Assembly: GCA_025617745.1 (NCBI GenBank)
Contig: CM046853.1
Location: 50,646,934-50,710,933 of the forward strand
From: Heliocidaris erythrogramma
Taxonomy: Eukaryota > Echinodermata > Echinoidea > Camarodonta > Echinometridae
Length of the DNA stretch: 64,000 nt
Reading direction: 5' to 3'
The position numbers were made by a program, and so were the translations under genes. Under the pieces are notes generated by a model, which saw only the letters and a program-made list of their open reading frames with translations, was not told the DNA's origin and did not search any database. Of this stretch, positions 1-64,000 are shown one piece after another. Numbering within the stretch: position 1 is the first letter of the stretch; each line of letters begins with the position of its first letter.

Positions 1-658
1 TATCAGATTATAACTGACTTAATATAAATATAATGAATATGTTATTAATATGCTTTGTTTTCACTTCTACATATCAATGGTAGTGATAGTAAGTTTAGAA
101 AAATATGTTAGTAGTGTTTTACCACACATATATATATATATATATTTTAGCAAAAATATCTGTGTTTATGGTATCAACTGTTGTCAATATACTTTTCAAT
201 ATTTTTTAAAACTCATTTTTCAACAAGAAGTTTGTAAAAAAATGGCAGTAGTGAAATATGAAAAGATGTATACTTTCCTGTAAAATAGCGTGTCATAAAC
301 TTTTTATTAATTGACTGGAACACTTGAATAATCCATTGGCAGAAAAAAACAATCTTTCAAAAATCCTTCCTGACGTACCATATATTTTACATTTTCACTG
401 AATTATTTATTCCAAGGTACCCTGATGAATGATTGTAATATTACATTCTTAAATGTTTTCAGCCTATTTTTTTTCCAATCATTTTAAAAACTTTATACAG
501 TTGATATCCAAACATCACTTAAAGATGGATCGATTGTGGGGACATAAATACTAGCTGCATATGACATGATGCCCTTGCCTTTAATGCAGTTATAAAAAGA
601 CAGATACTAACACAGGATGGACAAAAACAGGTATGATGGATCTCTTATTTCATAACCT

Positions 659-805
659 GGGCCCTGTTTCATAAAACTTATTCTCAATAATAACAGCCAC
701 AATCTATACCATATGTGCTAACAACCAATCAAAGGCAGTAGCTTCAGTAGCTTTTATCAAGGAGTGTAACTTGTTAGTGGTAACAAGCTTTGTGAAACAG
801 GGTAC
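659..805. mobile_element. Fold-back MITE, GGGCCCTGTTTCATAAA family, copy A
   Basis: The left end GGGCCCTGTTTCATAAAACT is mirrored at the right by AGCTTTGTGAAACAGGGTAC. The interior holds the family core (CAGTAGCTT, and CCAATCA as part of a CCAATCAGA-like block). It lies in the presumed 3' UTR/downstream region of POFUT2. Related copies are at 868-1008, 32774-33096, 38576-38720 and 48573-48722. Confidence 0.75.
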
Positions 806-867
806 TGGAAGACAATACTGAGAGTGATAAATAGCACAATAAAGGCACAATAGTACACAAAGCTCCG

Positions 868-1008
868 ACATATGCTCTGGCAACAATTACTCTGGGCCCT
901 GTTTCATAAAGTGTCTTGTCATTGATTTTTACCGACAAATTTGCTCTTAGCCAACCAGATGCAAGAATTTCAGTAGCTTATAACAGTTATTGTCGCCAGA
1001 GCATGTGT
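868..1008. mobile_element. MITE of the same family, rearranged copy B, abutting the POFUT2 stop
   Basis: GGGCCCTGTTTCATAAAGTG begins at 894 and the family core CAGTAGCTTATAACA is present, but the usual right arm is missing. Instead the copy is bracketed by an outer inverted repeat, CATATGCTCTGGCAACAAT and ATTGTCGCCAGAGCATGTG. It ends 8 bases before the POFUT2 stop codon on this strand, so it must be part of the 3' UTR if that exon is transcribed as read. Confidence 0.6.
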
Positions 1009-1016
1009 GGTACAAC

Positions 1017-1173
1017 CTAGTAGACGACCGGCCATACTGATGGTGGTTCGCAGTCTGAAGGCTCTCCATCACCGCAGAACCTATTATAAGTCATCTTGGT
1101 GTCAAACCCAAGTAGTTGCCTTTCCTCAAAGATACGGAATGTGAAAGTGGACTGGCCGGTGCCTACGAAGTAT
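1017..1173 (-). CDS. POFUT2: POFUT2 exon 8 (last coding exon)
   Basis: The acceptor is TATTTCAG/A. The exon encodes [20 protein letters not shown], then [18 protein letters not shown], and ends PVVY with stop codon TAG at 1017-1019. TYNRFCGD and the following Cys are family signatures. There is no KDEL-type tail. The 3' UTR runs directly into two MITE copies. Minus-strand AATAAA hexamers are present at 406-411 and 303-308, but I cannot tell which is used. Confidence 0.93.
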
Positions 1174-4100
1174 CTGAAATACAAATGAAAATAAATGTTG
1201 TTAAGCACAGGGGAGATTTAAACATGGTCCATGAAATTGGCTTCTAAAGTATAAGCTACTCTACACCAGTCACGGTTTATCAAACTTTATGTGTAACAGA
1301 CAATGCCTCATTATTACCTGAAATAATTGAATATACATGTATATATCTATAGCCATTACTTCATTACATGTGCCTCAGTAAACAAAATGAGAATCATTAC
1401 TACAACATGCAGCACTGCTTTTTATAACTCAAATAATAATTTACATTAGAAATCAATATGTTCAGACAGATGAAAAGTATTAAAGAAAAATTGAAGAATT
1501 GTGAAAAATTTGCATCATGGATTCCTTAACTCCAAATAACAAGTTCAAGGCAAGTTTTCTTGTTTCCTTCAAGTTTATCAGTAATCGACTTGCTAGATTG
1601 AAAACGAAAAACCCACAAACACTGAAATAGAGTTTGTTGCAGCATGTTTGTAAACATATATGAAATTTCTCTCCTTCTGCAAATTTGTTGAACATTAGTG
1701 AGTTCATCAAGGAAAATAAAGGCAAAATTGTTCCTGGACATACCATTTCTCATCCAATTTACTTCCCCAAAAGTTTTGAAATAACTTCATATGAAATGCA
1801 TACACACCTTGCATGAGCACAAATCCATTGATCTATAATAGCAACACCACCATCCATAAACTTGTCATGAACTGTCCTTGGAGGAATATAGTTGTACACC
1901 TCATACCCCTTTAGATGCACTTTCAACTGGTCAATTTCTGCGGAGTGAAAGTAAACATCCGATAGTTATCATGCACATGTGTGCGTATGGGTGCATAGAG
2001 TAGTCTACTCACAATTCGTTTTTATCCCAAAACTTGCAATTCTACAGAAGTAATATTTGAACCTGGGGTGGTATTCTGAGATTTATTTCATCTTGATTTT
2101 AGTGAAAAGATTTTAATTGTCATAACAACTTTTAAATTGCAACATTTCATTGGTGTTTGCGCAGATGAATTCCACGTACACAGCCACTTTTGCGCAGTCA
2201 TTAACCAATGATGTCGCCATAAGCGTACATTTTGTTATGACAATTAAAATTATTTCACTAAAATCAAGATAAAATAAATCTCAGAATACCACCCCTGATA
2301 TCTCGAATATAGTACTATATTAGCATGGAACCAAATCATTCAAAGCCCAGAATGCACTGGTCATTGGTCCTCTTAATGTTGGCTAGGTAAACCTTGGATA
2401 TGGAGTCATTCCTTGTCATTAGTTCTACTATTGATGTTAGCATCATTCATTTCTTTTACTTATCGAAAACAAGCTGCTGAAAACTGCTTATTCAATAAAA
2501 GCGCGCCAATGGAGTTTTACTTGGTACTTTTACTTGGTACTCTGAATTTACATTAAGATTTTGAAAATTTCAAGAAGGTTTATGCTAACCATTTTTTTAA
2601 AAATATTTTGTTTCAAATATTTGGAGATGAATGCTACAAAAATGAGTAATTGCTGCTTTCATTGATATAACAAAAAAAAAAGATTAGTTTACTTTAAAAG
2701 CAATCAGTTGGTTCATATACTTGTAACTGATTGTTATTATTTACCATGGTAATCCAATCTGAATTAATACCATTAATAATTAATACTTGAAGAAGAGAGT
2801 ATATTATATATGCTGTTATAGGTTATAGCATTTACAAAGTTTTTGAAGCCTAAAATGAAATCTTTCTTATCTGCAGATTGAAAGATATTTTCAATAGAAA
2901 TAATCTTTATGGTCATCTGCCGTCATTCTCTCTTTTCATAAACAAAGTCAGAACTACCTGAAAGTATGATTATTCTTGGCACATATACATCGCTATTAAA
3001 TTGTTTCTAAGTTTGTTAAATCCACTTTAAAAAAGAAAAATAGATTCCTCATTGTTAGAGGTGAAAATGACATACCACTAGCTGGGGCATCTGTTGCTAC
3101 AAAGACCTTCTTCAGTTTGAGTTCCTTCAGCTTCATTTTAATATGCTTGGCTGCTTTGGGTAAAGATGCCACCTCTTTCCTGTTGTTTCTCGCAAAATCT
3201 TGTCTTCGGAGGTGAACAGCAATGTAAGGACCACCTTTGGCACTACCTGCACTGGGCTAGAATAAAAAAGAAAATAAATTGGTCATTCATAAACACTGGC
3301 AGATTCATGGGGGGGGGGGGGGGGGTGTACAACTACCCTTTGCCACCCCCCCTCCTTTTTAGACCCAATCTGTACACAGAAACTAAAGGATTTTTGTTTT
3401 GCTCGTCATAATTTTTTTTAGATTTTTGCCCCCTTCCCATTTACTGAAACCTGGATTCACCCCTTGGGGCAGTTATTGAAATTCTGAATCTACAAAAATT
3501 GAACTTGAACCTCAAAGACATATTCAGTAAAATATTGTTGACCAATGATATACAATATGATTCTTGTATAACATAATTTTTCCATAAACTCCAGACTGGG
3601 TTATCTCAGGCTTAATATTCACTGGGTGAAAGCTTTAACCCTAATTTAAAGGGAATCTTGAGTTCTGGGAAAGGTGAAAAATAATTTGTGAGCTTTCTAA
3701 TTCCTTTTATGTCAGTTTGGAAGAACATCATAATAGAAACACTCCCTGAAAATGATTGCTCTTGAAATGCTCTTATATTCAAAATATAACTAGAAATAAC
3801 TGAAATGTTCAAGTGGAGCGTTCATTCCACTTGTGTAGTCCCATATACCCATTTCTGTGTGCAGTACATGTGCTTTTCAGTGAGCTTGGGTCAATTCCTT
3901 ATTTATTTTGATGATTCTAAGACAACATAGTATAAACATAGTATAAAACAATTCTTATGTAGACATGGTCAACCTTTCCCAATTGCTTTGAGACAGTTTT
4001 TTTCACAATGTAATTGCATGACCAAAACTCTACTTTATACCCCCCCCCCCCACCCCTTAGATCTGGGAGATCGAATGTCCGATTCACGCGAAATTTCGCA

Positions 4101-7100
4101 TGGAGGTACATTAAAGTATTAGCGATGTGTTCATGTTTTCGTTTAAATGATCCACAGTTAAATATGCAAATTATGTGCATATTAATTACCAAAATATGCT
4201 AATTTTCCTAATTTCTACATAAAAAAGTAGTAAAAAGTATTATATTGACTCAAAATGTTGTTTATTCCCATATAAAATAACAGGGAAAATTTGAGCAGTA
4301 ATTATCAAGTATGAATAGCATTTTTAGGATCGTGTTTGAATTTCTTATGTATTCCTTTGTTTTTCATTTCTGTTGTATTCTATTGTTCATATTTTTATGT
4401 TTTGTATTATTTTGACAATGATATTAGATATGACAACCATAAAGGCAAGGAAAAACAATTATATGGAAAAAAATGGATTGTATTTTCACAAGTTTCAGAA
4501 CATGTCCATTCTATTATACACACATGTATGGAAAAGTCACTGTTTTGGAATGACCTTTGACCCTTAATTGTCATGTGACCTTCTAATACTTGGTCCCATC
4601 TTTGCAAATTTAGTACCAAAAGTTGCGCAAGACTTCAAAGAAAAAAGTCAAGACAGGATATCTTGATATCTGCCAGTTTCGGAGTAATCGCTAAATTACT
4701 ACGGGGGGGGGGGGGGGCAAATTGACCCCCCCCCCCCAGTTAATATAGGGTTAAAGGGTGCAAGCTAGGATATTAACTAACAAAGTTTACACTTCTCTTC
4801 ACTCACAAAAAAAATAATTTCATCTGTATGAAGTGATTTAAAATAAAATAAAAACCTTTTTCATTTACTTTGATATGACAGTAAACTTCTAAATTGGTTT
4901 AAACTCCTATCAATCAGATGAGCATCCCACAACTTGGCTGCAAAGGACCTTAAGTTAAATGTCAACTCCTCATGGTACATTCCAAAAGTTTTTGGAAAAG
5001 TACACGTATAAAGCAGATAGGAATATAACTGAGCATGTATTTTTGCCTTTGAGGCATAAGCAGTTGCCTGAAAAAAAACATGTAATGTGAGGGTACTGTG
5101 AGATCTCTATTGATACTTTAAGTAATTATATTCTCTTTTTTGCAAAAAAAAATCATATTCTTCACCTTGCTACTTAACAGTTGTACGACACATACTCTAA
5201 TGACAATTGCTCCATGACCAAACTCCCACACCAACTGAATTCCGAACTTCAATGCTGAACCAAACTACACCTAACCCTAACCCTAACCCTAACCTAAAAC
5301 CTGATTACAACCCTTAACCCTTTATCTCTGACACAATAACACCCGGAGCAAATGTTGAATCACCCTTTTACCTTCATGTCTCTCCAGTCATCCACAATAA
5401 CTGTTTTGTCTTTATCATCGCTGGAATCCAGGTAAGTTTTTCGAAACTCGTCCCCGATATCTCTGAGAGGCTTAGCAAATCGTAGGCTTCGTCTTGCCTT
5501 CATGAAATAATAAAAATAATAATCACGGTATATGAAAATAATGAAAATAATCTATATCATTCCAATACTGCATACTGAAAATGGGTGTGCACTTTCCCCT
5601 GAAACACTGCTGACATAGCAGTGGTAGAATAAGAAATAGAATTCTTACATCCTGAATGTATCAGATGCTTGGTTTGGCAGCCTAGCTATAGCCAAGCTAA
5701 ATATGTTAAGGGATTTGGTGTGATTTGCATGATAGTAAATTAGTAATACAAAAATGGAACATTAGTGCAATATTTGGCATTATAAGCTATTTAATCCCCA
5801 CAAATGACATTTTCTCAAGCAGCAAAACCCATGCATAAATGATACAGGTACTATGGAAGATGAATGTAAACTAAAGCTCTCACAGATAGCGAAAGCTGAA
5901 AATTATTTGTCTATTCACATTTTTGTTATTTAGCATACTAAAAAAAGGGTAAAAACTAAATAATTGTATACCAAGCTCTTATCTAATAATGGAATGAGTG
6001 GTCTAAATAGTGATATTTGTAGAGAACTTCATATCACTGTGTCAACAAAATCATGGACTGCTTGTTCTAAAATGAAAATAACATTCACACAATATTTTTC
6101 ACATCTTTCTATATGGATGAATGTAATGACACTAAAATACAGTGAAAACAAACTTTGTTCTACTGCTTCATATGCATGCATGCAGATGAGTGAGTCATAT
6201 AATTCAGATAAAATCTGTCCTAGCCCCTTCCTCCATTTCTCTGTATCTTTCTCTCTCATTTACTGGTAATAACATCAACAATACGTAGTTTCTCCTGTAC
6301 TGCAAATGATATGAACAAGAAGTTACTACAGAACTCCTTGACATGAAGTAGGGATTAGACATAACAAGAGGAAAAGGACAAAACAACTAAGAACTTATTC
6401 AAAGTAAAATTGCATGCACTACAAACAGTAGGAAATACTTGATGGTCACTTGACAAATGGATAAAAGTAATGAACAGTCTGGATAAAAGTAATGAACAGT
6501 CTGGTCAAAATATAGGAAGAAATTAGTTTTATAAAGGGTTAGTAGAATTAAACAGAGCAAGGTTAGAAGTCATGCACATAGAGAAATGTGGAACAATAAA
6601 TTACAGTTTTGTTTATGACTTGAAGTGGCTTGAAAAAATAAATTAAATGACCCGACTTCCGGGTTTCTGTATGTATGAAAATTATGTCAATTAGAAATAT
6701 GATGTATAGCATCAAATTATAAGTCAACCTTAAAGTCCAAATTAAAAAGCAAAATCAGGGATACAGAACCAATAAGCAGACTATCAAATATTCAAATGCC
6801 AAAAATACATGTCCTAGATAGAAATTGGTGTTAGTTGTGGTAAAAACTAGTACACGTATCAAACGAGGCTTAAATTAAGTAACGCTGTGTCAAATCATAG
6901 CATCAAGCTAGATTGATTTATGTAAATTATGAGTTAATTTGTTCAAGTCTGAACAGTGTTTCAAAGCAGAGAGATCCTGCAGGGGGAGTGAGATAATGTC
7001 CGAGCACAGATAGGGAAATTAGATGCTACTCATTTATGGAATCCCCTATAAAAGAGGAGGATGTATCTATCTTGTAAATGTAAGATAGGAAAAGTACTTC

Positions 7101-10100
7101 TGGTCATTTAAGAGCCTAGAAACACACACTTGAAACCTATTTTTGCAACAATTACTTACACATTGTAGCTAGCTGTGAGCACTCGGAAAGAATTAATATT
7201 TAATTTTAACAAAATGTAATGTATCAGTAAATATTGCTTTAAAGATTAAATGCAAAAAAAAAAAAGAACACTTCAATGTGTTCTGCATATTTCTTTCATA
7301 ATATATTCTGTATAATAACTTGCAGGTGAAATGGCAGAAATTACTGAGGTCTGACTTACAGTAACTTTACTCTTTAACATTTATTTCTGTTATTCTATTA
7401 TATTTTTTTTCTTCATGGAATAAGAGGAACAGATGATAATTCAAGCAAATCTGAATCTTGAATACCCTAATGACAGAATAATACAATGTAAAGCACTTTG
7501 ATCAGTTTCTAACTGGAAAAGTAAAAATAAAAATGCAGACAGAATACCATTTCAGCCCATACACTACCAGTATCTGAATTTATATTAATCTTTCTGATGC
7601 TGGGAAGAAAAGAACGAGAGTCCACTTTTGCGGGCTAATTCTAAACAGTGAATACATCAATTTCTATATCAAACCCACCAACATAATTCTTTTTACTCTG
7701 GAGGCTCATGTGAAACAAATTTCAGAAAAAAATTCTTTTTACTGATCTGATAGGTCTGGATGTAAAAACGGTAAATCCTTAATAGCCCCTTTTAATGATA
7801 TTTCAACCCATCCACCTTAAAGGTTAAATCAAACTAACCGATTATCAGACCTATTTCCATATTTCCATCCATCTATGTAATGGCTCAGGCCATCAAACTA
7901 ATTCACCGACAAGGCCTATTTCCATAATTTTAAATTCAGCATGAACTTACGTTCCAGTATTCAACTTGTCCATAGTAATCATGAAGAACTTCTTCACAGC
8001 GAGACAATAGGACAGATCTAAGAAGGGTTGACCAGTAGGATGGATTATAGAACAGAAAGGAAAATTCAACAAGAAAGTGTACAGAAGTCAGGAATATTGA
8101 TTTTAAACATAAAGTAATGAAGAAAATAAGAAGGGAAATTAGGAAATAAATGAGGTGGGAATGATATTATATCCCTATATACATCATCAGAAAGTGTTCT
8201 TGACTTATTTTTCAAATATGAATAACTGAATCTATTCTGTTTTTACTGGAAATGAATAATAGAAAGTAAATACATCGAAGTAAATATATCAAAAATAATA
8301 AATGTTTGGGTTGTAACCAAAATTTGCAGTTGAAGATTTTTATATCAGGGTGTGATCAGTTCGTGTCACGGTTGTCTATTTCATAATTTTCCAAGTTGGG
8401 AGGCTTGTAAAAATAAGTAATTAGATGTGATGGATTGCTTTATGATTTACTGTGGAGTGTATCACTAGGTGTACTGAAAAATGATAAAATTTGGTTGTTA
8501 TTGTTACTTATTTAAATCAGAATCAATAAAATGCTCCATTTCTTAGAGTGGGAAATAGAAATTTTGTGTTGAATTCTCATTATCGTAGTCTATTTTTATC
8601 AGAACAACATGATCTTGTCTAATACTTTCACTTGCAATTACTAGTCAGATAAATTGGCTTCCCTATCAGACATTTGGAATTTTAAATCAAGCTTTAGATT
8701 TCAGAAGAGATGTGAAAAATGTGCATCACAGATGTAAATTTTGCTAAAAGTGTCATATTTTGACAACACCCCTGCTTTTAAATAGTTTGGTCCAAGAACT
8801 CTGGCACCTTAGAACCCTTTGAAGAACAAAATTTCTAGTAACTTTCAATGTATTTCATGGTAGTAATAGTCATTTAGTGTTTCAATTATTATTATGATAA
8901 AATATATTTGTGTCACGGACGCACAGAAATGCTCACTCTTAACCCTTTTGAGACAGTTAAACACATTTTGTGGTTTGGCTCAATAACTTTTGATTCACAG
9001 CTCTAAAAAATATACCAGACTCAAGAGTAGAAAGAGCAAAAATTTCTGCACACACTGTGTCCATTTTTGTTGCATGACCATATTGCGTTTGATACCAGGA
9101 ATTTTAAAAAGGAGAATAAGCTTCAAAGTCCTTAAATTGGCAACACATTGAGAGGTTCAGAATCATTGTTTTTTCTCAAAATGGGCAATTTTTTTCAACT
9201 TCTTGCCAAAACTTTACCCATGTTTGTTGTTTTCAAAGACATTACATTTTAATAGAACCATGTAGCACTATACAAAAAATATTATTTTGTTGCCAATTTG
9301 AAGAACAACATGTGATCAATTTAGCCCTCAAATAATTCCTGTCCTGAAAGGGTTAACCGATCACGCACATCAAATGATCTGATAATGATATGTTTGTTGA
9401 TTGACTTGTACATATAACAGCTGATTACACTACCAATCATATTTACCAGGTGCCATTATGAATTAGAGATAGATATTGAAAGAGAGAGAGAGAGAGCAGA
9501 GAGAGAGAAAGGAAGGATTTTCTTTAAAAGGAATTCAAAGCTTCATATTTCTGTTACCTGTGTGGTGCCGAACTGAATTACAAAAATATTTCCTGTAGAT
9601 CTTATGATTAAAACAACAAACCAAATAGTCTTATTGAATAATGATGTAACTCTTTCATATATAAGGAGACAAACAACATTAAAATTACAAGAATATTACA
9701 GGCAATAATTTTTACCCTGAAATATGATTAATATTGCACAAAAAGGACCAGATAAGTAAGAAGAAAATAAGAAGAAAAAGATGCAAGTGAATAAAAGAAA
9801 ATGAATACTTGCAAGCAGTATAAACCCTTAGAAATATCATAAATGATAACTCCTATACAATAATGATCTATTGATTATTATAACTACAGTATTGTTTGTG
9901 CTCAAAATTTAATTTTGAAAGATCAAGGGATCATCATGAAACAACTAAACTGAATATAAACAAATTTTAAGGTATCTAACCTCTACTCATAAAAAGTACC
10001 TCCCTACTCATGTGTTAAACGACAATGATATGCAATTGTGCTATGATTAATTTTCTATACAACAAACTGACATTCTTTTTCTAGATGTTAGGAAGGAGGA

Positions 10101-13100
10101 GATTAAATAATCTTACATTGTCATACTTACCAACACAGTTAGACACAAAAGCACTCAAAAAATGTAATGACACTACAATGGTTTATAATATGTATAGACA
10201 TGGTGAGATGATAATCTATCTACTTTTATGTAGGGGTCGTGGTTTTAAATAGTCCCATACTACCAAATTGTTAATATTGACTTGTAAGATATAAATGTAA
10301 CCAAAACATAATGATGCTGAATTAACATTGGTTGCACAGTCACAGAGGCCTCCATTTAAGAAAGGAATGAGCTCTTCAGAGAGAAAGTGATCAAGGCAAA
10401 GACGTTTGTTGAATGCAACAGTGTAACAGAAGCAAGAAGTGCAAGAGAAAGGAAATGACCACATAACCCATTACAGAAGAAAAATTCTGAGTAATTTTGC
10501 CACAAAAGTAACTTACTGCCCAATAATCTGACATCCCAAATGTATCATGCAGTACAGTTTCTGCTCTGTCAATCATAACTGATCTGAAGGTCAAAACACA
10601 TAAAATATCAAGTTTCCTAAAACTTACCCATCTTGGTTTGGTCATTGCAAGTGTCATCACTGCAAAAAAACCTAGTTGGCTTGCGACTAAGATCATGATA
10701 GATTATTACAAACCTTACTTTCAAACAAGCCGTGTGAGTGGCTAATTAATGATCTAATACAGTCCACTTGTACCTACATCAAAATGTCATTACTAATCAC
10801 TATTCTATCTTTTTGTTTCATATTTCCAAATTTAATAACCTTTACATAAATATCATATATCAAGTACTTGTACTAGAATTACTACAGCCATCTACAAACT
10901 CTTGTGGGCAGTTAACCCGATGCCCACACGGGAACCAGGTGGTCCCTGTATTAAGCCTATGAGAAAGAGAGAATTCAGACGGTTAACGGGTAAAGGTTTC
11001 AACTCCTTTTCACTGAAAAGGGGAAACACCTACAGTTAACCTTGCATAACTCGAAGTCGAATCAATCTTTTTGACCAAACCATGCAAAACATGTGGCATT
11101 TACTTCCTAAATCGAATTTTGCATAACTTGAACTATTTTTTGTGGGCCCAACAGATTCGACTTATGCAAAGTTAACTGTGTCTTTAATGTAAAGTAACAT
11201 TTTCTTTAGATAAGCGGGAAAAAGTGAGATGAGTATCAATTCATATTACCTTGCAGTTATATTCTGCGTGAGGTAGGGGATGAGGGACCCAGCAACGCCC
11301 TGAATGGAAAGACACCTGAAGTTTTGAGCGTAAGCATCCGAGTATCCCCAGTACCAGCCTTTGTACTTCCCTTCACCATTCTTGTGGTACGTTGGGGGGT
11401 CATTACACTCTCTCTCATGCATCCTCTCCTCCCATTTCCCATTGGTCCAACCCTCTTTGTAACTCTGCAGATACACATGCTCGTCAATCACTGCTTCACC
11501 CGTAACTGTACATCAAAGATGATTCCAGTCAAGAAAGATACATTTACATGTACAGCAGATTATTTCATTCTTGTTTAAGTTCTTCAGCTAATGTTCTTTG
11601 TAATATCATGATTCCTTGTATAGTGCATTACTAAGCTATATTCTTAAAGTAGAACACTAATGATTTTAAATATTGGCTTAATACTTATTATTGCATAGAT
11701 GGCATAAATTAAACAAGGTTATCCAAATTTAAAGCTTGGAAACATTTGAATTAATGATTATTATCAATTATAAAACGGTAAAATACAGCCCCCGATATAG
11801 CAGTTGAAAAGCTCCTTGAACGCTGCTGAGATGTGTGACGACACAAGAGGGGCGAGTCCTGTCTAAGCAGACGATGTCCCATAACATTATACACATTTTT
11901 CAGTGCCTGTTTTGTCATCTCCTCTTCACTTATTTCTCTTACTTGACTAGCGTCAGTTTTTTTTTTTTTTTTTTTTTTCTTTTAGCCCTTCCACAGGGTT
12001 CCTTTATTTACAAAAAATATCATACATAAAATTATACAAGAATAGGTATATATACATGCAGAATTTCAAAATGATATTCTTGGCCATCAATATACGAACA
12101 TACATTTACAAAAATCAATTACATGTAAAGCAAATTCTTTTCAAGATCTACTTGGCAAACAAATTTGTAAGAAAAAAAAAACAACAAACAATCAGAAACA
12201 TTGAGTAAACTGTAACCATTTTTTCATGAATTTCTTTTCTTTCAGATTTGTTTTACATATATATTTTTCCATATCATAGTAATATTTTATTGCTGACATG
12301 ATGTTTTCAAAAAATGGTAAACAGTTTTTGCATTTGGCTACAAATATTTCTTTTCTTACTACAATCATAATACAGTTGAGGGCACTATTATTACGTCCAT
12401 GAAACCCAAACAATTTATTTTGATTTGTAAGCTTAATGTGCATATTATTACGAGACAGCCAAAGCTCAAATTTTGCCCATATTTTGTTTGAATAAATACA
12501 TGAACAAAATATATGCATGATTGTTTCTTCATTGTTATTACAAAATGTACATAGGTTATCTGTTACTAACTTAAATCTTAACAAAGCGTCTTTCATATAA
12601 AGAATTCTATTCAGCAGCGTGATCTGAAACCACCTCATGTTTATATCGACAGTTGAATTATAGGGTATTTGGTAATAAGAACTCCATATGATAATGTCAA
12701 GATCAAACTCCTGTTTCCATTTTGTAAGACTTTTACATTCCTTTACCTTATGTTTCAAAAACGAATTATAAATATGTGAACAACCTTTTTTCACTTTCAG
12801 TATTAAAGACAATGCTTCAGGGATAATACATGTAGGTTCCATGATCTTTGGTATGACACTTTTATTAAAACCAGATCGAATAGCGTTACACAGGCCATAA
12901 TATTGAAGAAAGTTTACTTGTACATTGTATTTACGTTTAAAATCAAAGTATGATAGAAATGATCCATCTGTTTTTAAAACATCGTTAACAAAACGTACCC
13001 CCTTAGCACACCAAGACTTGAAATAAATTACATTATTATTGACCTGTATTCTAAGATTATTCCAAAGGGGTTGACATGCAATATCATCTACAATGGATTG

Positions 13101-16100
13101 AGTAAGATCTGCAAAGGCTACTAATACCTCTTTCCAAAATGGATTGCGCATTGAAACTGCTAATTCTTTGTAATGTTCAGCCCCCATGAATAATTGAAGA
13201 GACGTATATGATGGAGGCAAGAATGATAGGAACATATGGAAAGTAAAATTTTCATTACTTGGACAAGAAATAAATCTTCTTATCCATGATATTTTGAGTG
13301 ATTTAGAATGCATAAAAATGTCAGTCATTTTTACCCCACCATCAATATATAATTGGCACATTTGTTTCCTACTTATTTTATCAGGTTTACCATGCCATAT
13401 AAATTCGAAAAAACATCGGTTAACATTATTCATAATTTCTGATTTTGGTTCTGGAAAAGATAAAAGCAAGTAATTCAGTTTGGGTATCAATAAGGATTTT
13501 ATTATGGTTACTCTCCCTAAGGGAGTCAGTGTTCTTTTTAGCCAAATCGCCATCTGACGTTTTATCTCTGTAACCTTTTCTTGATAATTGTGATTAACCA
13601 TTTCTGATAATTTAACTGAAAAATCTATACCCAGGTACCTAAAATATCCTTCAGATATCCAGTTTAGTTTGTACTCGTGTAAAATCTCTTTCTTGAAAGT
13701 TCTGTTCTTCCCAATCCATATCACTTGAGTTTTAGTTATGTTAATTTTGAGGTTGGACATATTTGCAAATTCATTAAGTATTGTAAGGGCACGTTGTAAA
13801 TCCTGTGTTGAACCGTTAAGTGTTAAAATAGTATCATCTGCATATTGCAATAGTTTAAGCGTTTTCCCATTCATATGCAATCCAACTAAAGAATCTGAGT
13901 GTCGCATTAGGATACCAAGTATCTCACTGACTAACAAAAAGAGGTATGGGGACAAAGGATCTCCCTGACGACACCCTCGTCCTATTTCAAATCTATCTGT
14001 ACAGTGTCCGTTAACTAATACACAAGAGGATGCATTTGCATAAAATAACTTGATCCACTTCTTTACAGATGGACCGAAGTTAAAGAAATCCAGAACCTTG
14101 AAAAGAAAATTATGCGATACGGAATCGAATGCCTTTTCGAAATCAACAACGAGAAGCATGCCAGCTATATCATTTAATTCAGTATAAAGTAGAGTGTCAT
14201 ATAATAAACGTATGTTTTCACCAATAAAGCGACCACTCAAAAATCCTGTTTGATTTTCATGTATTAAAAAAGACAAAACGCCCTTGAGTCTATTTGCAAT
14301 ACAACCGGATGCTAATTTGTAAACTACATTTAGTAAGGAGATCGGTCGCCAATTTTTTAATAGATGTCTAGGTTCGTTTCCTTTCGGAATCAAAGTTATT
14401 ATTCCCATTTTTTGTGAGTTAGACAATTGTGTTGAGAAATACGCATAATTCAATGATCTTACTAGAAAGTATTTAATATCTTCCCAAAAATAACGATAGA
14501 ATTCTACAGTAAAACCATCTTGTCCTGGAGATTTATTATTTTTCATGAGTTTTAAAGTGGAATAGACCTCGTCAACACTAAGTGGACCTTCCAGTAATGA
14601 GGACAATTTTGAGGACAACTTAGGAATGTCAGGATAATTCAATAATATTTCCAAGTTAATTTCATCAGTTTCTTTTTCCTTATAAAGATTAGAGTAAAAA
14701 TCAAACACTTCCTTGAGTATGTCACTTTGTCTATCTAAAATGTCACCATTTTCAGTCGATAACTGACGTATTTCTTTATTAATATTATTTTGTTTTTCTA
14801 AATTTAAAAAGAATTTAGAAGGTTTTTCTCCAAACTCCATCCACTTTATCCGAGATCTAATCGCAATTCCTTCATTTGTTTTTAAACGAAAAGCTTCCAA
14901 TTCTGATTTTAATTTATCAATTTCCTCTAATACAGAAGTCTTATCATCAAATATTATCAATTTTCTTTCTAACTCTTCAATTTTCTTTTCTAAATCCATT
15001 TCCATGTTCACTCTTTGTTTTTTGGCGAAAGAGGCATATGATATTGCTTCTCCGCGTATTATCATCATTAAAGTTTCAAAAAATAACTGATCATTTATGA
15101 TAAATTCACAATTGCCGACTATGCAATCGTTTTGATCGAACTTTGCTTCGTCTTTAGCATAAAACAGAATAGTATCTTTTATAGTTTTCTTAATTTGTGA
15201 AACAAAACTTCCGTTTTTTAACAAGGAATTATTAAATTTCCAAAAACCACGGCCTCGTTTTATTTGATTCAAACTGAGACTTAGAAGAATTAAGGAGTGA
15301 TCTGTTCGATAACCTGAAAGAATATCGACTTTGTGCACTAATGAAAGAAGTTCTGAAGATATCAAAAAAAAATCTGATCTACTCTGTTTAAAAGGGGTAG
15401 GTTGCCGCCATGTATAATATCTTTTATCTGGAAATCTAATTCTCCAAGGATCGCATAAATCTACTTCATTCTTCATATTATTTACTTGTTGTTTCGCTCG
15501 CGGGTTATTAACATTCAAATAGTTATATGTATCAAGGGTTGAATCTTGTACTAAATTCCAGTCCCCACAAACAATAGCATGTGGATTCTCAAAGTTTATT
15601 ATAATTTGTTGAAGGTCAGCAAAAAATGTTGGGTTGTCTGTGTTCGGACCATACAACGATGCAATAGTAATATTATAATCGTACAACGTCACATCTAAAA
15701 CCACAAAGTTCCCTGTATTATCTACTTTAAACCTATTTATATTTACCGGGAGAGTGTTTTTAAAAAGGATTGCTACTCCTCTTGAGTTAGACGTGTTGAA
15801 AGAGAAAAAGCATTTACCTTCCCATTCCCTCCGTATTTCAGTTTCTATATCTGGAACAAAGTGTGTATCTTGAATACAACATACATCATATTGCTTTGAT
15901 TTTAAATATAACAGAACATCTTGTCTTTTGCGACTATCTCCTAGGCCGCGACAATTCATGGAAATAAAAGTAACATTATCCTGCATTATATATGACATTA
16001 ATGAAGGAAAGAAAGGAGGAACTACCTGTGGAAGTTTTCATTTTATGCACACAAACATTAAGGACACAAAAACAAATATACAGCGACAAAAACATGACAA

Positions 16101-19100
16101 TACACACAACACAAAACAAAACACACAAACGTTTGGACGCGACGCAACGCATCAGAGCTGAATGACGATCAGCTGCGAACAGACAATCAACCCCCAAGTT
16201 CCGGATCAATATATGGAAATGTATCCGTAAAAATCTATGTCCCAAACCCTTAATGTCTTTAAGACCGTGACTGCATACGTACTAGATTCTATAATGATAA
16301 GAATATCGAAGTCTTAATCTAACCTATATCAGCTGTTTAAAAATATAACATGTACAGTATAATTTGTGAAAGTAGACTGAATGATGATTATTCAAGAATG
16401 CAACCATGAATGAAATTAGACTACCGTGTAATATATATTATGTATATATACACAGAAGTAACACTCTATGAATCAACAGAAATGAGTTATTTGAAACAAT
16501 CAGGCATTAAGGTCAAGAAATATGAATAAGATGATAGTATTTTGACCATGTCGCGCTAAACGTTCATTTAAAAGTGAATATCTGAATAATGAACTTCGGC
16601 TCCGGATCATATTCTCTCATTTTCTTTGCAAATTGACAACCTTAATAATTATGTCAACATGTACTTAAACATTCCAGTTTGCCTGTTTTTATGATAACCA
16701 CATAATTATTTTGCATACTGAAATACTTCAACGAAGAGTTAATATGAATATGAATATGAATCAAGTCAAAGGTTTAGAAAAAACAAGTCCCAGGTTTGGA
16801 ATAAAATGTTTATCTGATTTTTTTTCTTTATTAACTTTTCCATTTAGCCCTTTCATATAAAGCTATCATTATTAGTTCATAGCTCACGATATCTAACACG
16901 ATATTTGTTAATTTCGTTTAAAACACGACAACGTAATCTTATAAGAAATTCACTTGTCTTTAAGACACATTGATGAGAACATCTTTATCTTATTCAATTA
17001 AAAAAATTGCTCGCGAGTTGGCATATGCCAATCGGAAAACGGTTACTCCTTTAAGTAACCCTGAAATGAATAAAACTATGAGAAAGAGTTAACATGCTAC
17101 CAGTTTCTTTCTTCCTGACTGCAGAATATGATCACACAGATGGAGGGGGAAAAAAACACTTTACATATATATGGAAACATCGAATTCCATTGCAACGGAA
17201 GAGTGATATCTAAACCGCCAATCAACCAAAAAATTGCCATTCAATTCTCAAAAACAATAGACCATTATACAGTAGTTGGTCAAAACCACTAGTTGGTAAG
17301 ACTTCCAATTGTAAACCCATTAGCTTTTTACATTAGTGTGTAATAAGACCATTCGCTATAAAGGCGTATACACTTGCTAAAATGAACTTTTGAAATTTAA
17401 AACAAGAGATCAGGATGTAAAGGTAAGGGAAGTATAAAGGTGAAAAAAAAAAATAGCCCAATATATCACATGAGACATGAGCGCAGTATACTGTATTCCC
17501 TTAATATCACCTTGACTTCACCAAATCATTCAGGTCCCATAATACTATGAAATATTTATACCACACACCGAAAAAAAAAACCCTTTAAAGTTTAAAGTAA
17601 GCATTGATTTCCATTGTGTGGTGATAAACAAGTCACAAAAATTTACAATACCATGACCTGGTGAAGTTTGGATTTCTAATAAAGCTGTTTCCTATTATAA
17701 ACCTAATGTAATTTTGATTCATGACATTTTACCCACTACTTGGTTACATCATTCAAAACATAACAAAGATATAACATGTCACGTATAAAGACTGGCACCA
17801 AATTCGTATGAACAGGCAAGTCATTATACTTGGTCTACTTCAAACATTTCAATGCTTTGCTCATGAATTATCAAGTGTAAAACAAATGACGGTTATTAAA
17901 TCATGCACTCAGACTTAAATGAAGAATAGTATTAAAATGGGTATACTTTACCGTCTATTTTTTACCCACTATATGAAGTATACTCATCTACACAACACTA
18001 GCCTGAATGTACATATTATATGTATAAAAAATCGATGATTATTCCGAAGGGGAATTCAACTAATCCTAGCTACTTTAGTAGCTGGTCAAACGTTTCTAAT
18101 TACACCATACTTCCACTCTTGAACCAAGAAGTAATATTACCCGTATATAGCATTCGATATGTATGCTTTAAAAAGCTTCTGAGTAAGTGTTCAAGCCTAG
18201 AAAAAAAAAAAAAAAAAAAAAAAAAAGACCGTCGTATCACATGAGTTATATACCTTCATTGAAGATGAATACTCAAAAATAGATTCCTTGGGTCTTTTTA
18301 CTGCATAGTGATAACCCTGACTTCATTAACATTTTTCAGGATCATGACATAGATATTTCACACATCGAAAAAAATAAATATGCAAGGTGATCTTTGATTT
18401 ACATTATGTGATGACAAACACGTCACAAGTTTTACTATAACATGGCTTGGTGGTGTTCAACTTTCCTGCTTTAGTTGTTTCTTATTAATATAAACCATAA
18501 TAAGTATTTCAAACCGTCTTGGGTTACTTTGATTTAAAACTCAACTATTCTTACAAGAAGCCACTTTTTCCTTGGATAGGTAACGTATAAGAATCGTGAT
18601 TCTTATCAATATGATTAACAAACATTTTCGTCCTTTGTCATATTTTTTTTTCTATCAGATATAGTCAGTCCATTTTCTGCTGTACTTTGTTTTGTTTTTC
18701 AAATCCGTAAATGAAAATCATAGTTTCCATATTTTGAGAGATCTCAGTATGTAGTTCTCTCTTCACATTTCGGTTGGGTCTTTTATATCTCTACAGTTCG
18801 CGAATTATAATATAATGAACAAATATACAAACTTAACTTTCTCTTTTTCATTTTTGAAATTATTAGATCGTAACGTACAGGCATGAACAAGCAACAGTTT
18901 ATAAAGAAACACGACTCATACATCCGCTAGATCAACGGGCGCATTCACATCTATCTCGATCACGTCCAAAATGCGATGATCGCGCAAATAATCATAAACT
19001 GACGACTTGGCAAATTGGAATCACCACTCAATCCAAAATAAGGCAGTTTATGATAGTCCACTTCAGTTGACATCAAAATTCAAAGGTTTTCATTTCGATT

Positions 19101-22100
19101 CATCCACCCGTAGAAACTTTGAATCACTCACTCATTAACAACACGCCATGCAGACGAAGATCCCTTCTCCCTACACTCTAGATGCAGATTTACACCATTT
19201 AACTTGATTCTTGTAGACTTATTCTCATTTTTTCTCATCTGATACGCTCTTTGCTCGAGTAAGAATCGCTTCCTCTTCAATGGTGCAGGTAAGTCGGTCA
19301 CGATACGGAAAGTGTGACGAACAGCAGCTTGACCTTCAGAGGTCACCGGACGAAATTGCGCTCGTTGGTATGCATTCAAGACGGAATCACGTTCTAACAT
19401 GGCGCCAAACCTTACTATGATTGGATCATGACCACGTTGCTCACTTCCGGGTATGACACGTCGTGGAAGTCGATGTGCGTTCGCAATAAATATATACTGA
19501 GCCTCCTCCTGACAGAAACCCAACTTCTGAAATATGTTTCTCACTACTTCTATAACTCTTTCATCTTTCTTTTTCTCCACTCCATATATCAATAGATTCA
19601 TTTTTCGATCATGTATTTCCATTGCCATTATCATTTGCTTCAATTCATTTTCGAGGTTTTCGTTCTTCTTCTGCATCTTAGGCAAAACATCGCTTTCAAT
19701 CGCAGTAAGCCTTGCGCCAGAATCCGCGACTGCGGTTTGTAAATCAGACATATCTACTCGCATTTCAGAGATTTCACTGCGGATCACTGTCACATTAGCA
19801 TTCAGAGTATCTAGCTTTTCGATGATTTTTTCTGTTGTTTTAACGAAGTCAGAATGACTCACCATATCAGTATCCCTCGTCGAGACGGGGGGCGCCATCT
19901 TGTCCTTCGCTGAAGTGAACGAGCAATGTGTGGGATTTGTTGTGCACCCGGGCGTAATGAGAAGTGGGTCTGTTGTAGATGACGTCTCTCCCGTTTGAGT
20001 GCCCGACGTAGCACCAGTAGTGGCCTGTAGTGCAGATAGTGTAGTTTCCACTTGTGTAGTGTCAGAAGTAGTTGGGTTGTTGGTTTCCTTGTTTCTTAAC
20101 AAATACGGATCCCTTTCTGGTCTGGTAGATTTACTCCTTTTGCTCATAATAATAGTGGTAATGGAGCAATGACAAAATAGTAAGATCCGGAAAAAAAAGG
20201 AAAATTAATCTGTCCCCATATTAGACCGCCATGCCTTCTCCATTGCGTGCGTGCGTCCTTATTGCGTGCGTGCGTCAGTTTTAATGTTAGTCTGTTGCCT
20301 CACTCTTAACTTCGTGTATGGTATTATTTTGATGAAAAATGCAGCGTTAAAAAAATAAAGGAATCAGTCACTTGTAAACAAAATAAGACGCCATTGTATT
20401 TTCAGCTGCTTGCACCGGGGCATGTTCGGCGTTTCAAGAGGGAACGAATACCATCCAGCTATTATTCGCAGGGCTTTTCAATTTGAAAATGGGGTTTATT
20501 TCATTGATCATTGACCCTTCTCCTGTGTATTTACAATCAAACGGTTTTAGTTATCAGAATCAGTTCACTTTCCTTTTTAGAATGGTGTGAAATAAGGTCA
20601 TGTTTAAATGTACCAAACTCTTTATAATTTGATAAATAATTGCATTGCAATTACGTTCATTCATTATAGGACGTCGTCTGCTTAAGCAGGATCGATCCCT
20701 CGTATGACGACATCAAAACATCGCTATATTTCTGGCGAATCCTCGGATATTCCACATGCTGAGAAGAGCTTTTATTTATGTTGTTTTTATAATCATCATA
20801 TACGCAGTTGACATAAAACTTATACGATTGCCATCTGTAAGCTTCCCAATTTCTAGTGATACATTAATTGCCATATTTGTGATTTTCTTGAGTGTTCTAC
20901 TTTAAGCCAATCAGCTATACAAGATCTAATCATTTTCATGTCATCATTTTGAATGTTCTTTGAAATTTCTTTCTTACACCATCATCCAATGGCAGTTTAA
21001 TTTCTTCATAGCACAATCTGTGCCACTCCATGCTTCAGGTTATAATTTTGCATTTAAAAATGTACCAGGGAGTATAATGATCCACAAGGTATTTGATTTT
21101 TGTTTACATGGAATTGACTTATTTACAGCAAATGAATACAATACATAAAGAGATAACATCATTTCGTAAAAGGGGACAGATAATAGCGCATGTGCTGATA
21201 AGGTTTAGCCATTACAGTAAAATTGTATACTTCTGTAATTATACACTAAGAAAAAAAGTGAGAGAATGGCTGATAAATTTTGATGGTTACAAGAAGCTTG
21301 GTGCTAGAATTTGGACCTTGCCTTTACTAATGCAGCCCTGAATCCAATACAATACTTACTTTTGATATAATCTTCAAATTCAATAACAGGAACATGACGA
21401 TTCAAACTCCCCACATCGAAAAATGTTGACCACGGTATGCGTACTTGCTGCATGTTCCTTGATTTCCAATGGTAGAGCCTGCCCCATGGTGGAAGGACAA
21501 GAACCCAATTGTTTTTCTCTTGCAGTTTCTTTACCAGGTTAGCTATTCTCATGTAAACATCTCGTCTCAGATTAAAGCCCTCTCCTGGATTCACATCATA
21601 CAGGAGGTACCTGCATCAAGTATAGTATAATCAGAAATTTCAGGTCAGTGTATTCAATTTCAAACAATTTATGAAACTTTTTAGTCTCACTTTTGTTTCA
21701 CTTCAAAAAAGAAGATTTTTCAGAATATTTTTTGATATTTACAAGTCAAAGGAAGTCTGCATTTAAACAACATATAGAACTGAATGGAAGTGTGATTGAC
21801 TTTTACTACGACATGATAAGAATCTACCTTACAATTTTCATGTGGTTTTATTCAAATACTTGGGCCAAAATAGATTTTAAAGACAAGTCCATCCTGACAT
21901 TACACCCAATAAAAGCAGAAAAATGAGTGAATTGATGTATGGAACTTTGAGGTATATCTGATAAAGAATAACTTATGAATTTAAAAAATTGTAATCCATC
22001 AAACAGATATTGGCAACTCTATGAACACCTCTCCCATTAGTTGTACTAAAAACAAAAGACCATGGATTTCCATTTTCTCAGTTGTTGATCTGATGAAGAG

Positions 22101-25100
22101 ATCTCTTTTACCAAGGGGTGTGTAATATTAACATATTTAGATCTGTTACAAAGGAAAATGCTTTTTAACAATGGATGATCTAATAACTTAGTTCATTAGT
22201 GTAACAATACAACTCCTTTGATTGGATCTCTAGTATCACCTTGATAAAATTTCAGGCTGTTTTTTTTCTTCCTTTCTTGTCTTTTTTTTGAAAAATGCAC
22301 TGCACTCTGCAGTACATCCGTCTGTGTCTGGTGTTCAAGATTATTAAATAGGATGGGGGGTTGCATTTCCGGACTGTCAATTTTGCCATCAGATTTTACG
22401 AAAAAAATGCATGAAGTAACACTAAAACCAGTGAATATTCGCAATTCACATGATTTTCAACCTATCCTGTGTGAAAGATTTGTGACAATTTGCATGAAAA
22501 GTTGTTCGATTTACTGTTTAAAAATGACCTGTCCAGATTAACAACCTGTCTAGATTAACAACCTGTCTGGAATTACTTTTTACAACGTCTCGGTATAGAA
22601 ATTACTTAGTTTAATACAGATAACCTCATACATGTGTAGCATTTTTGCATTTTTTTGGGGGGGTTAAATGTAATTTTATGCATTCCTCTTTATTTAGCTA
22701 ATCCAAAATAGCTGACAGATTTATTTTTTATACAGCTGGTGACAACCAGCCATTTCCTGTACATGTGATATATTACCATTGGATGATTATTTGTTTATTC
22801 ATGTTCTGTCTACCATTATCTAAACATGTGTTTTACATTGTACTTGTATTACATAACATTACACCTGTCTGGATCTCACTGTACATACTATATTTTCCAT
22901 GACAGTAGCTATTTCTATGCTCTTTTGTATTTTGGTCATGTGAACATCACATGCCAATTTTGTCCTTAATTAGCATTTACAGTACTTTTCCACTACATGT
23001 TTATATAAAGTGAAAGTCTGTGCTTCTTTTTTTTACTCCTACATCAGTCACTGAGAAGGTACACTAGTTATTGAAGCTTATTTTTTAACCGGGTACGACT
23101 CCCGTGGAACTTTCTTCAGCAACCTGCTGACACCTGGCTTAGCTGTTTTAGCCAGCTTTTGGTACAGTAAGACTTTTATTCCACGGCATACAACGAAGCT
23201 ACTTCATCTCTGCAACGAGATTCTTCTGGGAGCAGAATTGAGAAACTTTTTGGACACCTTCATTCCATCGAGTACCTAGAGCCGTCAACCTAGCTCATCT
23301 GAACTTCCAACAGACTCGGGCTCACCGCTGCATTCCGCGGGCGAATACCACGTGTCCATCTACGCTGTCCTAGGTTTCAACGAACATTCTGACTCTGTTG
23401 CTGCCATGAGTTTTACACCCAAACATTCTTGCCAAGCAACCCATAACTGAGGGCATATTATTTCTCACTTCTTTTTGAGCAATTTATCGTATTTGTTGTA
23501 CCTAAGTGCTGAATTACTTTAGTGATCATTTTTTTAAAGAATTGTTAATCTGATTGAATTGGCACCAGTTTTGATTGCCATCTTGCACCAACCAGGCGCA
23601 CATATTTTTGATATATATATATATATACATATATATCACATAAGTTTAAGCATTTAACGATTCCTTTTTTTGTATTCGTTTACTCATATTTTGTGAGCCA
23701 CAACTTTCACCAAATTAGCTTGCGCTCACACTACTCTTTACATTTTTTATGCTTATTATAGCGGCGGCCTTCCGCTATAGAAACAGAGCCACTTGTACTT
23801 AAGCATTTACTTTGTATATTTATTTGAAATTGTTTTGGTGAATATTTGGTGTTTGATTGTGTTAATTTTCATTCATTTCTTGTGAGATCAAATAAGTTTA
23901 AATTTAGTGAGGAGGTTGTTGAACACGTATATATTTTTAGTTTGAATTTTTTGTTAAATACACCATACCATTAGGTATGTGAAATGAAAATTTCAAATTG
24001 ATTAATTCTTGACAAATTTGGTATCAACAGAAAGGTCTAGAAAAGAGAAATGCAGTAGTTTTTGAATTATTCAAATTGGATGGATATTTAAGAAATTAGG
24101 GCACTTTACATATCGCAAAACACTGTTTTTTTTGGTCCCGCGAATTGTACAGTAATTCAATACGGCAAATAAAAATGTTGTGACCAATATACATCCCAAA
24201 CGACCTTAAAAATTACCTAACTTCATCCTATCCTGAAAAGTTTGGTACCCCTGGTCAGCTTATTAGAACATGAATTTGTCAACAAAAACAGAACAGCATT
24301 TCACTAACACACTTCATATTTCTGATAATTACCTTAATATGGGATATTGCCATAATATTTTGATGAAGAAAAACAATTGTCTATTAATGAAATTTAGCAT
24401 CGAAATCTCATCACTTTTGTATATCCATCGTCAAAATTCACATGCTAACGCCAACGGGTTAACCCACGGATCTCCGCCGCCGCTGCCGGCGGAAGCCGAC
24501 GCTGCTTCGCGGTGGAGTGAGCTAACGTGTATACATAGTTCTGACATCGAAAATTTCGCAAAGTAAAAAAATTATTTCGCAACGATAAATTTCCATTAAA
24601 CTTCTTTAATGTGTTAAATATGACTGAAAATGAATTTGTAAATAATTGAAATCAATTAAATTTCTTACCTTCATGAAAAATAATGATGATTATGATGACT
24701 CAAAATTATCGCGGTAGTTCAGGCCCATGTGAAACAACGTCTGGAAATCCTTTTGACAAATTTTTTTTTTCACACACTAGTTCGTGGTCTCAGCTCTTCG
24801 TTGATACCCTTTTTGTGCACATTGACATGCAAATACGGGCACAGCGAAAGCTTTTGTCAGGGTACCCCGCACAGCATAACACGAAAGCTGGTAGAAAACG
24901 GAAACACAGTTTTGGAACCACTTTCGCGATGCAAGCGCACGGGCATTTCACATACCTAACATTACCATCCCCACAAAAGTGACAGTAGTTTAAGTTTAAT
25001 TTATATCATTCATTCATCAATTATCTGTTAATATGAAAGCAGCATTCAGCATCGAGTTAACTTGTTCACAAGTTTTCTCATTGCAGAAATTTGTCATGTC

Positions 25101-25733
25101 CCTTTGCTTTGGCTTTGCTCAATCAAATTAATTCAATAATTCATTGAATGGCACTCAGTTCAGAGACATTATTTATTAATAATAAATAGTGCAAACATTT
25201 AGTTTTAAAGTCTAACTGTAAGCAACTTAGATCCTCATCCAAGTAATTCAATATGAATCGTGCAACAGGGGCTGCAAATATTTATACTAGACAATGCTAG
25301 ACTCAGCGCTTGCAAGAATATGCAAATCATTAACCCACTGAAATTGATTGACATTGTCTTTGAAAATAGCCCCCAAAATGACACGTTTCTCAATATGATG
25401 GGACTGAACAACCAGGCTGACGTGTTACCTTTGAGGTTTTGCTTGTCCCATTTTCATTTCAAACTTTCCTCCCGGTGCAAAAAGCAGATCATCCTCCAAA
25501 GTCTCAGTATGGACTTGATCGGTGACAATACAAATAATCAGACAACAAATTTGGACGCTTTTCCACGCCCACGAAGAAGAAGCAGCCATGTTTTCGAACA
25601 TCTTGATCTTGGCATCGATAGCAGTACAGGCGCCGATTGTAGCTATCGGTACTTCCGCTCGGGGGTGTCCACCCGGCCCGCCACCGGCACCTCCAGGTCC
25701 AGCCCCGCCCCCCTCCTTCCATCTATGCTCCAT
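1017..25733 (-). CDS. POFUT2: POFUT2, GDP-fucose protein O-fucosyltransferase 2 (whole gene, 8 coding exons)
   Basis: In animals this ER-luminal enzyme transfers fucose from GDP-fucose to Ser/Thr of folded thrombospondin type 1 repeats. Coding exons in transcript order are 25429-25733, 21360-21610, 11250-11505, 10517-10583 (or the alternative 7951-8017), 5372-5497, 3076-3256, 1808-1937 and 1017-1173. All junctions have GT/AG and the phases join to one frame: 490 residues from the first ATG, 446 from the preferred ATG at 25601. Human POFUT2 has 429. Numbering from the 446-residue form, [11 protein letters not shown] (65-75) carries the Glu assigned as catalytic base in the human enzyme. VHLRRQDF (305-312) is the Arg-rich GDP-fucose motif, and DQWICAHAR and TYNRFCGD are C-terminal family signatures. 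A hydrophobic signal lies in exon 1. Introns carry many mobile elements, including an 8.3-kb LINE in intron 2. Identification is from family motifs recognised by eye. Confidence 0.95.
1808..1937 (-). CDS. POFUT2: POFUT2 exon 7
   Basis: This exon is 130 nt long, with acceptor CTCCGCAG/AA and donor GCAAG/GTGTGT. It encodes [17 protein letters not shown], then [18 protein letters not shown]. The block [14 protein letters not shown] is essentially the family sequence near the sugar-nucleotide pocket. Confidence 0.95.
2065..2295. mobile_element. Fold-back MITE in POFUT2 intron 6
   Basis: The 231-bp element has near-perfect inverted arms of about 63 bp. The left arm begins GGGGTGGTATTCTGAGATTT and the right arm is its complement ending ATACCACCCC. 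Only scattered mismatches separate the arms, so it is young or structurally constrained. No coding capacity was seen. Confidence 0.85.
3076..3256 (-). CDS. POFUT2: POFUT2 exon 6 (GDP-fucose binding motif)
   Basis: This exon is 181 nt long, with acceptor TTATTCTAG/C and donor GCTAGTG/GTATGT. It encodes [19 protein letters not shown] and [19 protein letters not shown] is the conserved Arg motif of O-fucosyltransferases that contacts GDP-fucose, and VFVATDA is the following strand/loop motif of the C-terminal Rossmann-like domain. Confidence 0.95.
5270..5294. repeat. Interstitial telomere-like repeat (CCCTAA)n
   Basis: About four copies of CCCTAA lie within POFUT2 intron 5, 75 bp from exon 5. 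The motif is that of most animal telomeres. It is short and internal. Confidence 0.8.
5372..5497 (-). CDS. POFUT2: POFUT2 exon 5
   Basis: This exon is 126 nt long and phase 0 at both ends, with acceptor ATGAAG/G and donor ATGAAG/GTAAAA. It encodes [20 protein letters not shown], then [10 protein letters not shown] and VDDWRDMK, corresponding to the RRSMVFARHLREVGDEFR ... DDWMKMK segment of the family. The acceptor lacks a strong pyrimidine tract. An AG four bases further in is rejected because it would break the frame with either exon 4 copy. Confidence 0.92.
6459..6505. repeat. Short tandem duplication
   Basis: A 23-24-base unit containing GGATAAAAGTAATGAACAGT is present twice in a row in POFUT2 intron 4. 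Confidence 0.7.
7951..8017 (-). CDS. POFUT2: POFUT2 exon 4b (alternative copy of exon 4)
   Basis: This exon is 67 nt long, with acceptor CCCTTCTTAG/A and donor TGGAAC/GTAAGT. After the split Arg it encodes [16 protein letters not shown] then VEYWN, again the family block. It is identical in length and phase to exon 4a. By my hand count 11 of 22 residues and 32 of 67 bases match exon 4a. Residues kept in both are SV, R, E, VLHD, G and YW. There is no stop and both splice signals are good, so this looks like an old, selectively maintained exon duplication rather than debris. Use in transcripts is inferred, not shown. Confidence 0.82.
8943..9352. mobile_element. TTAA-flanked non-autonomous DNA element (piggyBac-like)
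   Basis: TTAA sits immediately outside both ends (8939-8942 and 9353-9356). The termini are CCCTTTTGAGACAG and CTGTCCTGAAAGGG. A TTAA duplication plus CCC-starting inverted ends is the piggyBac pattern. There is no ORF of note. It lies between the two alternative POFUT2 exon-4 copies. Confidence 0.65.
9478..9508. repeat. (GA)n microsatellite
   Basis: A run of AGAG repeats with one interruption inside POFUT2 intron 4. Confidence 0.85.
10517..10583 (-). CDS. POFUT2: POFUT2 exon 4a (first of two alternative exon-4 copies)
   Basis: This exon is 67 nt long, with acceptor GACCTTCAG/A and donor TGGGCA/GTAAGT. After the split Arg it encodes [13 protein letters not shown] ... SDYWA, matching the family block SVMLDRAENLLHD ... 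KEYWD. It starts with one base and ends in phase 0, exactly like the copy at 7951-8017. Including both would add 134 nt and shift the frame. Confidence 0.9.
11033..11178. mobile_element. Short MITE with CAGTTAAC ends (pogo/Tigger-like)
   Basis: The 146-bp element opens with CAGTTAACCTTGCATAACTC and closes with the matching GACTTATGCAAAGTTAACTG. It is flanked by TA on the left and TG on the right, suggesting a decayed TA duplication. It lies in the short POFUT2 intron 3, about 70 bp from the exon 3 donor. The family assignment is inferred from the CAG start and TA target. Confidence 0.6.
11250..11505 (-). CDS. POFUT2: POFUT2 exon 3
   Basis: This exon is 256 nt long, with acceptor TGTACAG/TT and donor GCAAG/GTAATA. 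It encodes [13 protein letters not shown], then [11 protein letters not shown] and [12 protein letters not shown], and ends QNITAR. The family equivalents in human are the LQSYAEGW, YRGWFWGY and CLSVQGSAS blocks. The N-I-T sequon falls where human POFUT2 has N-T-S, so it is a likely conserved glycosylation site. The large LINE-bearing element begins only about 140 bp upstream of this exon's acceptor. Confidence 0.95.
12192..15998 (-). CDS. LINE ORF2: AP-like endonuclease plus reverse transcriptase
   Basis: The protein has 1268 residues with no internal stop. Residues 1-240 form an APE-type endonuclease ([12 protein letters not shown] at 15, SLYGPN near 114, CGDWNL near 144, SRSDFFLIS near 206, YRTDHSL near 230). 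It nicks the target DNA. Residues about 535-800 form the reverse transcriptase ([13 protein letters not shown] near 549, [10 protein letters not shown] near 618, [15 protein letters not shown] near 673, catalytic YADD at 719-722, FRYLGIDF near 786). A C-terminal zinc-binding-like cluster C1150, C1153, H1162, C1165 matches the zf-RVT region common in L1/Tx1 proteins. The endonuclease metal-binding motif usually written QET reads QDT (43-45), a conservative change. A Lys/Glu-rich helical linker lies around 330-375. Confidence 0.95.
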   Translation of the reverse strand: MSYIMQDNVTFISMNCRGLGDSRKRQDVLLYLKSKQYDVCCIQDTHFVPDIETEIRREWEGKCFFSFNTSNSRGVAILFKNTLPVNINRFKVDNTGNFVVLDVTLYDYNITIASLYGPNTDNPTFFADLQQIIINFENPHAIVCGDWNLVQDSTLDTYNYLNVNNPRAKQQVNNMKNEVDLCDPWRIRFPDKRYYTWRQPTPFKQSRSDFFLISSELLSLVHKVDILSGYRTDHSLILLSLSLNQIKRGRGFWKFNNSLLKNGSFVSQIKKTIKDTILFYAKDEAKFDQNDCIVGNCEFIINDQLFFETLMMIIRGEAISYASFAKKQRVNMEMDLEKKIEELERKLIIFDDKTSVLEEIDKLKSELEAFRLKTNEGIAIRSRIKWMEFGEKPSKFFLNLEKQNNINKEIRQLSTENGDILDRQSDILKEVFDFYSNLYKEKETDEINLEILLNYPDIPKLSSKLSSLLEGPLSVDEVYSTLKLMKNNKSPGQDGFTVEFYRYFWEDIKYFLVRSLNYAYFSTQLSNSQKMGIITLIPKGNEPRHLLKNWRPISLLNVVYKLASGCIANRLKGVLSFLIHENQTGFLSGRFIGENIRLLYDTLLYTELNDIAGMLLVVDFEKAFDSVSHNFLFKVLDFFNFGPSVKKWIKLFYANASSCVLVNGHCTDRFEIGRGCRQGDPLSPYLFLLVSEILGILMRHSDSLVGLHMNGKTLKLLQYADDTILTLNGSTQDLQRALTILNEFANMSNLKINITKTQVIWIGKNRTFKKEILHEYKLNWISEGYFRYLGIDFSVKLSEMVNHNYQEKVTEIKRQMAIWLKRTLTPLGRVTIIKSLLIPKLNYLLLSFPEPKSEIMNNVNRCFFEFIWHGKPDKISRKQMCQLYIDGGVKMTDIFMHSKSLKISWIRRFISCPSNENFTFHMFLSFLPPSYTSLQLFMGAEHYKELAVSMRNPFWKEVLVAFADLTQSIVDDIACQPLWNNLRIQVNNNVIYFKSWCAKGVRFVNDVLKTDGSFLSYFDFKRKYNVQVNFLQYYGLCNAIRSGFNKSVIPKIMEPTCIIPEALSLILKVKKGCSHIYNSFLKHKVKECKSLTKWKQEFDLDIIIWSSYYQIPYNSTVDINMRWFQITLLNRILYMKDALLRFKLVTDNLCTFCNNNEETIMHIFCSCIYSNKIWAKFELWLSRNNMHIKLTNQNKLFGFHGRNNSALNCIMIVVRKEIFVAKCKNCLPFFENIMSAIKYYYDMEKYICKTNLKEKKFMKKWLQFTQCF
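16022..19127 (-). other. LINE inter-ORF spacer with an internal ~790-bp duplication
   Basis: There is no long ORF in about 3.1 kb between ORF1 and ORF2. Two related blocks (roughly 17270-18050 and 18070-18860) lie in direct order. Matching landmarks are a poly-A run followed by TATCACATGAG (about 17441 and 18200), then GTGGTGATAAACAAGTCAC against GTGATGACAAACACGTCAC (about 17620 and 18406), then CATGACCTGGTG against CATGGCTTGGTG. It may be a promoter/regulatory repeat of the element or an old secondary duplication. Confidence 0.6.
19128..20147 (-). CDS. LINE ORF1: coiled-coil/RRM nucleic-acid-binding protein
   Basis: The protein has 339 residues. Residues 1-95 form a Thr/Ser-rich N-terminus with a basic start. 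A heptad-rich coiled coil spans about 100-180 ([26 protein letters not shown]). An RRM-like domain spans about 183-262 ([11 protein letters not shown], then DPIIVRFG), and a C-terminal basic domain about 275-330 ([15 protein letters not shown]). This is the L1 ORF1p layout: a trimerising RNA-binding chaperone that coats the element's RNA. The ORF is intact and lies about 124 bp from the element's 5' end. Confidence 0.9.
   Translation of the reverse strand: MSKRSKSTRPERDPYLLRNKETNNPTTSDTTQVETTLSALQATTGATSGTQTGETSSTTDPLLITPGCTTNPTHCSFTSAKDKMAPPVSTRDTDMVSHSDFVKTTEKIIEKLDTLNANVTVIRSEISEMRVDMSDLQTAVADSGARLTAIESDVLPKMQKKNENLENELKQMIMAMEIHDRKMNLLIYGVEKKKDERVIEVVRNIFQKLGFCQEEAQYIFIANAHRLPRRVIPGSEQRGHDPIIVRFGAMLERDSVLNAYQRAQFRPVTSEGQAAVRHTFRIVTDLPAPLKRKRFLLEQRAYQMRKNENKSTRIKLNGVNLHLECREKGSSSAWRVVNE
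21360..21610 (-). CDS. POFUT2: POFUT2 exon 2 (catalytic N-terminal motif)
   Basis: This exon is 251 nt long, with acceptor ATGCAG/G and donor AAAA/GTAAGT. It encodes [20 protein letters not shown], then [24 protein letters not shown] and [11 protein letters not shown]. These are continuous, highly recognisable POFUT2 blocks of the first GT-B domain, including the [11 protein letters not shown] loop with the putative catalytic Glu. It ends one base into the Ile codon finished by exon 3. Confidence 0.95.
21960..22115. repeat. Partial copy of the 46852-47392 fold-back element arm
   Basis: The stretch containing GTAATCCATCAAACAG, TTGGCAACTC, CCTCTCCCATTAG and CAGTTGTTGAT follows the same order of words as the left arm near 46970-47090. 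It is diverged and incomplete, in POFUT2 intron 1. Confidence 0.55.
22600..25428. other. Rest of POFUT2 intron 1: unclassified repeats, no gene seen
   Basis: It contains a (TA)n run at 23612-23636 and a GC-richer island at 24450-24520. The stretch around 22740-23800 reads like repetitive, non-coding DNA; its GCGGCGGCCTTC word recurs near 27549. I see no convincing exon apart from the POFUT2 ones. Confidence 0.4.
25429..25733 (-). CDS. POFUT2: POFUT2 exon 1 (signal peptide and start)
   Basis: The frame opens right after in-frame stops (TAG TGA ATG). Three in-frame ATGs are candidates: 25733, 25601 and 25589. I prefer 25601 or 25589, because the segment [13 protein letters not shown] then sits where a cleavable signal peptide should be and the protein has family length (446 or 442). 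The ATG at 25589 has A at -3 and G at +4. The first ATG would add a Gly/Pro-rich stretch of 44 residues not expected in the family. The exon ends ...CCTCAAAG before GTAACA, leaving two bases of the Arg codon that exon 2 completes as RYLLYDV. Confidence 0.88.
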
Positions 25734-25814
25734 TCACTAGATTCATTGTTGTTGTTGTTGTTGTTGAAGTAAAAAAAGAATGGCACTTTTGACCACTAGA
25801 GTCCTGTGTGCCAG

Positions 25815-25835
25815 TAGCTATATATATAAATAGTC
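25815..25835 (-). promoter_or_regulatory. Possible TATA-like element upstream of POFUT2
   Basis: The minus strand reads TATTTATATATATAGC about 220 bases upstream of the preferred start codon. It could be a TATA box, but AT-rich runs are frequent in this window and the transcription start is unknown. Confidence 0.2.
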
Positions 25836-28800
25836 AGTCGGTCCGTCAGTCATAGAATAAATCATTAGCATAAAACTTTATCAATCATTTCTACTAGTAC
25901 AATTTTCTTAATATATCTTCCAAAACATGCCTTTAAGAATCAATCGTAATTCAAATATGTTTATAGAGTATTTTCCACATGAGCATATAATGTTGAAAAG
26001 TATTTTCCACATGAGCATATAATGTTGAAAAGGAGTATACATTGTAATATTTCTGCAACATCTGTTTGGTGTTTTATTTTAACAAACCAAGTAGAGAATA
26101 TTTAAAGCCCAACATCAGTTCATTATAATAACTTATTCAATGGATAACAAAGCTTTTAGTATGTGAAGCTTTTGATGCAGCTAAATGCCTGCTCTAGATT
26201 CATTGTACGTGCTATATTGCATTTTGAATGAACATTTCTATAATTTAAATAATTTCGCAACTGAAAAAAACCAACTTAAATCTGATAACGCAATATGGTT
26301 TAATCCACGCGTTTGATTTTTGGACTTGAGTGCTTTGTAAGAGGCCTGTAACGATGGGTTAATATTCTTCTATAACCCGCTTCCCCTTTTCTTTAAAATA
26401 TCAATGCAAACATGAATTAATAAATGAAGCCTTATTTGCTAAATTGCAAGGATGAATTAACTATTCTCCATGGACCTTCATTATATTATGCATCACGAAA
26501 AGGAATAGAAATATATCATTCATATTTTAAACAGCTGACAAGACTCATTCGGTATCCATTTCTATTATTTCGATGGCAATGTACAAGGTACCAGCTATAT
26601 AATTATCCCGCCACTCTTTCGTGGTCATAAGTTGCGTGGTACATGTCACCCTTTTTTGTACTTTTTGCTTTTCATTTTGCTGTATTATCAGTATATTGCT
26701 TGCATGGTGTGGCGATCGAGCTGTAGAAATTTGCAGAAATTATAAAATGCTTGAGAAGGATTCTGATTACTGACCCACTTGAACAAATGCTTCACCCTTG
26801 AGATTAGCCTATAGATATTTCCCTGTAAAATACCCCCTCTGTTTCAAAAGTTCTCTTGAAGTTCAATTTGTAATAAAAACAACAACAACAAAAAATTGCG
26901 TATACAAACCTGTACAAAGGGCAATTTTTATTCTTGAAGAGGAGGGGGGGGGGATAATAAAGGATATATAAGGCACAATAAAAGTTTTACGCTAGGAATA
27001 GGGGGCTCTTCTCAGGGTGGGTACACTTATGATGGCACAGGCGGATCCTTATAACGGGGGGGGGGGGGTCGGCTTTCCTCCTACTGAACAACTACAGTTA
27101 ACAGCAATTATAACGATAATTTATGATCATAAATTGCACAAAGGATAGATAAGAATTATAGCGTCTCTGCGAATTGAGTTCGGTCGCTTCCCATTATTCT
27201 CCAGACGAAATTCTGAATAGGAAACCCTGGTCCACCCCCTTTTTTATAGTAAAAAAAAATCGGTACTTTAACATTTTATCTTCTCCCGCGCATTTATTAT
27301 AGAAGTTATAATATTCTTGGAAGTACTATCTGTTGGCCATCCACACTTTCGCGTGCGTCCATGCACACTAACACGCACAAGCAACACGACACATCTAGCC
27401 CCCTAAATATTTTTTTTCTATTTATGACTTTAAAATCATTAACATAAAACTGGACTTTACTGTATTTCCATATAGCCCATCATACATTTCTTAAGTACTT
27501 TTAGATATTTATTATTGCCGACCGTCTTATTCAAGCTCTGCTTATAACGGCGGCCTTCTGCTTCAAAATAGACACCAATATACAATTGTACATAATGTGT
27601 ATCTCGGGTCATATAAATATCATTCATGTATTATTTCTTTGTATGATTCTTTGATTCTGCAAATTATTTTGTAATACCTCACATAACAATTGTAACTTAT
27701 ATCGCATAAATTAGCCTACATTTATCATGTACATCTGCAATTTATATATGCAATTTACTGACAGTGTTACACCAATTATTTGAATCAACGAGGTGTAAAT
27801 TTAATTTGTTTATATGGCAATTGATTTGTTATTTTTGTTATTGTAATTTGAGAATTGACTGAAATGCTGAAAATAAAATCTTTTCAAACAAACAAACAAA
27901 TTACTAAACTATTTCAAAAGTCAGACTAATTTTTTTTAATTCAAATATCATAGTAATGAGGGTTTGAAGAAATGGTTGATTCTAAATTGAGGAGGGAACT
28001 GGGGATGGGGCTGAGTAGAAGAACCCCCTTAGTTATTCCCATTTTTACACGTGTAAATTTCACATGTTCCTGTTTTAAGAGATATCATGAAATTTCAGCG
28101 AGTGAGTATAATCAGATAATGGAATGGTCTAATAGGGGATAATCCCTATACCTATATAGGGTATACCTAGGATATACATAGAAATTTTGCATTTTTCCTC
28201 GACCCTGAAATATTGCCATACGTGAGACATGATGAGGATGCTGGAAAGTATATTATGAATAAGTTAATTGCCTAATGATCTTACTATTTTTTGTTTGTTT
28301 GTTTAAAAAAGAATTATATGAGGGCGACGTTTAGAGGGGCTCACCCCTCAAGAGTATTAAAGCTTATTGTACTTATTATCATTTCTTCTACATTGTATCA
28401 TGTCTAAGGGGAATATCACGCCTCGGACTTACAGTGCGGGTGTGTTTACGGCACTGTGTGGGCCAGATGTGTGTGTGTGTGTGTGTAATGATTAACCTCA
28501 TTTGCACGGTGATTATCGTTTTTTCTCAAAAAAGGGTGGTGGTGAAATGTAAAACTAATTTGAATAACCTTTCTCTGCATCCAAGGTGAAATAGAACTCA
28601 TTCAATATGGTCTAAATATTACAAATCTCTCATTTATCGAGCGAAATAAGGCCAGCTTGAAGATAAATTGTCTGCTCAAAAAGCCACTGACAATAATTTT
28701 AACAAGATCTATTTTCCTGCATAATCTATTCCCCTAGAAGAATAATCTATTCTCAGAGTAAGACACAGGTACACGTATACGTATGACGTATCAATTTGTA

Positions 28801-29488
28801 GATAATCCTCGATCCAAATATTGTTATCATTTTGTAATATGTCATATTAAGGGCATTGGCATTGCCTTCGGTCATGAAAAGCGCTATTATAAGATCTGAT
28901 ACCAGTCGTAAGTATTACTATTATCATAATCCATGCACAGTCTTATAAAAGATTTCTTCATCGTCACGCAATTCCTCTCTTCCTTCTTATTCTTTCTTTT
29001 CTTATTCTTTCTTTTCCTGTCTATCTCAGTTGGGTTTTTTTTTCTCTCTCTCTACCTTCCTCTTCATCTTTCTTTCTTTCTTTCTTTCTTTTCTTGTTTT
29101 CCCTCACTCTCCACTTCTCAACCCTGCTCTTTCGATCTCTTACCATTACCGCTGGCTATACTAAACAATACAACCAGATTTTGATTGGTAATATCCTAAC
29201 AAGTGCTTAACCATCCTCCATGGAATTTCGTAGGAAATGTTTAGTAGTATCTCCTAAACTGTGAAAATGCAACGTCTTGCATAGACGATCATAACATTGC
29301 AGTTTTATAGCTTAGATCCTTGAAAATTCACATGAAATTTAGACGATACTACTACAACATTATCTACCAAATTTTACTGAGGATGTATATTAAGTACTTT
29401 TTAAGGTCTTGCCGTTCAAACTCTCGTTGCATTGTTCTCAGATACCCCGTACATGACCATAATTATATGAAAATACCATATTCAGACT
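25836..29488. other. Intergenic, no gene seen; small tandem repeats and a possible retroposon 3' end
   Basis: A 32-base unit (TATTTTCCACATGAGCATAT...) is present twice at 25971-26035. Around 27530-27899 a stretch ends GAAAATAAAATCTTTTCAAA followed by (CAAA)n, which looks like the tail of a retroposon in plus orientation. There is a (GT)n run at 28471-28487 and a CT/TTTC-rich stretch at 28970-29095. No supported ORF. Confidence 0.5.
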
Positions 29489-30400
29489 GTTTGACATAGT
29501 GTGACACACTGTGAAAATCGGGTGTGAGTGCACCACAGTGGTACAACATCATTGATTTGAAACACTTTCGCCGAGTTGACTGTAAGAAAACACTTGATCA
29601 CACTGTGGGACACCATGTATTTTTTCCCTGTTATGACTTATGAGTCACAATGTGTAATGCTGTGTAACACAGTGTTACAAAGTGTGACAAGCTGTGAATA
29701 CAGAATTACGAGCGCGTGGCACAAAAGTGTGACACAGTGTGGTCATAGAGAGAATTAAAGAGTGTGTAGCGCCACAGTGTGACAAGTTGCATGTGACCAT
29801 AGAATATACAGAGCGTGTGCACCAAAGTGTGTTACAGAACCATAAACCACGGTATTCCAAATGATAAGATTACATAGTGTGTGCACCACAGTGTGACATA
29901 CTGTGACACCGTAGGATTACAGATCGTGTGCACGACAGTGTGACACAGTGTGGTACACTTTTCCAAAGGATAGAATTATAGAGCGTGTGCACCACAGTTC
30001 TCCCTGACCAAAGTGCGACACACTCTGTCCATAGAGGGAATTTAAAGAGCATGTACACCACAGTGTGATACAGTGTGATACACTGTGACTATAGGAAGAA
30101 TTACAGAGCATTCAGCACCACAGTGTGACCTACTCTGTCACAGTAACTATAGAGCGGAGAATTACAGAGATTATGCACCACATTGTGACACAAGGTGACA
30201 CTCTGTGATCATATAGTGAGAACACAATGCTGCGACCAAAGTGTGACAGTGTGACGCTCTGTAACCATAGATAGAATTATAGAGCGTGCGGCACCATAGT
30301 GTGACTCACTCTGAACGAAGAAAGAATTACAGAGCGAGTGTAGTGTCACAACTCTTACTATGGAGAAAATTAAAGAGCGTGTGCATCAAAATGTGATGAC
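29489..30400. repeat. Diverged tandem array, unit about 60 bp
   Basis: About 14-15 degenerate units follow a common order: CACCACAGTGTGACACAGTG, then ACCATAGA, then AGAATTACAGAGCGTGTG. CACAGTGTGACACAGTGTG contains short inverted repeats of its own (CACAGTGTG, CACTGTG). Units differ by indels and substitutions, so this is an old minisatellite/satellite patch, not a CRISPR array. Several short ORFs called across it are artefacts of the repeat. Confidence 0.85.
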
Positions 30401-32773
30401 CACGGTGATGCTTTAAAACTCTTTCATCATGTTCATAGTGTTGACTATCAGGGAAAGCACTCCAGCCATACTGTATGACACGACGTTCTTTCTGGTAGGT
30501 ATTATTAAGCAACGAATATGAACAAATGCAAATACACCTCAATATTAACTTCAATATTCACGTTTATACATTTTCTCCCTGATATATACATAGCACAATG
30601 TATACAATATATGATTTTAATATTGTTATCCTCTATTTGTAAGAATTAACAAATATATTTTACGATATAGTATGAAGAATCTACATTTAACTTCCAGCAA
30701 CATTACAAACAATGTCTTGAACAATAATTGACCAGCAGACCGAATTGCAAACTGTGACAGCAACAGAGTTATGGCAATATATCTTAATGTAATATCACTG
30801 AGAACAAGAGCACGCACATGAAAATTCATGAATTTCAATCTTTGAGAAAAACTCCTCTTATACACCGGTCATGACTGAAAGAATCATGACAACCGGATCA
30901 ACATATTTTGATGAGTGGCATTTGGTTGATATAAATCTGCTGCTCTCGACTTGCAACACGTTTTAAACAGTCTTATTACATTGTAACTTGATGATTTTAA
31001 TGAGTTAAGGACATGTCTTCGCACGTTTTTTATAACAGAATTTTTCCATGACATTCCTACTTTTATTGTAAATCTCCCCATTTTTTTTGTTCTCAGAAAT
31101 GGCATGCACATAAGACAATCATAAAGAACACATATCTGTATTATTTAAGCAAATAATAATGTTATTGGGTATTGATGTCATTCTAAACGTTATAATGAAA
31201 TCACATTTTATCCGCAGATTGTATCCCGGCTGTGCCCATACTCCTGATCTTGTAAAATAACCTTTATGGGCATGGATACATGGCGCCTTCTGCGAACTAA
31301 AATTAACCAAGCTTGCGTGTTTGGTTCGGGTAATCTGTTCATTTAAAACAAGAAAATTATTTATTTCCACACCTGTTTGCTGCGGCAAAATGAGCGCAAA
31401 TCAACAGTGAAGGTTACAGATTTAGTGATAATGTGTCAAAGCTAGGAAAGAACACACATAATGCCCACGCAATATCCTACTTTGATTTCAGGTGGTCAAA
31501 TGTTGACGGGTAAACGAGGGCAACAATTTATTTTCACTTTTATCAGAATAAAAATTTTAAATCTGCGAACATCTACAAATTTAAATGAAATGAAAACGGA
31601 ATGCATTAATGATATGAATAATATCGTAAAATATATCGTAAGTTTTGCTCAAGTATTACTTCACTGAGGAAATACATATTGAAAGCAAGTATTTCAAAAG
31701 GGAAAATAAGTCCATGACAAACATTTTTCAAAAATCCCCCAAGGCAATTTTGATAGCCTATAGTGCTACACCTATTGAAATGTGCAAACATTATTTCAGT
31801 GACATGATTTCTTTCGGTTACATATATTCATTTGTTGAAATTATTTGCGGTCCTGTTTAAAAGCGGAGTGCATAATGACATAAATAATTGTGACTCGATG
31901 ATATTTCCTTTTGTATGCTTTTGTTTTCCTTCTTATATGATTACATGATTCCATCCCGTGTAATTTGCGATACATTTGAAACAAACTGAAATATTTTCAT
32001 GTATCAATGTGAAATATAAATAATAGAGAGATTGATTTGGTAAAATGGATGACGGAATCAGTGTAAAAAAGAAACATTACAATGGCGGTAGAATCAAACC
32101 ATGAGCAAACATCCCTATTCCTTTCTGAACAGAATTTCATTAAATATGGGGGGAAAAGTCGAGTTTTGATTGGCCAGACAACTGTCACTTTTTTAAAAGA
32201 ACAATTCAATGCCTTGACCATGTATAATATAAATCAGACTATGTATAATATAAATCAGACTTTAGATTGTGAAGTCAATTTCTACATCATTATTGTTCTT
32301 CGCTTCCCTATATGCAATCCAATTTGAACCAGAAGTCTTCCTCTCATAATCAATTTGAAATGATTACGTTATATGTTTCTTCATAATTTGTCTTGAGACA
32401 TCATTCTCTAGATTCCTCTATTACAAATTGTATATCGGATTTGTAATGGAAGATTAGGGTAAGTCTAATCTTAAGTTCCCTTTGAATTAAAATTCACTAA
32501 GAAGTGGGATATCTTGATGCATTATAATACGAAACGCGATGTGACATCTCATCCATGTGAACAGCGAACATATTTCGAATTTCAACGACCAACCCCCCCC
32601 CCCCCCCCTGGACATGACCTAAGATATCTTTTATTTACCAATTGACCAATCGTGCAGTTGGTATTACGTTCATGCTGGTAGAGTGTAAGAATTGTGCAGT
32701 TTTAGTCAAGCTCCATTGACCGGAAGACTTTGCTCATTTTGCTTTGAAAGCCGGAGTTCCTTGGTATACCCCA
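30401..32773. other. Intergenic, no gene seen
   Basis: AT-rich sequence with only short unsupported ORFs. A 19-base word (TGTATAATATAAATCAGAC) is directly duplicated at 32220-32258, and a 16-base C run lies at 32593-32608. Confidence 0.5.
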
Positions 32774-33096
32774 GGGCCCTGTTTAATAAAACTTGTTATC
32801 AATAACAAGTCACAATGACTGTTATAAGCTACTGAAATCAGAGAATTTGATTGGCCGAGAGCAAAATTGTCACACATCTGCTCTTTTGCCAGTCGTTTAT
32901 ATATTTCTCAAACTTTTTACCTATTTACTGTACATTATACTTGATCTGAGTTCTTTTGAAATTGACAGTTATGCTTGTAAAATAACTTCTGAAAAATTGT
33001 TTTGATGTAAATGTGGAATGTGGAACAAATAAACTTCAAACTTCAAACTTCAAACTTCAAATTGTTATTGATAACAAGTTTTATGTAACGGGGCCC
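32774..33096. mobile_element. MITE of the GGGCCCTGTTT family, copy C, interrupted by a retroposon end
   Basis: The left arm GGGCCCTGTTTAATAAAACT and the right arm AAGTTTTATGTAACGGGGCC flank the family core (ATAAGCTACTGAAATC, TTGATTGGCCGAGAGCAAAA). A 178-bp foreign piece (32881-33058) splits the copy. Confidence 0.75.
32881..33058 (+). mobile_element. Retroposon 3' end with (ACTTCAA)n tail, nested in a MITE
   Basis: It ends AACAAATAAACTTCAAACTT with four tandem ACTTCAA-type units. AAATTGT flanks it on both sides (32874-32880 and 33059-33065) as a target duplication. A microsatellite-like 3' end and 5' truncation are typical of CR1-like and related LINE insertions; the exact family is not determined. 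Confidence 0.6.
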
Positions 33097-33433
33097 AGGA
33101 GCAAAGTAGATCACCTTTTATTTGATGTAGGCATGTATACAGCGATGAAATGAATATACGATAAAATTTGTAATAAGTTAAAAAAGTAGTCTGTGTAATT
33201 GACTACCATATGAGGCATCTATTTACGACTAACCGACCCCCTACATCGGAAACTTAGTTTGCATGAAAACCTCACGACGGATTAACTAACTCAACCAAAA
33301 AAAAAAAAAAAAACACCTACCATCAATTTCGAAAACATTCTTTGTTCAACACCAACTCAATATAGCTTCCGCATTTACAAATATTCACATTCACAATACG
33401 ACAGGGTTAATCGTTCTAGTTCATGTATTTTCT

Positions 33434-33943
33434 TCAGTTCTCAAGCAACCGTCTTGATCGACTCGCCACAAGGTCCGTAAGCCGTTGGATAAGGCTTCCT
33501 CTCCTCCTTGCTCGACTGTCTTGCAGAATCGTCTCCGCGTCGCCGTCCGCAATCTGGCTTCGTCGTCGCCGTCGCTTGCCTACGGTTTGCACGTTACAGC
33601 AACTCTGCCAGTCAGACACCAAGTCCGTGTGGAATGAGTGAACCATCCTGTACAAGGTTGTTGCTGCGTGTCGGTTGCAGTTCCTGAGATGGCCAATGGC
33701 GACCTCAATCTGGGCGTCGCTGACACCAGGCGTGAAGCTGAAGGAAGGGAAACACTGGCGGAGCGCTAACTCGACCGCGTCCACTTTGAGGCGTAAGGCA
33801 TTCTGCATGGTGGGTGCGCCGCTAAAGCACTGCGATCGGATGCATGGGAAGTCGGCGATGACGCAATGAGGGCCGACCGAGAAGATGATGATGACGAACA
33901 TAAGGTAGAGAGGACACGAAGAAGGATACAATTTACTCTCCAT
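33434..33943 (-). CDS. Predicted secreted, six-cysteine precursor with polybasic cleavage sites
   Basis: The ORF has 169 residues in a single open exon and is GC-richer than its surroundings. Residues 11-30 (PLYLMFVIIIFSVGPHCVIA) form a strong signal sequence, probably cut before DFPC. The next region has six Cys (34, 39, 64, 89, 115, 116) with helix-like spacing between them. A run KRRRRR at 123-128 and further RARRR (144-148) and RSRR sites follow, the pattern of furin/prohormone-convertase processing. A cysteine-stabilised helical domain of about 92 residues released from a basic C-terminal tail is plausible for a hormone, cytokine-like or effector peptide. I do not recognise the family, and no function is claimed. 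The start could lie further upstream across an intron: an AG-preceded stretch lies just 5' of the ATG. Confidence 0.6.
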   Translation of the reverse strand: MESKLYPSSCPLYLMFVIIIFSVGPHCVIADFPCIRSQCFSGAPTMQNALRLKVDAVELALRQCFPSFSFTPGVSDAQIEVAIGHLRNCNRHAATTLYRMVHSFHTDLVSDWQSCCNVQTVGKRRRRRSQIADGDAETILQDSRARRRGSLIQRLTDLVASRSRRLLEN

Positions 33944-35444
33944 TGGAAATCACCCACGGCAAGATCTGGATGGAAGATGCAAAAACAGCGGGTCTGGTTA
34001 ATCTATTGAAAAATACATATTCTGCTTTGCTTTTCACATGACGAACACATTCGCTTGATCCACCCTGAGTCTTCAGGTTTCGGCAAATTTTAGACTTTGG
34101 GTCCAAATATTGAATGCAACTTTACTTGACGAGAACCAATATCACAAATCAAACAACTATACAAATGCTTCATAAATATTTTCTTTAAATGATTTTGCTT
34201 TGTCGATATAAATATTGTTCGGTCGTTCATTATTTACCACAGAATCGCAACATTTTAAACGATTTAGGAATCTGTTCTATTAAATTTTCTGTTAAATGAA
34301 GGATTTTTAAGGGGGATGGTGATCTCATATCCCATATATATATATATTTTCGTTTTAGACCAGTAATACACCTAAACCTGCAATGATTTATGTGGGTAAT
34401 TGACCGACTGACATCGTTATTATGACGACATTGCGTTTATGTATGAATCTTGATGATAAGTGAGACAAATGACCAAGACTCGAAAATTCATTTCAGTGAT
34501 TAGTACACAGTGGTAGCATTAAATCACAGGGAGATCCCTTTCGCTTCATTATAATAGTATTTCGTTGAATAAACAAAATCAGAGGCGGCTTCTAGATGGC
34601 TTTCATACTACCACTCTATAAGCTGCAGAGTTGAATTCGCGCTCTATTGATCATGTTGATAGCAAAGCTAATGATAATAATTAATGCTGCAAAAATAAAC
34701 TCGTTTAATGTTTAGTGATTAATCATGTTAATAGGGTTCTAATTTTCACGCCATGGATGACATAATAATGAAAGAGGGAGGGGGGGGGGGGGGGTTGAAT
34801 GGTTCCGTTCACACACTGCGTAAATTCATGAATGTTTGGTATAAATACACATTATATGCATTTCAGGTGATCATGGGCGGGTCATGCATTATTGAGCTAA
34901 ATATGTTTGGAAATAAACCAGAACTAGCCAGGTGTTCGGAACCATGTGGGTTAAGGTGGGGGAAAGACTATGGGTGGTGATAGCGATATAGAATCGATAT
35001 TGGGTCTATACTAATGATAGAGAATATTCAGTGAAGAGAAGATATATGAAAAAATATAGAGAGATACAAGATGGTACACGCGGATGTGGACCAATTAACC
35101 AAGAATAGGAAAGGAAAGCTTTTCGGAAGTTGTTGTCTAAAGGTAATATTAACACCTTGAAAACGACACCAGATAAGAAATTTCATCAAAGAAGTTATAG
35201 TCGAAACTCAGTAATGAAAATCCTTTTGTATTTGACTACTGTAGTATTTATACATTTATACATTTTAAGAGTTTTGATATAGGCTAGTTGTGCTGAAAAA
35301 AGGGACTATAAATACGTACGCATTAATTTTGTTGTACATTTTAAAAAAGAAATAAAAAACACATTTCATTATGAATGAACATAATATTCAGCCATATTTT
35401 CAAAAGAATTAAAAAGATTTGATTGATAAAAAACATTTCGAGAC
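33944..35444. other. Intergenic, no gene seen
   Basis: Only short, low-complexity ORFs. It contains a (TA)n run near 34336 and a 15-base G run at 34780-34794. Confidence 0.5.
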
Positions 35445-35448
35445 TTAA

Positions 35449-36351
35449 AGGAGAATTACGCTCAAAAATACAGACGATAGTGTTCAAAGGTGTTATTTAT
35501 TCCTACTTGTTGGACTATATGGCTTCGCGTCAAAATATACGAGATCGATACGAATCAAGATTTTCTGAGCAAAATTTATCATCTGCTCCCAATATGTATC
35601 GTCTGCTAGCAGTACATGGGGGCTGCCATTTTTTTTTATGTGTACATGAAGATTTTCTTAATCCAAATGCCCAATTGCCTTTTTCAAAATTAAAAACCAG
35701 TTTTAGATTAAACATATTGAATAGATATGTCAATTTATTTTTAAACTGAAGATTTCCTTATATATTTCTGTTGAAAATCGATATTCGCTTAATAGAAATC
35801 TATTTTCTCGATACTGTGACGTATGGGACGGAGCAAATTAATTCAAATTTATGGATGTTTCATCCCTGAGCATCTATAGCGGCAAGCTATGCATTCACCT
35901 GCTTTCGGATAATGGATTTGAAAAGTCAGAATGCATGTTGCATATATTATGTTCTGCTCTGTTTGGCAAACCCAAGAAAATAGATTTTTGTTAAGCAAAA
36001 CCAGACAATTTAAAAATATCATTATAAAGATTTAATTTTTATAATACATGTAAACACCCACTTTATATTTTTCGTCACATATGGGATTTTAGTTAATGAA
36101 GAAAAGCAATTTAGGTATTGGATTCAATATATCTTCTTGACTGGAACATTTCTCAATGGTTCATGTACAACTCCAAATCAGCAAGAAAATGGCAGCCCCC
36201 ATGGAAATGAGTAAGAGACGATACCGGCTGTTGGAATATCTTTATTTTTCCCTTTTTCTGATATCTTATTAGAAAATGATTTAGGCCAATAAGTAGGAAT
36301 ATATTACACCTTCCAAAATAAGTAAATTTGTAATTAAGGGTTGATTCTCCT
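35449..36351. mobile_element. TTAA-flanked long-inverted-repeat element
   Basis: TTAA lies at 35445-35448 and 36352-36355. The ends are AGGAGAATTACGC and its partner ATTCTCCT. The arms stay alignable for about 200 bp: GGTGTTATTTATTCCTACTT against GGTGTAATATATTCCTACTT, and CATGGGGGCTGCCATTTT in both. The 108-codon ORF inside the left arm is therefore not a gene. Non-autonomous, piggyBac-type target. Confidence 0.75.
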
Positions 36352-37258
36352 TTAATACGATTTTTTCATAAATTCATCTATATTTAGGAATATCTTCTTT
36401 TCCAAATACGTCAATAATAATATGCAGAGCAATATTATGTTTGACGCTTTCTGTTTTCTATGGTTGATTTTGTTCCTGCTGTGAGAAAGAAAATGTCACG
36501 CTGGTTTATATCGTGTGTAACGTCACCCAGGCGTTACGTCCTACGCGTTATCAACGTCTTTACATAAAGATTAAAGGGAACAGTCAGTCAGTCAGTCAGT
36601 CATAAAATACACGAAAACCGATCAACAAGGCGCCACTCACGAAAACAGGAAACAATGTATTTTCTGCATAAAAATTTGAAAGATAATGAACACCAATACT
36701 GGTGAATAGACAAAATGAATGCCTCATACTAGCATGATTTAAAGCCATAATAACAAATCGATTGTTTTGAAATCAGAGTACATACCGTACTTTGTGTATG
36801 AATAAATCTTTTTGCAAAAATAGTAGTAGTAATAATAATAATATATCATAATAATAATAGTGATGATGATAGTAATAGTGATGGCAATAATGATGATGAT
36901 ACTACATACAGACAGTATATAAAATACAGTTTCCAATTCGTGAAAGGGTACTCTAGTCCGTTGCCTTACTTAGTTTCTTTGGTACTCCCTATCCTTCTGT
37001 TTCCTTTGCATTTCGGTACGTATATGCGACTCGTGGTAATCCATTGTCGTTATTCATTTTGCAGTTGTAACTGGTTTTATGAATATTTTGTCATTTTTGA
37101 TCAAAGACCCTGTATATAAATATGTAGGTCTATAAGTCGGGAGTATTGAAGCAATATTTGAAATAAGGTAGACTATATGTAACAATCAATTGCTTATGAT
37201 AGTCTTACAAAGGGCAAAGTTTATTGATCGGCATTCGTGTACAGTATATTGAAGAGAA

Positions 37259-37260
37259 AG

Positions 37261-37305
<45 letters not shown>

Positions 37306-37612
37306 TATAATAAGGTTATTCTTTCCTTTTTGTTCTGACAATAATCTGGTTACCTACATAACCATAAGAATGGTTATATAAATATATAAATAAACAAAAA
37401 TATGGAGAGAGAGAGAGAGGGTGTGTGTGTGTGTGTGGGTGTGCGTGTGTGTGTGTGAGGGAAAGAGAGAGTGGCGGAGAGAGAAACAAAGAACGAAGAA
37501 AGGGAAAGGTTACATGGAGAGAGAGAAAGAGAGAGAGAGAGAATAAGAAAATAACAAGAAGGAGAGAGATACACACACACAGAGACACACCCTAACACAC
37601 ACCCACACATGT
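37259..37612. repeat. (GA)n / (GT)n compound microsatellite cluster
   Basis: Blocks of GAGA at 37259-37302, then GA/GT at 37402-37460, and more GA and CA to about 37605. The ORFs predicted across it are low-complexity artefacts. Confidence 0.9.
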
Positions 37613-38575
37613 TAACGACTGAAAGATAAATTGAAACACAGAGAGAAAATATATTTCATCAACAATAATTGTGATGATTGATTTGTAGCTAGCTGTCTTA
37701 AATATCTTTAAAGACTCCCTTTTGACTTAGAGATCTTTCTCGAAACAGTATATTTTAAAACATCTTAGAAAAATTGAAATGTATCAATTGAATTCTTTTT
37801 GCCCTTCAAAATAAACATGCAGAGTAAGCTGCGAGGGAGGAAAATCAACACTGTCTACTACGATGACGTCCAAACTTTATTTTGAATGCGTAGGACTGTA
37901 ATACCTGGGAGCGTAATTGTATCAGTTGTCTCACAACATGATAGGAGAATAACTTGGTCAAAGAATTTTGATTTCATCATGGCCCCTTTAAGGTATAAGG
38001 TCATAATTTGAATAATGGGTTGAAGGCAACGTATAGACTTACCAGGCTTGCAAACTATCTTGGGTAAAAAGATAAACTATTGTCGTTGTTTTGGGGTTCT
38101 AAGTTTTTGTCATTAATACTTCCTTTAGAAATATATTATCCTAAACACTATCAATATCATGGTGGTGGAAAACGTAAGGTAACGCCAAAACGAAGGCGGG
38201 GTGTGAAACAAATTATTTTTTTTAATTCTCTATTTATATACACATTTCAGAGAAATCCCAAATAAAAATACAGAAATCTGAAACGAAAGTGCTGCTGGGT
38301 TAGAATATTGATATTCTCCAACTATAATTATATCCGCAAGGGATATATGTGTAGAAAATCATTAGAATATGGATACTCAATGGGGGACATTTTTCATAGG
38401 TAAATGATTATTCTAAATGGGTAAATTTCTTCATCTTGGGCAAATAGTTCATTTGCAAATTTCTTTAATTCTGGAAAGTTCTCAACCTGCTTTTAAAGTT
38501 CGAAGTTGCTGAGTCTGGCGTGTAAAGCACACGGATTGACTATGCTCGTAGTACACGAGGTGCACATGTCACTTG

Positions 38576-38720
38576 CCTGGGGAGTGTTTCATCAAGTGTT
38601 TTGTCAGTGATTTTGACTGACAACTGTTATAAGCTACTGAAATCCTTGCATCTGATTGGCTGAGAGCAAAATTTGTCGGTAAAAATCACTGACAAAACAC
38701 TTCATAAAACGCTCTCCAGG
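38576..38720. mobile_element. MITE of the GGGCCCTGTTT family, diverged copy D
   Basis: The arms CCTGGGGAGTGTTTCATCAA and CACTTCATAAAACGCTCTCC extend inward through AAGTGTTTTGTCAGTGATTT and its complement. The core GTTATAAGCTACTGAAATCC and GATTGGCTGAGAGCAAAATT is the same as in the other copies. Confidence 0.8.
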
Positions 38721-39657
38721 TGTGGGATTGGAGCATGCGCCATGTGAGAGCCATATCGTTAAAAATGTAATTGAAAAATGAACAGGGCAAACACAGCGTT
38801 GAAGTACTGGCGTATGGGCTAATTGTTTCCACAGGCTCGATTAGCGCAAGTAATAACGCAATCGACAATGACGCGTCGTGGCAGTCGGCATATGAAGCCC
38901 GGCGCTCAAGGTCTTCTTTCACTAACTTTGATCACCCTTAATATTATTTAGTTCAATAAGGATTTACGGCACAGTAAGGAGTGAACAATAGGCCCTTGCT
39001 TGAAGTTGTCACGCAGATGTTCGGTATGCGCTCGAATACACTCATTAAGTTTTGTTTGTGTACATTGCTGCATCGGTCCTACTCCGACGAAAGAATTTGA
39101 AATAAATCAAAAATTCAATGAAATATACATAAAAAATATAACTGGCATTGTATCAGAAATGAAGGCATTTAGCATGACTTGGTTTCTTTCAACCGCTTAG
39201 TCTAAGTGCGATTCCCGAGTGGTAACCTCATGTTGTTCGTTCTCTAAACTTATGACCAAAATTTAATCTACAATGTCATCAGTAGTCATTCATTAACAGC
39301 AAGAGCCGACCTAGGGGTCATTGGGGTCCGGGCTCCCTTTTATTTTTGCTTATCAAAGATTTTCGGATGTTAGTCAACACTCCTGCAAATCGGATGAAAT
39401 TTTGAAATTCATTTTGTTTAGTCAATTTTTAAAATTTATTTTTATTCATTTATCTTTTTTCTTTTTTTTCTGTTTTCTTTTCTTTTTTTTTCTTTCTTGT
39501 CAGAATATTTAGAGAATTAAACCCCCTTTAAGAAATCCCGGAGCCGCCCCTGAGCAGCGTTTGAAGACCATCATAATAACTACACATTTCTAATATTATT
39601 CACGTAACCCTTCTTCAGTTTTCTAGGTAAATATTCACATCGTTCATTGAGCAAGGC

Positions 39658-39885
39658 CTTTTAGCTACATTGCCCCTCTCCACCCAGGTGTTAAATGGGT
39701 CATTGTGAGCGTCTACAAAATGTGCATGGCTGGAAAGCTCCCCAGGGAGTGGAGAAGGTGCACACATTGTGCGCGGGCAAGCTATGAATCCGATGACCGA
39801 GGCAATAATATGTAGATCTAGATGTATTAGGCCCTATAAAAAATCAAGAATATTATTATTATCATTATTATTATTATCATTCAGT
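39658..39885 (+). mobile_element. Truncated tRNA-derived SINE tail
   Basis: It shares the block CTCTCCACCCAGGTG..TAAATGGGT with the full SINEs at 56.4 and 59.4 kb and ends in an ATT/ATC repeat. The tRNA-like head is missing. Confidence 0.6.
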
Positions 39886-40080
39886 CTTTCCCAGACGCGA
39901 CTGAATGCTATTTTAAAGGGAAATCTTTTATGAAGAAATTCAATAAGTGGTGTATGTTGGAAGGACGTAAAAGTTCTGACAAAATAATTCAAACGGGTTC
40001 ATGCTGTTTGGCACACATTGTTGGCAAAGTAATGGAAAGTTAGTGATAGGAGCGGTATAGTGAAGATGATGGTAATGGTG

Positions 40081-40160
40081 TCATTGTTGTTGGTATTTTT
40101 ATTGGTGGTGGTGGTGGTGGTATGGTGGTTGTGGTATGGTGGTATGTTGGTTGTGGTTTG
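40081..40160. repeat. (GGT)n-rich low-complexity stretch
   Basis: Repeated GGTGGT and GGTATGGTGGTTGTGG words; no gene. Confidence 0.85.
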
Positions 40161-41401
40161 TGTATATGTCCTTCTATCAATAAAATGATTCGTTTTGCTC
40201 AAAAAAGAGACCTTATCTCCTTTCGGCATTTCTCTGTCGAAGCTTCATTTCTCGGGCTGAAAATGTGCATTGATATATCTCCCGTTACAATACAGAACAT
40301 ATGGCAAAAAATGAAGTTATAAAACTTTTGACAAGCATTACAAATGAATTCCATCACAAGATTTTAAATATTTCGACAGGCTTATAGGTTTTTATAATTT
40401 GTAAAAAGGCTAACAACTCAGAAAGGATTATCGAATCATTCGAGAAAAAAAGCGCCATTTCTTAAACCTAAGAATTTGTTATTAACAGGAATTTGATAAC
40501 ACTTAAATGAAATTGTACACAACTGCTGTTTAATATTCTCTCCATGCATTTGACTCCTGATAGAAATTAAAGTTATTGAGGGAAAAATCTCCTAATGATT
40601 AACAAAATTAAAAGGCAAGGAGATGGAGAACTAACCTGTTTGTGGAAAAATTCTTCTTCCGAGATTCCAGGATCGCAGTTAAAAGCCAGAACTGATGGTG
40701 TAGAAAATAATTTAAAAAGCAAAACTTGTCCTCATGAGGCGACGACAAAGTCTCGATATCCAACTGATCGGTGAATGAGTAGAAAACCAACTGGTGACGG
40801 AAACGAATCTGAATAGAAAGATGAGATAAAGTTGAGTGAGAATGATGAACGTCCCAACTCTCTAGACGAACGAGAAAATAACCCAAAGAGCATACATCAA
40901 GCTGAGCGAAAATAGATACCAGTACTTCATCCCGGCCCTTTGACGTATCAATATGACAGGATTCCCCCCCCCCCCCCCTCCTTCACCTCCTCTCTCTCTA
41001 TCTCTCTCTTTCGCTCATTCTCCATTAATTGTACCATTCATCCATGGTGAGTGATGATATGATTTCATGGATCCAACCCCTTGGAGGAAAATGGATGTGT
41101 CTGGCGTGCGTAAATTTATAACGTTTTGGTTAGGGCGGAGCAATATCATGTCTCGAGTCGCCGAGTGGAGCCGGAGATAGACGAAGCTTCGACTGCCCGA
41201 CCCTCTCCAGTCTCCTGCATGGGATGCGGGCAACAAAACCTGGCAAATAAAAGGTGTACGACTTGTACGTATTAATAATAACTAGGTTACAAAATCACAC
41301 TGACGATAATCATCGAGAATACAAACAAAAATTGTGCCACATTTACTGATCATATTCTAGTTGTGAAAGTAGGTTTGCGGTGACCCTAAGATAATTTATT
41401 T

Positions 41402-41901
41402 NNNNNNNNNNNNNNNNNNNNNNNNNNNNNNNNNNNNNNNNNNNNNNNNNNNNNNNNNNNNNNNNNNNNNNNNNNNNNNNNNNNNNNNNNNNNNNNNNNN
41501 NNNNNNNNNNNNNNNNNNNNNNNNNNNNNNNNNNNNNNNNNNNNNNNNNNNNNNNNNNNNNNNNNNNNNNNNNNNNNNNNNNNNNNNNNNNNNNNNNNNN
41601 NNNNNNNNNNNNNNNNNNNNNNNNNNNNNNNNNNNNNNNNNNNNNNNNNNNNNNNNNNNNNNNNNNNNNNNNNNNNNNNNNNNNNNNNNNNNNNNNNNNN
41701 NNNNNNNNNNNNNNNNNNNNNNNNNNNNNNNNNNNNNNNNNNNNNNNNNNNNNNNNNNNNNNNNNNNNNNNNNNNNNNNNNNNNNNNNNNNNNNNNNNNN
41801 NNNNNNNNNNNNNNNNNNNNNNNNNNNNNNNNNNNNNNNNNNNNNNNNNNNNNNNNNNNNNNNNNNNNNNNNNNNNNNNNNNNNNNNNNNNNNNNNNNNN
41901 N
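41402..41901. other. Assembly gap (500 N)
   Basis: Exactly 500 unknown bases, presumably a scaffold join of unknown true length. Apparent ORFs that run through it are meaningless. Confidence 1.
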
Positions 41902-42814
41902 GGAATACTGAAGCCATTGATGATTCATAGTAAAGATCTTATAACTACAACCCAAAATAGTGCCTTCCTTGACATATCTTGATCTCGAAGAAAATCGAGA
42001 CGGCAATTAAGAGTACGCACCTTCCATGAAAGCATAATTGGGCAATTTAGTAATACGACGATGCGGTTATAATGACATCTTAAATACGTACACACTGGCG
42101 AGGTTCAGGAGGCATACTCGCGAACGACTCATTGAACTTAATAAAAAAAACATGGTCAACAGAATAAACAACAACCAAAGGTCGACTTTGTAATGAGCAG
42201 CATTATTTCCTAGAAGACGCCAGCTTTCAACATGTTCAACGATAATGGTCGCATAAGATCGGCCAGGATTCTCGGTATCTATGTCATTGTATAATAATGG
42301 CGTATCCAAATAAACAGGAGGGTGTATCCAGATAAACAGGAGTGGGAGGTTGAATCCTTTTTGGATAAGGGCAAAGGTTATTTTAGAAGCCTGCATGATG
42401 TATAAAACGGCGCGGGGGAGATGGGAAAACAGTGGCGGAGCATTAGATTAAACACTTATCCGTCATTAAACGTAATAGCTTGAAAGTGTTTTGAAATAAT
42501 TAAACTTAATGGTTCAAAATAATATATCTATAGTATTAAGTTATATTCTTCCGTGCACCTTTCCATTTTTATTGATGGGGATAGTTGTGGGACACTTGTA
42601 ATTTGTGGAGACGCCCCTAAACCGTGGACACGCCGCTGCCTTTAAAACCATTGCAAGGTGAACTGATTTTTTTTTCTACTCAAATGGGGATTGAGGGACG
42701 ATGCATAGGCCACTGGGTGACCACAAATTAAACTTCTGCGCTCATCTCCCTATGGTTAAGATTGTTAATAATAATAATACATGCAATAATATTTATGAAG
42801 CGCAGAACTAAATA

Positions 42815-44479
42815 CACTGTTGGTCATAAAGGTGGAATATTTTTTTTCACCAAATTTTCACAGCGTAATTATTACAACATGATTTGAATATGGCATTTAT
42901 GGTGTATGATAACCACTTTACTTTATTATTCTGCCTTTTACACACGTTTGACAGTGATATTTTACAAGTTTATGTCCTAAGCGATGGATGTCATGAGCAT
43001 AGAACAACAATGACGACAATATACAGTAAATTAAAGGATCATGAGATACAGTATTTATTTTCAATCTCTCTCAGTTTTCCAGATGACTTCGTTTTTGTGA
43101 TTTCATGGACAAATTTGCATCAAACTTGGGTCATTGTTCTTACTGAGTCACTAGTATCGGGTATGTCCACCCCTGGCACGAACCAGCGCATGCAGACGTC
43201 GTGGCATGCTGTCCACTAGCTTGTTGATGACGTCAACAGGCATAGCGTCCCATTCTTCCTCAGAGCATCTGCCAACTCCTGCAGATTTTGAGGAATGACC
43301 TCTCTGTCGTTGATGGCTCGGCCTAGGGCATCCCATGCATGCTCTATGGGGTTCATATCCGGCGAACAAGCTGGCCATGGCAACTGTACGACGCCCTCTG
43401 CCTCCAGGAATTCCCTTACTGCAGCGGCCCTGTGCGGTCTAGCGTTGTCATCCTGCAGTCGGAAATTGTGCCCATACACTCGTCTTGCATATGAAAGACA
43501 GTGGAACTCCAAGATATCCCTGTAGGCGGCGGCGTTGACGTTTCCGTCCGGAACCACCAGTGGCGTTTTCCCTCCATAATGGATGCCGGCCCATATCATC
43601 ACTGAGCCGCCTCCGCCTTGAGTCGTCTCGTGGATACATTCATCGCGAAGGTTTTCCCGGCTAATCGACGAACTCGTTGTCTCCCATCTTTTCGGTCAAG
43701 GATGAACCGGCTCTCGTCCGTGAAGACCACATGTTGCCAATGTCCTGGATGAAGCCTTCTGTGCTCCCTAGCCCAAAGAAGACGAGCTACTCTGTGGCGA
43801 ACAGACAGGCGTGGACATTTGGTCAACCGTCGTGCTCGGTAACCATGTTGGAGCAATCTGCGATTAACGGTTGACCGGGAAACGTTGATCCCATGATATC
43901 TCCTCCACAAGCGACGAAGACGGCTCGTGGGCAATCTCCGGTTTCTGCGGCTGAAATTCAACAGTTGGCGATCATCTCTTCTTGTGGTCAATCTGGGACG
44001 TCCTGGAGATTTCCGTGGCCGCACATTCCCCGCCTCACGTTGACGTTTCAGGATCTTAGAGACTGCACTCTGTGATATCCCTAGGACTTCTGCGATATCA
44101 GTCTGCTTGTAGCCCTCCTGTGGCAGTGCTACCACTCTCTCGCGTGTTGCTGTTGCCGTTGGACCAGGCATAGGTCCAGGGAACGTCTCTACCGATTTTT
44201 ATTTCAAACGGTACAAGGAACTCGAAAAAATGCAACCTTCTTATACACAGTGCTAAATCAGGGAAAGGGACAGAATATCATATGCATAGGCTTTTATAGT
44301 CTACAACAAAAGAATTTATTACGTAATCCAAATTTCTGATGTTATAATATCACCTGTGTAATGGGGAAACATTATGTAATCACTCAATTACCATTTTGTC
44401 TACGCGTAGCCTTTCAAATACCAACAAACTGTCGATTTTTATTCAAAAATATTTTATTCCACCTTTATGACCAACAGTG
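42815..44479 (-). mobile_element. Tc1/mariner-family DNA transposon
   Basis: The element is 1665 bp, flanked by TA duplications (42813-42814 and 44480-44481). Its termini are inverted and identical over 25 bp (CACTGTTGGTCATAAAGGTG...). The transposase lies on the minus strand with a DD34E-type catalytic layout. Size, TA target and transposase all fit the Tc1 group of the IS630-Tc1-mariner superfamily. The gene is broken, so this copy is non-autonomous although its ends are intact. Confidence 0.95.
43151..44171 (-). pseudogene. Tc1 transposase, disrupted by two frameshifts
   Basis: About 340 codons are spread over three frames. The N-terminal part (44171 to about 43630) has a helix-turn-helix (GYKQTDIAEVLGISQSAVSK), a GRPR hinge motif and a second HTH, then FTDESRF with the first catalytic Asp. 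Near 43635 the frame changes. The middle part carries GGGGSVMIWAGI, LQDDNARPHRA (second Asp) and SPDMNPIEHAWD (Glu). The Asp-to-Glu spacing is 34 residues. A second slip near 43260 precedes the C-terminal end EEWDAMPVDVINKLVDSMP, which runs to a stop at 43151. Each slip looks like loss of a single base. Otherwise the domains are complete, so inactivation is probably recent. Confidence 0.92.
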
Positions 44480-44481
44480 TA

Positions 44482-45491
<1,010 letters not shown>

Positions 45492-45495
45492 TTAA

Positions 45496-46243
45496 GGAAA
45501 ACTCACCCCAAGAAATAAGTGTAGTTATGAAGAAGGATGAATTTAGTTCCTGCCTATTGATCTACAATATTCCTTACGAAAATGCACAAGAGATATATAA
45601 ATGAAGATATTCTTGGTATGTTGTAAGATCTGTTATAGCATGACATGGGCGCTGGCATTTTCTTAATAATGTGACGTATCAGGCGAAGTTGTACACGTAT
45701 CATGGGCCAAGCTTTAATAGTCAGAGAGAGGTTTGAATTCGATAACAAAACCTCTACTTTTCAATGAGGGAAAATCAAAGCTGAGAAGGCAAAAATTATA
45801 TTTGGTGGAAAATATTTAAAGATGGGGAAAATGTAACTCCTTTATTTAAAAAGAATAAAATATAGGAGTTGACAAATCAATTTTATTTATGCGGAACCTT
45901 CACCCCGCAAGAGCCACAACGTATTTGTGCAATTTGCGTTCTGACAATTATAGTACAAAAGATAATAGCAGGTGAATGAAATACTTCAGAACCACAGACA
46001 CTTGGGAATCTAGGAAGCATCCATAACTTTGAATAACTTAACCTGCTAATCGACTTCGCTTAGGACGCCAGTTATAAAGAAAATGGAGATGCTCATGTCG
46101 TAACTTTACATTACGTTATTAAAGAATATCTTAATTTATAGCTCTCTCGTATACTTTGGTGGGGGAATCTTGTAAGTTGAAATGCAAGAATACAACATAT
46201 CTCTCAGAATAACTGCTTTTATTTCTTGGGGTGAGGTTTTCTT
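45496..46243. mobile_element. TTAA-flanked long-inverted-repeat element
   Basis: TTAA lies at 45492-45495 and 46244-46247. The left arm reads GGAAAACTCACCCCAAGAAA; the complement of the right arm reads AAGAAAACCTCACCCCAAGA. A second match further inward (AGATATATAAATGAAGATAT against GAGCTATAAATTAAGATATT) shows arms of about 140 bp. No coding capacity. Confidence 0.65.
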
Positions 46244-46851
46244 TTAATATTCTAATAGAAAGATGGTTATTTCAATCCCTCTTAAAATTCAGTCCGGATC
46301 ATGGCTAGTTATATTGAGAAACGTGGATAACCCAAACAACGTAAATTTATACGAGTTATAGTATACCATGTTTCATATTCCATTTTGTATTATCTTTCTT
46401 TATCATTTTCTGATGCTTTCTTAATGATCTTACATTTATTAAACCCCTCATGATTATTGCTCTCTTTATTACGACATATCCGTAATATTTTACAAATTGG
46501 ACATAATCGGAACAAGAAAGGGTGTTTTCTTATATCCAAGCGGCTTGCATAAACTAGTTCCGTATTTCACACACTGGAAATGTCAACGAGGTTTTTAATC
46601 GTTGATGGTATGATGATCTCTTTAATATTCCTTAAATCTATATATGCCTAGCTTAGTTTATATATAGCTCGGGTGTATCCCAGCGTAGATTAGAATAGCA
46701 ATCCACTCGGGGAGTTTGGATGAGAGTGCGAATGAATCCAAGCTGGAGTAATGACGAGGTGTCAACTGGCCCGTACGCACGGTGCATTTTTATATATACA
46801 AAATGTACAAGGTGGACGAATGGACGGAATAAAAACAAGCTGCTAGATTAA

Positions 46852-47392
46852 AAGGGGAAGCAGACACTGGTATTTATTTGATTTGAATAAAAGCAGGACA
46901 ATGAGAGAAACAGATTGGGGAAGTTTTAGCAAAATCCGACAAGAAATAAGAAAGTTAAGAATTTTTTAAAGTTGTAATCAATCAAACACAACAATATGGC
47001 AACTTGGTGACCTATCTTGCGAGCTCCTCTCCCATTTGGTCTGTACAGAAAATTTGATAAATTTTTATTTTCATAGTTGTTGATGAAGGAATATATTTGG
47101 TTTATACATGTTTTGTAAAATAAAAAATAATTATATCGAGGTTGCCTGTATGATTAATTTTTTTTTTTTAGAAAGAGTGGAAATTTATATGTTTTTTTTA
47201 AGTATAGGGCAAATAGCAGAGAACCTCACAAGATAGGCCACGGAGTTGCCAATTTGTGTGTGATTGATTACAACTTTTAAAAATCATAACTTTCTTATTT
47301 CTTATCGGATTTTGCTCAAACTCTCATTGATCTGATTCTTTATTTGTTCTCCTTCTTTTTAAAACCAACTTGATATCAGAGTGGACTTTCCT
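46852..47392. mobile_element. TTAA-flanked long-inverted-repeat element
   Basis: TTAA lies at 46848-46851 and 47393-47396. Arms of roughly 180 bp match well over AGCAAAATCCGACAAGAAAT / AAGAAAGTTA / GTTGTAATCAATCA and their complements at 47225-47330. The outer ends AAGGGGAAGC and GGACTTTCCT are diverged. A partial relative lies at 21960-22115. Confidence 0.75.
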
Positions 47393-47396
47393 TTAA

Positions 47397-48572
47397 AAGG
47401 CAAATTCATTTACCTCAAAACAGGGTGAAGGATTCCCAAATCTTCGCAATGAGCTTTTCAGTTTCAATAAAAAGCTTAATCTCAAATATCAATCAAAATA
47501 AAAACGAAGGTTTTATCTAATCCAAGGAGTTCACTGATTAAATTGTAGTAAAACTTTTCAATCTGCAAAATGAGCTTTAAATCTCATTAAAAAAGCTTAT
47601 AATATAGTCAAATATCAAACGGAAGAAAAATTAAGACCATTCAATCTTTACATTGAGCTTTAATTCTCAATAAAATGCTTATCGTCAAATATCAAACAGA
47701 AGAAGAATTGTGATTATATCCCATGATTTTGTTGATCAAATTGTAATAAACCTGTTCAGCGTTATGGAACGCTTTGTATTCTGCAAGTAACATTATTGTA
47801 ATGAATTTTGGATAACATAATACTAGTACTTTTATCAAGCATTTGTCAAGACACACAATAAAAAGAAAATGTTAAAAAAAAAACACCACCCACTAAGTAC
47901 TGTAATTCGCCATTACAGGCACTCCTCACAAGTACAAGATGTTATACCTGCCTTTAGAAATTTTCAGTTAGACATTGCTCGGTCTTTTATGTGCCATAAT
48001 TATTTTCATAGACTCCAGTACGAGATGTAAGACGAGTTGATATTTTAAATTCATCACTGCAGAGCTAGTACAGACACACCACTCGAGTACAGGATGTTAG
48101 ACAAGTGATTACTAGCTTCAAACAACACCATACGGGTCATTAGATTTTTTAAATTAGAATTTTCAGGTCATTAATGTCAACGTGCCATAATGATTTCCTA
48201 GATAATCATGATCGGCAATTTCGTCAAAGGTTCAAGTGAATAGATCAATTAGCTTATGTACGCAAATACTTGAGACTACTTTTAAATGATGAGACCGAGA
48301 CAACGTTTTTGCACTCGAATGACCTCAAGATGTGCAGACAAAAGAGTACAGAAGTTCATAATCAGTTTCTGTTGATGGAAGTTTTTTGTACATTAACAAT
48401 GTGGCACAAACCTATAAGCGTTGGTAAGATTGAAGCGCGTACCCAACTTTCTTGATGATCAAAATCGTTTACTTACAAAAATAACCAACCGCTAATTATA
48501 AGTAAATCAATCCGAAGGGACGTCACGCCAGACGCTTCACACCTCTACGGTCACTGATTTTGTCTCTTTATC
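47397..48572. other. Intergenic, no gene seen
   Basis: It contains a loosely repeated motif (TTTCAATCTGCAAAATGAGCTT and relatives, three diverged units at about 47440-47700). No ORF support. Confidence 0.45.
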
Positions 48573-48722
48573 AGGGCCCCGTTTCATAAAACTTGTTATC
48601 AATAACAACTGCTGCAGATCTATGACAAATTTGTTCCCAGCCAATGAAATTCAATGATTTCAGTAGCTTATAACAACTACCAAAACTTGTCATTGATAAG
48701 AAGTTTTATGAAGCGGAACCCA
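48573..48722. mobile_element. MITE of the GGGCCCTGTTT family, copy E
   Basis: The arms GGGCCCCGTTTCATAAAACT and GAAGTTTTATGAAGCGGAAC extend inward through TTGTTATCAATAACAA and the matching CTTGTCATTGATAAGAAG. The core GATTTCAGTAGCTTATAACA is present. It is the best-preserved complete copy in the window. Confidence 0.8.
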
Positions 48723-49919
48723 GGTGAGTTATCATAATAGATCACAAAAGGAAAACTAGGTGTAGAAGGGTGATATTGCTATCAATCTTAATCTCGTAGG
48801 ACTATTCCACGAGTATATTCCAGTGGAAATGGTATATAGAGTATCGACATTTACCATTTTATCGGTTTAAAGCCAAAGTGATTAGTTTAAAAGTGTTATA
48901 CTTATCCTTTCATATCTATAATTTAATAAATCAGCCCCCCAAAAAAAAAAAAAAAAAATTACGGAAAAGATAGGTCTTTGAAATTTCTTACGGTGACAAA
49001 TCGATATGCTTATCACTCATAACCATTGTCACAAATTTATCTGTATAATTATTGTGTCCAATGAACTAATTCAACGAAATTTTGTTCAGAAAGGAACTGA
49101 TTAAGGTGACTATTTTTAATTTCATTACCAAGAATTTTTGTATCATTTCATGAAATAAAACAATTAATTACATACTTTAAAATCCCGATTGTTCTCTTAA
49201 AATTCAATGAGACAGAGTTTCACAGATTTTAAAAATGGTTCTTTAATAATTAAAAGAAGCAAGAAAAGGTTGTTTTGACAATAATCAAGAAAAAAGCATG
49301 TGGATTGATAGTCCATAAAAATATACATTATAGTGATTTTTACAACTGGAACATTATTGAAGAGAAAACAGTGAAATTTACCTGAACCTAAAATCCGAAA
49401 AGATGATCCAGTCTGTATTTCAACGATTTCCTTTTCAAATTCCAATTGAAGCTTCATGGTAATAATCTATTTCATTCATATCTAACCAAAATTTAATCCT
49501 GAAGATATGAAATAAATCTTGTTTTGTTATCTGGCCACTTTCAATTTGAGTTTGCAGTATAACATTTTTATTATTGGTGGATAAGAGCGTTCCTCCTCTT
49601 ATTCACCGCTATACGAAGGGGGAACACTGCACACGTTAATTGCTCTCTAATTAACTTGGATTAAATCAGTTTCCTGAAGAAGAATCCACTAATTTACCTT
49701 TATCGTTACATTTAGGACCTAAAACCACATATGACATAAAATATAAGTCAGTAGTTCCAAGCACGTCTTTCAAGAATTTGATGAAATTTAAGAAACTTTG
49801 GTTCGTTTTCTATCATATACCTGCATAACCACTTGAGAGAATTAATTAGAACGAATTAATAATTTTTTTAAAATGTAAAGTAAAAACAAAATATTGATTG
49901 TTCATAATAACCTTCTAAT

Positions 49920-50130
49920 GGAGGCGCGAGGGCTCAGTGGTAGAACAGTGGTCTCGTATTTGGAGGACCCGGATTCGAAACCAAGTGGATGCGCTAGTGC
50001 CCTTTGACAAGGCATTGATCCTCACTACCAAGTCCAACGGAGAGGACTTAAGCCGTTGGTCCCCTTGTTGCTTACTTACAAGCATACACATGCTTTCTTA
50101 GCATTCAGGTAAAAATAAACAATCAAATCA
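49920..50130 (+). mobile_element. tRNA-derived SINE
   Basis: The head has an RNA polymerase III A-box-like GGGCTCAGTGG and a B-box-like GGATTCGAAAC about 35 bases later, followed by a non-tRNA body (CCTTTGACAAGGCATTGATC) and an AATAAAC-rich end. It is a SINE rather than a tRNA gene, since the anticodon and acceptor stems do not fold. It belongs to a family different from, but related to, the SINEs at 56.4 and 59.4 kb. Confidence 0.7.
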
Positions 50131-53100
50131 CAGAATGCATCAAATTAAAAATTTCAAACTACATATAATTTTTAGATTTTGTAAAATGAAGAATAGCGTT
50201 TCAACACCTCACAATTTAAGAACGATATATTACATCCACTTTGCCATAAAACAATTGGTTAGAACAAATGATTAGTCTACACCACGCTCACTAGCCGACG
50301 TGAAGACAACAATAACTACGCTATCATGGCTATGTAGAATCTACCAAATTTTTTACACTAACGTGCTAACATGATATAGCAAGATTCAAAATGATTTAAG
50401 AATTAATTCAAATCATCTCTCCTAACTACAGTTCACCAGGGGCTTCTTCATCATTAATTTCTTTAATGAATGAAATAGGTTGCAGTAGACATCAGTTATG
50501 AGACTACCAGAGGGGGAAGTGGACGATAGATAGGACAAGAGGATATAGAGACAGGGGAGTTGGAGGTGTGATAGTGATAGTGACAGAGAGAGAGAGAGAG
50601 AGAGAGAATGGCAGGGAGATAGAAAGGAACATAAAGAGGGGGTGGGGCGACTGGGGGATAGAGAGAGCGGTGGAGAGAAATGGGAAGATAAGGGGGGGGG
50701 GGGGAGAAAGAGTGCGAGGAGGAGTAACAAGAGCTATGTAGATATCTAGTAATAAAAGGGACTGATCTTCACATCCATTCTAACTTGCAAAGGGGCAGAA
50801 GATAATTCCGACAAGAGATCGGAGTACAAAAATATGGAATAAATCCGGTCACACCACCGATCATTCATCCATAATTATCATACCAATGATAACTTTGAAC
50901 CTCTGCCGTACCGTTCTCCATCGTCTCAGGAACAAACCACGGCAACCATCCCCATGATCCAGCGAGGATGAATAATGATAGTCTGTGAGCTGCCGCTTGT
51001 CATCATCCCGCTATTGCCACATGATTCACAGCTTGCGTGAATGGAATGGGTGACAACCACCATGACCCCTCGGTATAGTAAGAGTGCAGGACGCGTGCTA
51101 CAACTCTACTTTCCGCGCTCAATGACTGTGAGAAATTCTTATTTACTATCGAAATGTATGCCTCCAAGAGTACGAGTATTCCATGTTGATTTTTTTTTTG
51201 GCAATTGAAGATTTACCTCTTCTTTTCATGTTATGTTCTTCAGCGTTCGCTCTGAACGGCTTTTTATGCATCTACCAGATTGTTCCACGAAGTCCGTATA
51301 AGATTCATTAAAAACATGTACCCCTTTCTGTGCGAAACGCTTCTTTGTGAGAAGTTTGATTAGCATTAGCATCAATACATAATGTTAGCTAAGGTCTTGG
51401 CGAGTTTTTTCTAGTGCTTCCATTTAGTCTAAAACTAAATAAATCATCAATTTTTCTTTAATCAGGTGTGAAGGTTATTAAGAAGACAACATCGGTTGGG
51501 GTTAACTGTCTGTCCAGAATACACCGTTCTCAGTTGATAATTCCCATTTTCATTTCTTTCTTTCTTTCTTTTCTTTTGGGTGAAATTTGCTAACATACGT
51601 AGGACCTATCACTCAATTATAAATTTAAGGCTGCTTTTGTTTCCAAACTTACAATGCGCAGATAATAAAATGTTCTGCACAGATTTTTTCAGGAGTTAAG
51701 CCAAACCCTCATTGGTGTATTCATAATTCATAAGAAAATATATTTTGACCCTCTGATTCTTACTATTACTCAAAATAGAATTATGAAATAAATAAAAGCG
51801 TTATACCATAACGATCTCATTGTAATTTTGAGTGCCAGAGGTAAATATCAAATGCATGTAGTGCTTACAAAACTTTATGCGTACTTTACGAGTTGAAAAC
51901 GCTGCTAAGATTTCATAAGAAAGTAATAAGATATACGCTCGACCCTTTCATTAACTACTACAGTATATGTATACACCCCCTTTTTCGGCCTAAGGAGGAC
52001 CAGCATTTAATCTGACTTACTTAATGCACCGCATAAGTGTTTTGTGAAGGTATGTCTTTTAAATCTTTCCTCATCATTATGGATTATCTTCCATGAGATT
52101 CCCGAAAGAATTTGCGTCTTATGAAATAAACTTCATCCCCAAAATGAACATGAGAGGGTAACGGACAATAACCACTTTTATGAGGTGATAAATCGTTCGA
52201 AATATTACATACCAAGGTGTCTAAATACCCTCGTTGATATGATACCGGTGGTGCAAGTCATTTTGTGCGTTCATCCCCCGTTGCCTCTGTCATCCGGCGG
52301 GTGATGGGATTAATAATACGCTCGTCTCCATCACTGGATTCGAAGAGATTTTCGTAATTCGCACTTTCAAAGCCGATTAGACAATCAAATTTTAGAAGCT
52401 GCCGAAGGTATATTGCGCGGAAGAATGATTTTCACCGCTCTAGATATATCACATGCAAAAATGGCGTCTTCCCCTTCACGGCCGAAGAAGTTAAAGGCTG
52501 AGTAGAGCGATTCTGAGATTTATGATTATTTAGTTGTTTATTATCTGTTTCTCTATTTACTGTTTCTTATTATGGGCAGTATACTACCTAACCGAATTGT
52601 ACAGTCTGCAAACTATTTCATTAACAAATTGGTTACACAATCTTCGTTGCCACTGTTACTCGGAGATCAACTCGGTTTTCAAAAAGAAAATCATTGAAAT
52701 ACCCTCCTGTTGATATACAAACTGTTTAATCAGAAGTTCCAATTTACAGGATCTGATGCATTATAGACATCCAAGTCATAAAACAATTGATGCCCATCGA
52801 ACTATTATTAAAAATAAAAGAAACCATTTTTACATCATGCTCTATTCACCAGCTTAATGTTGAATCCAAATATCAGATTTTCTTGCGAACTGTTAATTTT
52901 CTGGATTCATGTTTCCATATAGAGGGCAAAACACACCTGCTTCCAAAAACTTTCAGTCGTTCCTAGACCGTATATATTATTGAGGAATGTTCGAACAGGA
53001 GAAGTGTTGTTAATTTTGAATATTACAAGTGAACAAGTCCTCCCAGCAAAATATTGGCAGCCCAAACTATCACTACCGCAATACATGCCGAAACTACAAC

Positions 53101-56100
53101 GGTAAATACCAAGTCAATTAAACATGAAACGATAATTTCGATGATGACCGGAATTTTATGTAAATCCTTCGACAGGTATAAGAATTCCTGATCTCATTTT
53201 TTGGAGATGTATACACCGTAACGGCTTGAACAATGATCTTTTCAACTGTTCAACAGTTGTCACCGCGTTTCACCATGTCAATTGAAAGGGAATAAGTACT
53301 AAATTTAGCTCATCCATTAAATGCGCAGGATATTGTCATGATGCCATTAATTACTGGACACACTTTTACAAGAAACCACAGGGCTGTATCTGAAAATTCC
53401 GCGCTTAATCCCCTGCAATATCTCATTATCATACCCAAACACATTTTATTAGTTTGAGCACGTGCTATCGGTGTGCTCACCTAACGAGAATGATTCCTTG
53501 GAACGAATTTGAAGTTATATACGTTATTTTAGGCCGACTATTTTGGAGCTAATTATTTTGTTGGCAAAATTAGTAGACCTTTATCAATAAGAGCTGTAAG
53601 GACAACAATACAGTCATGAAAAAAACTTAACCTGATTACATTTTTTCTCTCATGAACTAGATAAATTTGTAAAATGTCTTCATTCGATCTAAAAATCTAT
53701 TGGATGAACTTTTGTGTACAAAAGCTGATCAGCAGGATCGATATACAAGAGAAATAAAATTAAACCATCATTCCTTAAAGTATCATTTCAAGTGTATTCA
53801 TAAAGATATCAGAAATTTATCATGTAATATACGGTATATCCCAATAAGCACACATTTTAAATTGATAACGGTTGAGACGTCCATCAAAGTGAATAGGTAA
53901 CGACTCTATTGAGATTTGAAATATAACATATCGACTATAAAATTACAAAAGAAATAATACTGAATAATACTACAGAATCAATATTAAAAAAAAACATGTG
54001 TCGCAATTTCAAACTCATTTTAAACCTGTACTCATTACAACACATTTCTGGCGAAGGATTATGAATATATATCCTGTTTTTCAGGAATGTTTGAGGCTAA
54101 AAAACTAAAGCTACCTTTTCGAAATGAATCAGATGACAGCTGCAGAGAAAGACAAATAATGATATATCGTGTCACCCGAATTAAACATTGCTCGTGGGGG
54201 TATAAGAAACTATTCAACAATTTGGTCTTAAAATCATGGAAATTGCCTCCCGCGTTGGATTCTCACTCGTCAAAGAAAATATGAACTTTGAGAAAAATGC
54301 AATCTTATACAGAGAATGTTTTTGTCCGCATATACCGCTGTCCTTGACAGTCCCCTATCTTTCTATCTCATTCTCACCCGCTCTCCTCTTTATATTCTTA
54401 TTGACTCGATATTGGGGCGGCAGCCAAGTTTAGAATAGATAAAAACAAAAGAAATGTGACATATTATGAATCATTAAGGTTTCCTGTTGGTTAGAATAAC
54501 ACAAATATAATTTTAAAGTTACAAAAATAGAAACACGTTCTAAAAATGGAATAAATTTCCTCTTTGTTTTGACTCCTTCAAAATACTAGGCCTATTTATA
54601 AATTTGCGATGAGAAATAGGCTACTCTTATACTATGTTTACAATAATGAATCTTCAGGTGTGAAAACGTGAATGATAGTATACAAAATGTGAAGGTTACA
54701 AGAAAAACATATGGGATGGTTACAACTCACCGGTAAGAGAAACTCCACGTTGGTCAGAAGATGGTCTATTGCTTGAATAGTAACGCTGTAAATTATTGTC
54801 AAAATGCCACAATTTTTTCTCCTCCAAGAAAATACAAAAAACAGGGGACCACCGTGACCGAACAGCACGAGCTGAATTTCACAGACTGACAGTTATTCCA
54901 ATCTTATTCTACTTTAACCATTCACCGTACCTGTCTCCGCACAATTGAAGTATTATTCTCCTCTTCTTGTCCATTTCTTTTGTAAAACGCCGCCACATTT
55001 GTATTACCTTTTCATTGTTTCATCGATTTGAGGCGCGGTCATGTGAGCAAAGTTAGTCATTGTCGCCAAATTTGGTTTGAATACAGAAGCAGGCTAAGTT
55101 TTTTAATAGTGAATAACGCGGTGGTGGGATTCAATCCCTATTGTCACAGATAAACAAAAGTTTTCAGGGGACGTTATTTACGTTACGTTGACTCTTTATA
55201 TTCCTATATTATCATCCATTTTAAGCATGTTAAAAGATCTCTTATCCAGATTATACAATTAAAAAGAAAATTAAAGTACATTATCAGGGTTTCACTTTAA
55301 TGAATCCGGACTTAAATTTTGCTCTTTTGTTGATTGTCAAAACAAATCATGATTGTCATGTCTTACACTCCATTTGCCATCGCTTCAAACATGGCATTAT
55401 ATTATAGATAAAGTAATCTTTTTTTTATTTTCAGGGCGAATCAACGATTGTAAACAAAAGTCGTTCAAAATAAAGACAACTCGCGTCATCATTTTATCGC
55501 ATATAATACACAAAGAGGTTTTGTTCGCAATCTGTTCCTAATTCGTTAACAAAACGCAGGTATATTCGTGACAAATGAAACATAAATAATGAGATTTATT
55601 TTGATGCTTCCCATGAATAACAAAAGAAAGGAAACTTGCATCCGGACTTAAAGAAACATCAAAATTACTTGATTAGAAGAAAAGATCTTATATTGTCGTA
55701 TTGGATGACAAACAATGGGCATCCTTCTTCAAAATCGGAAGCTTTTATGTGACACGGGGGGGGGGGGGAATTGTTCGAAACAAACAGAATCCATAATCAG
55801 ACTGAACATTAGAACAGTTTATAGAAAGTGATTTCACAACATTATACTTGTCAGAAGTAGCAGTGTATCATAACAGAGATGAAAAAAAGATAAATAATAG
55901 ATCCCTTCCAATAAGTGGTTCGGGGGAAGAATACAGCAAGTGAGAAACCCAATCAAAAGTTCTGGCGGAAAATCAGTAGTTGTTGTCGACAAATTTGAAA
56001 TTGTGAGGACCTGTTCTGACGATCTCTTTCTTGTTCTTGTTCTTCTTGTTCTTGTTCTTGTTCTTTTTCTTCTTTGTTGTTGTTGCATCATTGTTTTCTA

Positions 56101-56440
56101 TTAATTGGAAAGTGACGAGCCATGATGATATTGATCCCCTGATGGGCAATTCCACAGGTTGGTGGATATGGACCTTAAAATTAAAATGTGGTATTTCGTT
56201 GAGCTATGATTTTTTCTTTGGATACTACCTAATTGCAGAAACTTTAATTAATTAAATCATCATAAGTGGTTTACTTTAAGAAAATATTATGACAGTTAGA
56301 AAATGGTAAAAATCATCTATTTTTACACTTTTTAGTGATATTTTGCGTATAAATTTTGCATTTTTGGATTGCTTATCTGGAAGTAAAATATCCAAAGTTT
56401 TTCCAGGATTTATATTAAAATCAAATGTAAAAGGTCCATC
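50131..56440. other. Intergenic, no gene seen
   Basis: Only unsupported ORFs under about 110 codons. Contents are (GA)n and G-rich low complexity at 50580-50710, a TTTC run near 51557, a G12 run near 55757, and a TTCTTG/TTGTTG run at 56030-56090. Any conserved regulatory sequence would need comparison with a related genome. Confidence 0.45.
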
Positions 56441-56718
56441 CAAAGGGATACGTCACCGGACTGTGGATCACATGGTTCGCGGTTCGAATCCCGCCGCGGC
56501 GCTAATGTCCTTTGGCAAGACATTCATCTACATTTGCCACTCTCCACCCAGGTGAGGTAAATGGGTACTCGGTAGGAAGAAATTCCTTGAATGCCTTAGC
56601 GCCTATCATGGCGGCTCGGCTAAAGCCGGGGTAATAATGTGATACTTTGTATTAAGCGCAGTAGAGTATATTTGTATAGTAGCTGCGCTATATAATTGGA
56701 CATATTATTATTATTATT
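56441..56718 (+). mobile_element. tRNA-derived SINE with (ATT)n tail
   Basis: It contains the B-box GGTTCGAATCC, the body CTTTGGCAAGACATTCATCT / CTCTCCACCCAGGTGAGGTA / TTCCTTGAATGCCTTAGCGC, the 3' domain AAGCGCAGTAGAGTATATTT and an ATT-repeat tail. The A-box end is diverged or truncated compared with the copy at 59401. Confidence 0.85.
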
Positions 56719-59195
56719 GATCAATTTTCATTGAAAAAACACCAAAGTCCTGCAAGTTAGAATGAAACCAAAGCTGCTGCTATCTCTTGGACAAAATGTA
56801 ACGTGAGTAACCATTATTCCTGTGAAATCTGCAAAAATTATGGGTCCAGTAACTTTCAGTTGTCACCTGGTGGAGGTCTCATATTAGTATACTTTTCATC
56901 TAAGCCCTCGGCAAATTATGCATGTCCAATTATGCAACGTGAGTAACCGACACATTAGTTGGGCTAACAGTTACTGTTCCTCTTCTAATGTTTTGCTTCT
57001 ATATATATATATATATAGGTGCTCCAATATGTATGCATTGTGTTAACTAAAACTGATGATTTAACTTTTGTACCTGTCCGAAATGTCTTCAAAAGTTTCT
57101 GACAAACTAATAAAAAAAAGGTTATGACATTTTTTTGGTCTCGTTTTCCTCCAAAATTCTCTGACAAGCAAAAAAAGTCCTATTTCAGAATTTGTGTGTG
57201 TGTGTGTGTGGGGGGGGGGGGGCATTGGCCTATCTTCAAAATCGTGGGGGGGGGGGACATGTCCCCCTGTTCCCCTGGATTTGCGCCCATGCTCTCACAA
57301 GATGTTTTCAGTACATCTTGAATAAATAATAAAAAAATGAATTGAGATGAACTTGTTCGTTGACAAAGAGAATACCTCGGTATAAATGAAAGGGAAAATC
57401 CAAATATAGAGAAATCATTCAACCTCCCGGATAAACTGGTCTGCTGACACTTGAGCTAAGCCAGTTTGACAGGGGAAATTGGTTTGAATGTGAAAATATT
57501 GATTAATTGAATTATGTAGTCAATGTGGAATGTGAATTACGATGACAAAGACAATCATAATTATCTGAAAATAAATATGTAATGATAGTAGACCAAAACA
57601 ATGATGATTATTTTAGATTATTTCAAGATGTATTCATTTCAGAATAATTAACTAATCAGTCTTTGTCTGGTTTTCCGGGATGGTGGTATTGTGGTGGGTT
57701 TAAAGGAAACAGACAAACTCATTAACACGAACCTTAATATGGAGATACAGACCTATAGAGGTGATGTAGCCACAAATCTCTCAAAGAGATTAACACCGAC
57801 AATAATAACTATTAAAAAAAAAAGAAACTTTTGATGTTTTACCCACCTCAACACCCACCCCCCCCCCCCCTTCACAATGTAGACAATCTTTTCCATACTA
57901 CTCACCAAATCATAAATACAAAACAGTACACAACATTTCGGTTCGAGCGGGAGGGAAGGGGGGGGGGCATTGGCACTGTAAATGTAAGGGAAATGGACAG
58001 TGTGCCCCGCCCCCTCCCCGTTGCTACATCGCTGCGAAGAACATGTCAAAAATAGTTTTATGTGATATAATATTTTGATTCCCTTCAAACTGTCATTAAA
58101 AAAAAAAATCCTGTTTTACATGTGATTTTAATCATGGTAATATCAAATAAATATGCAAATAATCCTTTGTTATTAGACAATGTTAGCCAAATTTCTTTGT
58201 TTGTTGCTCCTAAAAATAGATAATGTTAATCAATATAGATTATATCAGTCAAAGCAGGATATTTTCATCGTCTGATACCCCTTATCGAATAGATCCTATA
58301 CTGGTATATGACACATTAACACGGGAACAATGTCCAGAAATGAATGTTTCTAAAGGACAACAATGCGCTTAAAAGAAATCTAGGCCTGTTGAATACAAAG
58401 AATATAAAAAACTCATATAGTGTGAAATATAACAACTTCCTGGATAATTTATGATATTCGCATTTATTTCTTTTATTTATTTTTCCACGTGATTCAATGA
58501 GGGGGATTTGCCTGCCAACACCGGAAGCCCATCAAAATATGACGAGCCAAAAATAGCTCTTTAAAATTCCATGAATTACTTTTGGCTGTTTATAGCTGAC
58601 CTAATTTTTCAACTGCATTCAACACGATTCATTGTCATGTGAGGAGGCCTTTTGATTTGGAAAGCTTAACATTTTGATGTGTTCTTATGGGTTCCGCCTT
58701 AAATTGAGATTTGAATAACTTTTTTTTATCTCTTTCTGAATGGTAACTTTATGAAGTAGTTTTGATTCAATTATATCGCATCTATTGACAACCACGCAAA
58801 CTGTGATGAAGTGGTATGAAATTTAAGGCTGAATATTGTTCTAGCGATTTGTAAGCTTTTAGAAATCATTATTGTCAGATTAAGATATTATGATGTTCCT
58901 AATCAATTTAGTGTAATTGGAACACTTAAAAAAATGAAACTCTGGGATATTTGATATATGCATGCAAACAATAACTGATTTTGATAATCTTCCTATGCTA
59001 TAATTATGTAATATCATACTAATAGCAGTCAAAATGTTCATATTGTAGGCCGCGATAGACTTTTCGTAACTATTTTTTTTTAATAGTTTGTATTCGAGTT
59101 TATACCGTTGTTGTTATGGAATTGCACTTTTCTATACATTTTCTCTTTTTTAAAATATAAGTTGCATCTCCAGCTGTTTATATGGGGGTAAACTT
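56719..59195. other. Intergenic, no gene seen; G/C homopolymer-rich
   Basis: Long G or C runs occur at about 57212, 57246, 57858 and 57960, plus (GT)n and (TA)n stretches near 57000 and 57195. ORFs here span these runs and are not credible. Confidence 0.5.
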
Positions 59196-59727
59196 GCTAG
59201 TCATAAGGACCGCTATTCATAAGGACCGCTATCCATGACGCGTGACTAAATGAATAGCGGTTTTGTATGAATAGCGGTCCTTCTAAATAGCGAGAAAACC
59301 ATAGACAAATTACCTCGCTTTTCATAAGGACCTCCATTCATAAGGACCACTATACATAACTGTTCATAAGGACCGCTATTGATAACGCGTGTTAAATGAG
59401 GTGCCGTGGTTTAGTGGATATGTCACCGGACTGTGAATCACATGGTTCGTGGTTCGAATCCCGTCGCGGCACTAAAGTCCTTTGGCAAGACATTAATCTA
59501 CATTTGCCACTCTCCACCCAGGTGAAGTAAATGGGTACCCGGTAGGAAGAAATTCCTTGAATGCCTTAGCGCCTAGATGGCGGCTTGGCTAAAGCCGGGG
59601 TAATAATATAACACTAGTACTTTGTATTAAGCGCAGTAGAGTATATTTGTATAGTAACTGCGCTATATAAATGGACATATTATTATTATTATTATTATGA
59701 ATAGCGGTCCTTATGAATAGCGAGCGG
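59196..59727. mobile_element. Palindromic DNA element(s) built of GGACCGCTATTCAT words, with a nested SINE
   Basis: TCATAAGGACCGCTATTCAT and its complement ATGAATAGCGGTCCTTATGA occur repeatedly. CTCGCTTTTCATAAGGACC near 59313 mirrors GGTCCTTATGAATAGCGAG near 59706-59725, giving an inverted-repeat element interrupted by the SINE at 59401-59695. A shorter related unit lies at 59200-59285. Confidence 0.65.
59401..59695 (+). mobile_element. Full-length tRNA-derived SINE with (ATT)n tail
   Basis: The tRNA-like head starts GTGCCGTGGTTTAGTGG (A box) and includes GGTTCGAATCCC (B box) and CGCGGCAC, which pairs with the 5' end as an acceptor stem would. The body and 3' domain match the copy at 56441-56718 almost throughout. 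It is inserted into the palindromic element. The uninterrupted site is visible in the neighbouring unit as TAAATGAATAGCGG, so the insertion point is after TAAATGA. Confidence 0.9.
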
Positions 59728-61604
59728 ACTACGTTTATATATACCCTATTTGATTTTAGACCTGTATTCATATTCGACCAAACTGTTTATTTGAGATGAT
59801 ATAATCCCTGATAATAAAAAGAGGTGATATATACAATGACACGTCCTTATTTGATTAGGACCATCAAAGTGAAAGTCGATTGCTTTGTATTATATTTTTG
59901 ATATATGAGATTAGTAAGACATTTGGAACTCAGTGAAATGGCCGTCAGTTGTGTGGATAAAATAATTTAATTAGTAGAGATAGATGGTGGTTCGCCTCAC
60001 TTTTGTCGATAGGAAAACAAAACAAAAAACCTACCCCCCCCCCCATCTTCATATTTCAAGATTCGATAACGAGGGTTGATTAAAGAATCTAAATTGTAAA
60101 TATATGATTATAATAGTTATACGGATTTGCGGATCGATGGCAATTTTCAGTTGCCTACACAGACCCGATTGTCGATTGATAATAGTAACCATACTCTGAA
60201 AGCTTTATTTAGCATTTGCCTACAGTTATGGATCTATTATTTATATCAGTGTTCATCGTTGAAACTATTTGATGTGTCGAGAAGGAAATCATTGGAGAAA
60301 GGAGAATGTGTTACCCCCGAGTCAGAATTCGGCAATGCCTGCAGTATACATTTCGTTCAAACACACAACAATGATTTAATGAAACAAGATGAAACAACTT
60401 TGGAAAATTAAGATAGATTTGCCCATTTATCCCCCTCTAACAACGAAACAATCGGATACAAAACAGGGAGATGGTTTTGGTAAGTACTCCCAGAAAATCT
60501 TTCATCAGGTTTATTTGACTGAACAGTGAATATTATAGCTATACTGTTAACAATGAGAGGTGAAAATAATTTAGATTCCTGTTCACTATCAAAATTACTT
60601 TACGCTTTAAAACAAAATGAACATGGTAGCACCCTTTTCCCCTAACAGTGTCTCCTGTCGCTTCTTGTACAGAGCTAATTGTAAGTTTGTTATTTGTCCT
60701 CCAAACAGGCAAGCCATGCACCCCTGTCCCCGATCCATTGCTGATGCCATTCTCTATTTTCCTTTCTCCCTCTTTTTTCAGAATCATGTGAAACTTTTTT
60801 TCGTTCTTTTGCTTGTCAATAAAACACATGTGCTCTCCATAACAAAATACTCTGACCGTCTGACGCCATCCCTACGTGCCCCCGTAGCTATCTGCACTAC
60901 CAATACAGGGGCCACGGACCGTTTTTGAAAGTGTGTGTGTGTGAGTGTGTGTGTGTGTGTGGGGGGGGGGGGGCTGATCTGATTTCACTCATTAATGACA
61001 ATTTTCGAACCTTTTTTCCGTGATTTATAAACGTTCCGCGGCCCATGCAATATTGTCTAAAATGTAAGAAATACAGTGGAAGTTCAAGCCAGTTGAAAAT
61101 ATACCAGTCTTTGAGTAATTCCGTTTTCGACATTTTTCGTTCGTTTGTTTGAGACTTTGCATTTTGAGTATCAAACTATATCTGTAAAATTCACGTGCGA
61201 TAGCAAACATGGAAGCAAAATGCCCCCTTTGGGGTTGAAATAAAAGAAATAAATTAAAATAAGAGTATCATGTAGCGGCGGCGATTTCTTGCAAAGACCG
61301 GGGGTCACGCGACACTAAAGAAACGAGCGGGGAATTAGGGTCTGTGAAGATACACCTCCCCCTGAATAAGATCTGATCTTGATACTTCGGGGGGGGGGGG
61401 GGGGCAGAGAGAGGCCCGTTTCGCTCAGAGCCAAAAGCGATAGCCTGCCACAGCGACACCAGACGAAATTTCGATAGGATTTTGTTCGGTCATCCGGGCC
61501 TGTCACGCATTGGCTACTCCAAATGGGGATGGGTTCTTCAGTGACTTTATTTTCGACCATAGAGTTACATGTTTTCGACCCACGCGCGCTCCGGCCGTCG
61601 AATT
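59728..61604. other. Intergenic, no gene seen
   Basis: Contains (GT)n plus a G13 run at about 60930-60973 and a 16-base G run at 61389-61404. A 94-codon ORF (60127-60411) and a 103-codon ORF (60617-60928) have no recognisable features. Confidence 0.45.
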
Positions 61605-61861
61605 AACGCGCGTTCTTTGTGACGTCACAATGCGACTATATATCAAAACACAAACTGAAGACAAGTTACAGGCCTATTCTGACGTCACAATACTCAGTCG
61701 ACGTCCTGACCATAGGTCCTGGTCGACGTCCTGACCATAGGTCCTGATCCTGACCTGACCTAGATATCAACGCGCGTTATTTGTGACGTCACAATGCTAC
61801 TATATCAAAACACAAACTGAAGAGGAGTTACAGGCCCATTCTGACGTCACAATACTCAGTC
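61605..61861. repeat. Duplicated block carrying four TGACGTCA palindromes
   Basis: A unit of about 93-95 bp (AACGCGCGTT.TTTGTGACGT ... TGACGTCACAATACTCAGTC) occurs at 61605-61699 and 61769-61861. Between the units, a 25-bp sequence (TCGACGTCCTGACCATAGGT...) is itself doubled. TGACGTCA, the full CRE/ATF half-site palindrome, lies at 61620, 61680, 61784 and 61842. Two CGCGCGTT words accompany it. A regulatory role is possible but not shown. Confidence 0.75.
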
Positions 61862-63580
61862 CTCAAACTTATATAAAAAACCCAATATACATGTCCGGAA
61901 CTTAGTGCACCATCAGGGGTGTTTCACAACGAGTTATGTTGGACTTAAAGTCGCACTTAAATTCCTAGTTGAGTGCTGCATCACCGCATTTATTTATGCT
62001 TTAAAAATTAAGCCAATTACATATTACAAGCATACATTAAAAATTCAAAGAAATAGTTCAATGAAACAAAACTGTTTTGCTGAAATTAAAAAATAGAGAA
62101 ATAGCCATTGTCATTGTCCACTCTAAGTCCACCTTAATTCTTTGTGAGCCCCCCCCCCCCCCAAGGTCCTGCACTAATTAATCATAATAAAGCATATGAC
62201 GCAGTAAACGACAATAAAAAAAATAAATAAAAAACCGCTCCAAAATTTTTCTCTCTCCTACGTGCGGCGGTTTGACGCGAAACGCGGCATAATTTTTTAG
62301 GTGTGTGAGACATTAACTACCATTGCATCATGGTTTTTTACTCCGGGGTGTCCATAGAAGGTGTCATGAATTTAAATGACTCCCTATAGTATTATATTTG
62401 CAAAATGTGAAATGAGACATTAAATATGTAAAGGGCCTCTACTGCGGAAAACTGGAAGTAGACCTATACGGTTTATTTATTTTTTCAATATTTGTTACGG
62501 TGCTCGTACATCCTTCTGGATATTTGGGATGAAACATTTTATCATTCGTTTATTGTTTTGGTTTTTCGATTATTGTTTTGGACCTGCGTTGCGTCTTAAT
62601 GTTATTGAAACCATGTGTTCTGTTTCCATCAGATACTGCATGAGGGCGGCCATTTCTCAACGGCAGATTTCAACATTGATCTCCGTTTTTCCCCCAATAT
62701 TTTTAATGTCTGTTTTTCATTTCATTTATGGCTTTCACTGACGACTGACAATTGCTCCTGATAAAATATAATTCAATCATTTTACAGGCCAATTTTGTAT
62801 GATATGAATGTTTAACCCTCTTATATATATATACATATATATATATATATCTATATCTATAAAAGTCAGTGAAGTTCAAAACCAAATTTCACTAAACAAC
62901 GACAAATTATTTCCCTCAAATTGGCTTTAGTTAGCAGACGTGTTTTCCTTAACATGCAGGTGAAGTTAGGGATGGCGTCAATATACATTACCCGGCAGGC
63001 CTGCCGAAAAGGGGATAAGGTTTGGAGCTGAGTAAAATAGTGAAAAGGTTTTTATTTTTTTTTTAATTTTAGGCTGTGTTCTACATACAATTAAATAAAA
63101 AAATATACGTAAGCTTTACAGTACTTTGCTATTGACACATTTAATTGTACTTGTTACACTATGTGATATGTTTGAATGTGTAACCTAAATGGTTAGCAAA
63201 TTTTGTTCATATTGTGAGCTGGATACTAGCAGCGGGTATCGGGCACTGGGCAGGGGCGGAATACATACTGTAAAAGGAGGGGGCACTTTATCGAAAAATC
63301 CAGACAAGCAAAACAATTTTTTGTACTTAAGGAATGCCAGACTGGTTGGGTTTTAAGGTGCGCAAGTGCTGTTGTGCCCCTTTAACCCGTAAGTAGGAAC
63401 AGGTATCCGGAAATCAATTAGGATTCATTTGGTTATTGGGAAAGAAATCCAAGGGAAGGTCTGTACGAGGAGATTCATCTTAATGTTCACTTTTATATAT
63501 ATATTTTTTTCCACAGCTATCAATTTCCTTCCGGAATAATTATGATTTTTTCTTCTTAAAAAAAAATGTAAATCATAAAG
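61862..63580. other. Intergenic, no gene seen
   Basis: C-rich run at about 62147-62162 and (TA)n at 62822-62862. No supported ORF. Confidence 0.45.
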
Positions 63581-63787
63581 AGTCATAGTTGCAACGAACC
63601 TAAACCTACGAGAAGCAGACGTGACCACCCTCACCAGTTCGAAGTACCATCCTCCAGACTGGAAGTCCACAGATGCTCATTGTTTCCTCGTACAATTAAA
63701 GCATGGAATGAACTCCACCTTACTACGATCAATCAATCTGACCCACTTAAATTTAAAGAATCGATTCTCAACCAAATTTCTTCTTAA
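63581..63787 (+). pseudogene. LINE reverse transcriptase C-terminal remnant
   Basis: The frame starting around 63581 reads RRDHPHQFEVPSSRLEVHR then CSLFPRTIKAWNELHL and ends with a TAA at 63785. The SFFPRTIxxWNxLP-type motif after an RRxHP..F stretch is the usual extreme C-terminus of CR1/L2/RTE-like LINE polymerases. Everything upstream is missing, so it is a 5'-truncated insertion. Confidence 0.7.
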
Positions 63788-63908
63788 ACGTCCACCCTCC
63801 GGCACCTCCAGTTCAAACTCCAATGGGAGTATTTCAGGAGGATTCAAACCAAGTACCAAGTACCAAGATAGACCGCATCAATTAATGCATTCTTCTCATT
63901 GCTAACTC

Positions 63909-64000
63909 TTTTTTTTTTTTTTTAATAATATTTTATTCCTTCCTCTTGTCATACATTCACAATACATGAAATTATTACATTAAATCATATAGAACGAGAT
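63909..64000 (-). mobile_element. Possible 3' end of another minus-strand retroposon running off the window
   Basis: A T15 run at 63909-63923 followed by TTTTATTCC (minus-strand AATAAA upstream of poly-A) has the same arrangement as the 3' end of the LINE at 11957-12010. The rest lies outside the window. Confidence 0.35.

Follow-up and report, generated by a model that had tools for sequence, protein, structure and literature searches.

Two versions of exon 4 in the POFUT2 gene of the echinoid Heliocidaris erythrogramma: a probable pair of mutually exclusive exons

Exclusive exons and the POFUT2 family

POFUT2 is usually presented as a single enzyme, and it serves dozens of thrombospondin repeats that are dissimilar to one another. 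According to PMC11990869, it works in the ER, where its substrates are folded thrombospondin repeats from ADAMTS proteins, thrombospondin and further proteins of the matrix; 49 putative human targets are listed, and loss of the enzyme is lethal in mouse embryos. Its handling of dissimilar repeats was attributed, in the portion of PMC6096484 that we drew on, to few direct contacts combined with a water network. The human (PDB 4AP5/4AP6) and Caenorhabditis elegans (5FOE/8AY1) POFUT2 proteins belong to the same family as the gene described below over its full length from exon 2; each solved protein shows one version of the block encoded by exon 4, of which our gene has two, 4a and 4b.

Mutually exclusive exons are a known class, to which the POFUT2 case adds. 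Like 4a and 4b, the FGFR2 IIIb and IIIc exons are two homologous alternative exons; nonsense-mediated decay is linked to their either/or expression, and the decay of these exons was reportedly the subject of Jones 2001. The FGFR pair encodes part of a receptor Ig domain (IgIII, in the relevant passage of PMC5703972), while 4a and 4b encode 22 residues of an ER glycosyltransferase. In length, splice-site pattern, reading frame, similarity and size (at least 15 residues), 4a and 4b have the features listed in the prediction sections of Pillmann et al. 2011 (PMC3228551). The normalised BLOSUM62 score of 4a against 4b is 0.53-0.56, the default similarity cut-off given in those sections being 0.15, and in the Drosophila X-chromosome control reported there such pair features occurred in only 0.56% (90/16180) of non-exclusive exons.

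A search of the open-licence literature returned no report of a POFUT2 exon 4 pair. An earlier mention of exon 4 variants may exist in Loriol 2006, which judging by its title reportedly concerns POFUT genes and their splice variants, or in Chen 2012, reported to describe the human POFUT2 structure. A duplicated exon 4 goes unmentioned in the passages on POFUT2 splicing of PMC3655985 and PMC3935309.

The gene and its two copies of exon 4

We analysed a window of 64,000 nt (the whole stretch of DNA, contig CM046853.1, positions 50,646,934 to 50,710,933, assembly GCA_025617745.1). Its minus strand carries a complete POFUT2 gene with a product of 446 aa and the following exons.

Exon 1, coding part: 25429..25601, minus strand; start Met, signal-like peptide (by inspection), donor AAG/GTAACA
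Exon 2: 21360..21610, minus strand; holds the Glu54 equivalent (NPGEGFN)
Exon 3: 11250..11505, minus strand; ends in AG of a split Arg codon, donor AAG/GTAATA
Exon 4a: 10517..10583, minus strand; 67 nt
Exon 4b: 7951..8017, minus strand; 67 nt
Exon 5: 5372..5497, minus strand; acceptor for 4a or 4b, acceptor ends AAG
Exon 6: 3076..3256, minus strand; HLRR motif, His292/Arg294 equivalent
Exon 7: 1808..1937, minus strand
Exon 8: 1017..1173, minus strand; stop codon TAG

By homology the encoded protein is POFUT2 (GDP-fucose protein O-fucosyltransferase 2, GT68). The isoforms with 4a and with 4b (isoforms a and b) fit human POFUT2 (4AP5) equally well, with 476.5 and 476.7 bits (E 5.4e-142 and 4.7e-142), and the worm protein nearly so (411.9 bits for isoform a, 408.8 for isoform b); the O-FucT domain PF10250 scores 163.5 bits in each (cut-off 31.5). 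The NPGEGFN, HLRR and STF of the encoded protein align with the human chain, for which PMC6096484 names the catalytic Glu54, His292/Arg294 and the donor contacts Ser387-Thr388-Phe389. O-fucosylation of thrombospondin type 1 repeats is the predicted family activity of either isoform.

The gene appears to be the sole POFUT2 gene: protein and DNA searches of the 1.06-Gb genome found no second one. Queried with isoform a at E up to 10, the protein search returned 11 matches, eight of them within the gene; the others were a match to exons 2-3 on contig C14 (E 1.6e-5) and weak matches on C9 (E 0.67; 30% with two stops) and C20 (E 1.3; 27% with one stop). Exon 4b was absent from the results of this search, which is unsurprising given its shortness and divergence. 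The DNA search recovered eight exons and the C14 fragment, in which the exon 2-3 junction recurs in spliced form; this fragment stops short of exon 4, and no retrocopy recording exon 4 splicing was found in the genome. Rfam families were absent from the window, and isoform b and six peptide patterns revealed no relatives among viral contigs.

The coordinates of 4a and 4b, their 67-nt lengths, the common phase with respect to the split Arg and the GT-AG borders are as originally predicted. So are the estimates that about half of the residues and some 48% of bases agree (11/22 residues, 32/67 bases) and that the variable segment covers residues 228-249 of 446 (58 residues to the split Arg plus index 170). 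The splice sites had also been called good. This stands for the intron side, where both donors read GTAAGT; over the nine positions of the donor consensus, however, 4a agrees at only six, the lowest count in the gene jointly with exon 6, and 4b at eight.

Human and C. elegans POFUT2 align to the exon 4 block gap-free; this block corresponds to human residues 214-235 and immediately precedes the conserved RRS segment. There are 336 AG-67nt-GT segments in the window (both strands), 88 of them open in the exon phase. Scored against the human and worm block, 4a reached 159 and 4b 155, the next best of these segments only 11, which rules out chance homology of the pair. When all six frames of the window were scanned ungapped, no third copy of exon 4 emerged (best other score 30, against 124 and 118). 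An assembly or haplotype artefact can be rejected as well, because the copies share 48% of bases, lie 2.5 kb apart and each occur, as 101-base regions, once in the genome (counts being lower bounds).

Of the 22 residues, 11 are identical between 4a and 4b, 13 between either copy and human, 13 and 10 between worm and 4a and 4b, respectively, and 13 between human and worm. A recent duplication with matching flanks was rejected: with 600 nt taken on each side of each exon, unfiltered, the best match was 19 nt (E 0.09).

Reading frame and selection on both copies

With 4a alone or 4b alone the reading frame runs uninterrupted as far as the exon 8 stop. Since 67 nt is a multiple of three plus one, inclusion of both exons or skipping of both shifts the frame. 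Double inclusion, for which the original prediction had foreseen such a shift, brings a stop inside 4b at nt 769 of 1408 (last junction at 1251); double skipping brings one in exon 5 at nt 802 of 1274 (last junction at 1117). Nonsense-mediated decay probably enforces the choice together with the frame. As the frame permits one version of exon 4 per working mRNA, the animal is likely to produce POFUT2 in two forms.

Identity between 4a and 4b at the three codon positions is 12, 14 and 5 of 22, the pattern left by constraint on coding, with the third positions worn. Among the 13 block positions invariant between human and worm, 4a keeps 11 and 4b nine, compared with 132/164 in the rest of the protein (Fisher test of block against rest: p 1.0 for 4a and 0.30 for 4b, on small numbers). 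In 300,000 simulated runs of neutral drift per direction, with the 35 observed changes, the best kept 8/13; the observed score was attained in none of 100,000 runs per direction. Under milder drift from 4a, the frame stayed open with at least nine positions kept in 0.5% of runs at 18 changes and 0.013% at 25. These results show past selection on both copies rather than present use. The family positions altered are largely different ones: in the HDHYG motif 4a has TF in place of HY; 4b altered M, D and A as well as that same H, with a new Cys among the changes.

An exon duplication with a forced either/or choice, as had been proposed, is well supported by the anatomy and by the conservation of both copies. 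We consider it highly probable that an old tandem duplication of exon 4 left two copies that both persist as mutually exclusive exons. Exon 3 would be joined by the spliceosome to either 4a or 4b, and that exon in turn to exon 5, with the choice regulated by tissue or stage; transcripts with both copies or neither would be frameshifted, stop early and be removed by nonsense-mediated decay; the two products would differ only at residues 228-249.

Some features weigh against this reading: the joint-lowest donor match of 4a, the fewer family positions in 4b, long-range intron pairing that is at most marginally stronger than in shuffles, and the spliced C14 fragment, which stops short of exon 4.

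Other readings and possible consequences

One alternative is that a single copy is in use, the other being a recently silenced or decaying duplicate. The 9/13 invariant positions of 4b, against 11/13 in 4a, and the 6/9 donor of 4a could be taken in its favour; both copies, however, retain splice sites, an open frame and the family positions at a rate indistinguishable from the rest of the enzyme by the Fisher test. Long neutral drift is excluded by the simulations, so only a fairly recent loss could fit, and we regard this reading as unlikely.

Other readings concern how exclusivity would be enforced. The 2,499 nt between 4a and 4b rule out steric exclusion by an intron too short to splice. 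Mixed U2/U12 introns were also rejected: all borders are GT-AG and, by inspection, no donor resembles the minor-type consensus RTATCCTT. In a variant of the mutually exclusive reading, the choice would be imposed by intronic RNA structures that compete or loop, of the Dscam kind, and not chiefly by frame and decay plus regulatory proteins. The strongest duplex (-35.8 kcal/mol), between a CU-rich tract lying between 4a and 4b and a GA-rich tract after 4b, would loop out 4b, and it is stronger than all three mononucleotide shuffles (best -32.9) and all nine dinucleotide shuffles (best -35.1). Still, it surpasses the latter by only 0.7 kcal/mol, it is the strongest from among three intron pairs, and its tracts resemble simple repeats; the remaining two pairs fall within or below their own shuffles. 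Inverted repeats in 5372-11505 straddle 4b in 7 of 12 cases, random placement being estimated to give about half. We give this variant little credence.

It is very improbable that the main role of the second copy is that of a poison exon, regulated double inclusion or skipping lowering POFUT2 through nonsense-mediated decay rather than yielding a second protein: both stops do lie far upstream of the last junction, but such a role has no need of a conserved protein block, yet 4b keeps 9/13 family positions and substitutes in frame for 4a.

If both copies are used as mutually exclusive exons, the isoforms could differ in substrate-repeat preference or in stability. By its position along the protein, the exon 4 segment would lie between the two GT-B domains, and none of the GDP-fucose contacts and loops named in the consulted part of PMC6096484 falls within human residues 214-235. 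We infer that the segment may tune stability or how thrombospondin type 1 repeats fit. A bolder suggestion, which we offer tentatively and think doubtful, is that POFUT2 is here a two-state enzyme, in which an ancient exon switch, perhaps dating back to the divergence of the main animal lineages, alters 22 residues ahead of the C-terminal half, its isoforms dividing between them repeat classes (e.g. group 1 and group 2) or cell types; such a division of labour would fit the fact that 4a and 4b changed mostly different family positions.

If real, the natural exon pair would provide two selection-tested variants of one segment with which client choice, stability and partner binding could be probed, and a glycosyltransferase would join the genes thought to use exclusive exons.

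POFUT2 and the two versions of its exon 4

The window carries on its minus strand a complete gene for POFUT2 (GDP-fucose protein O-fucosyltransferase 2), in which exon 4 is present in two versions, 4a and 4b.

Coding exons of POFUT2
25601-25429, 21610-21360, 11505-11250, minus strand: coding exons upstream of exon 4
10583-10517 (4a) or 8017-7951 (4b), minus strand: exon 4, either version
5497-5372, 3256-3076, 1937-1808, 1173-1017, minus strand: coding exons downstream of exon 4

The 446-aa protein starts, by inspection, with a signal-like peptide. From exon 2 onward (388 aa) the predicted isoforms a and b, using 4a or 4b alone, both match Pfam O-FucT (163.5 bits, cut-off 31.5); they score 476.5 and 476.7 bits against the solved human POFUT2 and 411.9 and 408.8 bits against the worm protein. 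The catalytic or donor-binding residues of the human enzyme, Glu54, His292, Arg294 and Ser387-Thr388-Phe389 (PMC6096484), all have equivalents in the alignment.

As stated in the original prediction, 4a and 4b have the same length (67 nt), supply the final base of the split Arg codon and end in phase 0, and about 48% of bases and half of residues are alike (32/67 bases, 11/22 residues; 12, 14 and 5 of 22 identities at codon positions 1, 2 and 3). GTAAGT directly follows both exons. The two strands of the window together hold 336 AG-67nt-GT segments, 88 of them open; only 4a and 4b resemble the 22-residue exon-4 block of human and C. elegans POFUT2, with scores of 159 and 155 (next best, 11); both also satisfy a crude splice-site rule passed by seven of the 336. 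No third copy of exon 4 was found in the window, and comparison of the 4a and 4b flanks (600 nt each side) gave nothing better than E 0.09.

Genome-wide (1.064 Gb, 26 contigs) one occurrence was found for each of the 4a and 4b regions, and no second POFUT2 gene was found by protein search up to E 10 or by DNA search. The protein search returned eight exons of this gene, two weak stop-containing matches (E 0.67 and 1.3) and a fragment on another contig, C14. This 80-base fragment (C14:22388785-22388864; minus strand, 4786-4865 of a 9.9-kb surrounding stretch; also found by the DNA search) is 94% identical to POFUT2 and has exon 2 joined to exon 3. It is the one direct splicing trace of the gene, supporting the exon 2-3 junction and ending short of exon 4; it suggests past copying of spliced POFUT2 mRNA into genomic DNA, and is probably a scrap of reverse-transcribed message. 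Besides the fragment, the 9.9 kb contained no coding-sequence matches, only short AT-rich matches to the POFUT2 3′ stretch.

Other elements of the window
11957-20200, minus strand: apparently full-length non-LTR element inside POFUT2 intron 2, in the direction of the gene
19128-20147, minus strand: its first ORF (339 aa, open), no Pfam match above cut-off
12192-15998, minus strand: its second ORF (1268 aa, open), encoding endonuclease, reverse transcriptase and zf-RVT domains
43216-44171, minus strand: Tc1/mariner-like transposase, apparently in two pieces: a pair of reading frames that overlap slightly and encode Tc3-type helix-turn-helix and DDE_3 domains
33434-33943, minus strand: possible secreted peptide precursor, a 169-aa ORF free of stops that begins like a signal peptide, contains several Cys and five Arg in a row (perhaps a processing site) and has no Pfam match

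Constraint on both copies and age of the duplication

Thirteen of the 22 exon-4 positions are the same in human and C. elegans POFUT2. Of these, 4a retains 11, the losses being Tyr and the second His in HDHYG, and 4b retains nine, having lost Met, Asp, Ala and the second His of HDHYG; eight are retained in both. Outside exon 4 the H. erythrogramma protein retains 132 of 164 human-worm columns, and at these small numbers no departure from the rest of POFUT2 is detectable for either copy (Fisher p 1.0 for 4a, 0.30 for 4b). Drift of one copy into the other was simulated by introducing 35 random changes; the observed retention was not reached in any of the 300,000 runs per direction, the best of which kept 8/13. 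Since ∼30-36% of these runs stayed open, openness alone is weak evidence. Under milder drift from 4a, the share of runs that retained at least nine positions in an open exon was 0.5% for 18 changes and 0.013% for 25. Judged from their sequences, 4a and 4b are both under constraint.

The duplication had been proposed to be old, and this is borne out, because the 4a-4b divergence is near that between human and worm in the block (11 versus 13 identical of 22) and only four of the 11 common residues, one of them Trp, have an identical codon. Finer dating is beyond the reach of four short sequences.

Probable either/or splicing

Because 67 nt is not divisible by three, double inclusion and double skipping both lead to an early stop. 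Inclusion of both exons shifts the frame, as predicted, and the stop falls inside 4b, ∼480 nt upstream of the last junction; with both skipped it falls in exon 5, ∼315 nt upstream. Messages with stops far upstream of the last junction are expected targets of nonsense-mediated decay. Frame shift and decay would together form a backstop against both kinds of message. Decay is known to contribute to exclusive splicing, other devices being a too short intron, mixed spliceosome types and intronic RNA pairing (PMC6071210). The first is excluded here by the 2,499 nt separating 4a and 4b, and the second is unlikely, every border being GT-AG by inspection. As to pairing, three intron pairs were tested for duplexes, and two were within or below shuffled controls. 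The tracts giving the best duplex around 4b are as follows.

9467-9525, minus strand: CU-rich tract in the 4a-4b intron
6226-6275, minus strand: GA-rich tract after 4b

Their duplex (-35.8 kcal/mol; controls, -32.9 for the best of three mononucleotide and -35.1 for the best of nine dinucleotide shuffles) would loop out 4b, which is a weak lead; the tracts resemble simple repeats, and the seven of 12 inverted repeats that straddle 4b were judged close to chance. Exclusivity is therefore expected to rest on the frame-and-decay backstop together with ordinary regulatory proteins. CU-rich tracts in general are bound by PTB-type regulators.

We also saw, 44 nt before 4a, a 32-nt stretch (10628-10659, minus strand) that is preceded by an acceptor-like tttttttgcag and followed by a GTAAGT donor. 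It is probably too close to 4a to be spliced onto it and could be a decoy. Between its donor region and exon 5 (5431-5448), 16 of 18 positions are complementary, by rough estimate about chance level.

Possible role of the segment

The exon-4 segment corresponds to human residues 214-235, in sequence between loop 141-155, which lines the acceptor cleft, and loop 260-287 of the C-terminal domain (PMC6096484). In the portions of the literature on the enzyme that were consulted no residue-level statement on 214-235 was found, so for the 4a/4b segment a role in client choice, though possible, is unsupported; one in stability or inter-domain packing is equally possible. Tandem duplication is a known source of mutually exclusive exons; no description of such a pair in POFUT2 was found in the portions consulted of the open-licence literature. 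The 4a/4b pair would thus be a POFUT2 case of mutually exclusive exons arising from tandem duplication, and a bolder functional reading may also be possible.
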